A DNA stretch of 51,111 bases from Brevinematales bacterium (GCA_013177895.1 JABLXV010000016.1:1-51111); one strand, 5' to 3'; shown: positions 1-51,111, counted from the stretch's first letter. Notes: generated by a model from the sequence alone, not told the origin. Translations and numbers: made by a program.

Positions 1-1304
1 TGCGTCCCGTAATAAACTTCATACCCGATCACATCGTCTTCGGTAGTCGGCATCCATGTCAGCTTAATCGTGCCGCTTCCGGGTACGACTGACATCAGCA
101 TAGGCGGCTGGGGCGAGGCGTCCATCGAGTAACTCAGCCTGATGGAATCGAGCGATATCGGGCTCTGGTTATCCTCATAGGGGTAAACCAGTATCTTGAA
201 CTGGATGTACTTTCCGCGCATGTATTCAGCCGGGAACGAGGTAATATTATTCTGAACATATACCCATTCCAGCACCGGATCGCCCGGGAGGAAATAACTC
301 GACGAGACGCGGTATGCGAACTTGAGGTGCGATAAGTCGGGCACGCCTGTCTGGAACGCCAGCTTCTTGAGGGTGGCCATATTCTCGGAGATTTTATACA
401 CGTCGGTAATCAGGATACCCGGGTCGTTCTCGAAACGGTTCAGGTTGTAGTTATCGAGCGCGATGGAGCTGATCTTCAGGTCGTCGAGCGAAAAGAACGC
501 GTTCTTGCCGATCACGAGCGGGGTGGACAGTTCGTCCTTGACGAACGGGTTGAAGATCGGCGAAAGGATTTTCCCGTCGGTCGTCACCCATTTAACCTGC
601 TGTTCGATACCGTTCTTATAGGTGGATATCTGTCCGTTCATAATATTGTAGGAGATCGCGTGATGCTCCCACTTATGCAGGATGACCGGCTCCTCTTCCT
701 GGATAAGGAGCGAATGGGGCTCGTTATCGATCGACCAGAAAAAGTTCTGGAAATCGTAGATCACCTTTTTATTGCGGACATAGATGGAAAACCCGTAGGT
801 GTTCTTGTCCCATTCGTCCGAAGGGTTATACCCGAGGTACTTCATCACATACTGGTTGTCGTAGCCCTTATACAGGTAGAGCCAGAATTCGATGGTAAAA
901 CTCCCGGGGATTTTACCGGGGGAGAACATGGACGTATTATACGGCAGAAGGGAGATATGGTGCCCGGAGAAGTAGAACTTCCCGGAATACTTACCGCTGC
1001 TGTTCTCGTAGGGGTTGGTCTCGTACTCGGACGCGATCACCTTATAGTTCGGCAGGGACTGGAGGGGTTTCTCGAAATCGAGGTAGAGGTCGAGGAACTC
1101 GCTATTGGTGACCTGGTTCTCCTTGAGGATATAGACCTTTTTCCCGCCCTTGATACTGGGCACGAGGTTATCGAGACGGTAGATTCTCCACCCGTTATCG
1201 GAGATGGTCATCTGGTTGATGAACTCGAACTCGTCGGACGCGGAAAGGAATCCGAATGATAACATAAGGATAAAGACGGATAAAATAGCCGGTTTCTTTT
1301 TCAT
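1..1304 (-). CDS. Exported LamG/fibronectin-type-III protein, C-terminus cut off by window edge
   Basis: Reading leftwards from ATG at 1304 the frame stays open to base 1, giving 434 codons without a stop, so the 3' end lies outside the window. The start is chosen because AAGGAG (1316-1321) lies 11 bases upstream; an in-frame ATG at 1313 is only two bases from that site. Residues 1-22 form a Sec signal peptide (MKKK followed by a hydrophobic run ending FLSAS). The middle has a concanavalin/LamG-like stretch (GSFTIEFWLYLY about residue 130), and the last visible part is a fibronectin-III-like segment (GTIKLTWMPTTEDDVIGYEVYY). Such proteins are usually secreted or surface-bound and bind glycans or proteins; the ligand here is unknown. 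The opposite strand also has open frames, but without domain similarity. Confidence 0.8.
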   Translation of the reverse strand, partial: MKKKPAILSVFILMLSFGFLSASDEFEFINQMTISDNGWRIYRLDNLVPSIKGGKKVYILKENQVTNSEFLDLYLDFEKPLQSLPNYKVIASEYETNPYENSSGKYSGKFYFSGHHISLLPYNTSMFSPGKIPGSFTIEFWLYLYKGYDNQYVMKYLGYNPSDEWDKNTYGFSIYVRNKKVIYDFQNFFWSIDNEPHSLLIQEEEPVILHKWEHHAISYNIMNGQISTYKNGIEQQVKWVTTDGKILSPIFNPFVKDELSTPLVIGKNAFFSLDDLKISSIALDNYNLNRFENDPGILITDVYKISENMATLKKLAFQTGVPDLSHLKFAYRVSSSYFLPGDPVLEWVYVQNNITSFPAEYMRGKYIQFKILVYPYEDNQSPISLDSIRLSYSMDASPQPPMLMSVVPGSGTIKLTWMPTTEDDVIGYEVYYGT

Positions 1305-1323
1305 ACGAGGCATGTCTCCTTCA

Positions 1324-1335
1324 ATAAGCGCTTAT
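1324..1335. promoter_or_regulatory. Perfect 12-bp palindrome before the LamG/FN3 gene
   Basis: ATAAGCGCTTAT is a perfect palindrome three bases upstream of the AAGGAG ribosome-binding site of the leftward gene. It could be an operator or a short mRNA hairpin; no regulator can be assigned. Confidence 0.3.
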
Positions 1336-1445
1336 CTTATTTTCGGATTTTTTTACGATTATTGAATAGTAGACGGCTGTAAAATGATATCGTATTCAAG
1401 GGTTTGTATGCAGGCGGGTGGTTTTTATAGCGATGAGAAAATCAT

Positions 1446-1474
1446 TTGCAAAGCGCTGAAAATGGGGATATAAT
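1446..1474 (+). promoter_or_regulatory. Sigma-70-like promoter of the lipoprotein/rSAM cluster
   Basis: TTGCAA (1446-1451), a 17-base spacer and a consensus TATAAT (1469-1474) lie 29 bases upstream of the first lipoprotein start. The gene spacing below suggests that one transcript covers the three lipoproteins and the radical SAM gene. Confidence 0.65.
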
Positions 1475-1503
1475 AACGGTAGAGCGAATGATAAGGGGGA
1501 AGT

Positions 1504-1899
1504 ATGGCCGAACGTTTACGGAGATGGTTTGCGTCGATACTCAGTATCCTTTTCGGGTCGACTATCATCGGGGCATGCGCGCCTGCCTATATAGGGCCAC
1601 CCCCTGTTCCAGTTAATACTATCAAGGGTCAGGTTAAAGATAAAGATTCCGCGCAGGTCATAGCAGATATCCGTGTAATGCTGATAATAAACAGTTATAC
1701 GAATTCTGAAAGTTCCTATACGAACGGGGCATACTCATTCTATACACACAGCACGGTTGCGATTTTAGCCGTTGAGGATATTGACGGGGTTACCAACGGT
1801 ACATATCTCCCGACGAATTACACAGTTACCTTACCGGATAATTCCAGCGGATTTACTACCAATATCGGTATCCTGATGACGACCAACACAAACGGGTAA
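1504..1899 (+). CDS. Putative lipoprotein of an rSAM/lipoprotein system (first copy)
   Basis: 131 residues. The N-terminus is basic (AERLRRWF), followed by a hydrophobic segment and a lipobox IGAC with Cys25, so the mature protein should be a lipidated envelope protein. After the Cys comes a YIGPPP motif and then one small beta-sandwich like the carboxypeptidase-regulatory domain (IKGQVKDKD...NGAYSFYTH). This layout matches the small lipoproteins that in Bacteroidetes and spirochaetes sit beside a SPASM radical SAM enzyme (from memory TIGR04134, partner TIGR04133). It is a close paralogue of the next gene: same N-terminal RLRRWF, same FGST and same C-terminal ILMTTNTNG. SD GGGGGAAG precedes the ATG. 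The role is unknown; it may be a substrate of the radical SAM enzyme. Confidence 0.85.
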   Translation: MAERLRRWFASILSILFGSTIIGACAPAYIGPPPVPVNTIKGQVKDKDSAQVIADIRVMLIINSYTNSESSYTNGAYSFYTHSTVAILAVEDIDGVTNGTYLPTNYTVTLPDNSSGFTTNIGILMTTNTNG

Positions 1900-1925
1900 G
1901 GAAAGTATTAGAGCAAGGAGGACGT

Positions 1926-2318
1926 ATGACAGTACGTTTACGGCGATGGTTCAGTTCGATCCTCAGTCTCCTTTTCGGCTCGACTATTGTTTTATCATGC
2001 GCGCCTGCCGCCGCGTATATGGGGCCGCCCGAGGTCAATATTAACGGAAAGGTCAATAACCGTGTCACGATGGAGGCGATCTCGAATATCAGGATGTCCC
2101 TGATTGTGAACAGTATCACGAACTCTATATCCTCCGGAGCCGACGGCGCGTATGCGTTCTCTTCCCCGGAACGGAGTTTCACTATTCTGGCATACGATAT
2201 CGACGGGACGAATAACGGGGCATACCTTCCCACGAATTTCACGATGACCGTCCCTGACTTACCCTACTATTACAACACCAATATCGATATCCTGATGACG
2301 ACGAACACGAACGGGTGA
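1926..2318 (+). CDS. Putative lipoprotein of an rSAM/lipoprotein system (second copy)
   Basis: 130 residues, with an excellent AAGGAGG site before the ATG. N-terminal RLRRWF, a hydrophobic stretch and VLSC with Cys25 give a lipoprotein signal. The mature part starts with YMGPP and continues with one carboxypeptidase-regulatory-like beta-sandwich (INGKVNNRV, then GADGAYAFSSPE). The end, ILMTTNTNG, is identical to that of the preceding gene, which shows a recent tandem duplication; the middle has diverged clearly. It lies 26 bases after the first copy and 21 bases before the third lipoprotein. Family membership is well supported; function is unknown. Confidence 0.85.
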   Translation: MTVRLRRWFSSILSLLFGSTIVLSCAPAAAYMGPPEVNINGKVNNRVTMEAISNIRMSLIVNSITNSISSGADGAYAFSSPERSFTILAYDIDGTNNGAYLPTNFTMTVPDLPYYYNTNIDILMTTNTNG

Positions 2319-2339
2319 TCTGAAAAAGAGGGGAGAATA

Positions 2340-2690
2340 ATGAGATACTCGAATAGACTCATTATAATGGTTACTCTATTTATCGCGGTAATCGCCGCCG
2401 GGTGCATCCCCCGCGCAACAATGGAGTTCACCGGAAAGGTCAAAGACCTTTCGACCGGACGCGGGGTTTCACTGATACTCATATCGATGATTATTACCAA
2501 TTCGACTAATACGGTTCTGACCGGGCTGGACGGGGGATTCGCCTTTAAGGATTATTATTATTCTAACGTGGCTTTTCTGATTACCGGCGGGGGGCGTTAC
2601 ATGGCTACCAATTTCCAGATGGATGTGGAATATGTCCGTTTTCACGCTGAGGTCGATTTCGATATCGACTTGAACCTGAAAGAACAATAA
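2340..2690 (+). CDS. Third small lipoprotein of the rSAM cluster, divergent
   Basis: 116 residues. The signal peptide ends in IAAGC (Cys22). It lacks the RLRRWF and Y(M/I)GPP motifs of the two upstream copies but keeps the same single beta-sandwich plan (FTGKVKDLSTGRGVSL, TGLDGGFAFKDY, YMATNFQMDV). The shared ATNF/PTNF motif near the end supports common descent. SD GGGGAG lies just upstream, and only 17 bases separate its stop from the radical SAM gene. It is probably another envelope lipoprotein of the same system, with no assignable activity. Confidence 0.8.
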   Translation: MRYSNRLIIMVTLFIAVIAAGCIPRATMEFTGKVKDLSTGRGVSLILISMIITNSTNTVLTGLDGGFAFKDYYYSNVAFLITGGGRYMATNFQMDVEYVRFHAEVDFDIDLNLKEQ

Positions 2691-2707
2691 ACCGATACGG
2701 GAACGCT

Positions 2708-3787
2708 ATGCTGAAATGGGTAAAGAAACGGCTGCACGACGCTTTCCTCGATAATTGGAAAAAGAACGAAACCGGGCACCCGATGCACTGGCTGGAGGTC
2801 GAGGTCACCCGCCGTTGCCAGCTCTCCTGTCTCCATTGCGGGAGTTCCTGCGGGGCGGATCAGGTTCCGCCGGGCGAGCTGACGTTCGACGAATGGATGA
2901 AGGTATTCCGGCGTGTCGCGGAGACCTACGGCACTAAGGAAATCAAGGTCGCGGTCACCGGCGGAGAACCGCTCGTGCGGCAGGACATCTACCGCCTGAT
3001 AGCGAATATCACCGAGATGGGGTTTCAGGTCACGATGATGACGAACGGGATGACGATGGACGATACAGCGGTGAAATACCTCGCGGCGTCGGGGGTCGGC
3101 GGTATAGGGGTTTCTATCGACGGGATGGAGGAAAACCACGACTGGCTCCGAAACCGCAGGGGCGCGTTCCGAAAGGCGGCGGATACCCTGAAGACTTTAC
3201 AGGATTCGGGGTATTTCTATGTCGAACCGATCACCACGGTCAATAAACGAAACCTCGGCGAGCTCGCGCGGATGGAGGAGTTGTTCCGCTCCATCGGCGT
3301 ACCGTCATGGCGGATGTTCAAGACATTCCCTATCGGGCGGGCGAATCAGTACCCCGAACTTTTTCTCGACGGCGGCGAATTCCGCACCCTCATGGATTTC
3401 ATAAAAAAACGTTATACCGATAAGAAACACCGCCCGAAAGTATCGTTCTGCGAGATCGGCTACCTCGGCGATTACGAGCTCGAGGTACGGAGCTTTTTCG
3501 CGCAATGCTTCGCGGGCATCAATACCCTCGCCATTCTCGCCGACGGGAGTATCACCGGATGCGCGGCGGTATCCCCCGGCTTTATACAGGGAAATATCCG
3601 CAAGGACGATGTGATCGACGTGTGGGAGAACCGTTTCAGGGTATTCCGCGACCGGAGCTGGATGAAGCGGGGCGGGTGCGGCGAATGCGGGGCGTATCCG
3701 TACTGCCGCGGCGACGGTTTCCACTTATGGGAAAAGGGCGGCTTGAACCCCGCCGAGTGCAATTTCAAGATGCTGAACGGGGGTTAG
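2708..3787 (+). CDS. Radical SAM/SPASM enzyme of the rSAM/lipoprotein system
   Basis: 359 residues, complete. The radical SAM cluster motif CxxxCxxC is at Cys37, Cys41 and Cys44 (CQLSCLHC), TGGEP at 84-88 binds SAM, and SIDG lies at 136-139. A C-terminal SPASM domain has Cys248, 267, 285, 324, 327, 333 and 351, ending GGCGECGAYPYC then GDGFHLWE, which should hold auxiliary 4Fe-4S clusters. SPASM enzymes typically modify ribosomally made peptides or proteins. The family with this C-terminal pattern (from memory TIGR04133) occurs next to small lipoproteins, as here. The plausible substrates are the three lipoproteins encoded just upstream, but the chemistry is not known. Its last four bases overlap the convergent Omp85-like gene. 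The SD is weak (GGGA), suggesting coupling to upstream translation. Confidence 0.88.
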   Translation: MLKWVKKRLHDAFLDNWKKNETGHPMHWLEVEVTRRCQLSCLHCGSSCGADQVPPGELTFDEWMKVFRRVAETYGTKEIKVAVTGGEPLVRQDIYRLIANITEMGFQVTMMTNGMTMDDTAVKYLAASGVGGIGVSIDGMEENHDWLRNRRGAFRKAADTLKTLQDSGYFYVEPITTVNKRNLGELARMEELFRSIGVPSWRMFKTFPIGRANQYPELFLDGGEFRTLMDFIKKRYTDKKHRPKVSFCEIGYLGDYELEVRSFFAQCFAGINTLAILADGSITGCAAVSPGFIQGNIRKDDVIDVWENRFRVFRDRSWMKRGGCGECGAYPYCRGDGFHLWEKGGLNPAECNFKMLNGG

Positions 3788-5091
3788 AATCCCGAAGTCC
3801 CCCAGAGAACCGCGCGGAATTCACCGAAACGGTTCCACCCGAAACAAAGCGTCCCGTTTACAGCGAACGGGTCGTCGAGCGATACCCGCAGTCCGAAGCC
3901 GTAAGCGTCCATCAGAGTGTTATTCCCGAATAGCGGCCGGCCGTAGGGGGACGATACCCCGAGATCGGTAAAGACGAACGCGTCGAGCTGGGTGGCGAAC
4001 ATGGGCGGGAGGAAAAACTCCGCGATACGGATGCGGTACTCGAAGTTGAAAAGGGCGTAGTTCTCCGCGAAGGTACGGTAGTACTCCTGCGGGGAACGCA
4101 CCGACAGGTCGTGAGTTCCCTTGAGGTCGAATTTTTCCTTATACGGCAGAAGCCCGCTGGTCAATCCCCCGGAAATCTGGAAATTCAACGAGTGCTTCCA
4201 TCCCGCCAATACCCGCTTGACCGCGAGAACTCCCTGAAAGCTGAACAATGTTTCCTCGCGCTCGAGCGGAAGGAATGCCTTCATCCGCAGGAGAAAATAT
4301 CCCCCCGAGCGGATCGGGTCTTTCCCGTCATTGAAGGAATACTGGATATAAGGGGAGAGTATCAATTCGGTACGCTCCGACGCGCCGATAAAGCCCGGGG
4401 GTATCGCGGGATTCACCGACGGGTGGATGATATGATGCAGGTTGACGTCGAACCCGGCGATCCAGTCGATAGGAAACTCCAGCCCGAACCGGGCGTTCAG
4501 GTCGTAGAGGTGGTAGTTCGCGATTGCGGACGGGATAATCCCGTTATTTTTATAGTACGCCGACAGGGTGATATGGAACGGGATAAACGCGAGATACTTC
4601 ATCTTAAATTCAGTTCCGATACGGTTGTATCCCAGATCGAAACGCAGGTCGAACGGTTTCCCCGCGAGGTTGTTCAGTATCAGCGACCCGTAGGCGAATC
4701 CTCCCCCGATGCGCATCTGTTTGGCCTCGGTGAGATAGATCAGGATATGGCTGGTTTCCGGGTCGGACGGGTCTGGAAGGATATATACCTCGACTGCGGA
4801 GTAATATTTCGACGCGGTCAGGCGGGATACGGTGCGCGAAATCTGCCACTTCAGGATATGGTCGTTATAGGTCTTACCGGGGGAAAACGAGACGAGTGTG
4901 ACGACCGTATAGGGCTCGGTCAGGCATCCGGGGATTTTTTCGGGCAGGATGTTTTTATTCGTCCAGACATACTCGAATTTGTTATTGATAACGATATGAA
5001 CCGAGCCTACCCTCACCTTCGCGAATGCGGTCGAAATCCCGATGAAGAGAAGCATGATACCGTAAAAAATAGTGGTTACCCTGCGAGTCAT
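3784..5091 (-). CDS. Omp85/BamA-family outer-membrane barrel protein with POTRA-like domain
   Basis: 435 residues with an N-terminal signal peptide (to about residue 24, ISTAFAKV). Residues about 65-125 look like one POTRA domain (FSPGKTYNDHILKWQI...EVYILPD..HILIYLTEA). From about residue 130 onward there are alternating amphipathic beta strands, and the chain ends in the aromatic residue Phe, as in Omp85 barrels. A stretch near 325-355 (KGTHDLSVRSPQEYYRTFAE) sits where BamA/TamA proteins have the substrate-exit strand motif. It is much shorter than BamA, which has five POTRA domains, so it is more likely a TamA- or patatin-like accessory Omp85 protein. It is convergent with the radical SAM gene and overlaps it by four bases. 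Confidence 0.75.
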   Translation of the reverse strand: MTRRVTTIFYGIMLLFIGISTAFAKVRVGSVHIVINNKFEYVWTNKNILPEKIPGCLTEPYTVVTLVSFSPGKTYNDHILKWQISRTVSRLTASKYYSAVEVYILPDPSDPETSHILIYLTEAKQMRIGGGFAYGSLILNNLAGKPFDLRFDLGYNRIGTEFKMKYLAFIPFHITLSAYYKNNGIIPSAIANYHLYDLNARFGLEFPIDWIAGFDVNLHHIIHPSVNPAIPPGFIGASERTELILSPYIQYSFNDGKDPIRSGGYFLLRMKAFLPLEREETLFSFQGVLAVKRVLAGWKHSLNFQISGGLTSGLLPYKEKFDLKGTHDLSVRSPQEYYRTFAENYALFNFEYRIRIAEFFLPPMFATQLDAFVFTDLGVSSPYGRPLFGNNTLMDAYGFGLRVSLDDPFAVNGTLCFGWNRFGEFRAVLWGTSGF

Positions 5092-5145
5092 CCGGCATCA
5101 CCCTGTCAGAAATATTCTTCATCGTCGATTTGGAAATCCGTAGAA

Positions 5146-5174
5146 TTGATTTTATTTGCAGGGTATTATATAAT
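5146..5174 (+). promoter_or_regulatory. Sigma-70-like promoter of purC
   Basis: TTGATT (5146-5151), a 17-base spacer and TATAAT (5169-5174). Transcription should begin near 5181, which excludes translation starts upstream of it and fixes the purC start at 5205. Confidence 0.75.
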
Positions 5175-5204
5175 ACTTCTTTAAAAACCACAACGAGGAA
5201 GAGT

Positions 5205-6083
5205 ATGAACGCTATTACCTCCACGAATATCAGGGAACTGAAGAAATTATTCAGCGGAAAGGTGCGCGATATCTACGAGATCGATCCCGACCGGTGGCTC
5301 TTGGTGACCACCGACAGGATATCCGCGTTCGACGTCGTATTTAACGAGGGCATCCCCGATAAAGGAAGGGTGCTGAACCGGATATCCAATAAATGGTTCG
5401 AGAAGATGACGATGCTCCCGAATCATCTGATCAGCACGAACCCCGTGAACGAACTCCCGTATCTGGCGAATTACCCCGGTATCGCGGAGCGCGCGGTAAT
5501 TGTTAAGAAGGTGAACCGTCTCCCGGTGGAATGCGTCGTGCGCGGCCACCTCTTCGGCAGCGTGTACAGCGAGTATAAAGAAAGCGGTACTGCCGGAGGA
5601 CTGCTGCTCCCGTCGGGGCTCAGCCTCGCGGAGGAGCTCCCCGAACCGATCTTTACCCCCGCCGATAAGGCGGAATCCGGGCATGACGAGAATATCGACC
5701 ATGCCAGGTTTTTCGAGGTGGTCGGCGAAAAGACCGGCAGGCAGATCATGGATTACGCGATCGCGATATATATCAAGGCCCGCGATATAATGAAAGGCCT
5801 CGGGATTATTCTCGCGGACACCAAGTTCGAGTTCGGCATCGACAAGGAAGGGACATTGATACTGGTGGACGAGGTACTGACGCCCGATTCCTCGCGTTAC
5901 TGGGACGGCGATACGTTCAAGGTGGGCGAGAGCCCCCGGAGCTACGATAAACAGTTCCTGCGGGATTACCTGAACACACTGAAATGGGACAAGACTCCGC
6001 CGCCTCCGCCGTTACCCGCGGATATTATCGATAAAACCCGCGAGAAATACGTGAGCATACTGAATACGATTGAAAAAATATAA
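5205..6083 (+). CDS. purC: Phosphoribosylaminoimidazole-succinocarboxamide synthase (SAICAR synthase)
   Basis: 292 residues. It catalyses ATP-dependent joining of aspartate to CAIR in de novo purine synthesis, in the cytosol. Family motifs are present: SGKVRDIYE at the N-terminus, TTDRISAFD, VECVVRGHLFGS, GHDENI, DTKFEFG and LVDEVLTPDSSRYW. The length fits the longer (about 290-residue) PurC type rather than the 240-residue E. coli type. ATG 5205 is used because GAGG lies six bases upstream and the promoter at 5146-5174 excludes the earlier in-frame ATG at 5130. It is followed after nine bases by an RDD-family membrane protein; no other purine genes adjoin except guaA, 34 kb away. Confidence 0.95.
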   Translation: MNAITSTNIRELKKLFSGKVRDIYEIDPDRWLLVTTDRISAFDVVFNEGIPDKGRVLNRISNKWFEKMTMLPNHLISTNPVNELPYLANYPGIAERAVIVKKVNRLPVECVVRGHLFGSVYSEYKESGTAGGLLLPSGLSLAEELPEPIFTPADKAESGHDENIDHARFFEVVGEKTGRQIMDYAIAIYIKARDIMKGLGIILADTKFEFGIDKEGTLILVDEVLTPDSSRYWDGDTFKVGESPRSYDKQFLRDYLNTLKWDKTPPPPPLPADIIDKTREKYVSILNTIEKI

Positions 6084-6092
6084 GAGATATCA

Positions 6093-6674
6093 ATGAGCAT
6101 GAACGAACAACCCGTGGAAAGCCCTGTAAAAGATAACCAGCCCATCCTGTTGCATTTCGCTCCCGTATGGAAGCGTATTTTAGCTTATATAGTCGATATG
6201 GGGTTCCTGAAGACAATAGAAATCACGATGATATGGATCGTCTTCTCCAATGAGATCAACGCGATTTACCAGATGAAGGGCACGTTCGAACAGCAGTACC
6301 AGCTGATGACGAATTTCTTCATGGGGCACTCAGACCTTCTGCTGATAGCGATGGTTATAGTAGAAGCGTCCTATTTTATACTGATGTGGTTCGGCGGGAA
6401 TCAGACTCTGGGCATGAAACTCCTGAAAATCGCGGTGATCGACGCGTCGAACCGGAAACTCAATATCCTGATGTGCATCCTGCGGTATTTCCTGCTCTTC
6501 CTCGCGGCGCAGTTATTATATATCCCCCTGATATTCGTCGTCAATCCGGTTTATCACCAGCGAATCCATGACTTCCTCACCGGAACGGTCGTAGTGGAAA
6601 TCCCGAAGCACGATGACCTGGAGAAGGATACGTCCGAAGAGGAAAAAAAGGCAATGGATGAGATACCCGATTAA
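6093..6674 (+). CDS. RDD-family integral membrane protein
   Basis: 193 residues. The RDD signature is recognisable as APVWKRILAYIVD near residue 28, followed by a hydrophobic helix and a charged loop. A second hydrophobic helix (about 88-107) precedes NQTLGMKLLKIAVID, the second conserved RDD block, and a third helix lies at about 125-150. The C-terminal tail is acidic (DDLEKDTSEEEKKAMDE). RDD proteins are small membrane proteins of mostly unknown role; some are proposed sodium or compatible-solute transporters. It starts nine bases after purC, so it is probably cotranscribed, and its stop overlaps the convergent J-domain gene by four bases. Confidence 0.75.
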   Translation: MSMNEQPVESPVKDNQPILLHFAPVWKRILAYIVDMGFLKTIEITMIWIVFSNEINAIYQMKGTFEQQYQLMTNFFMGHSDLLLIAMVIVEASYFILMWFGGNQTLGMKLLKIAVIDASNRKLNILMCILRYFLLFLAAQLLYIPLIFVVNPVYHQRIHDFLTGTVVVEIPKHDDLEKDTSEEEKKAMDEIPD

Positions 6675-6973
6675 TCGGTTTTCTTCTTGTAATTATCCTG
6701 ATAGAAACGTTTATGCATCACCGCCTCGTCCACCTGCCGGTAAAACTCCTTCTCGGAGAAGTCGATCCGGTAGTTCTCGCAGTATGTCCTGAGGATATCG
6801 TAAGCCTTGTTGAGCTTGGCGGTCTCCTCGTCGGCGGTTTCAGGGGAGAGAACCGACGAATCGGGGTGAGTTTGCTTGACCGAGTCCTTATAAATCTTTT
6901 TTATCTTCTTATACGTCGTGGGAATCGATATCCCGAGTACTTCCTTCGCCCACCTAAAATCATCGTAATTCAT
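6671..6973 (-). CDS. Small J-domain (DnaJ-like) protein
   Basis: 100 residues from ATG 6973. The first half is a J domain: WAKEVLGI helix I, KKIKKIYKDSVKQTHPDSS with the diagnostic HPD tripeptide at the end of helix II, and LNKAYDILRTY helix III. The rest (RIDFSEKEFYRQVDEAVMHKRF) is charged and helical, with no Gly/Phe or zinc-finger region. It should stimulate an Hsp70 (DnaK) ATPase for an unknown client. A longer frame upstream to 7090 is rejected because its extra residues resemble no J-protein N-terminus and the domain begins exactly at MNYDDFRW. It is convergent with the RDD gene. Confidence 0.75.
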   Translation of the reverse strand: MNYDDFRWAKEVLGISIPTTYKKIKKIYKDSVKQTHPDSSVLSPETADEETAKLNKAYDILRTYCENYRIDFSEKEFYRQVDEAVMHKRFYQDNYKKKTD

Positions 6974-7095
6974 AATTAGTTCCGTATATTGTGGTATTTT
7001 TGTTATATATTGGTTGCAAAAATAAATTATAGAAAACTCTTGACAAAACGCGTAATATTGCGTAATATTAAAACGAAAACGATATCGCACCTCCG

Positions 7096-7130
7096 CTAGT
7101 AGGCGGGTTCGTACCGGATCCGTCTACTAG
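7096..7130 (-). terminator. Possible hairpin terminator after the 7TM-SpoIIE gene
   Basis: An 11-base inverted repeat with one mismatch (CTAGTAGgCGG at 7096-7106, CCGtCTACTAG at 7120-7130, loop 13) starts three bases beyond the stop of the leftward phosphatase gene. A T-rich run follows only after about 20 bases on the minus strand, so termination is uncertain. Confidence 0.4.
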
Positions 7131-7132
7131 TA

Positions 7133-9097
7133 CTATATCTGTTTCCGTTTTTCTTGTTTTTTACCCGTTCCTTTCTTTGCCCCGCCCTTAGATATCGGCA
7201 CTTCCAGCCCGATCATGCAGATGTCGTCCTCGAAAACATCCGAACCCCGGTAATCGATCAACCGTTGAACGATGCGGTCGATAAACACGTTGATGGGGAG
7301 CGGTGAAAATTCGCGGAGGATATTATTCAGATGCCTCTCGCCGAAATCTTCGCTCGAATCCGCCGGGGCTTTTACGTTGACGGTTTCCGACAGGCCGTCC
7401 GTATAAAGATAGACCTTAGACCCTTCTTCGAGCATTACTTTATCGTTCCTGTACTTCTTCTCGCCCTGCTGGATCTCCGTATTGCTCATTATGCCGAGCG
7501 GAACCCCTTTTTTATTGATTCCGATAGGCGTGACCTTTTCACGGGTTACCACTAACGGCGGAAGATGCCCTGCGTTGGCGAATAAAAGGCTATGCTCGGC
7601 GGGGTCGTATATCCCGTAGAACGCGGTGATAAAATTTCCGCCGGTCAGGCCGAACAGGAAATCGTTCATCAGGTATAGGAACTCCTCCGGGGAGTTGATC
7701 AGCACCGAGAACTGGAGGGTGACGCTTTTTATCATCGATGTGATGAGCGCCGCGGGTACGCCGTGCCCGGAAACGTCGCTCAGGAATATCCCGATACTGC
7801 CGTTGGGGTAACGCACCATATCGAAGAAGTCTCCGCCGACCTCCTCGAGGGAGTGATAGTAGAACGCGATGTCGGGAGAGGGCGAATTCTTCGGGATAAA
7901 CTGCATCTGGATTGCATGGGCGAGCGAGAGTTCGTGCTCGTATATCGCGTTACGTATCTTCAGCTTATTTTTTTCCTTCTCGAGCGCGGCGTAGGTGACC
8001 CGTAATTCTTCCTGCGCCTTCTTTCTGTTAACGATTTCCTTCTGCAGGGTTTTCATCTCGCGGATATCATGGGCGACGATGACAAATCCGGCGTTATCGC
8101 TCAGGCTATCCTTAATCAGGGATACGGACATAAGCACGGGAATAAGCTCGCGCTTTTTCGATATGAGTTGGATTTCGTTGGAATGCGGGGTGAACTCGTC
8201 GCGGACTTTGAGGACGAGGCGGAAAAAGTGGTCTTTTTCGTGTACCAGCGGGGAAAACGCCCTCCCGGTCAGTTCGGCCTGCGCGTATCCCAGAAGTTCC
8301 TCCGCGCTCTGGTTGACCTTGAGGACATTCCCCTGCGGATCGACGAGAATCAGGATATCCATCATTTTCGACGTGATTTCATCGGTAACGATCTCGGAGG
8401 TCATATTCATCAGACGGTACTTGATGATGGATATCCAGATGCCGAACGCCCATATCCCGAAAAAGACATGCCCCAGCGGCGGGATATCCCATGAAAATAC
8501 CGAAGAGAAGAAATTCGATAAAAAGGTAAGGCATGTGCTGATGAGGATAGAAATAATCATAATCAGGGTCTGAATGCGGATTTTTACGCTGTTTTTATTC
8601 CGTCCCTGCCATCGCAGGAGCATGATTATCCCGCCTGACGCGAAGAGTATTTGTACAATATTGTATGTAATCACCCACGGGGAAAGGGAATTGACCATTT
8701 CGCGCCACCCGTAGGATACGGGAATAAAATCGTACGCGAACAGGAGGCCGTTCAGCGCGGCGATTAAAAATACGATCCCGGGCGCGTAGAACAAAACAGG
8801 CAGCAGTATATGGAACTTTTTCGCATGACGGCGGGTGAGGACGAACCAGAGATGGAAACCGGCCGCGGAGGCGAGCGTCCACCCGATCGATGAAAAACGG
8901 TACCACGAGACGACTGTATCCTTGTCCCCGGCGGAGAAGATAAACGTGTAACTAAGCGCCCATGCCGCAAGGAGCAGGGCGAAAAAGGCGAATAGCTGGT
9001 TCGCGCGGCTTTTTAATCCCCTGTAAAGAGCGAATCCGGCTAGAGAGAGATAGAATAGCACAAAAGTAAAGGACAGCAGGGAAAGAGTTAGTTTCAT
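7133..9097 (-). CDS. 7TM-PAS-SpoIIE protein phosphatase (RsbU-like signalling protein)
   Basis: 654 residues from ATG 9097, which has GGGGGAAG six bases upstream; an earlier in-frame ATG at 9121 falls in the promoter's -10 end and is rejected. Residues 1 to about 225 are a bundle of seven hydrophobic helices like the N-terminal 7TM region of some histidine kinases. About 240-350 is a PAS domain (MDILILVDPQGNVLKVNQSAEELLGY). Then come a short coiled coil and, from about 400, a SpoIIE/PP2C phosphatase domain (EEVGGDFFDMV, SDVSGHGVPAAL, FANAGHLPP, LYTDGLSET). Such proteins dephosphorylate anti-sigma-factor antagonists in partner-switching pathways. No anti-sigma or antagonist gene is next to it. 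Confidence 0.88.
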   Translation of the reverse strand: MKLTLSLLSFTFVLFYLSLAGFALYRGLKSRANQLFAFFALLLAAWALSYTFIFSAGDKDTVVSWYRFSSIGWTLASAAGFHLWFVLTRRHAKKFHILLPVLFYAPGIVFLIAALNGLLFAYDFIPVSYGWREMVNSLSPWVITYNIVQILFASGGIIMLLRWQGRNKNSVKIRIQTLIMIISILISTCLTFLSNFFSSVFSWDIPPLGHVFFGIWAFGIWISIIKYRLMNMTSEIVTDEITSKMMDILILVDPQGNVLKVNQSAEELLGYAQAELTGRAFSPLVHEKDHFFRLVLKVRDEFTPHSNEIQLISKKRELIPVLMSVSLIKDSLSDNAGFVIVAHDIREMKTLQKEIVNRKKAQEELRVTYAALEKEKNKLKIRNAIYEHELSLAHAIQMQFIPKNSPSPDIAFYYHSLEEVGGDFFDMVRYPNGSIGIFLSDVSGHGVPAALITSMIKSVTLQFSVLINSPEEFLYLMNDFLFGLTGGNFITAFYGIYDPAEHSLLFANAGHLPPLVVTREKVTPIGINKKGVPLGIMSNTEIQQGEKKYRNDKVMLEEGSKVYLYTDGLSETVNVKAPADSSEDFGERHLNNILREFSPLPINVFIDRIVQRLIDYRGSDVFEDDICMIGLEVPISKGGAKKGTGKKQEKRKQI

Positions 9098-9121
9098 AGT
9101 ACTTCCCCCGGCAATATACAT

Positions 9122-9149
9122 ATTCTAACACGGAATAATACAGAGTCAA
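9122..9149 (-). promoter_or_regulatory. Promoter of the 7TM-SpoIIE gene
   Basis: On the minus strand TTGACT (9149-9144), a 16-base spacer and TAGAAT (9127-9122), located 25 bases before the ATG at 9097. Confidence 0.65.
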
Positions 9150-9176
9150 CTGAAAGCATCGGATTCGAACAATGTT

Positions 9177-10121
9177 TTATTTTTTACATACGACAATGTC
9201 GAAATTCAACTTCCTGTCCTTCCGTGAATCGAGGAAATCCGCGTCGAACTCTCCGGTCATGAGTTCGTTCAGCCTGCCGATAACGATTTCGTGCTTTGCC
9301 GGATCCACTTCCAGCTGGGAGGAGCGCGTCCTGTCGGCGATCTGACTCCAAACCCGTCGGGGATTATCCGGCAGGGTAAAATTCAGCCTCGGGTCGGAGA
9401 TTATCTCCACGGCGGGAAATATTTTTCTGAGCCCCGGGTTGATTTCTTCCTTGCCCCATCCCGGGGAATCGGCTAACCCGATACTATCATCCTTCGCGAG
9501 ACGGATATACAGCTCGTCGATACGTTTGGATACCGACGGCTTACCGTTATCGAAGTGGATGAGCGTCGTGACAAATACGCCGCCGGGTTTCAGTACCCGG
9601 AATATTTCACTGACTACGGCGTCGGTGTTTTTTATCAGATGCAGGAGATGGATCGCGATAGCGGAGTCGAACGTATTATCCGGGAACGGCAGGTCGAGGG
9701 CATTCGCGCGGACGGGGATGATGTTAGAAAGCCCCAAACCCGCGGCCTTTTTAACCAGCAGCGCGAGCATATTCATGGATATATCGCAGGCGTAGGCCGT
9801 TTTGCAGGATTTCGCCAGATTGACCGTGTGGATTCCCGTGCCCGCGCCGATGTCGAGCATGACCGCGTCCGGGGGGAACTGTTCCGCGATGACCGTGCCG
9901 AGGTTCTCCACCACTTCGGGGTCTCCGTAACGGGTGTCGTCATAGACCGACGCGATATCGTCGAAACCGATATAGTCGTAGTCGCCGTTACCCCCGGAGA
10001 TCGCGGGGTCGTCCGTCATAATAGCGATACCGCCGGATGAGAGGATTTTCCGCCCGCAACGGGGGCATTGATTATCGGAGGATAACTGTACACGGCAATC
10101 CGGGCAGAATAAGGTTTGCAT
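9177..10121 (-). CDS. Zinc-ribbon class I SAM-dependent methyltransferase
   Basis: 314 residues, ATG preceded by AAGGAG. The N-terminus is a four-Cys zinc ribbon (CPDC at 6-9, CPRC about 19-22). The methyltransferase core follows: IASVYDDTRYGDPEV, motif I LDIGAGTGIHTVNLA, motif II acidic AYACDISMNML, DLPFPDNTFDSAIAIHLLHLI (motif IV region) and VLKPGGVFVTT. This is the Methyltransf_11 type, as in UbiE- and BioC-like enzymes and in rRNA methyltransferase RlmA, which also has an N-terminal zinc ribbon. The substrate cannot be told from sequence. It is oriented like the downstream phosphatase gene, but that gene has its own promoter. Confidence 0.8.
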   Translation of the reverse strand: MQTLFCPDCRVQLSSDNQCPRCGRKILSSGGIAIMTDDPAISGGNGDYDYIGFDDIASVYDDTRYGDPEVVENLGTVIAEQFPPDAVMLDIGAGTGIHTVNLAKSCKTAYACDISMNMLALLVKKAAGLGLSNIIPVRANALDLPFPDNTFDSAIAIHLLHLIKNTDAVVSEIFRVLKPGGVFVTTLIHFDNGKPSVSKRIDELYIRLAKDDSIGLADSPGWGKEEINPGLRKIFPAVEIISDPRLNFTLPDNPRRVWSQIADRTRSSQLEVDPAKHEIVIGRLNELMTGEFDADFLDSRKDRKLNFDIVVCKK

Positions 10122-10351
10122 GGGGTACTCCTTAAAGTATTATTCTACCTTTTGTCAGATAAATTCGCAAGAAAGCGGGATAAAATATACCGCCCCCTGA
10201 GGAAAAAAAGAATTATCTATCGTCGGGAGGCGGGGGATAATCTGATTTATATGATAAAACAGGGGTGAAAAACTACTGATTTCAGAAAAATATAATAATA
10301 GAAACAACTTAAAAACCGGTAAAAATTAATTTTAGAATAGCCCCCCTGCGC
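10122..10351. other. AT-rich intergenic region without a gene
   Basis: Between the divergent methyltransferase and SpeD-like genes. It carries no convincing coding frame. It includes the palindrome AAAATTAATTTT at 10322-10333, shortly upstream of the SpeD-like promoter, which may be a regulator site or merely AT-rich sequence. Confidence 0.5.
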
Positions 10352-10379
10352 TTGATATTTCTGAAAATTATTATATAAT
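10352..10379 (+). promoter_or_regulatory. Strong promoter of the SpeD-like/SET operon
   Basis: TTGATA (10352-10357), 16-base spacer, TATAAT (10374-10379). The predicted transcript begins near 10386, leaving a 100-base untranslated leader. Confidence 0.75.
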
Positions 10380-10392
10380 TTATACTGTGAAT

Positions 10393-10468
10393 GTGTAAAG
10401 AGGGGATGGGCATAGGGAAAGTACGAGAGGGATAAAACCCGCCCAGCAACACACTTTACATCGAAAGT
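10393..10468 (+). promoter_or_regulatory. Structured 5' leader, possible riboswitch or regulatory RNA
   Basis: TGTAAAG (10394-10400) can pair with CTTTACA (10454-10460), closing a domain that contains GGGC (10408-10411)/GCCC (10441-10444) and an inner GGG-ATAAAA-CCC hairpin (10429-10440). Alternatively ACTTT (10453-10457) pairs with AAAGT (10464-10468), a hairpin just before the AGGAGG site. The two folds share bases and cannot coexist, as in a switch. It does not match a riboswitch class I can name. Confidence 0.4.
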
Positions 10469-10485
10469 AACCAGGAGGAAAATAG

Positions 10486-10872
10486 ATGGCCAGAGACGAT
10501 TACAAGCGCACGGAGATCAACGGTGTCAGATATTATGGTAAACACCTGATGCTGACCGCGGTCGCGTGCAACGAGAACCTTCTCAGTATCGAGAAACTTT
10601 CTCAGTTCGTAAAGGAAATGATTCCCAGGATCGATATGGTTTCCTACGGAGACCTCGTTATCCACCGTTTCGGCGAGGGAAAAGAGGTCGGTATTTCCGC
10701 GGTACAGCTGATTGTTACCAGCGCGATCACGATCCATACGAACGATATGGCGCGCGATATGTATCTTGACGTATTCAGCTGCAAGTGGTACGATGAGGAA
10801 ATCATCGTGGATATGGTTAAAGAATACTTCGCGCCAGAAGATATGCACGTGGCGAACGTACTAAGGAGGTAA
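10486..10872 (+). CDS. SpeD-like protein (S-adenosylmethionine decarboxylase family) with altered processing site
   Basis: 128 residues, SD AGGAGG seven bases upstream. It has the fold pattern of prokaryotic class 1B AdoMet decarboxylase: GKHLML near residue 18, VTSAITIHT at 77-85, LDVFSC ending at Cys99. In Thermotoga SpeD self-cleavage occurs between Glu62 and Ser63, with His68 and Cys83 catalytic. Here Ser79, His84 and Cys99 keep exactly the same spacing (5 and 20). However, the preceding Glu is Thr78 and the following His is Ala80. It may be an active AdoMet decarboxylase or a paralogue with another substrate: SpeD homologues acting on ornithine or arginine are known. No spermidine synthase gene is nearby; the next gene, six bases on, encodes a SET protein. 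Confidence 0.75.
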   Translation: MARDDYKRTEINGVRYYGKHLMLTAVACNENLLSIEKLSQFVKEMIPRIDMVSYGDLVIHRFGEGKEVGISAVQLIVTSAITIHTNDMARDMYLDVFSCKWYDEEIIVDMVKEYFAPEDMHVANVLRR

Positions 10873-10877
10873 AAAGA

Positions 10878-11360
10878 ATGTCGGAAGACATGCAATCGAA
10901 CCGGTTCTATCCGGAGTCGGTGCCGCCGTTCCCGCAAGAACCCACGCGGGAGCATTTCAAAATCGTGAAAACGGATGATAAGGGGGAGGGTATTATCGCC
11001 CTTTCGAATTTTCATCCGGGCGAGATTGCTTTTTGTTTCCGGGGAGAAGTGAGGACGGGAATGACCCTGTTTACATTACAGATCGAGCCCGGCCTGCATC
11101 TTCACGATCCGTTTTTTATGGGCAAGGTGCTTCATAGCTGTGATCCGAATCTTTCCTGCGATATGAAGTCCCTGACCTTTACGGTTCTCAGGGAAATCCA
11201 TCCCGGAGACTATCTCTCGATGGACTATGAACAGACCGAAGATGAATTGTGGCGGTTCTTCGATTGTCAGTGCGGTTCCCCTCAGTGCAAGGGCATGATT
11301 ATGGGGAAAAAGTACCGCGCGCAAATGCACCCGGAAAAAGAACTCGAATTGTCAAGGTAA
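10878..11360 (+). CDS. SET-domain protein, putative protein-lysine methyltransferase
   Basis: 160 residues. SET motifs in order: KGEGIIALSNFHPGEIAF (N-SET, about 35-52), LHSCDPN (85-91, the NHSCxPN-type SAM-binding motif), GDYLSMDYE (110-118, catalytic-Tyr region) and a post-SET-like FDCQCGSPQCKGMI (128-141) that could bind zinc. The family transfers methyl groups from SAM to protein lysines; the target is unknown. It starts six bases after the SpeD-like stop with AAGGAGG overlapping that stop region, so the two are cotranscribed and probably translationally linked. Both partners handle SAM-family chemistry. A strong terminator follows at once, closing a two-gene operon. Confidence 0.82.
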   Translation: MSEDMQSNRFYPESVPPFPQEPTREHFKIVKTDDKGEGIIALSNFHPGEIAFCFRGEVRTGMTLFTLQIEPGLHLHDPFFMGKVLHSCDPNLSCDMKSLTFTVLREIHPGDYLSMDYEQTEDELWRFFDCQCGSPQCKGMIMGKKYRAQMHPEKELELSR

Positions 11361-11372
11361 AAAAATTACACG

Positions 11373-11402
11373 GAGCGTGAGTTTTCTCACGCTCTTTTTT
11401 TT
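11373..11402 (+). terminator. Intrinsic terminator of the SpeD-like/SET operon
   Basis: Perfect 9-bp stem GAGCGTGAG/CTCACGCTC with a TTTT loop, followed by eight T residues. Confidence 0.93.
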
Positions 11403-11413
11403 CGTATTTATAT

Positions 11414-11441
11414 TTGACTTCTATAGGGGAAAAGCTATAAT
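11414..11441 (+). promoter_or_regulatory. Promoter of the DHH phosphoesterase gene
   Basis: TTGACT (11414-11419), 16-base spacer, TATAAT (11436-11441). Confidence 0.72.
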
Positions 11442-11447
11442 AAGGGC

Positions 11448-11476
11448 GGTATAAATATTTATTCAGTATTTATACC
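11448..11476 (+). promoter_or_regulatory. Perfect 10-bp inverted repeat at the predicted transcription start
   Basis: GGTATAAATA (11448-11457) and TATTTATACC (11467-11476) flank a 9-base spacer and begin where transcription from the 11414-11441 promoter should start. It is either a repressor operator or a 5' stem-loop that protects the mRNA. Confidence 0.5.
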
Positions 11477-11552
11477 TTATAATTAATATGCCTAGCGGCC
11501 GTTGATATCTTTCATGCGGCTGTAGATTGGGCTATTATTGGGGGAGGCTAAG

Positions 11553-12479
11553 ATGCCTAAGTACCGGCTTATTACTCGAAGCGATTTTGACGGGCTGGTG
11601 TGCGCGATTCTGTTTAAAGAGCTCGACATGATCGAAGAGATTCTATTCGTTCATCCCAAGGATATGCAGGACGGTATGGTCGCCGTATCTTCGAACGATA
11701 TCACCACGAATCTTCCCTATGTTCCGGGGGTATTCCTTGCTTTTGACCACCACTTGAGCGAAACTCTGCGCATTTCCGGGCATCCAGCAAATCATATCAT
11801 CGATCCCAACGCCCCGTCCGCCGCCCGGGTGGTTTACGAATACTACGGCGGCAAGAAGCGTTTCACGAAAGTTACCGACGAATTGATGGAGGCTGTCGAT
11901 AAATCCGATTCCGGCCATTTTACCCAGCAGGAAGTCCTATATCCCAAAAAATGGGGCTTACTGAACTTTATCATGGATCCGCGCACCGGCCTCGGCAGGT
12001 TTAAAAACTTCCGGGTATCCAACTACGACCTGATGATGACTATGATCGATTTCTGCCGTATCCATCCGATAGAGAAAATCCTCGAGCATCCCGATGTCGC
12101 CGACCGGATTGAGCTTTACTTCGAGCAGGAGGAGAAGTTCAAGGACCAGATACGCCGCTGTTCGACGATCTATAAAAACCTCGTAGTGCTCGACCTCCTC
12201 GACGAATCGATCATCTACGCCGGAAACCGTTTTATGATCTACGCGCTTTTCCCCACTATCAATATATCCATTCACGCCCTGCACGGAAAAAATAACAGCA
12301 ACACGGTGTTTGCGGTCGGTAAGTCCATCTTTAACCGCACGTCGAATACGGATATCGGTAAAATGATGCTGAAGTTCGGCGGCGGCGGGCATCTCAACGC
12401 GGGTACGTGTCAGGTCGATAACGACAAGGCCGGGGCTGTTTTAGCGGAACTGATCGACCAGATCAACGCCGACGGTTAA
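11553..12479 (+). CDS. DHH-family phosphoesterase
   Basis: 308 residues from ATG 11553, where GGAGG lies five bases upstream; an upstream TTG at 11538 would overlap that site. DHH motifs are RSDFDG (10-14), FDHHLSE with Asp65-His66-His67, and a DHHA1-type FGGGGHLNAGT about residues 275-285. The family uses two divalent metals to cleave phosphodiesters or phosphoanhydrides (NrnA oligoribonucleases, cyclic-di-AMP phosphodiesterases, pyrophosphatases). The exact substrate cannot be read from these motifs. A second DHH protein, closer to the NrnA plan, lies at 26655-27635. It is monocistronic, with its own promoter and a long AT-rich leader. Confidence 0.8.
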   Translation: MPKYRLITRSDFDGLVCAILFKELDMIEEILFVHPKDMQDGMVAVSSNDITTNLPYVPGVFLAFDHHLSETLRISGHPANHIIDPNAPSAARVVYEYYGGKKRFTKVTDELMEAVDKSDSGHFTQQEVLYPKKWGLLNFIMDPRTGLGRFKNFRVSNYDLMMTMIDFCRIHPIEKILEHPDVADRIELYFEQEEKFKDQIRRCSTIYKNLVVLDLLDESIIYAGNRFMIYALFPTINISIHALHGKNNSNTVFAVGKSIFNRTSNTDIGKMMLKFGGGGHLNAGTCQVDNDKAGAVLAELIDQINADG

Positions 12480-12932
12480 CTGCTGCGCAGACTAAACGTC
12501 TCCCTGAGCCAGCCGAAGGTTGTTATTACATCCGTCATTGCGATACCGCGCTGCAATATTTTCTTGAAGCGCGGCAGAGGCAGTCTATTATCCATACCCC
12601 TGTATCATCGGTCGCCACGCTTCGCTCGCAGTGACAGCGGATTCTCGTCACCCTGAGCGAGTCGAAGGGTGATGCACTATAAGTTTTATCACAAATACCG
12701 AAAAATTCCTTGTGAGTAGAATAATTACGTCATTGCGAACGGAGTGAAGCAATCTGTCTAACAGATTTTATTAAATAGACCGCCGCGCTCGCAGTGACAT
12801 TTTCCCTTCACTGAATTAGCGCGTTTTATTTGCGATGATAGCTGATGCATGTCACCCCGAGCTAATCGACGGGCGATAAAATAATTAATTATCCCCTTGT
12901 TACTATTCATTCCCGGGGACGTATGATTAGAA
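12480..12932. repeat. 453-base gene-free region filled with dispersed repeat units
   Basis: No gene is seen. It contains one copy of the hairpin repeat (12534-12585), a GTCACCCTGAGCGAGTCGAA unit with its inverted partner (12647-12673), and a GTCATTGCGAACGGAGTGAA unit (12729-12755). The same units recur in the gene-free regions at 14.1, 17.9, 29.2 and 33.3 kb. Confidence 0.7.
12534..12585 (+). repeat. Dispersed palindromic repeat, copy 1
   Basis: GTCATTGCGAtaCCGCGCT, a short loop, then TTGAAGCGCGGcAGAGGCAGTC. CCGCGCT pairs with AGCGCGG. Same element as at 14179, 17990, 29243 and 33311. Confidence 0.8.
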
Positions 12933-12965
12933 ATGAAGATAACGGCGGAAGCGAAGGAGAATGAG

Positions 12966-13496
12966 GTGTTTTGTATTGAAAAGGAAAGCCGGGAGCCGGA
13001 GTATCAATTTAACGGTAAAATGCGGTCGAAAGTCCCGTTGGGAATACTCATTTTCATATCGCTTTTCGTACTGAACGGTACGGTGTCGCCAAAAAGTGAG
13101 GAGATTGCTAAAGGAGGGGAAATCGCATATCATCCGGTTTTAATCACCTCCGCGATGGACGCGTTTGATCATATTTCGGCCTATGCAAAAGAGGGTTGGA
13201 ATCTCGACTTGGTCAAGGATTATCCCCTGACAATAACCGGAAACGGCAAGACGATTACGTTTATAGCCGACGGTTATGATATATCGAATAAAGTAGTGTA
13301 CGAATGGGTGGGTAACCCCGAGTATCAGACGAATTTTTCCGATGAAGTCCATCTCTCCCCGAAGGAAATCAGTACTATTAAAGACTCGAAATTCGGCGAT
13401 TATTATATCGCGATTATCAAAGGGGTCGATACTTTCACTGTCGAATATGAGTTGAGGGTAATGATGAATTATTTTAAGATAAATAGTAAAAAATAG
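12966..13496 (+). CDS. Conserved-looking protein of unknown function, tandem paralogue 1
   Basis: 176 residues from GTG 12966, chosen because AAGGAG lies six bases upstream and this start matches the paralogue's N-terminus; ATG 12933 in the same frame (187 residues) is possible but has no good SD. A short charged N-terminus containing SREPEYQF precedes one hydrophobic segment (VPLGILIFISLFVLNGTV), then an exported globular part. It shares with the following gene the blocks WNLDLVKDYPL, GKT(I/V)TFIADGYDISNK, YEW, NFSD, and FGDYYIA. No known domain is recognised. The hydrophobic segment could be a signal anchor or signal peptide; Cys is absent there, unlike in the paralogue. Confidence 0.65.
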   Translation: MFCIEKESREPEYQFNGKMRSKVPLGILIFISLFVLNGTVSPKSEEIAKGGEIAYHPVLITSAMDAFDHISAYAKEGWNLDLVKDYPLTITGNGKTITFIADGYDISNKVVYEWVGNPEYQTNFSDEVHLSPKEISTIKDSKFGDYYIAIIKGVDTFTVEYELRVMMNYFKINSKK

Positions 13497-13559
13497 GCAG
13501 GTTATTACTCTATCCCGCGTAAAAAAGGTTGAGAAAATTTGATTATTAAGGAATATGCC

Positions 13560-14120
13560 ATGGAAAAAATGCCGTTTCAGATTCGACGGGAAACCCGCGA
13601 ACCGGGATATCAATTTACTGAAACCAATAAATCAAAGCCGCCTGTGGGGATTCTCATTTTTATGGCTTTGCTGACATTAGGCGGAGCCGCCGCATGCGAT
13701 AGCAGTTGCGGTGCGAAGGCGGGGGTTATCGCCTATCATCCCCTCGCGATAAAATCCTCTACCGATGCGTATATCCATATCGCGAACTATGCCAACGATG
13801 AGTGGAATCTCGACCTGGTGAAGGATTATCCTCTGAAAATCACCCATGACGGTAAGACGGTCACGTTTATCGCAGACGGTTACGATATATCGAACAAGAT
13901 CGCGTATGAATGGGTGGAATCGCCCGAGTATCATACGAATTTTTCCGACGATACACAGCTTTCCCCTGCGGAAATCGGGTATCTGCAAGACTACCGTTTC
14001 GGCGATTATTATATCGCTCCCATTAAGGGTAAGGATTACGATACGCTTGATAATGAGTTATGGGAGATGATGAGTTCCTATATGAGCGATCATCCAAATA
14101 AAAACCCTTCCGGTAAATAG
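13560..14120 (+). CDS. Conserved-looking protein of unknown function, tandem paralogue 2
   Basis: 186 residues from ATG 13560, with AAGGA seven bases upstream. TREPGYQF is followed by a hydrophobic segment (PPVGILIFMALLTLGGAAAC) ending in a Cys that may act as an imperfect lipobox. The globular part repeats the blocks of the preceding gene (EWNLDLVKDYPL, TFIADGYDISNK, FGDYYIAPIKG). The proteins are clearly homologous over their whole length, so this is a local gene duplication 63 bases apart. The pair is bounded on both sides by dispersed repeats. Function unknown; the location is probably the periplasm or the outer face of a membrane. Confidence 0.68.
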   Translation: MEKMPFQIRRETREPGYQFTETNKSKPPVGILIFMALLTLGGAAACDSSCGAKAGVIAYHPLAIKSSTDAYIHIANYANDEWNLDLVKDYPLKITHDGKTVTFIADGYDISNKIAYEWVESPEYHTNFSDDTQLSPAEIGYLQDYRFGDYYIAPIKGKDYDTLDNELWEMMSSYMSDHPNKNPSGK

Positions 14121-14457
14121 CCGGAATATTTCCCACCGGGTGCGTCACCCTGAGCGAGTCGAAGGGCGACATCTCCCAGTCATAGCGGTACCGCGCTGCA
14201 ATCTATTCTTGAAGCGCGGCAGAAGCAATCTATCCAATGGATTCTATTAACTCGACCGCCACGCTTCGCTTGCGGTGACAATTCCCCGTCATTGCGAACG
14301 GAGTGAGCAATCTGTTAGCCATACCAATTTATCACCGACTGCTTCGCCGCTCGCGTCTCGCTGTGACAATTCCCTGTCATTGCGAACGGAGTGAAGCAAT
14401 CTATCATGAATATCCTTTTCCTGCCGGAAGGCTTCTCGTTTAATGACTTCCCTCTTA
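14121..14457. repeat. Gene-free region filled with dispersed repeat units
   Basis: Between the tandem pair and aconitase. It contains a GTCACCCTGAGCGAGTCGAA unit (14144-14170), the hairpin repeat at 14179-14231, and two GTCATTGCGAACGGAGTGA units (14288-14313 and 14376-14402). No gene is seen. Confidence 0.7.
14179..14231 (+). repeat. Dispersed palindromic repeat, copy 2
   Basis: Core CCGCGCTGCAA, short loop, TTGAAGCGCGGCAGAAGCAATC; nearly identical to copies 1 and 5. Confidence 0.8.
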
Positions 14458-14486
14458 TAGACAAAATCCGCGAAATCTGCTAAAAT
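14458..14486 (+). promoter_or_regulatory. Promoter of the aconitase gene
   Basis: TAGACA (14458-14463), 17-base spacer, TAAAAT (14481-14486), 32 bases before the ATG. Confidence 0.6.
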
Positions 14487-14518
14487 ATACCTCAAACATT
14501 TTCTGCAAGGAGCGCCTG

Positions 14519-16789
14519 ATGACTAGAGATATCGATATGATACACGGGGTATATGACGGACTGCGTGGAAAGGTGGAATCCGCGCGAAAGGCCGCCGGAC
14601 ATCCGTTGACGCTGACCGAAAAGATACTCTATTCCCATCTCGCGGAAGCCCCGTCGGGCGAGCTCAAGCGCGGTTCCGATTACGCGATGCTTAATCCCGA
14701 CCGTGTGGCGATGCAGGATGTGACCGGACAGATGGCGATTTTACAGTTTATGACCGCGGGGATGCCCCGCACGGCTGTTCCCGCGACGGTTCACTGCGAC
14801 CACCTGGTAGAAGCATGCTACGGCGCTAAGGAAGACCTTCGTACGGCGTTAGATAACAATAAAGAAGTTTATTCGTTCCTCGAAAGCGTCACCGCGAAGT
14901 ACGGTATCGGATTCTGGAAGCCCGGCGCGGGCATTATTCACCAGATCGTGCTGGAAAACTACGCGTTCCCCGGCGGACTGATGATCGGCACCGATTCGCA
15001 TACTCCCAACGCGGGCGGGCTGGGAATGCTCGCGATCGGCGTGGGCGGCGCGGATGCCGTCGATGTAATGTCCGGGATGCCGTGGGAACTGCTGGTGCCG
15101 AAGATCTACGGCGTGCGCCTGACAGGGCGTCTGAACGGATGGACGTCCGCGAAGGATATTATCCTGCACCTCCTGGGTCTCCTGACAGTCGAGGGCGGTA
15201 CGGGCGCGGTGATGGAGTATTTCGGCGACGGCGCGGCATCGTTATCCGCGACAGGGAAGGCGACTGTGACCAATATGGGCGCGGAACTGGGCGCGACCGC
15301 GTCGGTGTTCCCGTTCGATAAGAAGCACGCGGAGTACCTGAAAGCCACCGGGCGCGCGGATGTCGCGGAAATGGCGGAAAAACTCGCGGATTGTCTCTCG
15401 CCCGACGCGGAGGTGGTGAAGAATCCCGATAAGTATTATGATAAAGTGATCGATATAGACCTTTCCGCGCTCGAGCCGTATATCAACGGGCCGTTTACGC
15501 CGGATAAGGCGATACCCATATCGAAGATGAAGGACGCGGTACGCGAGAACGGGTATCCCGCGCAGTTGTCGGCGGCGCTTTTAGGGAGCTGCACCAACGC
15601 GAGCTACGAGGATATCGATAAATCGGCGCAGATCGCGCGTCAGGCGCTCGATAAGGGGATGAAAGCCCGCTCGAAGTTCTATATTTCGCCCGGTTCCGAC
15701 CGAGTCCGCGCGACTGTCGAGAAGGAAGGCCAGCTCGCGACCCTCAAGAGCTTCGGCGCGGTCATCCTCGCCAACGCCTGCGGGCCGTGCATCGGGATGT
15801 GGAACCGCAAGGATGTGCCGATGGGGCTTGCGAACACGATAGTGACCTCGTTCAACCGTAACTTCAAGAAGCGCGCCGACGGGAATCCCGCGACCCATGC
15901 GTTCGTATCGGCCCCGGAAATACTGACCGCGATGGCTATCGCCGGGAACGTGACCTTCGACCCGTCGAGCGACCCCGTGTCCATCCGTTACGGCGAGGAA
16001 GGGTTCATGCTCAAGCCGCCAGTGGCGCGCGAGCTTCCCGCGAAGTTCGAGAACGAGGAGATCGGTATGATCGAGCCTCCCGTCGACGGTTCGGGCATCG
16101 AGGTAAGCGTCGACCCGTCGAGCGACCGTCTCCAGCTTCTCGCGCCGTTTGAGAAGTGGGACGGCAGCGATATAGAAAACGTACCCGTGATGATAAAGAT
16201 CAAGGGAAAGTGCACCACCGACCATATTTCCCCGGCGGGCGAATGGCTGAAATACCGCGGGCATCTGCGGAATATCTCGCGGAATATGTACCTCGGGGCG
16301 GTGAACGCCTATACGGGAGACGCCGGGCGGACGAAAAATATTCTGAACGGCGCGGTGGATACTCCCGCGGCAGTGGCGGCGGACTATCAATCGAAGGGTA
16401 AGGGATGGGTCGTGATCGGCGATTCGAATATCGGGGAGGGTTCGTCCCGCGAACATGCCGCGATGGAACCGCGTTTCCTCGGATGCCGAGCCGTGATCGC
16501 GAGGAGTTTCGCGCGTATCCATGAGACCAACCTTAAGAAGCAGGGGGTTCTCGCGCTGACGTTCGCCGACCCGTCGGACTACGATAAAATCCGCGAAGAC
16601 GACACAGTTTCCGTCCGCGGGCTGAAGGATTTCGCGCCCGGGAAGAACCTGACGCTGGAAATCACGCATTCCGATAAATCGTCCGAGACCGCCGCGCTCA
16701 AGCACACGTTCAGCGCGAACCAGATTGAGTGGTTTGTCGCCGGCAGCGCGTTGAATCTGATCGCGAAGTCGGTGAAAGGGTCGAAATAA
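14519..16789 (+). CDS. Aconitate hydratase, mitochondrial type
   Basis: 756 residues; AAGGAG six bases before the ATG. It interconverts citrate and isocitrate in the TCA cycle with a 4Fe-4S cluster. Visible hallmarks: VTGQMAILQFM, VPATVHCDHLVEA, GTDSHTPNAGGLGMLAIGVGGADAV (split here by description only), LLGSCTNASYED (cluster Cys about 357), ANACGPCIG (cluster Cys about 421 and 424), the swivel-domain KGKCTTDHISPAG and GDSNIGEGSSREHAA. The length and motif variants match the roughly 750-residue mitochondrial-type family rather than the roughly 890-residue AcnA or the AcnB types. It has its own promoter and is followed by the TPP riboswitch, so it is not part of the thiamine operon. Confidence 0.93.
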   Translation: MTRDIDMIHGVYDGLRGKVESARKAAGHPLTLTEKILYSHLAEAPSGELKRGSDYAMLNPDRVAMQDVTGQMAILQFMTAGMPRTAVPATVHCDHLVEACYGAKEDLRTALDNNKEVYSFLESVTAKYGIGFWKPGAGIIHQIVLENYAFPGGLMIGTDSHTPNAGGLGMLAIGVGGADAVDVMSGMPWELLVPKIYGVRLTGRLNGWTSAKDIILHLLGLLTVEGGTGAVMEYFGDGAASLSATGKATVTNMGAELGATASVFPFDKKHAEYLKATGRADVAEMAEKLADCLSPDAEVVKNPDKYYDKVIDIDLSALEPYINGPFTPDKAIPISKMKDAVRENGYPAQLSAALLGSCTNASYEDIDKSAQIARQALDKGMKARSKFYISPGSDRVRATVEKEGQLATLKSFGAVILANACGPCIGMWNRKDVPMGLANTIVTSFNRNFKKRADGNPATHAFVSAPEILTAMAIAGNVTFDPSSDPVSIRYGEEGFMLKPPVARELPAKFENEEIGMIEPPVDGSGIEVSVDPSSDRLQLLAPFEKWDGSDIENVPVMIKIKGKCTTDHISPAGEWLKYRGHLRNISRNMYLGAVNAYTGDAGRTKNILNGAVDTPAAVAADYQSKGKGWVVIGDSNIGEGSSREHAAMEPRFLGCRAVIARSFARIHETNLKKQGVLALTFADPSDYDKIREDDTVSVRGLKDFAPGKNLTLEITHSDKSSETAALKHTFSANQIEWFVAGSALNLIAKSVKGSK

Positions 16790-16800
16790 TCGGCGAATAT

Positions 16801-16828
16801 TTGTGTTTTTCTGGAAAAGCGATATAAT
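16801..16828 (+). promoter_or_regulatory. Promoter of the thiamine operon
   Basis: TTGTGT (16801-16806), 16-base spacer, TATAAT (16823-16828), ten bases before the riboswitch. Confidence 0.65.
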
Positions 16829-16837
16829 AAGTATGTT

Positions 16838-16912
16838 CCGTTAGGGGTGCCCGTCGCGGGCTGAGAGAATACCCTTGGACCTGATCCGGGTTATACCGGC
16901 GTAGGGAAACGG
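16838..16912 (+). promoter_or_regulatory. TPP riboswitch (THI element)
   Basis: The conserved THI-box blocks are present in order: AGGGGTGCC, GGGCTGAGAGAATACCC, GGACCTGATCCGGG, TTATACCGGCGTAGGGAA. The closing stem P1 is CCGTT (16838-16842) with AACGG (16908-16912). Binding of thiamine pyrophosphate should stabilise P1 and switch off the thi genes downstream. Confidence 0.96.
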
Positions 16913-16949
16913 TTAAAACATAACCATAACCGGCGCCAGCCGGTTTTTT
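16910..16949 (+). terminator. Riboswitch-controlled terminator/antiterminator
   Basis: AACCGGC (16928-16934)/GCCGGTT (16939-16945) with a GCCA loop and six T residues forms an intrinsic terminator. CGGTTA (16910-16915) can instead pair with TAACCG (16927-16932), breaking it. CGG at 16910-16912 is also the end of P1, so TPP binding frees the terminator: transcription stops when TPP is plentiful. Confidence 0.85.
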
Positions 16950-16962
16950 ATTTGGAGGGACG

Positions 16963-17163
16963 ATGATCAATATCCGTATTAACGGCGAGACGAAGGCGAT
17001 CGAGCCGATGAATGTCGGCGAACTGGTCAGGGCGCAGGGGTATTCTTACGATAAAGTCGCGCTGGAATACAATATGGTAGTGCTGCCGAAAAATCTCTGG
17101 ACGGAGACGTTGATAAAGGACGGCGATATTTTTGAAATCGTCAGCTTTGTGGGAGGCGGATAA
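16963..17163 (+). CDS. thiS: Sulfur carrier protein ThiS
   Basis: 66 residues, ubiquitin-like fold (MINIRINGE at the start, VALEYNMVVLP in the middle) ending in the essential Gly-Gly (VGGG). The C-terminal Gly is adenylated by ThiF and then converted to a thiocarboxylate that donates sulfur to the thiazole ring of thiamine. GGAGGG precedes the ATG, just after the riboswitch terminator. The stop codon overlaps the thiG start by one base. Confidence 0.95.
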   Translation: MINIRINGETKAIEPMNVGELVRAQGYSYDKVALEYNMVVLPKNLWTETLIKDGDIFEIVSFVGGG

Positions 17164-17933
17164 TGAGCGATAACCTGATACTGGGCGGGAAGGAGTTTCG
17201 TTCGAGATTTTTCGTCGGCACGGGTAAATTTTCCAGTTCGCGGCTGATTCCCGATGTCGTCCGAGTGAGCGGTACGGAACTTGTGACGGTCGCGGTGCGC
17301 CGGGTCAATCCCGATGCGGGCGAGGAGAATATGCTGAAATTTATCCCCGAGGGTGTGACCGTGATGGCGAACACGTCCGGGGCGCGCACCGCAGACGAGG
17401 CGGTACGTATCGCGCGGCTCGCCCGTGAGATGGGATGCGGGAATTTCGTGAAAATCGAGGTCATCCGCGATATGAAGTACCTGTTCCCGGACAACGAGGA
17501 GACGCTTGCCGCGACAAAGACCCTCGCCGCCGAGGGATTCGCCGTACTGCCGTACATTTCGCCCGACCCGGTGATTTGCAGGAAGCTCGAGGACGCAGGC
17601 GCGGCGGCGGTGATGCCGCTCGGTTCGCCGATCGGCACCAATCGCGGGATCAGGACGCGCGAGCTGATAGAGATCATCATCGAGAATTCGAACGTCCCTG
17701 TCGTGGTGGATGCCGGGATAGGTCTGCCGTCGCACGCGGCGGAGGCGATGGAGATGGGCGCGGACGCGGTGCTGGTGAATACCGCTGTCGCGACCGCGGA
17801 AGACCCTGTGATTATCGCGGAGGCTTTCGCGCTTGCGATTCGCGCGGGCCGGATGGCGTTTCTCGCGAACGCGCGCGCCCCGCGTAAAGAAGCGTCCGCG
17901 AGTTCGCCGTTAACGGGCTTCCTCGGGGAGTGA
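17163..17933 (+). CDS. thiG: Thiazole synthase ThiG
   Basis: 256 residues, TIM-barrel enzyme that condenses deoxyxylulose-5-phosphate, dehydroglycine and ThiS thiocarboxylate into the thiazole phosphate. The Schiff-base lysine is Lys97 in NFVKIEVI. Other family motifs: FFVGTGKF, TVAVRRVNP, PLGSPIGTNRGI, VPVVVDAGIGLPSHAAEAMEMGADAV (shown here in pieces: VVVDAGIGLP and MEMGADAVLVNTA). The length is normal. It overlaps thiS by one base; a dispersed repeat region of about 190 bases separates it from thiH, an unusual interruption in the operon. Confidence 0.95.
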   Translation: MSDNLILGGKEFRSRFFVGTGKFSSSRLIPDVVRVSGTELVTVAVRRVNPDAGEENMLKFIPEGVTVMANTSGARTADEAVRIARLAREMGCGNFVKIEVIRDMKYLFPDNEETLAATKTLAAEGFAVLPYISPDPVICRKLEDAGAAAVMPLGSPIGTNRGIRTRELIEIIIENSNVPVVVDAGIGLPSHAAEAMEMGADAVLVNTAVATAEDPVIIAEAFALAIRAGRMAFLANARAPRKEASASSPLTGFLGE

Positions 17934-18119
17934 CGGTATGTCACCGCGAGCGAAGCGCGGCGGTCGATGATAAAAAGATGCGGCAAATAGATTGCTTCTG
18001 CCGCGCTTCAAAAAATATTGTTGCGCGGTATCGCAATGACAGGGATGCATGTCACCCTTCGACCGGCTCAGGGTGACGGGGGATTTGACTGATAACGGAA
18101 ATCTACTGAGAGAAGGATT
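17934..18119. repeat. Repeat-filled gap inside the thiamine operon
   Basis: Contains a GTCACCGCGAGCGAAGCGCGG unit start (shortened here) at 17940, an inverted copy of the hairpin repeat (17990-18040) and GTCACCCTTCGACCGG with its partner CAGGGTGAC (18051-18076). No coding frame and no T-run terminator are seen, so read-through from thiG to thiH is possible. Confidence 0.65.
17990..18040 (-). repeat. Dispersed palindromic repeat, copy 3 (inverted)
   Basis: GATTGCTTCTGCCGCGCTTC, A/T-rich loop, then TTGCGCGGTATCGCAATGAC: the reverse complement of the element at 33311. Confidence 0.8.
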
Positions 18120-19223
18120 ATGAATATACAGGATATGATCGAAAAATGGAATTCGTTTGACTTCGAGGGATACTTCAGCAAGGTTACGGACGGGGATATC
18201 GGGAACGCGCTCGCGCGGGAGCATTCCGACGAGTACGACCTGCTCGCGCTCCTTTCACCCGCCGCGGATAAATATCTCGAACAGATGGCGCGGAAGGCGC
18301 GCGAATTGACCGTCCGGCACTTCGGGAGGGTGATTCAGCTCTATATCCCGCTCTATCTCGCGAATTTCTGCTCGAACTCGTGCGTCTACTGCGGGTTCAG
18401 CGCGCGGAACCGTTTCGAACGGTCGAAACTCTCGATGGACGAGATCGAGTCGAACGCGGCGGAGATCGCGCGGACGGGAATGAAACATCTGCTGATACTG
18501 ACCGGGGAGTCCCGCAAGGATACCCCGCCGGAATATATTGCCGACGCGGTACGCCGCCTGCGGAAGTATTTCCCGTCGGTGTCGATCGAGGTTTACCCGA
18601 TGGAGAAGGACGAATACCGGATGCTGAAGGACGCCGGGGTGGACGGGTTGACCATTTATCAGGAGACCTACGACAGGAAAGTTTATTCCGAGGTGCATCC
18701 TGCGGGCAGGAAGCGCGATTACGCCTACCGTTTGGATACTCCCGCGCGCGGCGCGGAAGCGGGATTCCGCTGGGTGAATATCGGCGCGCTTTACGGACTC
18801 GCCGATCCCGCGAAGGAAGCGTTCATGTCCGCCCTCCATGCGAAATACCTCCAGAATAAATACATCGATACTGAAATCAGTCTATCGTTACCCCGGATGA
18901 ACGAGGCCGAGGGCGGGTATCATGCGAAATATACCCTCGGCGACCGCGATTATGTAAAAACGATGCTCGCGTTTCGGATATTTCTCCCGCGCGCGGGGAT
19001 AACCCTGTCCACACGCGAACGCGCGGAGTTCCGCGACCGGTTACTCCCGCTCGGTATCACCCGGATTTCCGCGGGGTCGATGACCACTGTCGGCGGGTAC
19101 GATGTTCACAGCGCGGACGTGCCGCAGTTCGAGGTTTCCGACTGCCGGAGCGTGGACGAGGTGGTGAAGGCAATAGCCGCCAACGGCTACGAGCCCGTGT
19201 TCCAGGATTGGGTCGCCCTATGA
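18120..19223 (+). CDS. thiH: 2-iminoacetate synthase ThiH (radical SAM)
   Basis: 367 residues. Radical SAM enzyme that splits tyrosine into p-cresol and dehydroglycine, which ThiG uses for the thiazole ring. The cluster motif CxxxCxxC is at Cys84, Cys88 and Cys91 (FCSNSCVYCGF), followed by the BATS-type C-terminal region (ISAGSMTTVGGY near 320-331, EPVFQDW at the end). The use of ThiH rather than the oxygen-dependent ThiO fits an anaerobic or microaerobic lifestyle. Its stop overlaps the thiF start (ATGA at 19220-19223). Confidence 0.95.
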   Translation: MNIQDMIEKWNSFDFEGYFSKVTDGDIGNALAREHSDEYDLLALLSPAADKYLEQMARKARELTVRHFGRVIQLYIPLYLANFCSNSCVYCGFSARNRFERSKLSMDEIESNAAEIARTGMKHLLILTGESRKDTPPEYIADAVRRLRKYFPSVSIEVYPMEKDEYRMLKDAGVDGLTIYQETYDRKVYSEVHPAGRKRDYAYRLDTPARGAEAGFRWVNIGALYGLADPAKEAFMSALHAKYLQNKYIDTEISLSLPRMNEAEGGYHAKYTLGDRDYVKTMLAFRIFLPRAGITLSTRERAEFRDRLLPLGITRISAGSMTTVGGYDVHSADVPQFEVSDCRSVDEVVKAIAANGYEPVFQDWVAL

Positions 19224-19765
19224 AGGTCGGGATTGCCGGGGCAGGCGGTCTCGGGAGCAATATCGCGATGCATCTCGTCCGCGCGGGGGTGTCCGGCATC
19301 GTGATCGCGGACTTCGACGTTGTCGAGGAAAGCAACCTGAACCGTCAGTTCTATTTCCGCGACCAGATCGGGATGAAAAAGACCGAGGCGGTCGTAGTCA
19401 ACCTGAAACGCATCGATCCCGGCGCGGAGATTAACGCGGTGGATATCAGGCTGGATAGCGAAAATATCGCGGGGGTATTCGCGGACTGCGGGATAGTCGC
19501 TGAGGCGTTCGACCGCGCGGACTGCAAGGCGATGCTGCTGAATGCGCTCGGCGGCGCGGGGAAGAAGATTGTCGCCGCGTCCGGGGTTGCCGGGCTATAT
19601 ACAGAAGGGATACGGACGCGCGGGTTCGGGGAAAATATTAAAATTATCGGGGATTTCGTCTCGGACAACACGCTGAAACCGCTTTATTCCGCGAAAGTCG
19701 GGACGGCGGCCGCGATAATGGCCGGGATTATCCTCGAATGGATGGGATATGCCGATGAAAAATAA
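19220..19765 (+). CDS. thiF: ThiS adenylyltransferase ThiF, short type
   Basis: 181 residues from ATG 19220, which overlaps the thiH stop. E1-like Rossmann core: VGIAGAGGLGSNIAMHLVRAG, DFDVVEESNLNRQF (with the Arg that binds ATP), and VAEAFDRADCK. It activates the ThiS C-terminus with ATP. It lacks the C-terminal zinc-binding CxxC pairs of the E. coli ThiF/MoeB type and matches the short family found next to thiH in anaerobes. A longer frame starting at 19208 adds only four residues inside thiH and is rejected. Confidence 0.92.
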   Translation: MKVGIAGAGGLGSNIAMHLVRAGVSGIVIADFDVVEESNLNRQFYFRDQIGMKKTEAVVVNLKRIDPGAEINAVDIRLDSENIAGVFADCGIVAEAFDRADCKAMLLNALGGAGKKIVAASGVAGLYTEGIRTRGFGENIKIIGDFVSDNTLKPLYSAKVGTAAAIMAGIILEWMGYADEK

Positions 19766-20402
19766 AATATTACCGCATGGGGTTTACGCGATCACCGCTG
19801 AGCAATTTTCCGGCGGGCGGAAAAATACCGATGCCGCGCGGGATATGGCCGGGGGCGGGGCGAAGGTAATCCAATACCGGCAGAAGCACGGGAAAAGCCC
19901 GCGCGAGATGCTCGACGAATGCCGCGAAATACGTAAAATAACCCGCGATTACGGGGTGATCTTCATTGTGAACGATTATATCGATATCGCGATACTTTCC
20001 GGGGCGGACGGGATTCATGTCGGGCAGGACGATCTTCCGCTGAACGAGGTACGCAGGCTCGCCCCGGAGATGATAATAGGGGTGTCCACCCATTCGCCGG
20101 AGCAGGCGCAAACCGCTATGCGCGACGGGGCGGATTATATCGGGGTCGGCCCGTTATACGAAACCCATACCAAGACGGACGTGATTGCGCCGGTGGGGTT
20201 GGGGTATCTCGAGTATGTCGCGGCGAATATCAAGATGCCGTATGTCGCGATAGGCGGGATCAAGATGCATAATCTGCGGGATGTGCTCGAGCGCGGGGCG
20301 AAAACAGTCGCGATGGTGACCGAAATTGTCGAGGCGGAGGATATCGCGCAACGGGTACGCGAGATCAGGCGGATAATGGAAGATTACGGGATTACTGGGT
20401 GA
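19749..20402 (+). CDS. thiE: Thiamine-phosphate synthase ThiE
   Basis: 217 residues. TIM-barrel enzyme that joins the thiazole phosphate to HMP pyrophosphate to give thiamine phosphate. Motifs: VIQYRQKHGK, FIVNDYIDIA, GADGIHVGQDDLP, IIGVSTHSPEQA, ADYIGVGPLYETHTK and AIGGI. It overlaps thiF by 17 bases; ATG 19755 is an alternative start two codons later. thiC, thiD and thiL are not in the window, so the pyrimidine branch must be encoded elsewhere. Its 3' end overlaps the convergent DUF3108 gene by 11 bases. Confidence 0.94.
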   Translation: MPMKNKILPHGVYAITAEQFSGGRKNTDAARDMAGGGAKVIQYRQKHGKSPREMLDECREIRKITRDYGVIFIVNDYIDIAILSGADGIHVGQDDLPLNEVRRLAPEMIIGVSTHSPEQAQTAMRDGADYIGVGPLYETHTKTDVIAPVGLGYLEYVAANIKMPYVAIGGIKMHNLRDVLERGAKTVAMVTEIVEAEDIAQRVREIRRIMEDYGITG

Positions 20403-21162
20403 TTATCGTTTTGCCGGGCAGGTAGCTCTTCAGTTCGACGTCGAAATTGATGCTCTGCGAGGACGCTGAGTAGGACGGCACTTTCAGCAGAATGGGAATC
20501 CGTTCCGGCGTGTTCAGGATGCTGACCTGGAAATTCATCCCCCCGACTTCCTCGAGGTGAATCACGCCCTTCTGTTTACCCTTGAAGCTGATGGTCTTAT
20601 ACTGAGGCTTGAACACCGTCTTGGTGGGCGTCTCGCCGAAAAGGTACATGATCTCGATATTCAGTTTGTTATTGATATAATAATCGTAATCGATCAGGCG
20701 GACGAACTGAATGAGCGAGTAAAAATTCAGTATTGATTGCCCCTCGTACTTGATGACCGTCGTACCGCTTCCGCCCTTGTCGTGCTTATACTCGATCTTG
20801 CCGGGATAGAACGTGAAAAACATGTGGTCGACCCAGTCGCCTTCCTTAATCCATTTTTCGTTATATAACGGGGTAATATCCTTCGGCAGGAAGTAGGTGA
20901 TCTCGCGGTCGTTCAGGTTATACACCGACGAGACGAACTGCGAGGATTTGATGGAGCCGCTGCCGACTATGACCTGTTTGCCCTTGTATTCCTTTTTAGA
21001 ATCGATCGTGATAATCTGGTCGCCCAGATACGCGCCCAGCGCGGATACGGAATAAATCAGCTTTTCGCCGAGTTTCAGGGGATAATTTTTCGATAGTTTA
21101 ATTTCGGAATAACCGGGGATTAAAAACAAAATAAGCAGAAGGGAGGCGAATAGAAACCTCAT
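20392..21162 (-). CDS. DUF3108-family exported protein
   Basis: 256 residues with a signal peptide (MRFLFASLLLILFLIPGYS). The body is rich in beta strands and fits DUF3108: LKLGEKLIYSVSALGAYLGDQ at the N-terminus (shown in short form here: GEKLIYSV), then GDWVDHMFFTFYPGKIEY, and a C-terminal VPSYSASSQSINFDVELKSYLPG. DUF3108 proteins are envelope proteins of unknown function in diderm bacteria. Its start overlaps the stop of the upstream repeat protein by four bases, indicating translational coupling and perhaps a joint envelope role. Confidence 0.72.
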   Translation of the reverse strand: MRFLFASLLLILFLIPGYSEIKLSKNYPLKLGEKLIYSVSALGAYLGDQIITIDSKKEYKGKQVIVGSGSIKSSQFVSSVYNLNDREITYFLPKDITPLYNEKWIKEGDWVDHMFFTFYPGKIEYKHDKGGSGTTVIKYEGQSILNFYSLIQFVRLIDYDYYINNKLNIEIMYLFGETPTKTVFKPQYKTISFKGKQKGVIHLEEVGGMNFQVSILNTPERIPILLKVPSYSASSQSINFDVELKSYLPGKTIITQ

Positions 21163-22613
21163 TTTTTCTTGCTCTCTTTAAGTTTTATCAGTTCTCCGCG
21201 CGCCATTTCCTCGACCGCCTCATGCGCATCGTTGATCTTATCGCGCTCGATTATCTCGCGGCGCATCAATTCTTCGACCATCTCATGCGCGCGGTTAATC
21301 ATATCCTTCTCGATCAGCGCTTTCCGCTGGAGTTCCTCGACAATCTGGTGTGCCTGGTTGATTTTATCCTCGTCGATCATCTGCCTTCTGGAAAGCTCTT
21401 CGACAATTTCATGGGCGCTGATGATCTTATCGCGGTCTATCAGTTCCTGCCGCGCTAATTCTTCGACTATTTCATATGCCTGATTGGTCATATCTTTATC
21501 TAACAGTTCGTGCCGCGCGAATTCCTCGACAATTTCATGGGCGCGGTTGATTTTATCCATCTCGATCAGTTCTTTACGCGCGAGCTCCTCAACCATCTCG
21601 TGAGCCTCGTTCAAACGGTCGAGATCCTGCAATTCCTGCCGCGCGAGTTCCTCGACCCGTTCGTAGGCGCTCTTGATCTGGTCGTCGAACACCCGTTCGT
21701 CGCGGACAAAATCCTGTAACGATTCGTAAGCCTTGATGATTTTCAGCAGGTCGATCATCTGGTGACGCTTCCAGTCGTCGAGCGCTTCGTATGCGCGGAG
21801 CATTTTATCGTCGATAATCCGTTCCTTACGGTGGAATTCCTCGATACGTTCGTAAGCCTCGAGAAGTTTCAGGATATCGGAAACGGAGGTGGTATACCCC
21901 ATGGAGGTCTCGAATTTCTTGGCAAGCCCGATGTCGTCGACCAGAACGACCTTCGCTTCGCGCTTCTCCTTGATCATCTCCTGCCGCGCGAGTTCCGCGA
22001 CCACCTCGAATGCGCGGGTGATATGATCGCGGTCGATCAGTTCCTTGCGGGCGAGCTGTTCGACAACCAGATGGGCGTTGATCGCCTGGTTGGCGTCCTT
22101 CAGTTCCTTGCGGGCGAGTTCGAACGCGTTCTCGAATGCGTCTATCGTCTTATCTTTCTGGATTTGTTCGGTGCGGCTGAGTTCTTCGGCGATCTCCATC
22201 GCTTTGATGGCCTGATCTTTACTCAGGAGTTCCTGACGGGCGAGCTCTTCCACCAATTCGTGGGCGCGGATTTCCTTCTCTTTATCGATCCGTTCCTTGC
22301 GCGACATTTCCTCGACCACTTCATGCGCGCGGATTGCGTTGGTCTTATCGAGGAGTTCCTGGCGGGCGAGCTCCTCCACCAGTTCGTATGCCTGAAGCGC
22401 CGCGTCCTTCTGGATCATATCCTTACGCGCCATTTCCTCGGCGATTTCATGCGCGCTCAGCATCTCGTCGCGCTCCATCAGTTCCTTACGGCTGAAATCG
22501 GACACGCGTTCGTACATGAATATTATTTTATCCGCTTGTTCGAGCTTCTTTTTTAGTTCAGAATTTTCTTTCTTCATTTCTTCGAGCACATGTTTCCTGT
22601 CAAGGATGCTCAT
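21159..22613 (-). CDS. Helical protein of eighteen 21-residue repeats
   Basis: 484 residues, SD GGAGG six bases before the ATG. After a 41-residue helical head come eight exact-length 21-residue repeats (42-209), a 52-residue break (210-261), ten more repeats (262-471) and a 13-residue lysine-rich tail. The repeat consensus is RKELIDRDKINRAHEIVEELA: highly charged and helical, with A-H-E and V-E-E-L-A positions nearly invariant. There is no indel in either array. No signal peptide or membrane segment is seen, so it is probably cytoplasmic. The repeats could form a long coiled coil or a helical rod, perhaps a cytoskeletal or scaffold element. I know no named family with this repeat. Confidence 0.85.
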   Translation of the reverse strand: MSILDRKHVLEEMKKENSELKKKLEQADKIIFMYERVSDFSRKELMERDEMLSAHEIAEEMARKDMIQKDAALQAYELVEELARQELLDKTNAIRAHEVVEEMSRKERIDKEKEIRAHELVEELARQELLSKDQAIKAMEIAEELSRTEQIQKDKTIDAFENAFELARKELKDANQAINAHLVVEQLARKELIDRDHITRAFEVVAELARQEMIKEKREAKVVLVDDIGLAKKFETSMGYTTSVSDILKLLEAYERIEEFHRKERIIDDKMLRAYEALDDWKRHQMIDLLKIIKAYESLQDFVRDERVFDDQIKSAYERVEELARQELQDLDRLNEAHEMVEELARKELIEMDKINRAHEIVEEFARHELLDKDMTNQAYEIVEELARQELIDRDKIISAHEIVEELSRRQMIDEDKINQAHQIVEELQRKALIEKDMINRAHEMVEELMRREIIERDKINDAHEAVEEMARGELIKLKESKKK

Positions 22614-22654
22614 GGGAAACCTCCCTGAGTATAAATTCCTTCGTGTGATACGAT

Positions 22655-22683
22655 AGCATATAACAGATTTCCATTTTTAGCAA
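22655..22683 (-). promoter_or_regulatory. Promoter of the 21-residue-repeat gene
   Basis: On the minus strand TTGCTA (22683-22678), 17-base spacer, TATGCT (22660-22655), about 40 bases before the ATG. Confidence 0.5.
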
Positions 22684-22706
22684 CTATTTTTTTATATCGC
22701 CGGAAA

Positions 22707-23753
22707 TTAAACGATGAACATCGCGTCCCCGTAACTGTAAAACCTGTAACGCCGTTCTATCGCCTGACGATACGCTTCCTTCGTGAAGTCCATCCCCGCG
22801 AACGCGTAGACCAGAAGGAGCAAAGTCGAACGCGGCATATGGAAATTCGTTACCAGCGCGTCCATCGCCTGGAACTCATAGGGCGGCGAAATCATCAATC
22901 CGGTGTACCCGGCGTAGGGTTCCCACCCGTGCGACGCCATCGTCTCGAGAGAACGGGCGACTGTGGTGCCGACCGCGATAACCCGTCCGCCCCTTTTACG
23001 CGTCGCGCGTATCAGTTCGATAGTCTCCCTCGGCACTTCCACCCATTCCCGGTGGATTTTAAACTCGCCGGCCTCGGTATCCATCGGTTTAAACGTGCCC
23101 GGCCCAACATGCAGGGTGACATACCCGAACGCGAGGCCTTTTTCTTCTATATTATCGATCAGTTGCTTCGAGAAGTGAAGCGATGCGGTTGGCGCGGCGA
23201 CAGAACCGGGCATTTTCGCGAACAGCGACTGGTACCATTCGTCGTCCTCGGGAAATTGCGCGGGAAGATGCATTGTCTTCCGCTTATGCACGATGTACGG
23301 CGGAACAGGCATGACGCCCATGCGGTCGATATCGTCCGGCGTCAGTTCGCGTTCGAACTCCAGCAGAAAATCCCCGTCTACGTCGCGGCTCCCGACTACG
23401 GCGCGGATTTCCCCGAAATGCAGGACTGTTCCCGCCGGGTGCTTGCGCGCGTTGCGCAGGAGTATCTTCCAGACACGGTCTCCCGCGCGTTCGACCAGCA
23501 GCGCCTCGGTCTTTCCGCCGGTCTCGCGGGTTCCGAAGAGGCGGGCTTTTATAACGCGGGTATTGTTGAATATCAGGCAGTCGTCCGGGCGAAGGATATC
23601 GAGTATCGACGTGAACGATTGATGGCGTATTTCCCGTGACGCGCGGTCGAGAATCATCAGGCGGGAGGAATCCCTTCGGGATACCGGTTTCTCGGCGATC
23701 AGGTCTTCGGGTAACGGGTAATCGAGGTCGGATAAGCGGACGGGTAGATTCAT
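22707..23753 (-). CDS. queA: tRNA preQ1(34) S-adenosylmethionine ribosyltransferase-isomerase
   Basis: 348 residues. QueA transfers and isomerises the ribosyl part of SAM to preQ1 in the tRNA anticodon, giving epoxyqueuosine. Family motifs: DYPLPEDLIAEKPVSRRDSS, DCLIFNNTRVIKARL, GDRVWKILLRNARK, PTASLHFSKQLI, HVGPGTFKPM and a C-terminal TNFHMPRSTLLLLVYAFAG (each intact). The length is normal. It starts 12 bases after the metallo-hydrolase gene upstream on the same strand and is likely cotranscribed with it. No other queuosine gene is visible in the window. Confidence 0.95.
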   Translation of the reverse strand: MNLPVRLSDLDYPLPEDLIAEKPVSRRDSSRLMILDRASREIRHQSFTSILDILRPDDCLIFNNTRVIKARLFGTRETGGKTEALLVERAGDRVWKILLRNARKHPAGTVLHFGEIRAVVGSRDVDGDFLLEFERELTPDDIDRMGVMPVPPYIVHKRKTMHLPAQFPEDDEWYQSLFAKMPGSVAAPTASLHFSKQLIDNIEEKGLAFGYVTLHVGPGTFKPMDTEAGEFKIHREWVEVPRETIELIRATRKRGGRVIAVGTTVARSLETMASHGWEPYAGYTGLMISPPYEFQAMDALVTNFHMPRSTLLLLVYAFAGMDFTKEAYRQAIERRYRFYSYGDAMFIV

Positions 23754-23765
23754 TCGGCGAAGGCC

Positions 23766-24401
23766 TTAAACATCGAGGCTTTCGAAAAGATGAGTCGCGT
23801 AGGTTTCCACATCGGAGAGCTTGAACGGCTCCTCATGGCCGGGGTAAATCGTGATATCGTGAGGGAGTTTCAGTATTTTTTTCAGCGAATTTTCCAGTTT
23901 TTTAGCGCTTCCGCCGGGGAAATCAGTCCTGCCGACCGAGCCGTTAAAAATTAAATCCCCCGAAAAAAGAACCTTTTTCGCCTCGTTGTAGAGCGCGATA
24001 CTGCCTTCGGTATGCCCGGGGACATGCATGACCTTGAATACGTAGGTTCCGATCTCCAGCACAGTGCCTTCCTCGTGGATAACGATATCGGCCGGTACGG
24101 ATATGACCGGGTCGACAAACATAGTGGACATATTCGCCGCGGGGTCGGTCAGCATATGGGAGTCCTTCTCATGGATCACCAGTTCAGCGCCTGTGCCGTT
24201 CTTCAGGAAGGTGTTGCCGCCGAGGTGGTCGAAATGGCCGTGGGTGTTCACGATATATTTAAGGCTCATCCCCCGGATAACCGACATGATCTCTAAAGAA
24301 TTAACCCCCGGATCAATCACCATAGCTTCTTTCGCGTCCGGGTCGATGACGACATAGCAGTTTACGTCGAACGGACCCATACCTATACGGACTATTTTCA
24401 C
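23766..24401 (-). CDS. Metallo-beta-lactamase-fold hydrolase (glyoxalase II-like)
   Basis: 211 residues with a GTG start at 24401, supported by GGAG six bases upstream. Zinc-binding motif THGHFDH (His54, His56, Asp58, His59) and downstream HVPGHTEGS, LFSGDLIF and a C-terminal YPGHEEP complete the dinuclear metal site. The size matches the short hydroxyacylglutathione-hydrolase-like family, which hydrolyses thioesters; the natural substrate is often unknown. It probably forms an operon with queA. Confidence 0.85.
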   Translation of the reverse strand: MKIVRIGMGPFDVNCYVVIDPDAKEAMVIDPGVNSLEIMSVIRGMSLKYIVNTHGHFDHLGGNTFLKNGTGAELVIHEKDSHMLTDPAANMSTMFVDPVISVPADIVIHEEGTVLEIGTYVFKVMHVPGHTEGSIALYNEAKKVLFSGDLIFNGSVGRTDFPGGSAKKLENSLKKILKLPHDITIYPGHEEPFKLSDVETYATHLFESLDV

Positions 24402-24430
24402 AGTAGTCTCCGTCAGAAAATGTGTATTAA

Positions 24431-24502
24431 GGGCGGTTCCAAAAACTCTCCCAGAGATAACAAACTTACCTGTTCTTTCTTTCTGACCGCTCAGAAAGAA
24501 AG
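24431..24502. repeat. Second dispersed repeat with a perfect 12-bp hairpin
   Basis: CTTTCTTTCTGA (24475-24486) and TCAGAAAGAAAG (24491-24502) form a perfect stem with loop CCGC. The flanking AAAAACTCTC and GTTCTTTCTTTC blocks recur at 50895-50946. No gene lies in the 223-base gap that holds it. Confidence 0.65.
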
Positions 24503-24624
24503 TAGGAGTATTTCTTGAACTTTCTAAGAACTCGTCTGAGTTTTTAGAAGTGACCTTAAATATTATAACAGGAGGCTTAAAATATCAAGAAAAAATGGGT
24601 TAGACGGGGCGGAAAACGGTGAAA

Positions 24625-25215
24625 TTATAACTTTCCTGTAATTAACTCGTATACCAACTCAACCAAGCCGTCCATTTCCGTTTTAGAGAGGGTTTTTTCT
24701 CCGGTGACAATCGTCCGCTTCCACATCATATCCCCGATGCCCCATAGCAGAAAAATCAGCGTATCGAGGCGGTGTTCCGGTATCTCTATTTTACTGATAC
24801 CCAGGCTCTGCTGGAGGATTCCCTTAATAATCCCTCCGCTTTTCAGGTAGATACTGCCGAGCGCCTCTTTGATATCTTCGTCCTCCACCTCGGAGAACGC
24901 TTTATAGAGGATTTTATACAGCCCGCTCGCCTCGGAATGACGGATATAGAAATTATCCCCCAGTACACGGAGGTTGGATTTCAGGTCGGCGTCGGGGGAC
25001 ACTCCATCGATAAAAAACTCCGCCATCCGTTTACTGATATACTGGAGAACCTCGATAAATAAATCCCGTTTATTCTCGAAATAACGGTAGATCGTGCCCT
25101 CGGCGATACCCGCCTTTCGCGCGATCTCGGAGGTGGTCATATTCTGGTAATTCTGGTGATTGAGAATATCGATCGCAGCCTGGAGAATCAGTTCACGTTT
25201 ATTATCGGATGCCAT
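24625..25215 (-). CDS. TetR-family transcriptional regulator
   Basis: 196 residues, SD AAGGA six bases before the ATG. The N-terminal helix-turn-helix is typical: ILQAAIDILNHQNYQNMTTS then EIARKAGIAEGTIYRYFENK, followed by a helical ligand-binding and dimer domain. TetR proteins usually repress nearby genes and respond to a small ligand. It lies nine bases after the receiver-PAS gene on the same strand, so the two are cotranscribed; the target genes are not evident. Confidence 0.9.
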   Translation of the reverse strand: MASDNKRELILQAAIDILNHQNYQNMTTSEIARKAGIAEGTIYRYFENKRDLFIEVLQYISKRMAEFFIDGVSPDADLKSNLRVLGDNFYIRHSEASGLYKILYKAFSEVEDEDIKEALGSIYLKSGGIIKGILQQSLGISKIEIPEHRLDTLIFLLWGIGDMMWKRTIVTGEKTLSKTEMDGLVELVYELITGKL

Positions 25216-25224
25216 AGTTTGTCC

Positions 25225-26028
25225 TTATTTTGCCGATTTATCCCTGATAAATTCGATAACCTGGATGAGTTGATTATTGGCGTCATACACCGGGATACCC
25301 CTGATCTCTATTACATGCGGGTTTCCGGAAGAGTCGTTGACGGAATGCTCGAGTATGATTTCCTTTCCTGTGGTGCGGATCGTATCGATTGTGCACTCGA
25401 GCCCCGAGCTCCCGCAGGGAATATTCAGGTCGTTGATTAACTGGTAGCAGTGCGACGGTTCGGTAAAATTATCGGTGAGTTCGTGACGGTTCGTCATATC
25501 GACCGAATAATCCTCGACATTGATAACAAAAAACGGGAAATCGAGCGCGCCCATGGCGGTATAAAGTACGGCGTTTTCCTTGGACATCGATTCGTTCTGC
25601 TTCTGCAGCTCGAAATCCTTCCGTTCGATCTCCATCTGGAAAACATACCGCCGGAACGCTTTGCTGACAAGATGGGGCAATATCCGCAGATAGTTGAAGT
25701 CGGCGTCCTTCAGGAATACTTCGACCTCGTCGAATTTCAGTACGCCGGAAATATCCTCGCGGGACAGGTCGCCGGTCAGGAAAATGATAGGGGGCAGAAC
25801 CTCGATCCTGTCGAGGAACGCAAGCAGGAGTTCGAATAACTGGGAAGATAACGGGTCTATGTCCATCACCAGAACGCGGCAGTCGTTATGAACGAAATGG
25901 GTAACCACATCCTCGCCCGGGGGAAGAAAAACCGGTATCAGCTCGGGAGACTGTAACGCGTCGGCATACTTATCTTTATCCTCGCCCGGAACCGCAAGCA
26001 GTATCTTATGAGCGTCTTTTTTCAGCAT
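25225..26028 (-). CDS. Receiver-like/PAS signalling protein
   Basis: 267 residues from ATG 26028, with AGGGG eight bases upstream. The earlier in-frame start (26112) would lie upstream of the promoter and is rejected. Residues 1-125 look like a response-regulator receiver fold (HKILLAVPGED, CRVLVMDIDPLS with candidate phospho-Asp, PPIIFLTGD, EVEVFLKDAD). A short coiled coil follows, and a C-terminal PAS domain begins FPFFVINVEDYSVDMTN. The PAS domain has Cys residues spaced as in CGSSGLEC. There is no output domain; it may act through the cotranscribed TetR regulator or a kinase elsewhere. Confidence 0.7.
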   Translation of the reverse strand: MLKKDAHKILLAVPGEDKDKYADALQSPELIPVFLPPGEDVVTHFVHNDCRVLVMDIDPLSSQLFELLLAFLDRIEVLPPIIFLTGDLSREDISGVLKFDEVEVFLKDADFNYLRILPHLVSKAFRRYVFQMEIERKDFELQKQNESMSKENAVLYTAMGALDFPFFVINVEDYSVDMTNRHELTDNFTEPSHCYQLINDLNIPCGSSGLECTIDTIRTTGKEIILEHSVNDSSGNPHVIEIRGIPVYDANNQLIQVIEFIRDKSAK

Positions 26029-26059
26029 GAGAAAACCCCTTACACCCCATGAACATATT

Positions 26060-26088
26060 ATTGTAAGACTATAGGGATAAAAACGCAA
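26060..26088 (-). promoter_or_regulatory. Promoter of the receiver-PAS/TetR pair
   Basis: On the minus strand TTGCGT (26088-26083), 17-base spacer, TACAAT (26065-26060). Confidence 0.6.
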
Positions 26089-26115
26089 AAAACTCCCATA
26101 GAACAAACACAATAC

Positions 26116-26144
26116 TTTTCAAATATAACGGAATGCTCTATAAT
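26116..26144 (+). promoter_or_regulatory. Promoter of the orphan gene at 26167
   Basis: TTTTCA (26116-26121), 17-base spacer, TATAAT (26139-26144); divergent from the receiver-PAS promoter. Confidence 0.55.
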
Positions 26145-26166
26145 ATTTCGTGTATGGAGGGATGAT

Positions 26167-26634
26167 ATGGGTAAACTCAAATTGGAACTTTCCCCGGTAG
26201 GAAACAGGCTTTTCGACGAGGCGATAGCGAAGTCGTTGACCGAGATTCAATCGTTCAAACGCGTGCGTACTAAGTTCTTCTATCCTGTCTCCGAGGGCGG
26301 AAATATCGACTGTATCGAACTGCGGCAGATAATCGATAACCTGGTCAAGGAATTTAACCTCAGGTTCTCCGAGGAGCACCGCGATACCGGGTATATGAGC
26401 TTCCTCAATAATAAGGCGTTCGACGTATTCAATATGCGGATTCACCGCCTGTCGCCGGATCATTACCTCGTAGTGACTCAGAAAAAGGACGGACACCCCG
26501 TATTTATCATCCACGATAAACAAATCAGCCAGAAAGATAACCTGCTGATACGATGGACGGACGACAAAATGACCGAAGCGTCGCAGGAAAATATCCCGTT
26601 CCATATCCCGCGCGAAATTCTGGAGATGGAGTAA
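26167..26634 (+). CDS. Protein of unknown function (155 residues)
   Basis: I do not recognise the family. GGAGG lies just upstream and a promoter sits at 26116-26144, so the gene looks real; codon use resembles the neighbours. No signal peptide or membrane segment is seen. Predicted mixed alpha/beta: a helical first half (EAIAKSLTEIQSF, DCIELRQIIDNLVKEF) and a beta-rich second half (HYLVVTQKKDGHPVFIIHDK) ending in a charged tail. It stands divergent from the receiver-PAS/TetR operon and convergent with a DHH phosphoesterase. The placement next to a TetR unit could mean it is the regulated gene, which is only a guess. Confidence 0.65.
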   Translation: MGKLKLELSPVGNRLFDEAIAKSLTEIQSFKRVRTKFFYPVSEGGNIDCIELRQIIDNLVKEFNLRFSEEHRDTGYMSFLNNKAFDVFNMRIHRLSPDHYLVVTQKKDGHPVFIIHDKQISQKDNLLIRWTDDKMTEASQENIPFHIPREILEME

Positions 26635-26654
26635 AGGATGTAATCCTGTTTTGG

Positions 26655-27635
26655 CTACCGCCTATGCAGGCTCTCGAAACAAAGTTCTTCTTCGCAGAGA
26701 ATCGATTCTATCTTTGCGTAAAACTCGTCCGGCTTAAACGATTCCGCGTTACGGATCAATCCGCCCGCCATCTCGGCATGCCCTCCGCCGTTACCGATAC
26801 CCTCGAGCGCCTGACGGATCACCCGTGACGCGTTCCACTCGGGCACCTCGCTCCTGATGGAAACATTCACGAATTCCCCGTTTCGCGCGCACAGTATCAT
26901 AAAATTCACTTCGCGAAGCGCGAGAAAGAAATCGCCGAGTATCCCCAGCAGGTTCTGGTTGCACCCCTGCGGGAAATAACAGAAGCCGATGCGGTCTTTT
27001 ATCTGAATATGGTCGATCGCGTACTTGTAGAAACGAAGGTCCTCGGTCTGGATATGGTTGCGGAGAATAGTGTTTGCGAGCTGGTGGTCGGTAAGCTCGA
27101 ACAGCCGCCCGAATACCTCGACATCGTCGGGAGATACTTTACGGGTCAGGAGCGCGGTATCCACCTCGAGGCCGATATAAAGGGCGGTGGCGATATCCCG
27201 TGGGATAATCTCGTCCAGCTCGTGATAGTACGATGCAATGATGGTCGAACACGAGCCGTAGTGCGGACGGATATCGGTAAATTTCACCGATTCGGGGTTG
27301 GATACGAGGTGGTGGTCGATTACCGCGATCTCGTCTCCCGGCAGGTCGGTGACATTTTTATTCCCCTTACATCCATCAACGATGACGATATAGTCATGCT
27401 CGAAGATTTCTATCTCGTTGGCGCATACCAACGGAATTTGAAGACGCTCGATCATCGACATCAGGGTAGGCGTCTGAATTTCCCCGGCATAGACGATAAC
27501 CGGGATAAATCCGCGCTGGAGGAATAGATTGCGCAGGGCGAACGCCGAAGCGACCGCGTCCGCGTCGGGAAAATCATGCGTTTGGATATAAAACTTCGGC
27601 GAACGCCGGAGAAAGTCGATCAATTCATTTATCAT
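26655..27635 (-). CDS. DHH-family phosphoesterase, NrnA-like
   Basis: 326 residues; GGGGTGAG upstream of the ATG. The N-terminal DHH domain shows YIQTHDFPDADAVAS (metal-binding His20, Asp24, Asp26), VIVDGCKGN (Asp87) and VIDHHL (Asp107-His108-His109). The C-terminal DHHA1 domain has GNGGGHAEMAGG. This is the layout of bifunctional oligoribonuclease/pAp phosphatase NrnA and of phosphodiesterases for cyclic dinucleotides. NrnA-type proteins are typically about 310-330 residues, so the size fits. The two DHH proteins in this window (see also 11553) share only motifs. Confidence 0.8.
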   Translation of the reverse strand: MINELIDFLRRSPKFYIQTHDFPDADAVASAFALRNLFLQRGFIPVIVYAGEIQTPTLMSMIERLQIPLVCANEIEIFEHDYIVIVDGCKGNKNVTDLPGDEIAVIDHHLVSNPESVKFTDIRPHYGSCSTIIASYYHELDEIIPRDIATALYIGLEVDTALLTRKVSPDDVEVFGRLFELTDHQLANTILRNHIQTEDLRFYKYAIDHIQIKDRIGFCYFPQGCNQNLLGILGDFFLALREVNFMILCARNGEFVNVSIRSEVPEWNASRVIRQALEGIGNGGGHAEMAGGLIRNAESFKPDEFYAKIESILCEEELCFESLHRR

Positions 27636-27833
27636 GTCTCACCCCGTGATTATTGTATCATTTACCGGTAATATGTCAATGATTTTCGGGTTAATATTCA
27701 TTACAAAAGATGCCGTGCGTGAATGTTATACTCATGTGTTAGCGATAAAAATAGTTTAACATCCGTCTACCGGATTTTTATTAACTATGGTATACTATTT
27801 GATGAAAGAATGACTCTATGACAGGAGATGAAT

Positions 27834-29078
27834 ATGAAAAGATGGGTATTTGTTCTCATGGCGGGGTTATTTGCGTCGTCGTGCGATTTGTTCAATACCG
27901 CGCTCTCCGATACATCAAGTAAGACAAAAGTATGGTCGATGGAAGTGTTCCATGCGCCCGACGGGATGTCGCAGGACGAATTCGGCAAGGCGGTGGCGTT
28001 ATCGTCCAACGGAACGACCCTGGTTGTCGGCGCGCCGTCGGACGACGATATGGGATGGACTTCCGGCTCGGTGTATATATTCCGGAAAGTATGGAGCGGG
28101 TGGACGACAAAAAAATTGGTCGCTTCCGACGGGGCATCGTCTGATATGTACGGGTCTTCCGTCGCGGTATCCGCCGACGGGAATATCCTGCTGGTGGGGG
28201 CATACGGTAAAAGCAGCAGCAGGGGCGCAGTCTATCTTTATATGTGGAACGGCACCGATTGGGTGGAAACTAAACTGACCGCTCCCGGGGCGGCAGTCGG
28301 GGAAAGATTTGGCTTTTCGGTGGCTATTTCCGGCGACGGGAATAAACTTTTAGCCGGCGCATGGGGAAACAACGACGGCGGTACGTTAGTAGGAGCCGCA
28401 TATTTATTTAAATGGAGCGGCGTGGCATGGAATACGAATAAAATAACTCCTTATTGGGGAACCATATTCGGCGAATTCGGACTGTCCGTTTCCATGGCAG
28501 CCGACGGGAATACGTTCGCGGTAGGCGCGGCAATGGATACGGATTTAGGCACTGACGCGGGCGCGGCATATATCTATCAATGGAACGGCAGCGATTGGGA
28601 TGAAACGAAATTTGTCGCCTACGACGGAGCGGCGGGTGATGACTTCGGCTGGTCGGTATCGCTTTCCGCCGATGGGTTAAAACTTGCCGCGGGCGCATAC
28701 GGCGATGAAAGTCAGAAAGGGGCGGTATATATCTTTAAATGGAACGGGGTATCGTGGCAGACGAATAAAATCTCCGCGTCGGACGGCGCGGCCGGCGATA
28801 AATTCGGGCTCTCCGTATCGATCTCCGGCGACGGGGCTGCGTTCATAGCGGGAGCTCCGCTCGATAACGTGATGGCCTCCGACGACGGTTCGATGTATAT
28901 CTACAAACTCAGTTATAACGAATGGACGGGCGAGAAATTCACCGAAAGGGTGGGCGAGGATTATAATGCCTACGGGACTGCGGTGGCGGTTTCCGGCGAC
29001 GGTAAGGTATTCGCGGTGGGTTCGTACCGTGACAGCGACAAAGGTCTGGAATCGGGCACGGTTTATCTCTACCAGTAA
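27834..29078 (+). CDS. Lipoprotein with seven FG-GAP repeats (beta-propeller)
   Basis: 414 residues. ATG 27834 is used because AGGAG (27823-27827) lies six bases upstream; the ATG at 27828 directly abuts it. The signal ends FASSC, giving lipidated Cys17. Seven repeats of about 50 residues follow, each of the form xFGxSVAxSxDGxxLxVGAxxD...GAVYIYxW, which is the integrin-alpha/FG-GAP blade; seven blades close a propeller. Some blades have D-x-D-x-D-like loops suited to calcium. Such proteins are cell-surface binding or adhesion proteins. It stands alone, with a GC-rich 5-bp hairpin (29093-29105) beyond the stop. Confidence 0.88.
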   Translation: MKRWVFVLMAGLFASSCDLFNTALSDTSSKTKVWSMEVFHAPDGMSQDEFGKAVALSSNGTTLVVGAPSDDDMGWTSGSVYIFRKVWSGWTTKKLVASDGASSDMYGSSVAVSADGNILLVGAYGKSSSRGAVYLYMWNGTDWVETKLTAPGAAVGERFGFSVAISGDGNKLLAGAWGNNDGGTLVGAAYLFKWSGVAWNTNKITPYWGTIFGEFGLSVSMAADGNTFAVGAAMDTDLGTDAGAAYIYQWNGSDWDETKFVAYDGAAGDDFGWSVSLSADGLKLAAGAYGDESQKGAVYIFKWNGVSWQTNKISASDGAAGDKFGLSVSISGDGAAFIAGAPLDNVMASDDGSMYIYKLSYNEWTGEKFTERVGEDYNAYGTAVAVSGDGKVFAVGSYRDSDKGLESGTVYLYQ

Positions 29079-29361
29079 CCGTTCATAATAACGCCCCCTC
29101 GGGGCTTGTTGACGAACTGTTTTTTTGTCATTGCCTGCCTTCTACCCGTCTTCCATCTTCGATAGAAGATGGGCAGGCGAAGGTAGACAGGTGAGGCGTC
29201 ATGGTGAGCGTGCCGAACCAATCTGTTTGCATATTCTTAGATAGACTGCTTCTACCGCGCTTTAAAAATATTTGTAGCGCGTAATCGCAGTGACTGACTT
29301 TTCTACTATTTCTATGCTTTTGGGACAGCCCCTTTTTTATCGGCGATACCTCTCCGAAAAA
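29079..29361. repeat. Gene-free region with a long hairpin and a degenerate dispersed repeat
   Basis: A two-tier hairpin spans 29134-29191: inner CCATCTTC (29153-29160)/GAAGATGG (29165-29172), outer TCTACC (29141-29146)/GGTAGA (29182-29187) and CCTG/CAGG. A degenerate, inverted copy of the dispersed repeat is at 29243-29294. No gene is seen. Confidence 0.65.
29243..29294 (-). repeat. Dispersed palindromic repeat, copy 4 (inverted, degenerate)
   Basis: AGACTGCTTCTACCGCGCTT, A/T-rich loop, then GTAGCGCGTAATCGCAGTGAC. It matches the element at 17990 with several changes. Confidence 0.65.
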
Positions 29362-29390
29362 TTGAAAGAACGCCTATTTTCCGTTATACT
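29362..29390 (+). promoter_or_regulatory. Promoter of rsmG, giving a leaderless transcript
   Basis: TTGAAA (29362-29367), 17-base spacer, TATACT (29385-29390). Only six bases separate it from the ATG at 29397, so transcription should start at or next to the start codon; no SD is present. Confidence 0.6.
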
Positions 29391-29396
29391 AACGAA

Positions 29397-29987
29397 ATGA
29401 TGAATTACAGGGAAAACCCCCTGCTCCAGCGGTATGTCCGGGAGTTGTGGGATTGGAATAAAAAATTCAGCCTGACCGGCGCGAAGGATACCGATACCGT
29501 CTGGGAGCACATCGGGGATAGCCTCTATCTCGAGGAGTATGTCCGTAACGACCCGCGCGGGGTGGCGGTGGATATCGGGAGCGGGCAGGGATTACCCGTG
29601 GTGCCGCTTGCGGTCGCTGTGCCGGGAAAACGGTATATCGCGGCGGAGGTGAACGAACGCAGGATCGGATTCCTCGACTGGATCGCGGCGAGTCTTTCCC
29701 TGCCGGTCGAAACAGTTAAAATCTACCCCAAGACCCTTATCGGCGGGGTTTGCATGATTACCGCGAAGGCGTTCGCGCGGATAGACGAGATCGTGCTATG
29801 GCAGAAGGCGCACGCGCCGGGCGCGGAGGTGTTTTACCTCCACAAGGGCGATGAGGACAATGTCAAAGAGGAGCTTTCGCGGACGGCGAAACGTTTCCCG
29901 GATATGAAAGACGCCGTCGAACACGCGGTTATCGATAAATTTGAGAAAGGGTGTGTGGTAGTGATTCGGATAGGAGGCGCGAAATGA
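29397..29987 (+). CDS. rsmG: 16S rRNA (guanine527-N7)-methyltransferase RsmG
   Basis: 196 residues. It methylates G527 of 16S rRNA using SAM. Motifs: YVRELWDWNKKFSLTGAKD at the N-terminus (family WN-K-NLT region), HIGDSLYL, VDIGSGQGLPVVPLAVAVPG (SAM motif I), and TAKAFARIDEI, equivalent to the usual SRAFA. It is slightly short for the family (about 205-240). The start is ATG 29397, or ATG 29400 directly after it; the promoter position suggests leaderless translation. The next gene starts within its stop codon. Confidence 0.85.
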   Translation: MMNYRENPLLQRYVRELWDWNKKFSLTGAKDTDTVWEHIGDSLYLEEYVRNDPRGVAVDIGSGQGLPVVPLAVAVPGKRYIAAEVNERRIGFLDWIAASLSLPVETVKIYPKTLIGGVCMITAKAFARIDEIVLWQKAHAPGAEVFYLHKGDEDNVKEELSRTAKRFPDMKDAVEHAVIDKFEKGCVVVIRIGGAK

Positions 29988-30691
29988 GGCTTCATTACAT
30001 TCAGCACGTCGAATTCGAGGATCCCGCGAACATCCTGGAATGGGCTGCTATTCACGGGCATACGGTCAGCGCGACACATACCTACAAGGGTGGGAAATTC
30101 CCGACAGCGGAAGAATACGACTGGCTGGTGGTGATGGGCGGGCCGATGAACATCTACGAGGACGATATCTACCCGTGGCTTGTCGACGAGAAGGAATTTA
30201 TCAGGCACGCGATCGCCGCAGGTAAGACGGTGATCGGGATATGCCTCGGCGCGCAGCTTCTCGCGGACGCGCTCGGCGGCAAGGTACTCCGCAACCGTGA
30301 GAAAGAGATCGGGTGGTTCCCCATCCGGTGGACGATGGAGGCGAAGCTCTCCCCGTACTTCAGGGGGATGCCGGAAGTCCCGGAGGTGTTCCACTGGCAC
30401 GGCGACACGTTCGCGGTACCCGAATGGACGCTGCCTATCGCGTCGAGCGAGGCGACCGACCATCAGGGCTTCATGTTCGAGGACGATAACACCCTTGTGA
30501 TCGGATTGCAGTTCCATATCGAGTCGAGCCCGGAGAGCGTACAGCGCCTCATCGGCCATTCGCGTTCGGAACTGATGAATTCGCAGTATATACAGGACGA
30601 GGAAACGATGATGGAACGGGGCGAAAATTTTAAAACTCTCCGCCGCATGATCGAGACGTTTATGGATAACGTTTACGCGGCGAGAAAATAG
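29984..30691 (+). CDS. Class I glutamine amidotransferase (GuaA-N-like)
   Basis: 235 residues from ATG 29984, overlapping the rsmG stop (ATGA) with GGAGG seven bases upstream. Catalytic triad: Cys87 in VIGICLGAQL, His178 and Glu180 in GLQFHIESS. VMGGPMNIYED and FHWHGDTF are as in the stand-alone GMP-synthase-like GATase1 family. These free-standing amidotransferases liberate ammonia from glutamine; some instead hydrolyse gamma-glutamyl compounds. There is no synthetase partner next to it; the true guaA is at 40109-41644. Confidence 0.87.
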   Translation: MRLHYIQHVEFEDPANILEWAAIHGHTVSATHTYKGGKFPTAEEYDWLVVMGGPMNIYEDDIYPWLVDEKEFIRHAIAAGKTVIGICLGAQLLADALGGKVLRNREKEIGWFPIRWTMEAKLSPYFRGMPEVPEVFHWHGDTFAVPEWTLPIASSEATDHQGFMFEDDNTLVIGLQFHIESSPESVQRLIGHSRSELMNSQYIQDEETMMERGENFKTLRRMIETFMDNVYAARK

Positions 30692-30699
30692 GATAAAAT

Positions 30700-31770
30700 A
30701 TGCGGAATTTTAAGACGATTATTGTGACCGGCGGCGCGGGGTTTATCGGGTCGAATTTCATCCGTTACCTCTTCGAAAAGCCGGGATACGCCGGGAATGT
30801 GGTCAACCTCGATAAGCTGACCTACGCCGGGAATAAGATGTCGGTCGCGGACATAGAGAAACAGTACGGCGGTAAACGCTATTTCTTCGAACGCGCCGAT
30901 ATATGCGACTGGGACAGCGTGAGCGCGGTCATTACGAAGTACGGCGCGGACTGTATCGTGCACTTCGCGGCGGAATCGCATGTCGACCGTTCCATCCTCG
31001 GCCCCGCGGAGTTCGTGCGGACGAACCTGAACGGGACATTCACCCTGCTCGAGGTCGCGCGAAGCGTATGGAAAGACCGTACGGACGTGCTTTTCCACCA
31101 TGTATCCACCGACGAGGTGTACGGCTCGCTCGGCGATATCGGGTACTTTTTCGAGGATACGGCGTACGACCCCCGCAGTCCCTATTCCGCGTCCAAGGCG
31201 GGGAGCGACCATCTCGTGATGGCGTACCATCATACCTACGGCCTGCCCGTGACCCTCTCGAACTGCTCGAATAACTACGGCCCGTACCATTTCCCGGAGA
31301 AACTGATCCCGCTGATGATACTCAACATCTTCGAGGGGAAGCCTCTCCCGGTGTACGGCGACGGGATGAACGTGCGGGATTGGCTCTATGTGGGCGATCA
31401 TGTCTCCGCGATCTATAAAATAATCACTGACGGGATAATCGGCGATAAGTACAATATCGGCGGTGAGAACGAACGCCCCAATATCGATGTGGTGAACCTC
31501 CTATGCGAAATTGCCGCCGATAAAACCGGCAAACCGAAGGATTACTACAAGAATCTGATCACCTATGTGAAGGACCGCCCCGGGCACGACCGCCGTTACG
31601 CGATCAACTGCGATAAGCTGAAGAAACAGCTCGGATGGACGCAGGGTGTGACGTTCGACGAGGGCCTTGCGCTGACAGTCGAATGGTATCTGAATAACAA
31701 GGATTGGGTGGAATCGGTGCGGAGCGGCGAGTATATGAAATGGATCGATACGAACTACGACGACCGTTAA
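30700..31770 (+). CDS. rfbB: dTDP-glucose 4,6-dehydratase
   Basis: 356 residues, extended short-chain dehydrogenase. NAD-binding VTGGAGFIGSNFIRYL at the N-terminus, HFAAESHVDRSI, STDEVYGSL, catalytic YSASK (Tyr and Lys) and NNYGPYHFPEKLIP are all intact and typical of RfbB/RmlB. It converts dTDP-glucose to dTDP-4-keto-6-deoxyglucose for deoxysugar synthesis, such as rhamnose in surface glycans. rfbA, rfbC and rfbD are not in the window. It begins nine bases after the amidotransferase gene and may be cotranscribed with rsmG. Confidence 0.92.
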   Translation: MRNFKTIIVTGGAGFIGSNFIRYLFEKPGYAGNVVNLDKLTYAGNKMSVADIEKQYGGKRYFFERADICDWDSVSAVITKYGADCIVHFAAESHVDRSILGPAEFVRTNLNGTFTLLEVARSVWKDRTDVLFHHVSTDEVYGSLGDIGYFFEDTAYDPRSPYSASKAGSDHLVMAYHHTYGLPVTLSNCSNNYGPYHFPEKLIPLMILNIFEGKPLPVYGDGMNVRDWLYVGDHVSAIYKIITDGIIGDKYNIGGENERPNIDVVNLLCEIAADKTGKPKDYYKNLITYVKDRPGHDRRYAINCDKLKKQLGWTQGVTFDEGLALTVEWYLNNKDWVESVRSGEYMKWIDTNYDDR

Positions 31771-31929
31771 AAATGGATAAAACGGGTAAGAACAGTTTCA
31801 CTAATAAAGATTGCTTCGGCTATGGTTCGACATCCCGCTGAACGCGGGACAAGCGCTCACCATGACGCCCCGCAATGAGGGACGGGTATATAATATATAT
31901 GTGTATATTTTAAGTCCGTCGGGTAAAAG

Positions 31930-31958
31930 TTGTATGTTTCGACGCCCCCGTGTAGAAT
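31930..31958 (+). promoter_or_regulatory. Promoter of the nucleotide-sugar dehydrogenase gene
   Basis: TTGTAT (31930-31935), 17-base spacer, TAGAAT (31953-31958). Upstream, 31800-31890 is repeat-like sequence with a CCCGC-TGAAC-GCGGG hairpin. Confidence 0.55.
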
Positions 31959-31985
31959 ATATTATGTAAATAACGGAGTATAGAT

Positions 31986-33302
31986 ATGAATGGTGCAGCC
32001 GGTAAACTTCTGGAGAAATTCAATAAGCGCGAAGCGGTAATCGGGATATTCGGTCTCGGGTATGTCGGACTGCCACTCGCGGTCGTGTTCGCGAAGAAGA
32101 ATGTCCGCGTCATCGGGTTCGAGAAGAGCGAAAAGAAGGCCGATGCGGTGAACGAGGGGCGGAATTATATCGGCGATATCAAGCCCGAAGACCTGACCGC
32201 GGTTATCAAAAGCGGCGCACTGACCGCGACTACCGACTTCAAGCGTATCGGGGAATGCGACGCGATTATTATCTGCGTGCCGACCCCGCTCGACAAGTTT
32301 AAAAAGCCCGATATGAAGTATATCGAAAGCGCCTGTACCGATATCGGTAAATATATGAAGAAAGGGACGTTTATATCTCTCGAAAGCACCACCTATCCGA
32401 CCACGACCGAGCATTTTATGCGCCCGATCATAGAAAAAGAATCGAAGATGACGCTCGACGAGGATTTCTGGCTATGCTTCTCCGCGGAACGCGTCGACCC
32501 CGGTAATAAGAACTACCATACGGAAAATACCCCGAAAGTCGTCGGGGGGTTGGGCGAGACCGCGCAGGAGCTGGGGATGGCGATGTACGGTATCGCGATA
32601 CAGACCATTTTCCCGGTGAGTTCGCCGCGCGTCTCCGAGATGGTGAAGATTCTCGAAAACACCTATCGGTTGGTCAATATATCGCTCGTGAACGAGCTCG
32701 CGCTTCTCTGCGGGCAGATGGATATCAGCATATGGGAGGTGATCGAGGCCGCTAAGACCAAGCCCTACGGCTTCCAGGCGTTCTATCCCGGCCCCGGCAT
32801 CGGCGGGCATTGTATCCCCCTCGACCCGTTCTATCTCGAGTATATCGCGAAAAATTATAATTTCGACCTGACGATGATCCATACCGCCGGGCTGATCAAT
32901 AACCAGATGCCTCACCGGATGGCGGTCAAGATCAGTTTCGCGCTCAACCGGCATAAGAAACCCCTCAACGGCTCGAAAATCCTGTTCCTTGGTGCGGCGT
33001 ATAAACCGGATATCGACGACGAACGCGAATCTCCCGCGCTGATGGTGATCGATGAAATCGCGAAGAAGTTCGCGGACATCTCCTACTTCGACCCGTTTAT
33101 CCCGGAAGTGACGACCGAGCACGGCAGGCATTATAAAAGTATCCCCGCGCTGACGAAGGAAGCGCTCGCGGGCGCGGACTGTGTCGTCATCACTACCAAC
33201 CATAGCGCGTTCGACCCGGATTTCATCGTCGAGCATGCCCAACTGGTGGTCGATCTCCGCAACACGGTGAAAAAGCCCAGCCCGAAGGTGTATAAGCTAT
33301 AA
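31986..33302 (+). CDS. Nucleotide-sugar dehydrogenase (UDP-N-acetylglucosamine 6-dehydrogenase-like)
   Basis: 438 residues; GGAG seven bases before the ATG. UDP-glucose/UDP-GlcNAc dehydrogenase family: NAD motif VIGIFGLGYVGLPLA, ICVPTPLD, LESTTYPTTTEH, SAERVDPGNK, and the catalytic-Cys motif GPGIGGHCIPLDPFYL, then ...LGAAYKPDIDDERESPAL. The TTYPTTTE and SAERVDPG variants resemble WbpA/WecC more than Ugd, so the product is probably a UDP-N-acetylhexosaminuronic acid for surface polysaccharide. Specificity is not certain from sequence. A dispersed repeat follows the stop. Confidence 0.88.
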   Translation: MNGAAGKLLEKFNKREAVIGIFGLGYVGLPLAVVFAKKNVRVIGFEKSEKKADAVNEGRNYIGDIKPEDLTAVIKSGALTATTDFKRIGECDAIIICVPTPLDKFKKPDMKYIESACTDIGKYMKKGTFISLESTTYPTTTEHFMRPIIEKESKMTLDEDFWLCFSAERVDPGNKNYHTENTPKVVGGLGETAQELGMAMYGIAIQTIFPVSSPRVSEMVKILENTYRLVNISLVNELALLCGQMDISIWEVIEAAKTKPYGFQAFYPGPGIGGHCIPLDPFYLEYIAKNYNFDLTMIHTAGLINNQMPHRMAVKISFALNRHKKPLNGSKILFLGAAYKPDIDDERESPALMVIDEIAKKFADISYFDPFIPEVTTEHGRHYKSIPALTKEALAGADCVVITTNHSAFDPDFIVEHAQLVVDLRNTVKKPSPKVYKL

Positions 33303-33310
33303 TTTTTTCC

Positions 33311-33361
33311 GTCATTGCGATGCCGCGCTACAAAACTTATTGAAGCGCGGTAGAAGCAATC
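33311..33361 (+). repeat. Dispersed palindromic repeat, copy 5
   Basis: GTCATTGCGATGCCGCGCTA, loop, TTGAAGCGCGGTAGAAGCAATC. ATTGC/GCAAT and CCGCGCT/AGCGCGG pair. It lies between two convergent genes. Confidence 0.8.
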
Positions 33362-33378
33362 GATGTCAATCGGGCAGG

Positions 33379-33573
33379 TTATTTACCGGAATTATTCTTC
33401 TTGACAGCGGATTCGATCTTCCGCATGGGACACCCCTCCAACGTGCAGTACGGGCAGGACGCGCATTGCGAACCCTTGCTTTTCAGCCGTTTCAGGAACG
33501 GCCGGATGAGGATATAGACGGCCAGAAGTAAGACTACCGCCATCAGGATAATATCTACCACCGTCAGTTTCAT
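33379..33573 (-). CDS. FeoB-associated Cys-rich membrane protein
   Basis: 64 residues. One N-terminal membrane helix (about 6-24), a basic stretch and a Cys cluster (Cys37, 40, 43, 48 in CASCPYCTLEGC). It fits the small p12-like proteins that follow feoB in many bacteria and may bind iron or help assemble the transporter. GGGAGGG precedes the ATG, which is one base after the feoB stop. Confidence 0.85.
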   Translation of the reverse strand: MKLTVVDIILMAVVLLLAVYILIRPFLKRLKSKGSQCASCPYCTLEGCPMRKIESAVKKNNSGK

Positions 33574-33574
33574 T

Positions 33575-35860
33575 TTACCCTCCCAGCCCGAGAATCCGCC
33601 CGCCCTGATACACGATAAACGACGTCAGCCACGCCAGCAGGATTTGGTACAATATCGTGATGCCCGCCCATTTCCATTTTCCCAGCTCGTGAACCATCGA
33701 CGCGATAAAGGTGATGCACGGCACATACAGCAGGACGAACACGAGGAACGCGTATGCAGATAGGGGCGTGAACGCGTTATGAAGCGTAGCCGAAAGCTCG
33801 GTAGGCGGAGCCTCCTGCGCGGCGGATACGGTCACAATCCCGAAGATAGACAGCAGATTCGCCCCGGCGCCGCGTAACGCGGTCAGGAATCCCAGCCCGA
33901 TGCCGCCCAAGTCCTCTAAAAATGTAGGCGACGGCGCGAGGTTGGTATTGGTGAGCGGGGCGGCGAGGTTCGACGACGGGGTAATCCCGGTCACTATCGG
34001 TAATCCCGATATCGCGGAGTTCGACCCGTTGGAAACCTGCTCCATATAGATCGCGGTCATACTGCTGACGACGATTTCCTTCGCGCCTATCCCGGCGATC
34101 AGCGAGGCGGACGCCTGCCATGTCCCGAAGCCGAGCGGCTCGAACACGGGCGCGATGAACGCCCCGGCCTTCCCGAGGAAGGAATCCTTAGTACTGGTTA
34201 CGCCCCACGGCAGACGGGTCAGGAACCAGATGATGATGGTCAGCGCGAGGATGACGGTTCCCGCCTTAGTAACGAAATGCTTCACTTTATCCCATGTATG
34301 CACGAAAAGGTTCGATATCGACGGCATCCGGTACGGCGGGAGTTCCATAATAAACTCCTGCGTCTCGCCCTTGAAGAGGATTTTCCGCAGAAGCCAGCCC
34401 ATCCCGAACGCGGCGAGAATCCCGAGGAGATACAGCGACCAGATGACTGTTCCCGACATCGCGGCGGGGAAAAATATAGCCGCGAACAGGATATACACAG
34501 GGAGCCGCGCCGAGCAAGACATCAGCGGGGATATCATCGCGGTCAGTATCTTATCCTTGGGGTCTTCGAGGATACGGGTCGCGTACACGGAAGGCACGTT
34601 ACACCCGAAACCCAGTACGAGCGGAATAAACGACTTACCGTGCAAGCCCATCTTATGCATAATCCCGTCCATCAGGAACGCCGCGCGCGCCATATACCCG
34701 CTTCCCTCGAGGAATGTGATAAAGAACATCATAAAGAAGATCAGCGGTACGAACACGAGAATCCCGCCGACTCCCGAGATAATACCGTCCAGCACGAGCG
34801 AACGGAACCAGTCCGGCGCGGCGAACAGGTTCAGGATAGCGCCCATCCATCGGGTAAACGGACCTGTTACAATACTTTCGAGCCAGTAGACGAACGGATT
34901 CCCGATGTCGAAGGTGAGCTTGAACATCACCCACATGGAGAACAGGAAGATAGGAATGCCCGCGAAACGGTTGAGCGCGATACGGTCGATACGGTCGGTG
35001 AGCTCGGTACGCCCGCCGGGAGGACGTTTCAGCGCGAGATGGGTCAGCCCGTTCGCCTGCGCGAACCGTTCGTCGTCCATCAGCGCGGATAAATCACTCC
35101 CGTGCGCGGTCTGGAGATGCACGAGCGAGTCGCCTGTCAGGTATTCGACTGAGGCCACACCCGATTTTTCAATAAAATACCCGTCGTTCTCGAGGAGGCG
35201 TACCGCGCTCCATCGCACGGGATATTTTAAAAGCGGGCTGCCGCCGGGCGATTTCAGCGCGTTATCGATACTGCATTGTATTCCGCGGATCGCGTTCTCG
35301 ATATCGATATTATAATTGAATAATGCGGGATTGACGGGGATAGTATTACCGGACACCCCCGCGATCGTCTTCAGGAGGGTATCGATCCCGGATTTCCTGA
35401 CCGCAGACGTGCGGACTACCTTCACGCCGAGGTTCTTCTCGATTATATCCGTATCGATGACATAACCCTTCTGCCCGGCCTCGTCGGACATATTCAGCGC
35501 GACCACTATGGGTATACCGAGCTCGAGGAGGTGCAGGGTCAGGATGAGATTGCGTTCGAGGTTGGTGGAGTCGACGACATTGAGGATGATATCGGGGGGC
35601 GATTCGGTCAGGAAATCGACCGCGACCTTCTCGTCGTCGGTGTACGGGTGGAGGCTGTACGAACCGGGGAGGTCGATAAATACGAACTCGACGCCCATAT
35701 AATCGATACGCGCCTCTTTCTTTTCTACAGTTACGCCCGGCCAGTTTCCGACATAGAGCTTCGACCCGGCGATAGCGTTGATCAGCGTGGATTTCCCGCA
35801 GTTGGGGTTTCCAGCGACCGCGATAGTCAGCGACTTGCGGTCAGGATTTTTTGCCGTCAT
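33575..35860 (-). CDS. feoB: Ferrous iron transport protein B
   Basis: 761 residues from ATG 35860 (GGAGG six bases upstream; an in-frame GTG at 35878 lies before that site). It imports Fe2+ across the inner membrane. N-terminal G-protein domain: GNPNCGKST (17-25), FIDLPGSYSL, ALNMSDE and a switch region; then the GDI-like helical part and the membrane domain with two Gate motifs (GSGYMARAAFLMDGIM; CSARLPVYI) typical of FeoB. A Ser/Asn/Pro-rich loop (about residues 620-655) between membrane helices is longer than usual. It overlaps feoA by 20 bases and is followed by a p12-like gene. Confidence 0.95.
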   Translation of the reverse strand: MTAKNPDRKSLTIAVAGNPNCGKSTLINAIAGSKLYVGNWPGVTVEKKEARIDYMGVEFVFIDLPGSYSLHPYTDDEKVAVDFLTESPPDIILNVVDSTNLERNLILTLHLLELGIPIVVALNMSDEAGQKGYVIDTDIIEKNLGVKVVRTSAVRKSGIDTLLKTIAGVSGNTIPVNPALFNYNIDIENAIRGIQCSIDNALKSPGGSPLLKYPVRWSAVRLLENDGYFIEKSGVASVEYLTGDSLVHLQTAHGSDLSALMDDERFAQANGLTHLALKRPPGGRTELTDRIDRIALNRFAGIPIFLFSMWVMFKLTFDIGNPFVYWLESIVTGPFTRWMGAILNLFAAPDWFRSLVLDGIISGVGGILVFVPLIFFMMFFITFLEGSGYMARAAFLMDGIMHKMGLHGKSFIPLVLGFGCNVPSVYATRILEDPKDKILTAMISPLMSCSARLPVYILFAAIFFPAAMSGTVIWSLYLLGILAAFGMGWLLRKILFKGETQEFIMELPPYRMPSISNLFVHTWDKVKHFVTKAGTVILALTIIIWFLTRLPWGVTSTKDSFLGKAGAFIAPVFEPLGFGTWQASASLIAGIGAKEIVVSSMTAIYMEQVSNGSNSAISGLPIVTGITPSSNLAAPLTNTNLAPSPTFLEDLGGIGLGFLTALRGAGANLLSIFGIVTVSAAQEAPPTELSATLHNAFTPLSAYAFLVFVLLYVPCITFIASMVHELGKWKWAGITILYQILLAWLTSFIVYQGGRILGLGG

Positions 35861-36164
35861 TCCCGTCCTCCATATCACGCACGAGAATTTTCCGCGCGAT
35901 ACCCCGCCCGATCGCGAGCCTGCTCCCGTCGACCATAACCAGTATCGGGCCGAATCCCTGATTGGACAGCATTTCCACTTCCTTCCCGATACGCAGACCC
36001 ATCGTCTCGAGACGGTGCACTCCTCCCTCCCATCCTAATCCGCCATGCCAGTGCCCGTGCCCCTCGTGAGGGGTGTCGTTATGATGGAGGGAGGAATGAT
36101 GTTTGTGGTCTATCGATGCAATAATGACTTTTTCGCCGTTTTTTACGCTTTCCAGATCGTCCAT
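35841..36164 (-). CDS. feoA: FeoA-like protein with His-rich insertion
   Basis: 107 residues from ATG 36164, with GAGG six bases upstream. The SH3-like FeoA fold is visible: GEKVIIASIDH at the start, then RLETMGLRIGKEVEML and ILVMVDGSRLAIGRGIARKILV. Between strand 1 and the LETMGLR block a 21-residue segment has nine histidines (20, 22, 23, 27, 28, 33, 36, 38, 40), absent from ordinary FeoA, which is about 75-85 residues long. The insertion could bind Fe2+ or another metal. It is the first gene of the operon and overlaps feoB by 20 bases. Confidence 0.88.
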   Translation of the reverse strand: MDDLESVKNGEKVIIASIDHKHHSSLHHNDTPHEGHGHWHGGLGWEGGVHRLETMGLRIGKEVEMLSNQGFGPILVMVDGSRLAIGRGIARKILVRDMEDGNDGKKS

Positions 36165-36178
36165 AGAACACCTCAATA

Positions 36179-36192
36179 TTAGTCTTGTCTAA
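36179..36192. promoter_or_regulatory. Candidate iron-dependent operator for feoAB
   Basis: TTAG-6-CTAA dyad (TTAGTCTTGTCTAA) located just downstream of the -10 box, where a repressor would block transcription. The TTAG...CTAA half sites are like those of DtxR/IdeR/MntR-type metalloregulators. The regulator is not in the window. Confidence 0.4.
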
Positions 36193-36202
36193 CTTTATTA
36201 GT

Positions 36203-36231
36203 AATATATAATATTTTTTAGGGTTTGTCAA
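36203..36231 (-). promoter_or_regulatory. Promoter of feoA-feoB-p12
   Basis: On the minus strand TTGACA (36231-36226), 17-base spacer, TATATT (36208-36203). Confidence 0.75.
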
Positions 36232-36257
36232 GAGGTTTGAGGGAGAAATTGTAAGAA

Positions 36258-37562
36258 TTATTTTACGGATAACGGCGCGGTGAATTTATTGTAGTCGTAG
36301 CCGAGTTTCTGGAAGCTGATTTTAGTCTCGGTCTCGATACGTTTCATCAGCGCGATCTGTTTCGCCTTCCAGACTGCCTCCGGGGACGCGCCGCCTAAAA
36401 TCTCTACCAACCCCATATACGCGGGGTCCCATGCCCAAGACATCTCCGGGTTATTCGGCATCGATATGGCCTTGCCGGCGGCGGTCTTGAAAATCTGCGC
36501 GATAGGGTCGCCCGATACCTCGGAATAGGCATACGCCCCTTTGTTCGCGGGGGTCTGTTTGCCTATCTTCGCGAAGTAACGCCCCATCGCGGCGCTCGTG
36601 AAGTACTTGATGACCTCGGCGGACGCGGCCTGATCCTTGGTGCATGACGCCATATAGAATCCCTCGACGGTCAGAAACGGGACGGCTTGCGTGTCGATCT
36701 CGTCAATAACCGGGAGCTCGGCCACCCCGTAATCGATATTGCCCGCGATCGCTCCCCGGAACCATTGCCCGGAGATCGCGAAAAGGGTCTTGTTCATATT
36801 GAACGAGTTGAGTATCTCGGCCTCGTCCGCGTCGTGGATTTTTCCGGCTTGGATGAGGTTATACACGAACTTCGCCGAGGTAATCATCGGCTGGGAGTAC
36901 AGCAAGGGTAAAAATATCGGGAAACCTTTCTTGTTCACGCCGATTTTACGGAAGAACGACCCTCCCCACGCCTGTAACCACATGGAATGGTAATAGATAT
37001 TCCCCGCGGCATAGGAAAGCCCCCATACGCCGTCGGCGGGTTTCTGGAATTTCTGCGCGATAGCGAGGAGTTCACTGAGCATTTTCGGCGGGTTAGCGAT
37101 AAACCGTTTATTATAGAACAACGCGATATTCTTGAACGACGCGGGGAGCGCCCATAACGCGCCGTCATACATATAGTTGAAGGCTTTGATGGTGTTCGCG
37201 AAGTACTGGTCGATGATAGAACTGTCGATAAAGCTCTCGATAGGCAGGATCAGTTGGCGTTCCGCCCAGTCCCCGACCGCGTCGTGAGGGAAAATGAACA
37301 CGTCCGGGCCCTCCTCGCCGCCCTGCCCGTTATTTACCGACGATATGACCGTCCGCAGTTTGTCGTTGATCGCGTCGAACGGCACCGGGAGGAGCTTGAC
37401 CTGTATCTCGGTATGCGACAGGTTGAACATTTCGGCGACTTTAATGATGGCCTCTGCCTCCGCCGCCCGGTACGCATGCCACAGATTGATGACGACCAGC
37501 TTCGGGAAGAGATACCCGACGGATAAAAAGATAAATGCGGCGGTAAGTACTATTTTTTTCAT
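36258..37562 (-). CDS. Extracellular solute-binding protein (ABC sugar type)
   Basis: 434 residues with a signal peptide (MKKIVLTAAFIFLSVGYLF). The family-1 binding-protein pattern is visible: VVINLWHAYRAAEAEAI after the signal, GPDVFIFPHDAVGDWAE, ALPASFKNIALFYNK, ANPPKMLSEL, and a C-terminal MSWAWDPAYMGLVEIL. It should deliver a sugar or similar solute to an ABC permease, but no permease or ATPase gene is adjacent. Its ATG overlaps the stop of the upstream HEPN-like gene (ATGA), so the two are translationally linked. Confidence 0.82.
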   Translation of the reverse strand: MKKIVLTAAFIFLSVGYLFPKLVVINLWHAYRAAEAEAIIKVAEMFNLSHTEIQVKLLPVPFDAINDKLRTVISSVNNGQGGEEGPDVFIFPHDAVGDWAERQLILPIESFIDSSIIDQYFANTIKAFNYMYDGALWALPASFKNIALFYNKRFIANPPKMLSELLAIAQKFQKPADGVWGLSYAAGNIYYHSMWLQAWGGSFFRKIGVNKKGFPIFLPLLYSQPMITSAKFVYNLIQAGKIHDADEAEILNSFNMNKTLFAISGQWFRGAIAGNIDYGVAELPVIDEIDTQAVPFLTVEGFYMASCTKDQAASAEVIKYFTSAAMGRYFAKIGKQTPANKGAYAYSEVSGDPIAQIFKTAAGKAISMPNNPEMSWAWDPAYMGLVEILGGASPEAVWKAKQIALMKRIETETKISFQKLGYDYNKFTAPLSVK

Positions 37563-38077
37563 TTATCTCCCTCTATCCGGTATTTTTGCAGTGCGTCGCC
37601 GATAAAGCGGTAAAGTTCTTCCATAGCGTCAGGCGACACGGGGTAATCGGTAAATACCCTGGCCGGGCCGGCGATATATTTCCGGTCGGGATGGGCGTAA
37701 TGACGGTCGCGGATTGCCTGGAGATTCTCCCTTAACGGGGCATACGCCTCGAAACGGGCGCGGTCGGAGGCGATTATTTCACCGATACCTGCATCGGCGA
37801 ATAAGTGCGGGTGGTTTTCGGCGAATTTCAGGAGTTTATCGAACGATACCGCGTCCTTATGGGGGTCGGTCAGACGGATGAGGGAGAGCATCGCCGCGTC
37901 GAATTGCGCCCGCGTGTTCAGACTGTCGAACGGGGGCGGGACTGGGTCGCCGGGGAAGCATCCGTTCTTCCATATCATCAGGTGGCCGTATCCTGCGGAG
38001 TACTCCCGGAGGAGAAACTCCCTCAGGATATGGAATTCCGCGCGCAGTTTCGCGCGCTTGGCTTTACTGTCGGGCAT
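37559..38077 (-). CDS. HEPN-like protein, possibly AbiU2-type
   Basis: 172 residues from ATG 38077; a TTG at 38089 in the same frame is an alternative. All-helical, cytoplasmic. The segment LRENLQAIRDRHYAHPDRKY contains an R-x5-H motif of the kind used by HEPN domains (RDRHYAH), and the layout resembles AbiU2-like proteins of toxin or abortive-infection loci. HEPN domains often are RNases or bind nucleotides, but an active site is not proven here. Base composition is like the chromosome, unlike the AT-rich darT-darG just upstream. It starts eight bases after darG and overlaps the binding-protein gene downstream. Confidence 0.55.
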   Translation of the reverse strand: MPDSKAKRAKLRAEFHILREFLLREYSAGYGHLMIWKNGCFPGDPVPPPFDSLNTRAQFDAAMLSLIRLTDPHKDAVSFDKLLKFAENHPHLFADAGIGEIIASDRARFEAYAPLRENLQAIRDRHYAHPDRKYIAGPARVFTDYPVSPDAMEELYRFIGDALQKYRIEGDK

Positions 38078-38085
38078 ATAACCTA

Positions 38086-39117
38086 TCAAATAAACTGATT
38101 GTTTTTTAACGTATTAAATGCTTTGGTAATATGGCGTTCATTGAATAATATTTTTTTTCTGGTACTCCATTGTGAAATTGCGGTTTTTATCGTATTTAAT
38201 TCATGGATATTTTCATGTACATATAACCAATGCACGGTTGAAAGCAATTCTAATCCGTAAGGTGTTTCATATCCTTCGATCAGACTCTTTACCTTTAAAG
38301 TATTGTGATAAATTTTTTGATTCATTTGTATCGAAGAAAGGATATTAGGAATATTTCTCTCAAGTATTGAAATATTTGTATTTTCAGTCCGGTCCCCAAA
38401 TCCCGTTAAATAATGGCCTTCCATAGATTCTAAAAGATGATTGAGATTATTTGCATAAGGTCCATATTTTCCTTTCGTATACTGTAATTTTAAATTTTCT
38501 CCGGTTTCTTGGAGAAAATACAATAGTTTTTGTATTTCGAGCTTTGTTAATCCATACCCGGGATATTTATAGATTTTTATTAGATATATTAAAGCAGTTT
38601 TAATTGGGGTAAGATCGGGTTTTTTTGTCGAAATCGGAATATCTTTAGCTTTGGGAGAATGTGAAGGTTCGTAAATTAGAATATCGATTTTATCGTTTAA
38701 TAATGAAAGTTTTTCAAGCATCAATTCTTTCACTTCATTCCAGTTTAAGCCGCCATTTCCACATCCTAACGGTGGAATAGTTATCGATTTTATATTATTT
38801 TTTTCAATCACCTGAATAAGATCATCCAATCCTGTCTTAATATATTCAATTTTAGAAGGATGTATCCAATTTATTTTTGTTGGAAAGTTTATAATGTACT
38901 GGGGTTGAAAAAGATTATTACTATGAAAAACGAACATTTTCCCAATTTCCACTTCTTTTTTATCACATGCGGATTTATATTGACTATAGTTTTCAGGAAA
39001 AGCCTGCTTGAATTGTAGCGCGATTCCTTTCCCCATAACTCCCAGACAGTTTACTGTATTTACAAGCGCATCGGTTTTTTCGTCGAGTAAATTTCCGTTT
39101 TTTTTAAATGTTATCAT
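38086..39117 (-). CDS. darG: DarG-like macrodomain antitoxin
   Basis: 343 residues. N-terminal macrodomain (1 to about 155): DALVNTVNCLGVMGKGIALQFKQAFP (in pieces: VNCLGVMGKGIALQF) and TIPPLGCGNGGLNW, which bind ADP-ribose and remove it from thymidine in single-stranded DNA. The C-terminal half (about 175-343), including ALIYLIKIYKYPGYGLTKLE, matches the DarG extension that neutralises the toxin. It lies nine bases after darT. AT content is visibly far higher than in flanking genes, suggesting recent transfer. Confidence 0.9.
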   Translation of the reverse strand: MITFKKNGNLLDEKTDALVNTVNCLGVMGKGIALQFKQAFPENYSQYKSACDKKEVEIGKMFVFHSNNLFQPQYIINFPTKINWIHPSKIEYIKTGLDDLIQVIEKNNIKSITIPPLGCGNGGLNWNEVKELMLEKLSLLNDKIDILIYEPSHSPKAKDIPISTKKPDLTPIKTALIYLIKIYKYPGYGLTKLEIQKLLYFLQETGENLKLQYTKGKYGPYANNLNHLLESMEGHYLTGFGDRTENTNISILERNIPNILSSIQMNQKIYHNTLKVKSLIEGYETPYGLELLSTVHWLYVHENIHELNTIKTAISQWSTRKKILFNERHITKAFNTLKNNQFI

Positions 39118-39126
39118 TCTTTTATC

Positions 39127-39768
39127 CTAATAGTACCATTCGGGTCTAATCTCAATTTGTAAACTATATTGAGGATGTGTTTTTACAATTTCCCGTACTT
39201 TTTTTTCTATAATATTATTATATACGCCTATTTTCTGAATAGCAAAAAACGGAAGAAACTCATATACTAAAAACTCTGCTTGTTTTCTTCTTTTACGATC
39301 ATTGTCATCTTCAGTATCAGCCCAATAATTATTATTTATTACTTCCCAATCTAAAATATCTAATTCTGAAATATTTTCATAGAAATCCGAAAGTTTCATA
39401 ACTGCATGTCCGTCTGTGAAAATGAAGGGTCGGTCAAATTCGATTATCTTTGCTATTGAGGTAACGATGTGAATAATAGATTCCTCACCTTTAGGGTATT
39501 GAGGAACATTGTTTTTATGAATTGCATAAAGCATTGGGGAACGAGGACAAAAATAAAAAGGGACATATTGATGAAGATTTCCATAGGGACTAAATGGAAC
39601 CATTGTGTGTGAGCGCCTATCTTGTATACCTTCATATGCAATGTCGATATAGTCATTCGAATTACATGTTAGGAAACTCTTTGAAAACAGCTTATCGCAA
39701 GAAACTATCTTTTCTAGGTTATCGATATCGGTAATATGGAATATTTCAATTGAATTATAATCAAGCAT
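39127..39768 (-). CDS. darT: DarT-like DNA ADP-ribosyltransferase toxin
   Basis: 213 residues, normal for the family. DarT modifies thymidine in single-stranded DNA with ADP-ribose from NAD. Visible motifs: FHITDIDNLEKI (NAD-binding His), IQDRRSHTMV (Arg51/52), YVPFYFCPRSPMLYAIH (family core), and QAEFLVYEFLPF with the likely catalytic Glu165. All key residues appear intact, so the toxin is probably active and must be held by DarG. AAGGGG precedes the ATG. A TATAAT at 39809-39804 on this strand may drive the pair. The genes are AT-rich against a GC-richer neighbourhood. Confidence 0.9.
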   Translation of the reverse strand: MLDYNSIEIFHITDIDNLEKIVSCDKLFSKSFLTCNSNDYIDIAYEGIQDRRSHTMVPFSPYGNLHQYVPFYFCPRSPMLYAIHKNNVPQYPKGEESIIHIVTSIAKIIEFDRPFIFTDGHAVMKLSDFYENISELDILDWEVINNNYWADTEDDNDRKRRKQAEFLVYEFLPFFAIQKIGVYNNIIEKKVREIVKTHPQYSLQIEIRPEWYY

Positions 39769-39804
39769 AGCCGATTACCCCTTAAATAGGTATCCGTGAT
39801 CCGA

Positions 39805-40112
39805 TTATACATCCTCCGATAGGAAAACTGTAGCGGTCGGAGTGAGGATTCGCGCCTTATGTCCGTTCTCCGCGCCGGGGGGAATCAGTATCGCGTCGCC
39901 GGTGTGATAATGCACGACAGTCCCGCGGAAGTCGATCTCGAACTCTCCGTCGAGCACATATCCGGTATGCCCCTTCACGCACCAGTCCGGTTCGACGAAG
40001 TCATGGGAATATTCCACCAGGCGAAGCTGTTTCCTGCCGGACACAGCCGCTTGAAACGGACTCCCTTCATCGGGGATTCCCATTCGACTGCGGAAAAATC
40101 GACCCGGTTCAT
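39805..40112 (-). pseudogene. Cupin-domain gene broken by a frameshift
   Basis: The start ATG (40112) overlaps the guaA stop (ATGA) and reads MNRVDFSAVEWESPMKGVRFK, in pieces a normal N-terminus for small cupins. After about codon 21 that frame runs to an early stop, while the -1/+1 neighbouring frame continues with RKQLRLVEYSHDFVEPDW, GHTGYVLDGEFEIDF and GDAILIPPG, the cupin body. Restoring one G near 40050 (AAG to AAGG) would join them into a roughly 102-residue cupin. It is either a real loss or a sequence error; the body alone could start at ATG 40083. Confidence 0.7.
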
Positions 40113-41644
40113 TCCCATTCTATCGTGGCGGGGGGTTTCGACGTGATATCGTAAACCACACGGTTGACCTCGCGGATCTGGCGGACTATGGTGTTCGCGG
40201 CCTCGTCGAGAAGCTCGTAGGGGAGATGTCCCCAGTTCGCGGTCATCGCGTCCACACTGGTCACCGCGCGAAGGGCGATCACGTTACCGTAGGCGCGTTC
40301 GTCGCCCATCACCCCGACGCTCTTCACCGGCAGGAATACCGCGAACGCCTGCCAGACCTTATCGTACCATTCGTACTTATGGAGCATATCGATAAATATT
40401 TTATCCGCCATGCGGAGAATATCGAGCTTATCGCGGGTGATATCGTCGAGTACCCGCACCGCGAGACCGGGCCCGGGGAACGGGTGACGGTTGAGGATAT
40501 TTTCGGGGATGCCCAGGAGCCGCGCGACCTCGCGGACTTCGTCCTTGAAGAGGAATCGGAACGGTTCGAGGATACGCCCTTCTTTTTCGAGCTTCTCCAC
40601 TTCCGCCACGCGGTTATGGTGCGTCTTGATCGTGCGGGACGGCCCCTTCACCGGGTTGCTCTCGATCACGTCGGGATAAAGCGTGCCCTGCACGAGGTAA
40701 TCGAAGTTCTTCAGCGCGCCCCAGAATACCTCGATAAAGAGTTTCCCGATGATCTTGCGCTTCTTCTCGGGGTCTTTCTCGCCCTTGAGCGCGGAAAGGA
40801 ATTTATCGGACGCGTCGATATAATTGATATTCAGCCCGAGGCGGTCGCGGAGGGTGGAAAGTACTTCCGTCTCCTCGTCCAGACGGAGAAGCCCGTTATT
40901 GACGAAAACCGCTTCGACACTGTCGCCGAGGGCGCGCTGCATCAGTACCGCGAGAGTAGTGGAATCCACTCCGCCCGATACGCCGAGCACGACCTTTTTA
41001 TCCTTGCAGACATCGCGGATATCCGCGATCTGTTTCTCGATAAAATCCTGCATATCCCAGTTTTTCGACATCCCGCAGACGCCGAACACGAAGTTCGACA
41101 GGACGACGTCGCCCTGGAACGTGTGGGCGACCTCGGGATGGAACTGTACCGCGAATATTTTACGGGAAAGGTTCTGGATAGCGGCAAGGTCGTTATCGGA
41201 AGTCCCCGCGATGCGTTCGAATCCGGGGGCGAGACGTATCACCGAATCCCCGTGGCTCATCCACACCACCCCTCCGTCCTTGACATGCGCGAGCAGCGGC
41301 GAATCGGGGCGTTCGACCTTCATCACCGACCGGCCGTATTCCCTGTTATGGGAACGCTCTACCTTGCCGCCCATGAGATGGGACATGAGCTGCATCCCGT
41401 AGCAGATACCGAGGATCGGGACGCCTATATCGAAGAAGTCGGCGGGAAGGAGCGGGGCGTCGGGGTCGAGCACCGAAGAGGGCCCGCCCGAAAGGATGAC
41501 TCCCGACGGGGCGAGGTCGCGGAGGCCGTCTTTCCCGATGGAATAGGGATAAATCTCGGAGTAAACCCCCAACTCGCGGATACGCCGCGCGATCAGCTGG
41601 GTATACTGCGAACCGAAGTCCAAGATAACGATAGAATGCTTCAT
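40109..41644 (-). CDS. guaA: GMP synthase (glutamine-hydrolysing)
   Basis: 511 residues, full length. It converts XMP to GMP. N-terminal class I amidotransferase: SGGPSSVLDPD, ILGICYGMQLM (catalytic Cys), VQFHPEVAHT. Then the ATP-pyrophosphatase domain with VLGVSGGVDSTTLAVL and the C-terminal dimer domain ending KPPATIEWE, the invariant end of GuaA. It is the fifth gene of a leftward cluster behind a signalling set and is 18 bases after the receiver gene. The stop codon overlaps the cupin start. Confidence 0.96.
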   Translation of the reverse strand: MKHSIVILDFGSQYTQLIARRIRELGVYSEIYPYSIGKDGLRDLAPSGVILSGGPSSVLDPDAPLLPADFFDIGVPILGICYGMQLMSHLMGGKVERSHNREYGRSVMKVERPDSPLLAHVKDGGVVWMSHGDSVIRLAPGFERIAGTSDNDLAAIQNLSRKIFAVQFHPEVAHTFQGDVVLSNFVFGVCGMSKNWDMQDFIEKQIADIRDVCKDKKVVLGVSGGVDSTTLAVLMQRALGDSVEAVFVNNGLLRLDEETEVLSTLRDRLGLNINYIDASDKFLSALKGEKDPEKKRKIIGKLFIEVFWGALKNFDYLVQGTLYPDVIESNPVKGPSRTIKTHHNRVAEVEKLEKEGRILEPFRFLFKDEVREVARLLGIPENILNRHPFPGPGLAVRVLDDITRDKLDILRMADKIFIDMLHKYEWYDKVWQAFAVFLPVKSVGVMGDERAYGNVIALRAVTSVDAMTANWGHLPYELLDEAANTIVRQIREVNRVVYDITSKPPATIEWE

Positions 41645-41662
41645 TTTTACCTCACCTTTAGG

Positions 41663-42361
41663 TCAGAATAACCGGACACCGTCGTCCGTTTCCTCATCCT
41701 CATCGGTATGACTGATATCGATGATTTTTTTATTGGTGAAACGTTCGGTGACGCGATAAGACTTTAATTTGCCGAATTTTTTTATGACCGCGCTGAGCTC
41801 GTCGGAACCGTCGATAATAATATCGATCATATCGTGGAGTTGTTCCTTAGTCGGGGTAATCCCGCGCTCGCGGAGACTCCGCAGAGTCTTGACCGCGCCG
41901 AGCACGGCGGTCAACGGCTGGCCGACATAATGCTCGACAGAGAAACCCACATGCGACGCTACCCGGTCGCTTTTTATATGGCTTCTCTCTTTAAACAGGA
42001 AAACATTCGCCGTTTTTATCAGCAGCTCGTAGGGCTGAATAGGTTTTATCAGCAGGTCGGCCGCCCCCGCTTTTTTCGCGCGGCGTATCCATTCGATATC
42101 CGCCGAGTTGCAGGTCGGGATAACGGCTACGTCGAATGTATGCTCGTTCTCGTAGAGCTCGCGGCAGAGAGTTTCCCAATCGAACCCCGGAAACCCGGTA
42201 TCGATATACACCAAGTCGGGCAATTCCTTCTCGATCGCTTCTTTTATTCCCGCGGGATTATCCGAAATAGTAACATTATAGCCCTCGGAGACAAATGTCC
42301 GCAGAAAAACTTCCCGGTTCTCCGGGCCGCTTTCCCAAACCATGATACGGGAACCTGTCAT
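41663..42361 (-). CDS. Receiver-domain protein with partial DHp-like helix region
   Basis: 232 residues. Receiver fold: RIMVWESGPENREVFLRTF (beta1 with degenerate acidic pocket), LVYIDTGFPGFDW (phospho-Asp about 54), AVIPTCNSAD, and GAADLLIKPIQPYEL with the conserved Lys-Pro. The rest is helical: GFSVEHYVGQPLTAVLGAVK resembles a degenerate histidine-kinase dimer helix, followed by helices and an acidic tail. The acidic pocket near the N-terminus has E/S in place of the usual DD, so phosphorylation may be altered. It follows the SpoIIE phosphatase by 12 bases; the cluster implies a shared signalling pathway. Confidence 0.72.
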   Translation of the reverse strand: MTGSRIMVWESGPENREVFLRTFVSEGYNVTISDNPAGIKEAIEKELPDLVYIDTGFPGFDWETLCRELYENEHTFDVAVIPTCNSADIEWIRRAKKAGAADLLIKPIQPYELLIKTANVFLFKERSHIKSDRVASHVGFSVEHYVGQPLTAVLGAVKTLRSLRERGITPTKEQLHDMIDIIIDGSDELSAVIKKFGKLKSYRVTERFTNKKIIDISHTDEDEETDDGVRLF

Positions 42362-42373
42362 CAGAAACTCCTA

Positions 42374-44638
42374 TCAGAGTATTTTCATGATGAGCAGGGT
42401 GATATCGTCGCTTTGGGGCGCTTTCGCGGTAAACTCTTTGAGATCGGCGATGATACCCCTGCACATCGAGTCCAGATCGTCCGACGCGTATTTCATTATG
42501 GCGCGGTAGAAACGGTCGTTACCGTACTCCTCGCCGGTAGCCGATTTCGCCTCGACTATACCGTCGGTATACTGCAGGAAATAGTCCCCCTTTCTCAGAG
42601 TAGCCTTAAACAGTTCTATCTGCGGATCGAATATCGCGCTGTCCATTATCCCGACGGGAAGGCCGCCGGTCTTGAGGAGGCGCATCTTTTTATCGTCGTT
42701 ATTGAACAATATCCCCTGTTCGTGCCCCGCTATCGAGTAAATAAGTTCGCTCTTTTTAATATCCAATACGCCGTAGAACACGGTGGCGAACATATTGGGC
42801 GGCGAATCGCGGAGAAGAATCGGGTTGATATGCTTGAGGACGCGCGACGGGTCCATCTTCTGATCGGCGGCGGAACGCAGGGCGGAACGGAGCACCGCCA
42901 TCACCATAGCCGCGCCCACCCCGTGATTGGTCACGTCGGCGACCACGATCCCCAGATGGTCGGGGTCGTTTTCGAGGAAGTCGTAATAATCCCCGCCCGA
43001 TTCGGACTGGGGCTCGTAGTAATGCGCGAACTGATAACCCGGCAGTTCCGGGAGCGAGGATGGCAGGATCGCGGTCTGAATCTCCATCGCGATGCGCAGT
43101 TCCTCTTCCATACGCGCTTTATCGCGGACTTCGAGGAAGGCCTTCTTGAGGTTGCGAGTCATAATATTGAATTTATCGGCGAGCTGTCCGAGCTCGTCGT
43201 GGTTCTTTATCAGTACGTCGTTATCAAGTATATCGATATTTCCCGTAGCGAGTCCGCCGGCGATCTCGTCCGTGCCCTTCGCGAGGGTGTTCAGCGGGCG
43301 GATGATGAAGCTCACGACGAAGAAGGTGACGACGAGCATACGCAGGATGAACAGGATGGCGATATCGACGGTCTGGTTCGCGATTTTCTCGCGCTCGGCC
43401 TGAATCTTGTCCATCTTCAGCAGGATTCGCACGCTGCCGAGACGGTAGATATTAAAGACGCTGCGGAACGTATTTTCCGCGAGGAACTGGCTGACAGTCC
43501 CGTCTTCCGTCATCGCCTTCTCGAAATTCTTCAGGTTGTCGAGAAGCTGGAAGAACAGCGCGGTATAGTAGGAGCGTTTCACGGGATACCAGATCATCTG
43601 GCTCTGCTTGATCTTCTTGACCTTATCGATGATCTCCTTATCGAAGGCCTCGGTGGTCTTTTTATCGGAGGTCACATAACGGTCGAGGAACTGGCGGAGA
43701 TAAGTCAGAAACTTCAACTCGTTCTTCACCCGGTCGTTCACCAGATTTTTATTCACAAACAGACGGTTCTTATCCTTCATATCCAGATATTTCTTCCCGG
43801 CCTCGTCGGGCATCCCGTAGAGAGCGAGAATTTTTACCAGACGGTCGATCGTGTCCTTCTTGAGGTCGAACTCGTACCCGTTCATGTAGTCCTGGAAGTT
43901 TTTATTCATATCACGCAGGAACTGGATATCCGAGGAGGTCACCCCGCTATCCTTCATCAACGCCTGCGACAGGGCGGAAAGTTCCTTCTTATCGTTGTAG
44001 ACCAGAGTGTAGAGCTTATCGAATAGGAATATCAGCGAAAGGTTGTTTCTCAATTCGTCGGGATACCGGTCAAGCGCGAATATTTCGCGGTCTTTATACT
44101 GGTCGTAGAACTTTTTGAAATTATTCAGCTCGGATACGCCGAATTCGTCCGAAAGGTACACCGGCAGAAATCCGTCGATATAGTAGTTCACGCCCTCGGC
44201 GTTGGAATTGTTCATCAGGTGGGGAAGTTCCTCGAACCCGCTTTCCAGAAGCCACTGGTTCTTCGCGGCGATCGGTTTACCGATATTCTCCGGCTGGGAA
44301 TGCACGATAATCGTACCTTCGTTATCGACGAACATCGCCATCCAGAAACTGGGTATCGACTGGTAGGAGGTGAGGAACTGCTGGAGAGTGAACCGGTCGT
44401 TGCGTTCGAATATGGAACTGGATACCGTCTGCTTGAACGTGTTCAGGTAGACGGACATGGTTTCAGACATCTGGTCGTCGAGGATTTTATTCTGGTACTG
44501 GATGATAAAATTCGCCGTGATGGCGATAGTGAAAATCAGCAGGAAGAACACGAGTATGGTGATTTTTATCTTGAGCGTAAAACGCATCCTGCGGATGCCG
44601 GTTTTCTGTGTTTCTTTCGTTTTCGCTTTAGGACTCAT
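42374..44638 (-). CDS. HAMP-SpoIIE membrane protein phosphatase
   Basis: 754 residues. Membrane helix at about 25-48, a large extracytoplasmic sensor (about 50-420) beginning with a cache-like part (FWMAMFVDNEGTIIVHSQPENIG, in part), a second helix at about 425-447, then a HAMP domain (RPLNTLAKGTDEIAGG...HDELGQLADKFN), a coiled coil (MEEELRIAMEIQTAILP) and a C-terminal SpoIIE/PP2C phosphatase (SESGGDYYDF, VADVTNHGVGAAMVM, YSIAGHEQG, LQYTDGIVEA). It should dephosphorylate a partner-switch antagonist in response to an external signal. It sits between the hybrid kinase and the receiver protein in the same operon. Confidence 0.88.
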   Translation of the reverse strand: MSPKAKTKETQKTGIRRMRFTLKIKITILVFFLLIFTIAITANFIIQYQNKILDDQMSETMSVYLNTFKQTVSSSIFERNDRFTLQQFLTSYQSIPSFWMAMFVDNEGTIIVHSQPENIGKPIAAKNQWLLESGFEELPHLMNNSNAEGVNYYIDGFLPVYLSDEFGVSELNNFKKFYDQYKDREIFALDRYPDELRNNLSLIFLFDKLYTLVYNDKKELSALSQALMKDSGVTSSDIQFLRDMNKNFQDYMNGYEFDLKKDTIDRLVKILALYGMPDEAGKKYLDMKDKNRLFVNKNLVNDRVKNELKFLTYLRQFLDRYVTSDKKTTEAFDKEIIDKVKKIKQSQMIWYPVKRSYYTALFFQLLDNLKNFEKAMTEDGTVSQFLAENTFRSVFNIYRLGSVRILLKMDKIQAEREKIANQTVDIAILFILRMLVVTFFVVSFIIRPLNTLAKGTDEIAGGLATGNIDILDNDVLIKNHDELGQLADKFNIMTRNLKKAFLEVRDKARMEEELRIAMEIQTAILPSSLPELPGYQFAHYYEPQSESGGDYYDFLENDPDHLGIVVADVTNHGVGAAMVMAVLRSALRSAADQKMDPSRVLKHINPILLRDSPPNMFATVFYGVLDIKKSELIYSIAGHEQGILFNNDDKKMRLLKTGGLPVGIMDSAIFDPQIELFKATLRKGDYFLQYTDGIVEAKSATGEEYGNDRFYRAIMKYASDDLDSMCRGIIADLKEFTAKAPQSDDITLLIMKIL

Positions 44639-44670
44639 GATTTCTCCTTCATAATGAATATCCCGCGGTA

Positions 44671-47154
44671 TTACGGGCTTAATATCTCGCTGATTGTTTT
44701 AGTAAACTGGTTCAGTGTAAACGGCTTATCGATAAAACCCTTAATAAATTCGTACTTACCGAACTCGCTGCGCGCGAATTCCTCGAAATGTCCGGTGGAG
44801 ATCACCACCGGTATCCGGTTGTTTTTCTCCCGAAGCTGCTCGAGCAGATACAACCCGTCGAAATCCGGCATTATCATATCCAGAATTATAAGGTCAAATT
44901 CATTTTCCTTCAAAACTAATTCGGCTTTTTTTCCATTTATCGCTATTTTTGATTCATGGCCCATCAAATTGAGGAATTTTTGCCCGAGTTTGCGGATATT
45001 CGGGTCGTCGTCCACGATCAGTATGCTCTGTTTTATTCCGGCTTTCTCGATTTTATCGGGCGGATTGTCATGGGTGATCTCATGCTCGTATAACGGGAGA
45101 TAGATGAAGAAAACCGTACCCTTGCCGGCGAAACTTTCAAAATCGACCGCCCCGTGAAATCTCTGGATTGTACTGTATACTATTGCCAATCCCAGTCCGA
45201 GCCCCTTCGTATTACCGCGTTCCTTCGTGCTGAAAAACGGGTCGAAAATATGTTCCCGCTGGTCGTCCGATATTCCCTTCCCGTTATCGGTGATGGATAT
45301 ACGGATATACGGAATCCCGGGGGAAAGATTCAGACTGGAGATATTGGAATCTGACGGGGTGACGATCTCGGTGGATACTTCGATTTTACCGATACCCTCA
45401 TGGGATATCGCGTCGCGGGCGTTCAGGAGAATATTCAGGAAAGCCTGTATCAACTGTCCGTTGTCTCCCATAATGAAGCTGGACTGTGTCAGAATATTAT
45501 TCAGGAGGCGGATATTTTTCGGGAAGGTGTTTTTCGCGATTTTTATTACATTGGTAAGTACGTCCTCGACCAGTACGGGCTCGAGTTGGGCGTCTTCCTT
45601 ACGGGAGAAGTTGAGGATTTGTTTGATCAGTTCGGATGCGCGTAAGGCGGCGTTATAGATAGCGTCGATCTGCTCTTTCCGCTTGTCGTCGTTCTTTGTA
45701 TAACGGTACACATCGAGATTCCCGATGATGATAGTTAAAAGATTGTTGAAATCGTGGGCGAAACCCCCCGCGAGTATCCCGATAGTTTCCTGTTTCTGGG
45801 TCTGGAGAAGCTGTTCCTCCATCAGCGAATGCTGGGTGACGTCGATTAATATAAATGCGAAGCCCAGGGATTCCTCCTCCGATACCAGCGGATAGATATA
45901 GATATTGAAAACGAAGGGCGTTTTGTCCTTCATTATCCGTTTATTATGAAGAGTAGTGACATTCCCGGAGGATGCAAGCAGTTTTTTTAAAACATCCCGC
46001 TCCTCGGGAGAAAAACTGATGATTTCCGAGATTTTCATTTTTTTATTCTTATCGACAGTTTTCCCGAAAAATTCGACCGCGGTATCGTTAATCATCACGA
46101 TGTTTTCATCGTTATCCATAGTAATAATCAGATTGGGAAAAGAATTGATGATATTATCGTAGTAATCCTTGAGATTCTTTTCTATATGGATTTCCATCTG
46201 GATGCGTTTCAGAAGCTCGGAAATACTTCTGCGGATTTGAGAAAACTCTTCGTAATACGGGTCGGGGAATCTGAGTGTTTTATCCAGATCCATCTGTAGT
46301 ACATCGTTCCTGAGTATATTAACAGGGCGTACGATAAGCAGGTATTCGGCGATCGTTGTGACAAGAGCAATGATAATGATAACAATCATGAGCACGATGA
46401 AAATAAGCTGAAATCTATCGTTCGTGGAGGTGTATGGATCGATTTTAATGATAAGATGGGAATAAAGATTCAGCAACGGTATATAATTCAGGATATGGTA
46501 GAAGGATTTGGAATTAACGGTAATATTCCCTTCTTCCATCGGAATATTTTTATTGGGAAACGAGTGCGTAGAATCGAGAAGGATAATCCCGTCCTTCGAC
46601 GAAAGAACCTGATAGCATTTATGCCCGTGCAGTTCGTATTCCTTGAATTCAGGAATCAGCGAGAGATCGATATGGGCGATATAGGTCAATACGGGAGTTT
46701 TATAGATCAGCGCGATCACCTGTTCTTTCGTCAGCACGGAGTAAAACGGGCCGTAAAAATATACCATATTATTCTTAAACCGGTTCAAGTCCTGATAAAG
46801 CTCTCCCATACTGATATCGAAATTTTTATAATAGAAGAATTGATTACTACGCTTAAAGATATCCTTCACCTTCCCGTCGAGGGTAACCGAGTAAAAATCC
46901 TTAAAATGCGTCATGGGGGAGAAGGGTATTTTTTCCGGTGACGATATGATCAGTTCGAATTTGTCTTTTTCAGAACGGAGGATGTAGTTCACATGGGTCA
47001 GCATGCGTTCGAAGTCACTGCGGAATTCCTTTTCAACATTTTTTATTTTAATAGTCATAAAGCTGATGTAGAACGATGTGAGGATGACAAACAGAAGGAA
47101 TACTGATAGAGCGCTGATAAGCAGGAAGTTCCCGCTGAGTTTTCTATTCTTCAT
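44671..47154 (-). CDS. Hybrid sensor histidine kinase with PAS and receiver domains
   Basis: 827 residues from ATG 47154 (833 if ATG 47172); neither start has a clear SD, and both overlap the upstream gene. Two membrane helices (about 12-35 and 258-280) bracket an extracytoplasmic sensor. Next come a PAS domain (MDNDENIVMINDTAVEFFG), a DHp helix with phospho-His in GGFAHDFNNLL, a HATPase domain (ITDNGKGI, FDPFFSTKERGNTKGLGLGL in parts) and a C-terminal receiver with phospho-Asp in LIILDMIMPDFDG. The upstream gene encodes a lipoprotein like periplasmic amino-acid binding proteins, which probably senses ligand for this kinase. Confidence 0.9.
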   Translation of the reverse strand: MKNRKLSGNFLLISALSVFLLFVILTSFYISFMTIKIKNVEKEFRSDFERMLTHVNYILRSEKDKFELIISSPEKIPFSPMTHFKDFYSVTLDGKVKDIFKRSNQFFYYKNFDISMGELYQDLNRFKNNMVYFYGPFYSVLTKEQVIALIYKTPVLTYIAHIDLSLIPEFKEYELHGHKCYQVLSSKDGIILLDSTHSFPNKNIPMEEGNITVNSKSFYHILNYIPLLNLYSHLIIKIDPYTSTNDRFQLIFIVLMIVIIIIALVTTIAEYLLIVRPVNILRNDVLQMDLDKTLRFPDPYYEEFSQIRRSISELLKRIQMEIHIEKNLKDYYDNIINSFPNLIITMDNDENIVMINDTAVEFFGKTVDKNKKMKISEIISFSPEERDVLKKLLASSGNVTTLHNKRIMKDKTPFVFNIYIYPLVSEEESLGFAFILIDVTQHSLMEEQLLQTQKQETIGILAGGFAHDFNNLLTIIIGNLDVYRYTKNDDKRKEQIDAIYNAALRASELIKQILNFSRKEDAQLEPVLVEDVLTNVIKIAKNTFPKNIRLLNNILTQSSFIMGDNGQLIQAFLNILLNARDAISHEGIGKIEVSTEIVTPSDSNISSLNLSPGIPYIRISITDNGKGISDDQREHIFDPFFSTKERGNTKGLGLGLAIVYSTIQRFHGAVDFESFAGKGTVFFIYLPLYEHEITHDNPPDKIEKAGIKQSILIVDDDPNIRKLGQKFLNLMGHESKIAINGKKAELVLKENEFDLIILDMIMPDFDGLYLLEQLREKNNRIPVVISTGHFEEFARSEFGKYEFIKGFIDKPFTLNQFTKTISEILSP

Positions 47155-48247
47155 AATATATATGCCCGTCATTTATTTTAAGGAAGTAATAATTCCTGAG
47201 TACATCCCCGTATTGATCGAAAACAACCGGCCCGATAAGCGTGTCGAATTTTGACGTCAGAAGAATGTAACTCTTGATCTGCGAGGGAGTATTCGCGCCA
47301 TGACCCGCGCATTTATTTAGTATTTCCATGACCTCGAAGGCGAAGCACGAATGAACCGCCTGCGGATAGGTGTGATAATAACGGTCAAAATTCTCATTAT
47401 ATGCTTGTAGGGCGTAATTCGACCCGGAATTCGGGAGCAAGGTCGGCAGAATTACCCCTTCGGATGCATGCGCGCTGTTCTCGATATATACCGAGGAGTT
47501 CAGCCATGGCGCCGCGATCAGGTTACAGTCCGGGTAGGCCGATTTTGTAAAGCGGGTAATAGTCCCCGCCGTGTTAATATGATCGCCGCCTATTAATAGA
47601 TAGACGTTATCCGGGCGGTATTTCGATAATTCGGCGGTAAATGATTTCTCGTTGAAACTCCCGACTTCCAATCCTATGACTGAAACCCCGCCTGTCAGGG
47701 TGTTTGTCAGGGTATTCAGGGCGGGGAGCGTGTAGGCGGAGTTCCCGGTATCGTAAACAACCAGCGTACTTTTACCCGGAAAGCGCGTGTTAATATATCC
47801 CCCGACCGCGAGGGATTCCTGACGGGTATCGGGCACTAAACGGATTAAACTATCGTCGATACCGGAAAATTTTCCGCTCGCGCCGAGAAGATTGAATATG
47901 ATGCAGTCGCGGGTATCTTTTCCCGTGATCAGCGCTTCTATTCCCTGCGAGGTCAGCCCGATAATAAAGATACGTATTCCCTGATCGTACAACTGCTGGA
48001 AGCGGTTCGTCACCTCGTCGACTTTCGATACGCTGAGGGCGACGACTTTAAATGGAGAATGGTTGGTTTTTTTTAGAAAAAGCTGGATATTCTGGTAGAT
48101 TTCCTTCCCGATCTGGGAACTTGGGCCTTCGAAATCGGCGATGAGCCCGATAATTACCCCGTTAGTGCGTGTGCAGGAGCTGAATAAAAAGCACATGGCG
48201 CAGGAAACACCGAGAATTAAAAAAAGTATTGTTCGTTTTATTAGCAT
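47144..48247 (-). CDS. Periplasmic binding lipoprotein (Leu/Ile/Val-type), likely sensor partner
   Basis: 367 residues. A signal with lipobox LFSSC (Cys25) is followed by the type I periplasmic binding fold: VIIGLIADFEGPSSQIGKEI (in parts), IFIIGLTSQGIEAL, GKSTLVVYDTGNSAYTL and NVYLLIGGDH. The family binds branched-chain amino acids, amides or similar ligands. No ABC permease genes adjoin; instead it overlaps the hybrid histidine kinase gene, so it probably delivers ligand information to that kinase. It is the first gene of the cluster that runs through guaA. Confidence 0.82.
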   Translation of the reverse strand: MLIKRTILFLILGVSCAMCFLFSSCTRTNGVIIGLIADFEGPSSQIGKEIYQNIQLFLKKTNHSPFKVVALSVSKVDEVTNRFQQLYDQGIRIFIIGLTSQGIEALITGKDTRDCIIFNLLGASGKFSGIDDSLIRLVPDTRQESLAVGGYINTRFPGKSTLVVYDTGNSAYTLPALNTLTNTLTGGVSVIGLEVGSFNEKSFTAELSKYRPDNVYLLIGGDHINTAGTITRFTKSAYPDCNLIAAPWLNSSVYIENSAHASEGVILPTLLPNSGSNYALQAYNENFDRYYHTYPQAVHSCFAFEVMEILNKCAGHGANTPSQIKSYILLTSKFDTLIGPVVFDQYGDVLRNYYFLKINDGHIYYEE

Positions 48248-48262
48248 CTTTCACCCTACAAG

Positions 48263-48292
48263 ATTATAAAACCATGCGGTTTTATTTGTCAA
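48263..48292 (-). promoter_or_regulatory. Promoter of the leftward signalling cluster
   Basis: On the minus strand TTGACA (48292-48287), 18-base spacer, TATAAT (48268-48263), 15 bases before the ATG at 48247. Confidence 0.75.
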
Positions 48293-48358
48293 TCAAAACA
48301 TTTAAGAAATGAAAATGAATTTATGATTGCAAACTCGTGAAAGGTGTGATAAAATCTG

Positions 48359-49546
48359 ATGTCCGTGAGGAGGAAAACAATCAACCCCAATAAACCGGTC
48401 ATCCTGATCGCCATGATAGAAGCGGGAGGCGCGCATAAGACCACCGCCGTCGCTGTCGCCGAGAGCCTGTATAAAAATTACGCCGATAAGATTCATGTGG
48501 AAATCTACGATTTTTGCTATCATGTCGGCGCCGTGGATTTCGATAACAAGCACAAGGCGCAATGGGATAGTTATCTCGCGCAGAAAAGCATCGTAAAAAT
48601 AGGGTTCCATATCCAGAATTCCCTCGGCTCCATCACCCGCCAGTACCTGAAATCATGGGGTAAGGAGTTTTTCGAGAAGGGGGTCACCTGGCTGCGGGAT
48701 AATCCTCCCGAAGTGTTTTTCACCACCCACTTCCTCGCGGCGGGAGTCGCTCTCGAGGCGCGGAAGCTCTATCCCGAGCTCAATTTCCCGGTGATCCTGT
48801 TCAACTGCGAGCCGCACGACTCCAGTTCGCTATGGGTATGGAAGGGCGTCGATTTCTTCATCGTATCCTCGATAACCGCGGCGAATCTCGCTATCCTCAA
48901 GGGAATGAAAAAAGAAAAAATCCGTATCGCGCAGTTTCCCGTGCGTGAAAGTTTCTTCAATATACAGAAGACCCGCGTCGAAATATGCGGGGAACTGGGC
49001 ATCGACCCCCGGAAACGGACTCTGCTGATGGCCGCGGGCGGACAGGGGCGCGGCGCGATCGAGAAACTTTCTAAAGAAATGGCGCTGTCCGGCGTGGAGA
49101 TGAACCTGATCGTCGTGTGCGGGAAGAACGAGAAGCTCAAGGCCGATCTCGACGCGCTCAGAAAGAAAGGAACGGGAAAAACCACCTTCGTGGCGCTCGG
49201 TTTTGTGAATAACATGAACGAACTGATGGCCGCGAGCGACGTGGTGGGGACTAAGGCCGGCCCCGCGACCTCCTATGAGGCGGCATACCTCGGTAAGCCC
49301 CTCGCGTTTATCGATTATGTCGAGAACGAGCGCGCCACGATGCGGTATTTTATCGATAACGGGTTGGGGTGGATCGCCGATTCCAAGAAGAAACTCATCC
49401 ACCTGATGGAGAAAATTACAGGGTCTCCCGATTATTATGATAAACTTCACCGGCGTATTATGCGGATGAGCCTGACGAACGGTTCCGACGATATCGCGCG
49501 TTTCCTGAACACGGTATTGGCGACGTGGTCAGACCGGGAAAAATGA
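48359..49546 (+). CDS. MGDG-synthase/MurG-like glycosyltransferase
   Basis: 395 residues. GT-B fold: the N-terminal part has VILIAMIEAGGAHKTTAVAVAESL (in parts: EAGGAHKTTAVA), VFFTTHFLAAGVALEARKLYP; the C-terminal donor domain has LLMAAGGQGRGAIEKLSK, VALGFVNNMNELMAASDVV and GTKAGPATSYEAAYLGKPL, as in monogalactosyldiacylglycerol synthases and processive diacylglycerol glucosyltransferases. It probably makes a glycolipid of the membrane. The SD is weak (AAGGTG). A TTGCAA-17-TAAAAT box ends only three bases before the ATG, so a GTG at 48365 could be the true, leaderless start. It overlaps the TPR gene by four bases. Confidence 0.82.
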   Translation: MSVRRKTINPNKPVILIAMIEAGGAHKTTAVAVAESLYKNYADKIHVEIYDFCYHVGAVDFDNKHKAQWDSYLAQKSIVKIGFHIQNSLGSITRQYLKSWGKEFFEKGVTWLRDNPPEVFFTTHFLAAGVALEARKLYPELNFPVILFNCEPHDSSSLWVWKGVDFFIVSSITAANLAILKGMKKEKIRIAQFPVRESFFNIQKTRVEICGELGIDPRKRTLLMAAGGQGRGAIEKLSKEMALSGVEMNLIVVCGKNEKLKADLDALRKKGTGKTTFVALGFVNNMNELMAASDVVGTKAGPATSYEAAYLGKPLAFIDYVENERATMRYFIDNGLGWIADSKKKLIHLMEKITGSPDYYDKLHRRIMRMSLTNGSDDIARFLNTVLATWSDREK

Positions 49547-50262
49547 AATTCTACCATAGATCCTGCCTTTCTATAATAATACTCCTGATTTTATCGATAT
49601 TCTCCGTAGTTTCCTGTTTACCCCCTGTACGGGAGGTTTCCGGCGCGGGAGAAGTTCCAAACCCGGCGAACTACGCTGAATTTAGTGAGTATTTCAAGGC
49701 GCTGAAAAAACTCGACCGCCCGGGATTAATCATCGACGCGATAACCGGCGGATACCCCGGCGGCGTACCGCTTATCTATCTCGACGACCTCGCGCGCGCG
49801 CAGTGGGAGACCGGACAATACCGCGCCGCGTTGTCGAACTATGTACTATGGATGCAGACCGGCGGCGGCAAGCATGTGAAGGCGATGATCGGGATTGCGA
49901 AATGCTACCGGGAGATGGGCGAATACGCCCACGCGGCGGCATACTTCGAGCTCGCGCTATCGGCCAGCCCGACATTCTGGAATTACTACGAGTACGGGAA
50001 GCTGTACGAACGGATGGGGCTTTACGAAAAAGCGGCGGAGATGTACGGCTCGGCCTACGGGCTTTCGTCGAAGGTGCAGTATGTTTACCGTTCGCTGATA
50101 TGCGATAAGCTCGCGGGGGCGTACTTCAAGGCGGCTCAGGCGATGGCGGACGCGGACGATAAAAACTCCGCGCGGGCGTATCTTTCCTTTATACTGGACG
50201 ATCCCCTCCTGCGGCAGACCTACGCGGGGGAGAAGGCGGAGTTCTGGATGAACCGCTGGTAG
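49543..50262 (+). CDS. TPR-repeat lipoprotein
   Basis: 239 residues from ATG 49543, overlapping the glycosyltransferase stop (ATGA). Signal peptide with a lipobox VVSC (Cys25). Three to four tetratricopeptide-like units follow: LARAQWETGQYRAALSNYV, GIAKCYREMGEYAHAAAYFELAL and YGKLYERMGLYEKAAEMYGSAYGL, each a helix pair with the W-LG-Y-A pattern. It is probably an envelope scaffold protein tied to the glycolipid or lipoprotein pathway of its neighbours; the partner is not known. Confidence 0.8.
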   Translation: MKFYHRSCLSIIILLILSIFSVVSCLPPVREVSGAGEVPNPANYAEFSEYFKALKKLDRPGLIIDAITGGYPGGVPLIYLDDLARAQWETGQYRAALSNYVLWMQTGGGKHVKAMIGIAKCYREMGEYAHAAAYFELALSASPTFWNYYEYGKLYERMGLYEKAAEMYGSAYGLSSKVQYVYRSLICDKLAGAYFKAAQAMADADDKNSARAYLSFILDDPLLRQTYAGEKAEFWMNRW

Positions 50263-50285
50263 TTTTTTATCACTGGGAGGCGGGA

Positions 50286-50894
50286 ATGAAGCATGCAACC
50301 GTTTCTATTTTACTGATTCTTAGCTTTGTTGTTATCCTGCGCGCGGAGCCGTGGACCGGCAGGATTCACCCGTCCGCCGAGATGCTGATCGTGTCGTACA
50401 CCTACTATTACTATGAAGATTATACGAACACAACCGTAAAGGCTAAAGGAAATTTTTCATTGATGATGTGGAATGATAGGAAATACTTAGTGACATTCAA
50501 ATCGCCCGGCGAACTGAAAGGGGTAAAGGTACTGTACCTTGACGGAAAGGTTTGGGAGTATCTCCCGCAGAGCGGAAAGACTGCAATGGTAGATGATATC
50601 CATTGGGGCGGGAAGATCGCGGGGGTAAGTTTCGCGCCGCCGTACTCGTTCTTTCACTATCCCGGTATGGGAACTATCACCAACGATTGCGGAAATCTCA
50701 GCGATTTGGGTTTCTGGGTGCAGTTGTTGATGATAGGTAATTCGCCCGCTCAGGAGAACGCGGACGGGAAGCAGAAATTTTCGATCAATCTGATTGATAC
50801 ATGGGAAATATATAGTTTCGTCATAGAAAATAAACTTATCAACGTGACTTTCGATAACGACCCGTTCGACCCCGCGAAGCTGGGGCAAAAATAG
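50286..50894 (+). CDS. LolA-like outer-membrane lipoprotein-sorting protein
   Basis: 202 residues; GGGAGG about five bases before the ATG. A signal peptide (to about residue 20, VILRAEP) is followed by a beta-rich body. Blocks NFSLMMWNDRKYLVTFKSPGELKG (in part) and KVLYLDGKVWEYLPQSGKTAMV fit the LolA_like/outer-membrane lipoprotein-sorting family, which binds acylated lipoproteins or lipids in the periplasm. The family is often paired with transporters of the RND type; none is visible before the window ends. It is cotranscribed with the TPR lipoprotein, 23 bases upstream. Confidence 0.78.
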   Translation: MKHATVSILLILSFVVILRAEPWTGRIHPSAEMLIVSYTYYYYEDYTNTTVKAKGNFSLMMWNDRKYLVTFKSPGELKGVKVLYLDGKVWEYLPQSGKTAMVDDIHWGGKIAGVSFAPPYSFFHYPGMGTITNDCGNLSDLGFWVQLLMIGNSPAQENADGKQKFSINLIDTWEIYSFVIENKLINVTFDNDPFDPAKLGQK

Positions 50895-51111
50895 GGGCAG
50901 TTCTAAAAACTCTCTTAGAATACAAGATGTCATTGTTCTTTCTTTCCCCCTCAGGTAAGTCCTTCGGGGACAGGCTGCGAACCCAGAAAGATGATATGAT
51001 AAAAGACCGGTGAGAAAATCCTTTTCTAATTCTGAATAATCAAATTGAGATAGAAAAGGAGTAGATAGGTTATAGGTTGGCCGCTTTCTTAGGGCAAATG
51101 ACCCTGACAGA
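50895..51111. repeat. Terminal gene-free stretch with a copy of the second dispersed repeat
   Basis: AAAAACTCTC (50905-50914) and GTTCTTTCTTTC (50935-50946) match, in order and spacing, the blocks at 24441-24483. No gene or terminator is seen before the window ends. Confidence 0.55.

What the first reader, a model, noticed from the sequence alone, without database searches (positions are those of the whole stretch)
1504..5091. rSAM/lipoprotein system: three tandem small lipoproteins with a SPASM radical SAM enzyme, convergent with an Omp85-like barrel protein
Seen: three short lipobox proteins in tandem (131, 130 and 116 residues), two with the shared RLRRWF and Y(I/M)GPP motifs, each carrying one carboxypeptidase-regulatory-like sandwich, then a radical SAM gene with a seven-Cys SPASM region. 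Known: SPASM enzymes modify ribosomally made peptides, and rSAM/lipoprotein pairs have been catalogued in Bacteroidetes and spirochaetes without a known product. Inferred: the lipoproteins are the substrates and the modification happens before export. Three substrates and a convergent Omp85 protein make this copy unusual.
Basis: partly seen in the sequence, partly recalled or inferred. Interest (0 to 1): 0.78.

Follow-up and report, generated by a model that had tools for sequence, protein, structure and literature searches.

The report
Radical SAM enzyme with lipoprotein partners
A spirochaete operon pairs a radical-chemistry enzyme with small membrane-anchored lipoproteins; comparing 36 such enzymes suggests that the enzyme alters a Tyr-Gly-Pro spot next to the lipid anchor, although the product is still unknown.

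Summary
Window 1504-3787 is a tight + strand operon of three short lipobox proteins and a SPASM-type radical SAM enzyme. The enzyme is a remote TIGR04133 (rSAM_w_lipo) relative: 318 bits, curated cut-off 425. LP1 and LP2 match TIGR04134 weakly; LP3 does not. The pairing is real: 35 of 36 enzymes in this family have adjacent lipoproteins, and the exception sits at a contig end. In congener G066 one deletion removed LP1-LP3 and about 90% of the enzyme gene and left an in-frame stub.

(1) The Omp85-like neighbour is not part of the system: G066 keeps it intact, and neither other families nor the genome's second cassette have it. (2) LP3 is probably not a substrate: it lacks the only feature shared by the other 44 partners, a Tyr-Gly/Pro motif (CYGMP, AYMGPP) just after the lipid Cys. 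(3) The SPASM region has six motif cysteines, not the canonical seven.

The carboxypeptidase-like sandwich is dispensable (seven partners of 60-88 aa lack it); the Tyr-Gly/Pro motif is not. Best reading: the enzyme modifies this anchor-proximal motif before export. The chemistry is unknown. New variant of a catalogued but uncharacterised system.

The parts
1504..1899 (+). LP1, 131-aa lipoprotein, lipobox IIGA-C25, motif C-APA-YIGPPP; probable substrate
   Evidence: (TIGR04134 24.6 bits, cut-off 39.8)
1926..2318 (+). LP2, 130-aa lipoprotein, lipobox VLS-C, motif C-APAAA-YMGPPE; transthyretin-like sandwich with DIDGTNNG loop; probable substrate
   Evidence: 19.2 bits; best PDB match 5aq0, carboxypeptidase D transthyretin-like domain
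2340..2690 (+). LP3, 116-aa lipoprotein (AAG-CIPRATMEF) without the Tyr-Gly/Pro motif or DxDG; conserved and under purifying selection; probably not a substrate
   Evidence: (no TIGR04134 match)
2708..3787 (+). Radical SAM/SPASM enzyme, 359 aa, remote TIGR04133 relative; CX3CX2CX3C signature (C37, C41, C44, C48), C-terminal C248 and C267, C285, C324, C327, C333, C351
3784..5091 (-). Omp85-like outer-membrane protein (one POTRA-like domain plus barrel); NOT part of the cassette
   Evidence: (Omp85 0.016)

Best explanation
LP1-LP2(-LP3)-rSAM is a self-contained lipoprotein-maturation cassette. The cytosolic radical SAM/SPASM enzyme acts on the still-unexported lipoprotein precursor, with the signal peptide doing the job that a leader peptide does in other RiPPs, and modifies the Tyr-Gly/Pro motif that lies within a few residues of the future lipidated cysteine. 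Sec export, lipidation and signal peptidase II then place the modified segment at the membrane surface. The C-terminal sandwich is a carrier or spacer that can be lost. LP1 and LP2 are substrates and LP3 is probably not. Shown: gene content, pairing, co-loss, motif and conservation pattern. Inferred: that the lipoproteins are the substrates, that the motif is the target, and the order of events. Unknown: the chemistry.
For: TIGR04133 7.7e-95 for the enzyme and TIGR04134 2e-5 / 9.6e-4 for LP1 / LP2. 35 of 36 family enzymes have an adjacent same-strand lipoprotein; the exception (L070) starts at a contig end. No other gene family recurs beside them in the loci compared, apart from generic ABC ATPase-like and response-regulator-like genes in five loci each. 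44 of 47 partners carry YG, YxGP or YAP within 35 residues of the lipobox Cys; the strict Y.?G.?P form occurs in 37 of 47, against a mean of 2.9 and a maximum of 9 in 500 shuffles. The peak of conservation over all partners is Cys+0..+4. The motif persists where the sandwich is absent (L080, L088, L096, four in L097). G066 lost LP1-LP3 and most of the rSAM in one deletion and keeps an in-frame rSAM stub. Radical SAM cysteines and six SPASM cysteines are kept. A SPASM maturase that acts on Tyr (PqqE) is established (PMC5715301).
Against: No biochemical data exist, and no paper mentioning TIGR04133 or TIGR04134 was found in the held library. The motif is not uniform: YG-x-P in most, Y-x-GP in the window clade, YAP in two partners, and its distance from the Cys is 1-29. 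It was defined after looking at these sequences. Conservation around a lipobox could also serve lipoprotein sorting. Signal peptides are conserved about as well as, not clearly better than, the mature domain, so leader recognition is not demonstrated. No RRE domain was reported by the Pfam scan of the window enzyme.
Confidence: 0.58

Rival explanations
1. The lipoproteins are substrates, but the modified residues lie in the transthyretin-like sandwich (for instance the DxDGxxNG loop), and the Tyr-Gly-Pro segment is only a recognition or sorting element.
For: DxDGxxNG-like loops are common in sandwich-bearing partners and the sandwich is the bulk of most of them; the DxDG loop is also missing from LP3.
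Against: Seven partners (L080, L088, L096, four in L097) are 60-88 aa without room or sign of a sandwich, yet keep the lipobox and Tyr-Gly/Pro motif and still sit next to the enzyme.
Confidence: 0.15
2. A specific form of the best explanation: a three-residue cyclophane, in which the enzyme joins the Tyr ring to the beta-carbon of the residue two positions on (Tyr-Gly-X), as other SPASM cyclophane synthases do with aromatic-X-X motifs.
For: Tyr-Gly-[MVTCPIS] in the majority of partners gives an X3 with a beta-carbon; SPASM enzymes form such C-C bonds (own knowledge of other families).
Against: In the window clade X3 is Gly (YIGPP, YMGPP, YAGP), which has no beta-carbon, so this bond cannot form there; the chemistry would have to differ between clades.
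Confidence: 0.12
3. In the window clade the precursors are cut by signal peptidase I after A-x-A, giving a free N-terminal Tyr (YMGPP...), not by the lipoprotein pathway, and the enzyme acts on that terminus.
For: All seven Tyr-bearing window-clade partners have an alanine-rich -3/-1 pattern directly before the Tyr (APA-Y, AAA-Y, VAA-Y).
Against: All seven also have a well-placed lipobox Cys (IGAC, LSC, TSC, LGAC, FGSC, LGGC), and most partners elsewhere have the Tyr directly after that Cys.
Confidence: 0.08
4. The lipoproteins are not substrates but partners, and the enzyme acts on something else encoded in trans.
For: No direct evidence of modification; orphan lipoproteins of the family occur without a nearby enzyme (L099, L101).
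Against: Strict pairing across two phyla, joint loss in G066, no other recurring gene, and an exported protein would be an odd partner for a cytosolic enzyme.
Confidence: 0.07

Closest known systems
rSAM/lipoprotein system, NCBIfam TIGR04133 (rSAM_w_lipo) with TIGR04134 (lipo_with_rSAM)
   Same: Adjacent small lipoprotein and SPASM radical SAM enzyme; annotated pairs in Parabacteroides distasonis and Treponema saccharophilum pTS1 and a matching unannotated pair in Phocaeicola massiliensis share the Tyr-Gly-x-Pro motif and the Cys pattern.
   Different: Window enzyme 318 bits against cut-off 425; LP1/LP2 25 and 19 bits against 39.8; about 36% identity to canonical enzymes; its own long, fully supported branch; motif Y-x-GPP instead of YG-x-P; three lipoproteins.
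PqqE and other SPASM peptide maturases
   Same: Radical SAM plus SPASM domain acting on ribosomal peptides, Tyr among known targets (PqqE joins Glu and Tyr; PMC5715301).
   Different: No PqqD/RRE partner was seen; the proposed substrates are full-size lipoproteins with a Sec signal peptide; this SPASM region lacks the CX3C cysteine, whereas PqqE deviates at another position (Asp319).
SkfB, sporulation killing factor maturase
   Same: Closest solved structure by sequence to the window enzyme (6efn, E 3.4e-24).
   Different: SkfB has an N-terminal RRE and a twitch domain and makes a thioether (PMC8326336); the window partners have no conserved Cys besides the lipid one.

Membership tests
TIGR04133 (radical SAM of the rSAM/lipoprotein system) | score above the curated cut-off of 425 bits | tested here: not met
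   317.8 bits, E 7.7e-95; the second cassette of the same genome has 351 bits
TIGR04133 (radical SAM of the rSAM/lipoprotein system) | adjacent small lipoprotein gene | tested here: met
   LP3 ends 17 nt before the enzyme; 35 of 36 family loci have a partner
TIGR04133 (radical SAM of the rSAM/lipoprotein system) | cysteine pattern shared by canonical members (CX3CX2CX3C, then CX12GX4C, CX2CX5C, C) | tested here: met
TIGR04134 (lipoprotein partner) | score above the curated cut-off of 39.8 bits | tested here: not met
   LP1 24.6, LP2 19.2, LP3 no match
TIGR04134 (lipoprotein partner) | lipobox followed by a Tyr-Gly/Pro motif (derived here from members, including canonical ones) | tested here: met
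   LP1 and LP2 yes, LP3 no
SPASM domain | seven-cysteine motif CX9-15GX4C-CX2CX5CX3C-C | tested here: not met
   six of seven; the CX3C cysteine is absent in all 36 family members; Pfam SPASM at 8.7e-8 is above its own cut-off
RiPP (ribosomally made, post-translationally modified) | enzyme-dependent modification of the precursor | not testable with these tools
   needs mass spectrometry
Omp85 superfamily (neighbour 3784-5091) | POTRA domain plus 16-strand barrel | tested here: inconclusive
   NCBIfam Omp85 E 0.016; low-confidence model (pLDDT 44.9) whose listed best PDB matches are nearly all BamA/TamA, E down to 9.5e-8 but TM under 0.3

The most novel reading that the evidence does not exclude
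A widespread but uncharacterised maturation route in which a radical SAM enzyme uses the lipoprotein signal peptide as leader and rewrites a Tyr-Gly-Pro segment beside the lipid anchor of full-size lipoproteins, with the window clade doing a variant chemistry on Tyr-X-Gly-Pro where a standard Tyr-to-X3 cyclophane is impossible.
Probability: 0.4. Interest if true: 0.7.

Novelty: new variant of a known kind. Interest (0 to 1): 0.45.

Why it matters
The rSAM/lipoprotein pair is catalogued in Bacteroidota and spirochaetes, but no product or target site turned up in the papers searched here. The comparison narrows the likely target to a five-residue segment next to the lipid anchor, gives a natural negative control in the same operon (LP3) and a natural deletion mutant (G066), and makes the substrate question answerable with one co-expression and mass-spectrometry experiment. 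If true, lipoproteins would be a class of radical SAM substrates whose signal peptide doubles as leader.

Tried and rejected
Omp85 as a partner: rejected. Three equal substrates: rejected for LP3 on motif grounds. Signal peptide more conserved than the mature part: tested, not general (0.36 against 0.33 in the Treponema-like set, 0.23 against 0.38 in the window clade). Dedicated protease or transporter in the neighbourhood: none recurs. Literature: searches for the family names and for radical SAM with lipoprotein found nothing on this system; Haft and Basu 2011 is not held. The lipoprotein background control was small (16 lipobox ORFs; the only two with the motif are members of the same family), so shuffles were added. 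AlphaFold of the barrel was too poor to settle its fold.

Full report
OBSERVATION. The window (contig C16 of G000, same genus as G119 = Spirochaetes bacterium GWF1_49_6 and G089 = GWF1_51_8) carries, on the + strand, LP1 1504-1899 (131 aa), LP2 1926-2318 (130 aa), LP3 2340-2690 (116 aa) and a radical SAM gene 2708-3787 (359 aa), 17-26 nt apart, each preceded by a purine-rich ribosome-binding-like stretch. A 435-aa gene runs convergently, 3784-5091 (-); the two stop codons overlap.

WHAT THE PROTEINS ARE. The enzyme matches NCBIfam TIGR04133 at 7.7e-95, 317.8 bits, below the curated 425; LP1 and LP2 match TIGR04134 at 24.6 and 19.2 bits, below 39.8; LP3 matches nothing. Pfam gives Radical_SAM and SPASM for the enzyme and only sub-threshold carboxypeptidase-regulatory hits for the LPs. 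An AlphaFold model of LP2 on a six-row alignment reached pLDDT above 90 through the core, and its best PDB match is the transthyretin-like domain of carboxypeptidase D (5aq0, E 3.4e-5, TM by target 0.80), so the sandwich claim holds for LP2. LP1 and LP2 are 55-56% identical.

THE FAMILY. The same genome has a second cassette on C10 (L004): one lipoprotein (CYGVPADY) and an enzyme only 35% identical to the window one. In 393 Spirochaetota genomes, 28 hold a TIGR04133-like enzyme at E 1e-60 or better. Annotated canonical pairs lie on plasmids of Parabacteroides distasonis and Treponema saccharophilum; Phocaeicola massiliensis has the pair unannotated. A tree of 36 enzymes puts window, L006 and L007 on their own long branch (100/100, length 1.45), the second-copy type in a seven-row clade (100/99), and the canonical ones elsewhere. 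The tool warns that the most divergent row, L097, may be wrongly drawn to the window clade. Two types coexist in G000 and G089 (window type and second-copy type) and in G001, G067 and G316 (canonical and second-copy type).

THE PAIRING. 35 of 36 enzymes have an adjacent same-strand lipoprotein within about 1.3 kb; the one without (L070) begins near a contig start. Apart from the enzyme and the lipoprotein only two generic families (ABC ATPase-like; response-regulator-like, judged by eye from the sequence) recur, in five loci each. In GWF1_51_8 two contigs, C48 (upstream neighbour gene, then two LPs, then contig end) and C20 (two LPs, enzyme, barrel), are the two halves of the same locus by synteny, giving four LPs; the join itself is inferred.

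NATURAL DELETION. G066, same genus and 96% complete, aligns to the window at 4-1375 (85%) and 3686-10063 (77%), with window 1376-3685 missing. What is left is an in-frame enzyme C-terminus, GYPYCCGDGFHLWENAGLNPAECNYKLLNGD-stop, next to an intact barrel gene at 74% identity. No TIGR04134 or close TIGR04133-type gene was found elsewhere in G066. So lipoproteins and enzyme went together and the barrel stayed. The convergent Omp85-like gene is a neighbour, not a component; it is also absent from the second cassette and does not recur beside the enzyme in other families.

THE SHARED MOTIF. Among 47 partner lipoproteins, 44 carry YG, YxGP or YAP within 35 residues of the lipobox Cys; the three without are LP3, its orthologue in GWF1_49_6 and the LP3-like one in GWF1_51_8. 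The strict form Y.?G.?P occurs in 37, against 2.9 on average and at most 9 in 500 residue shuffles. In most the Tyr directly follows the lipid Cys (CYGMP, CYGVP, CYGTP, CYGPP). The segment Cys+0 to +4 is the most conserved part in three of four subgroups and overall (0.41 identity against 0.29 for the mature domain and 0.17 for the last 20 signal residues); in the window clade, where the Tyr sits 4-10 residues after the Cys, this measure does not apply. Seven partners of 60-88 aa (L080, L088, L096, four in L097) show no sandwich but keep the motif. The motif, not the sandwich, is therefore the constant feature. The motif was defined on these sequences, so an independent set (more Bacteroidota members) should still be checked.

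ENZYME DETAILS. All 36 keep a CX3CX2C signature except L068, where one Cys reads Tyr; the signature is extended by a fourth Cys (CX3CX2CX3C). All have six SPASM cysteines and an invariant His (H339), and none has the CX3C cysteine of the canonical seven-Cys motif defined for PqqE (PMC5715301). An upstream Cys (C248) is found in 33 of 36 by pattern. 'Seven-Cys SPASM' is therefore literally a count of seven but not the canonical motif.

LP3. It is maintained (dN/dS 0.13 against GWF1_49_6) but lacks the Tyr motif, the DxDG loop and the RLRRWF leader. It serves as a built-in negative control if the motif is the target.

MECHANISM. The enzyme has no export signal and the partners are exported, so modification most likely precedes export (established logic). 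The only segment common to all Tyr-bearing partners is the anchor-proximal Tyr-Gly/Pro, so the most likely target is there (inference). In the window clade a Tyr-to-X3 beta-carbon cyclophane is impossible because X3 is Gly; the Gly alpha-carbon or the Tyr itself are candidates (inference). No experiment on this system was found in the held library.

VERDICT. A genuine, divergent, multi-lipoprotein relative of the rSAM/lipoprotein kind; 'new variant of a known kind'. The useful gain is a specific, testable target site and the removal of the barrel and LP3 from the model.

Noticed in passing
L097 (G046:C6:13500-29000), about 6437-8413: The most divergent enzyme is preceded by four tiny lipoproteins (60-88 aa) without sandwich; three share a DYIEQ(I/V)A-E-S tail.
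   Followed up: partly
L099 (G347:C17:87000-101000) 6655-7059; L101 (G015:C12:89500-98032) 6536-7413 (-): Orphan lipoproteins of the family (CYGVPEDIEYY; two in tandem in L101) far from the genome's enzyme, possible substrates in trans.
   Followed up: partly
L117 (G066:C23) about 6651-6751: In-frame stub of the radical SAM gene left by a deletion of the cassette.
   Followed up: yes
window 1504-2318 and L006, L007, L098: All seven Tyr-bearing window-clade lipoproteins have an A-x-A-like pattern directly before the Tyr, which could be read as a signal peptidase I site.
   Followed up: partly
window 3784-5091 (-): Short Omp85-like protein with a single POTRA-like domain, found only in this genus among the order's genomes apart from a weak hit in G014.
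   Followed up: partly
L068 (G067:C277) enzyme, 670-1749: Third radical SAM signature cysteine reads Tyr (CKHYGNDC), a possible inactive copy or sequencing error.
   Followed up: no
window 14519-16789, 33575-35878, 40109-41644, 42374-44638: Ordinary genes: aconitase, FeoB, GMP synthase, HAMP-SpoIIE phosphatase.
   Followed up: no
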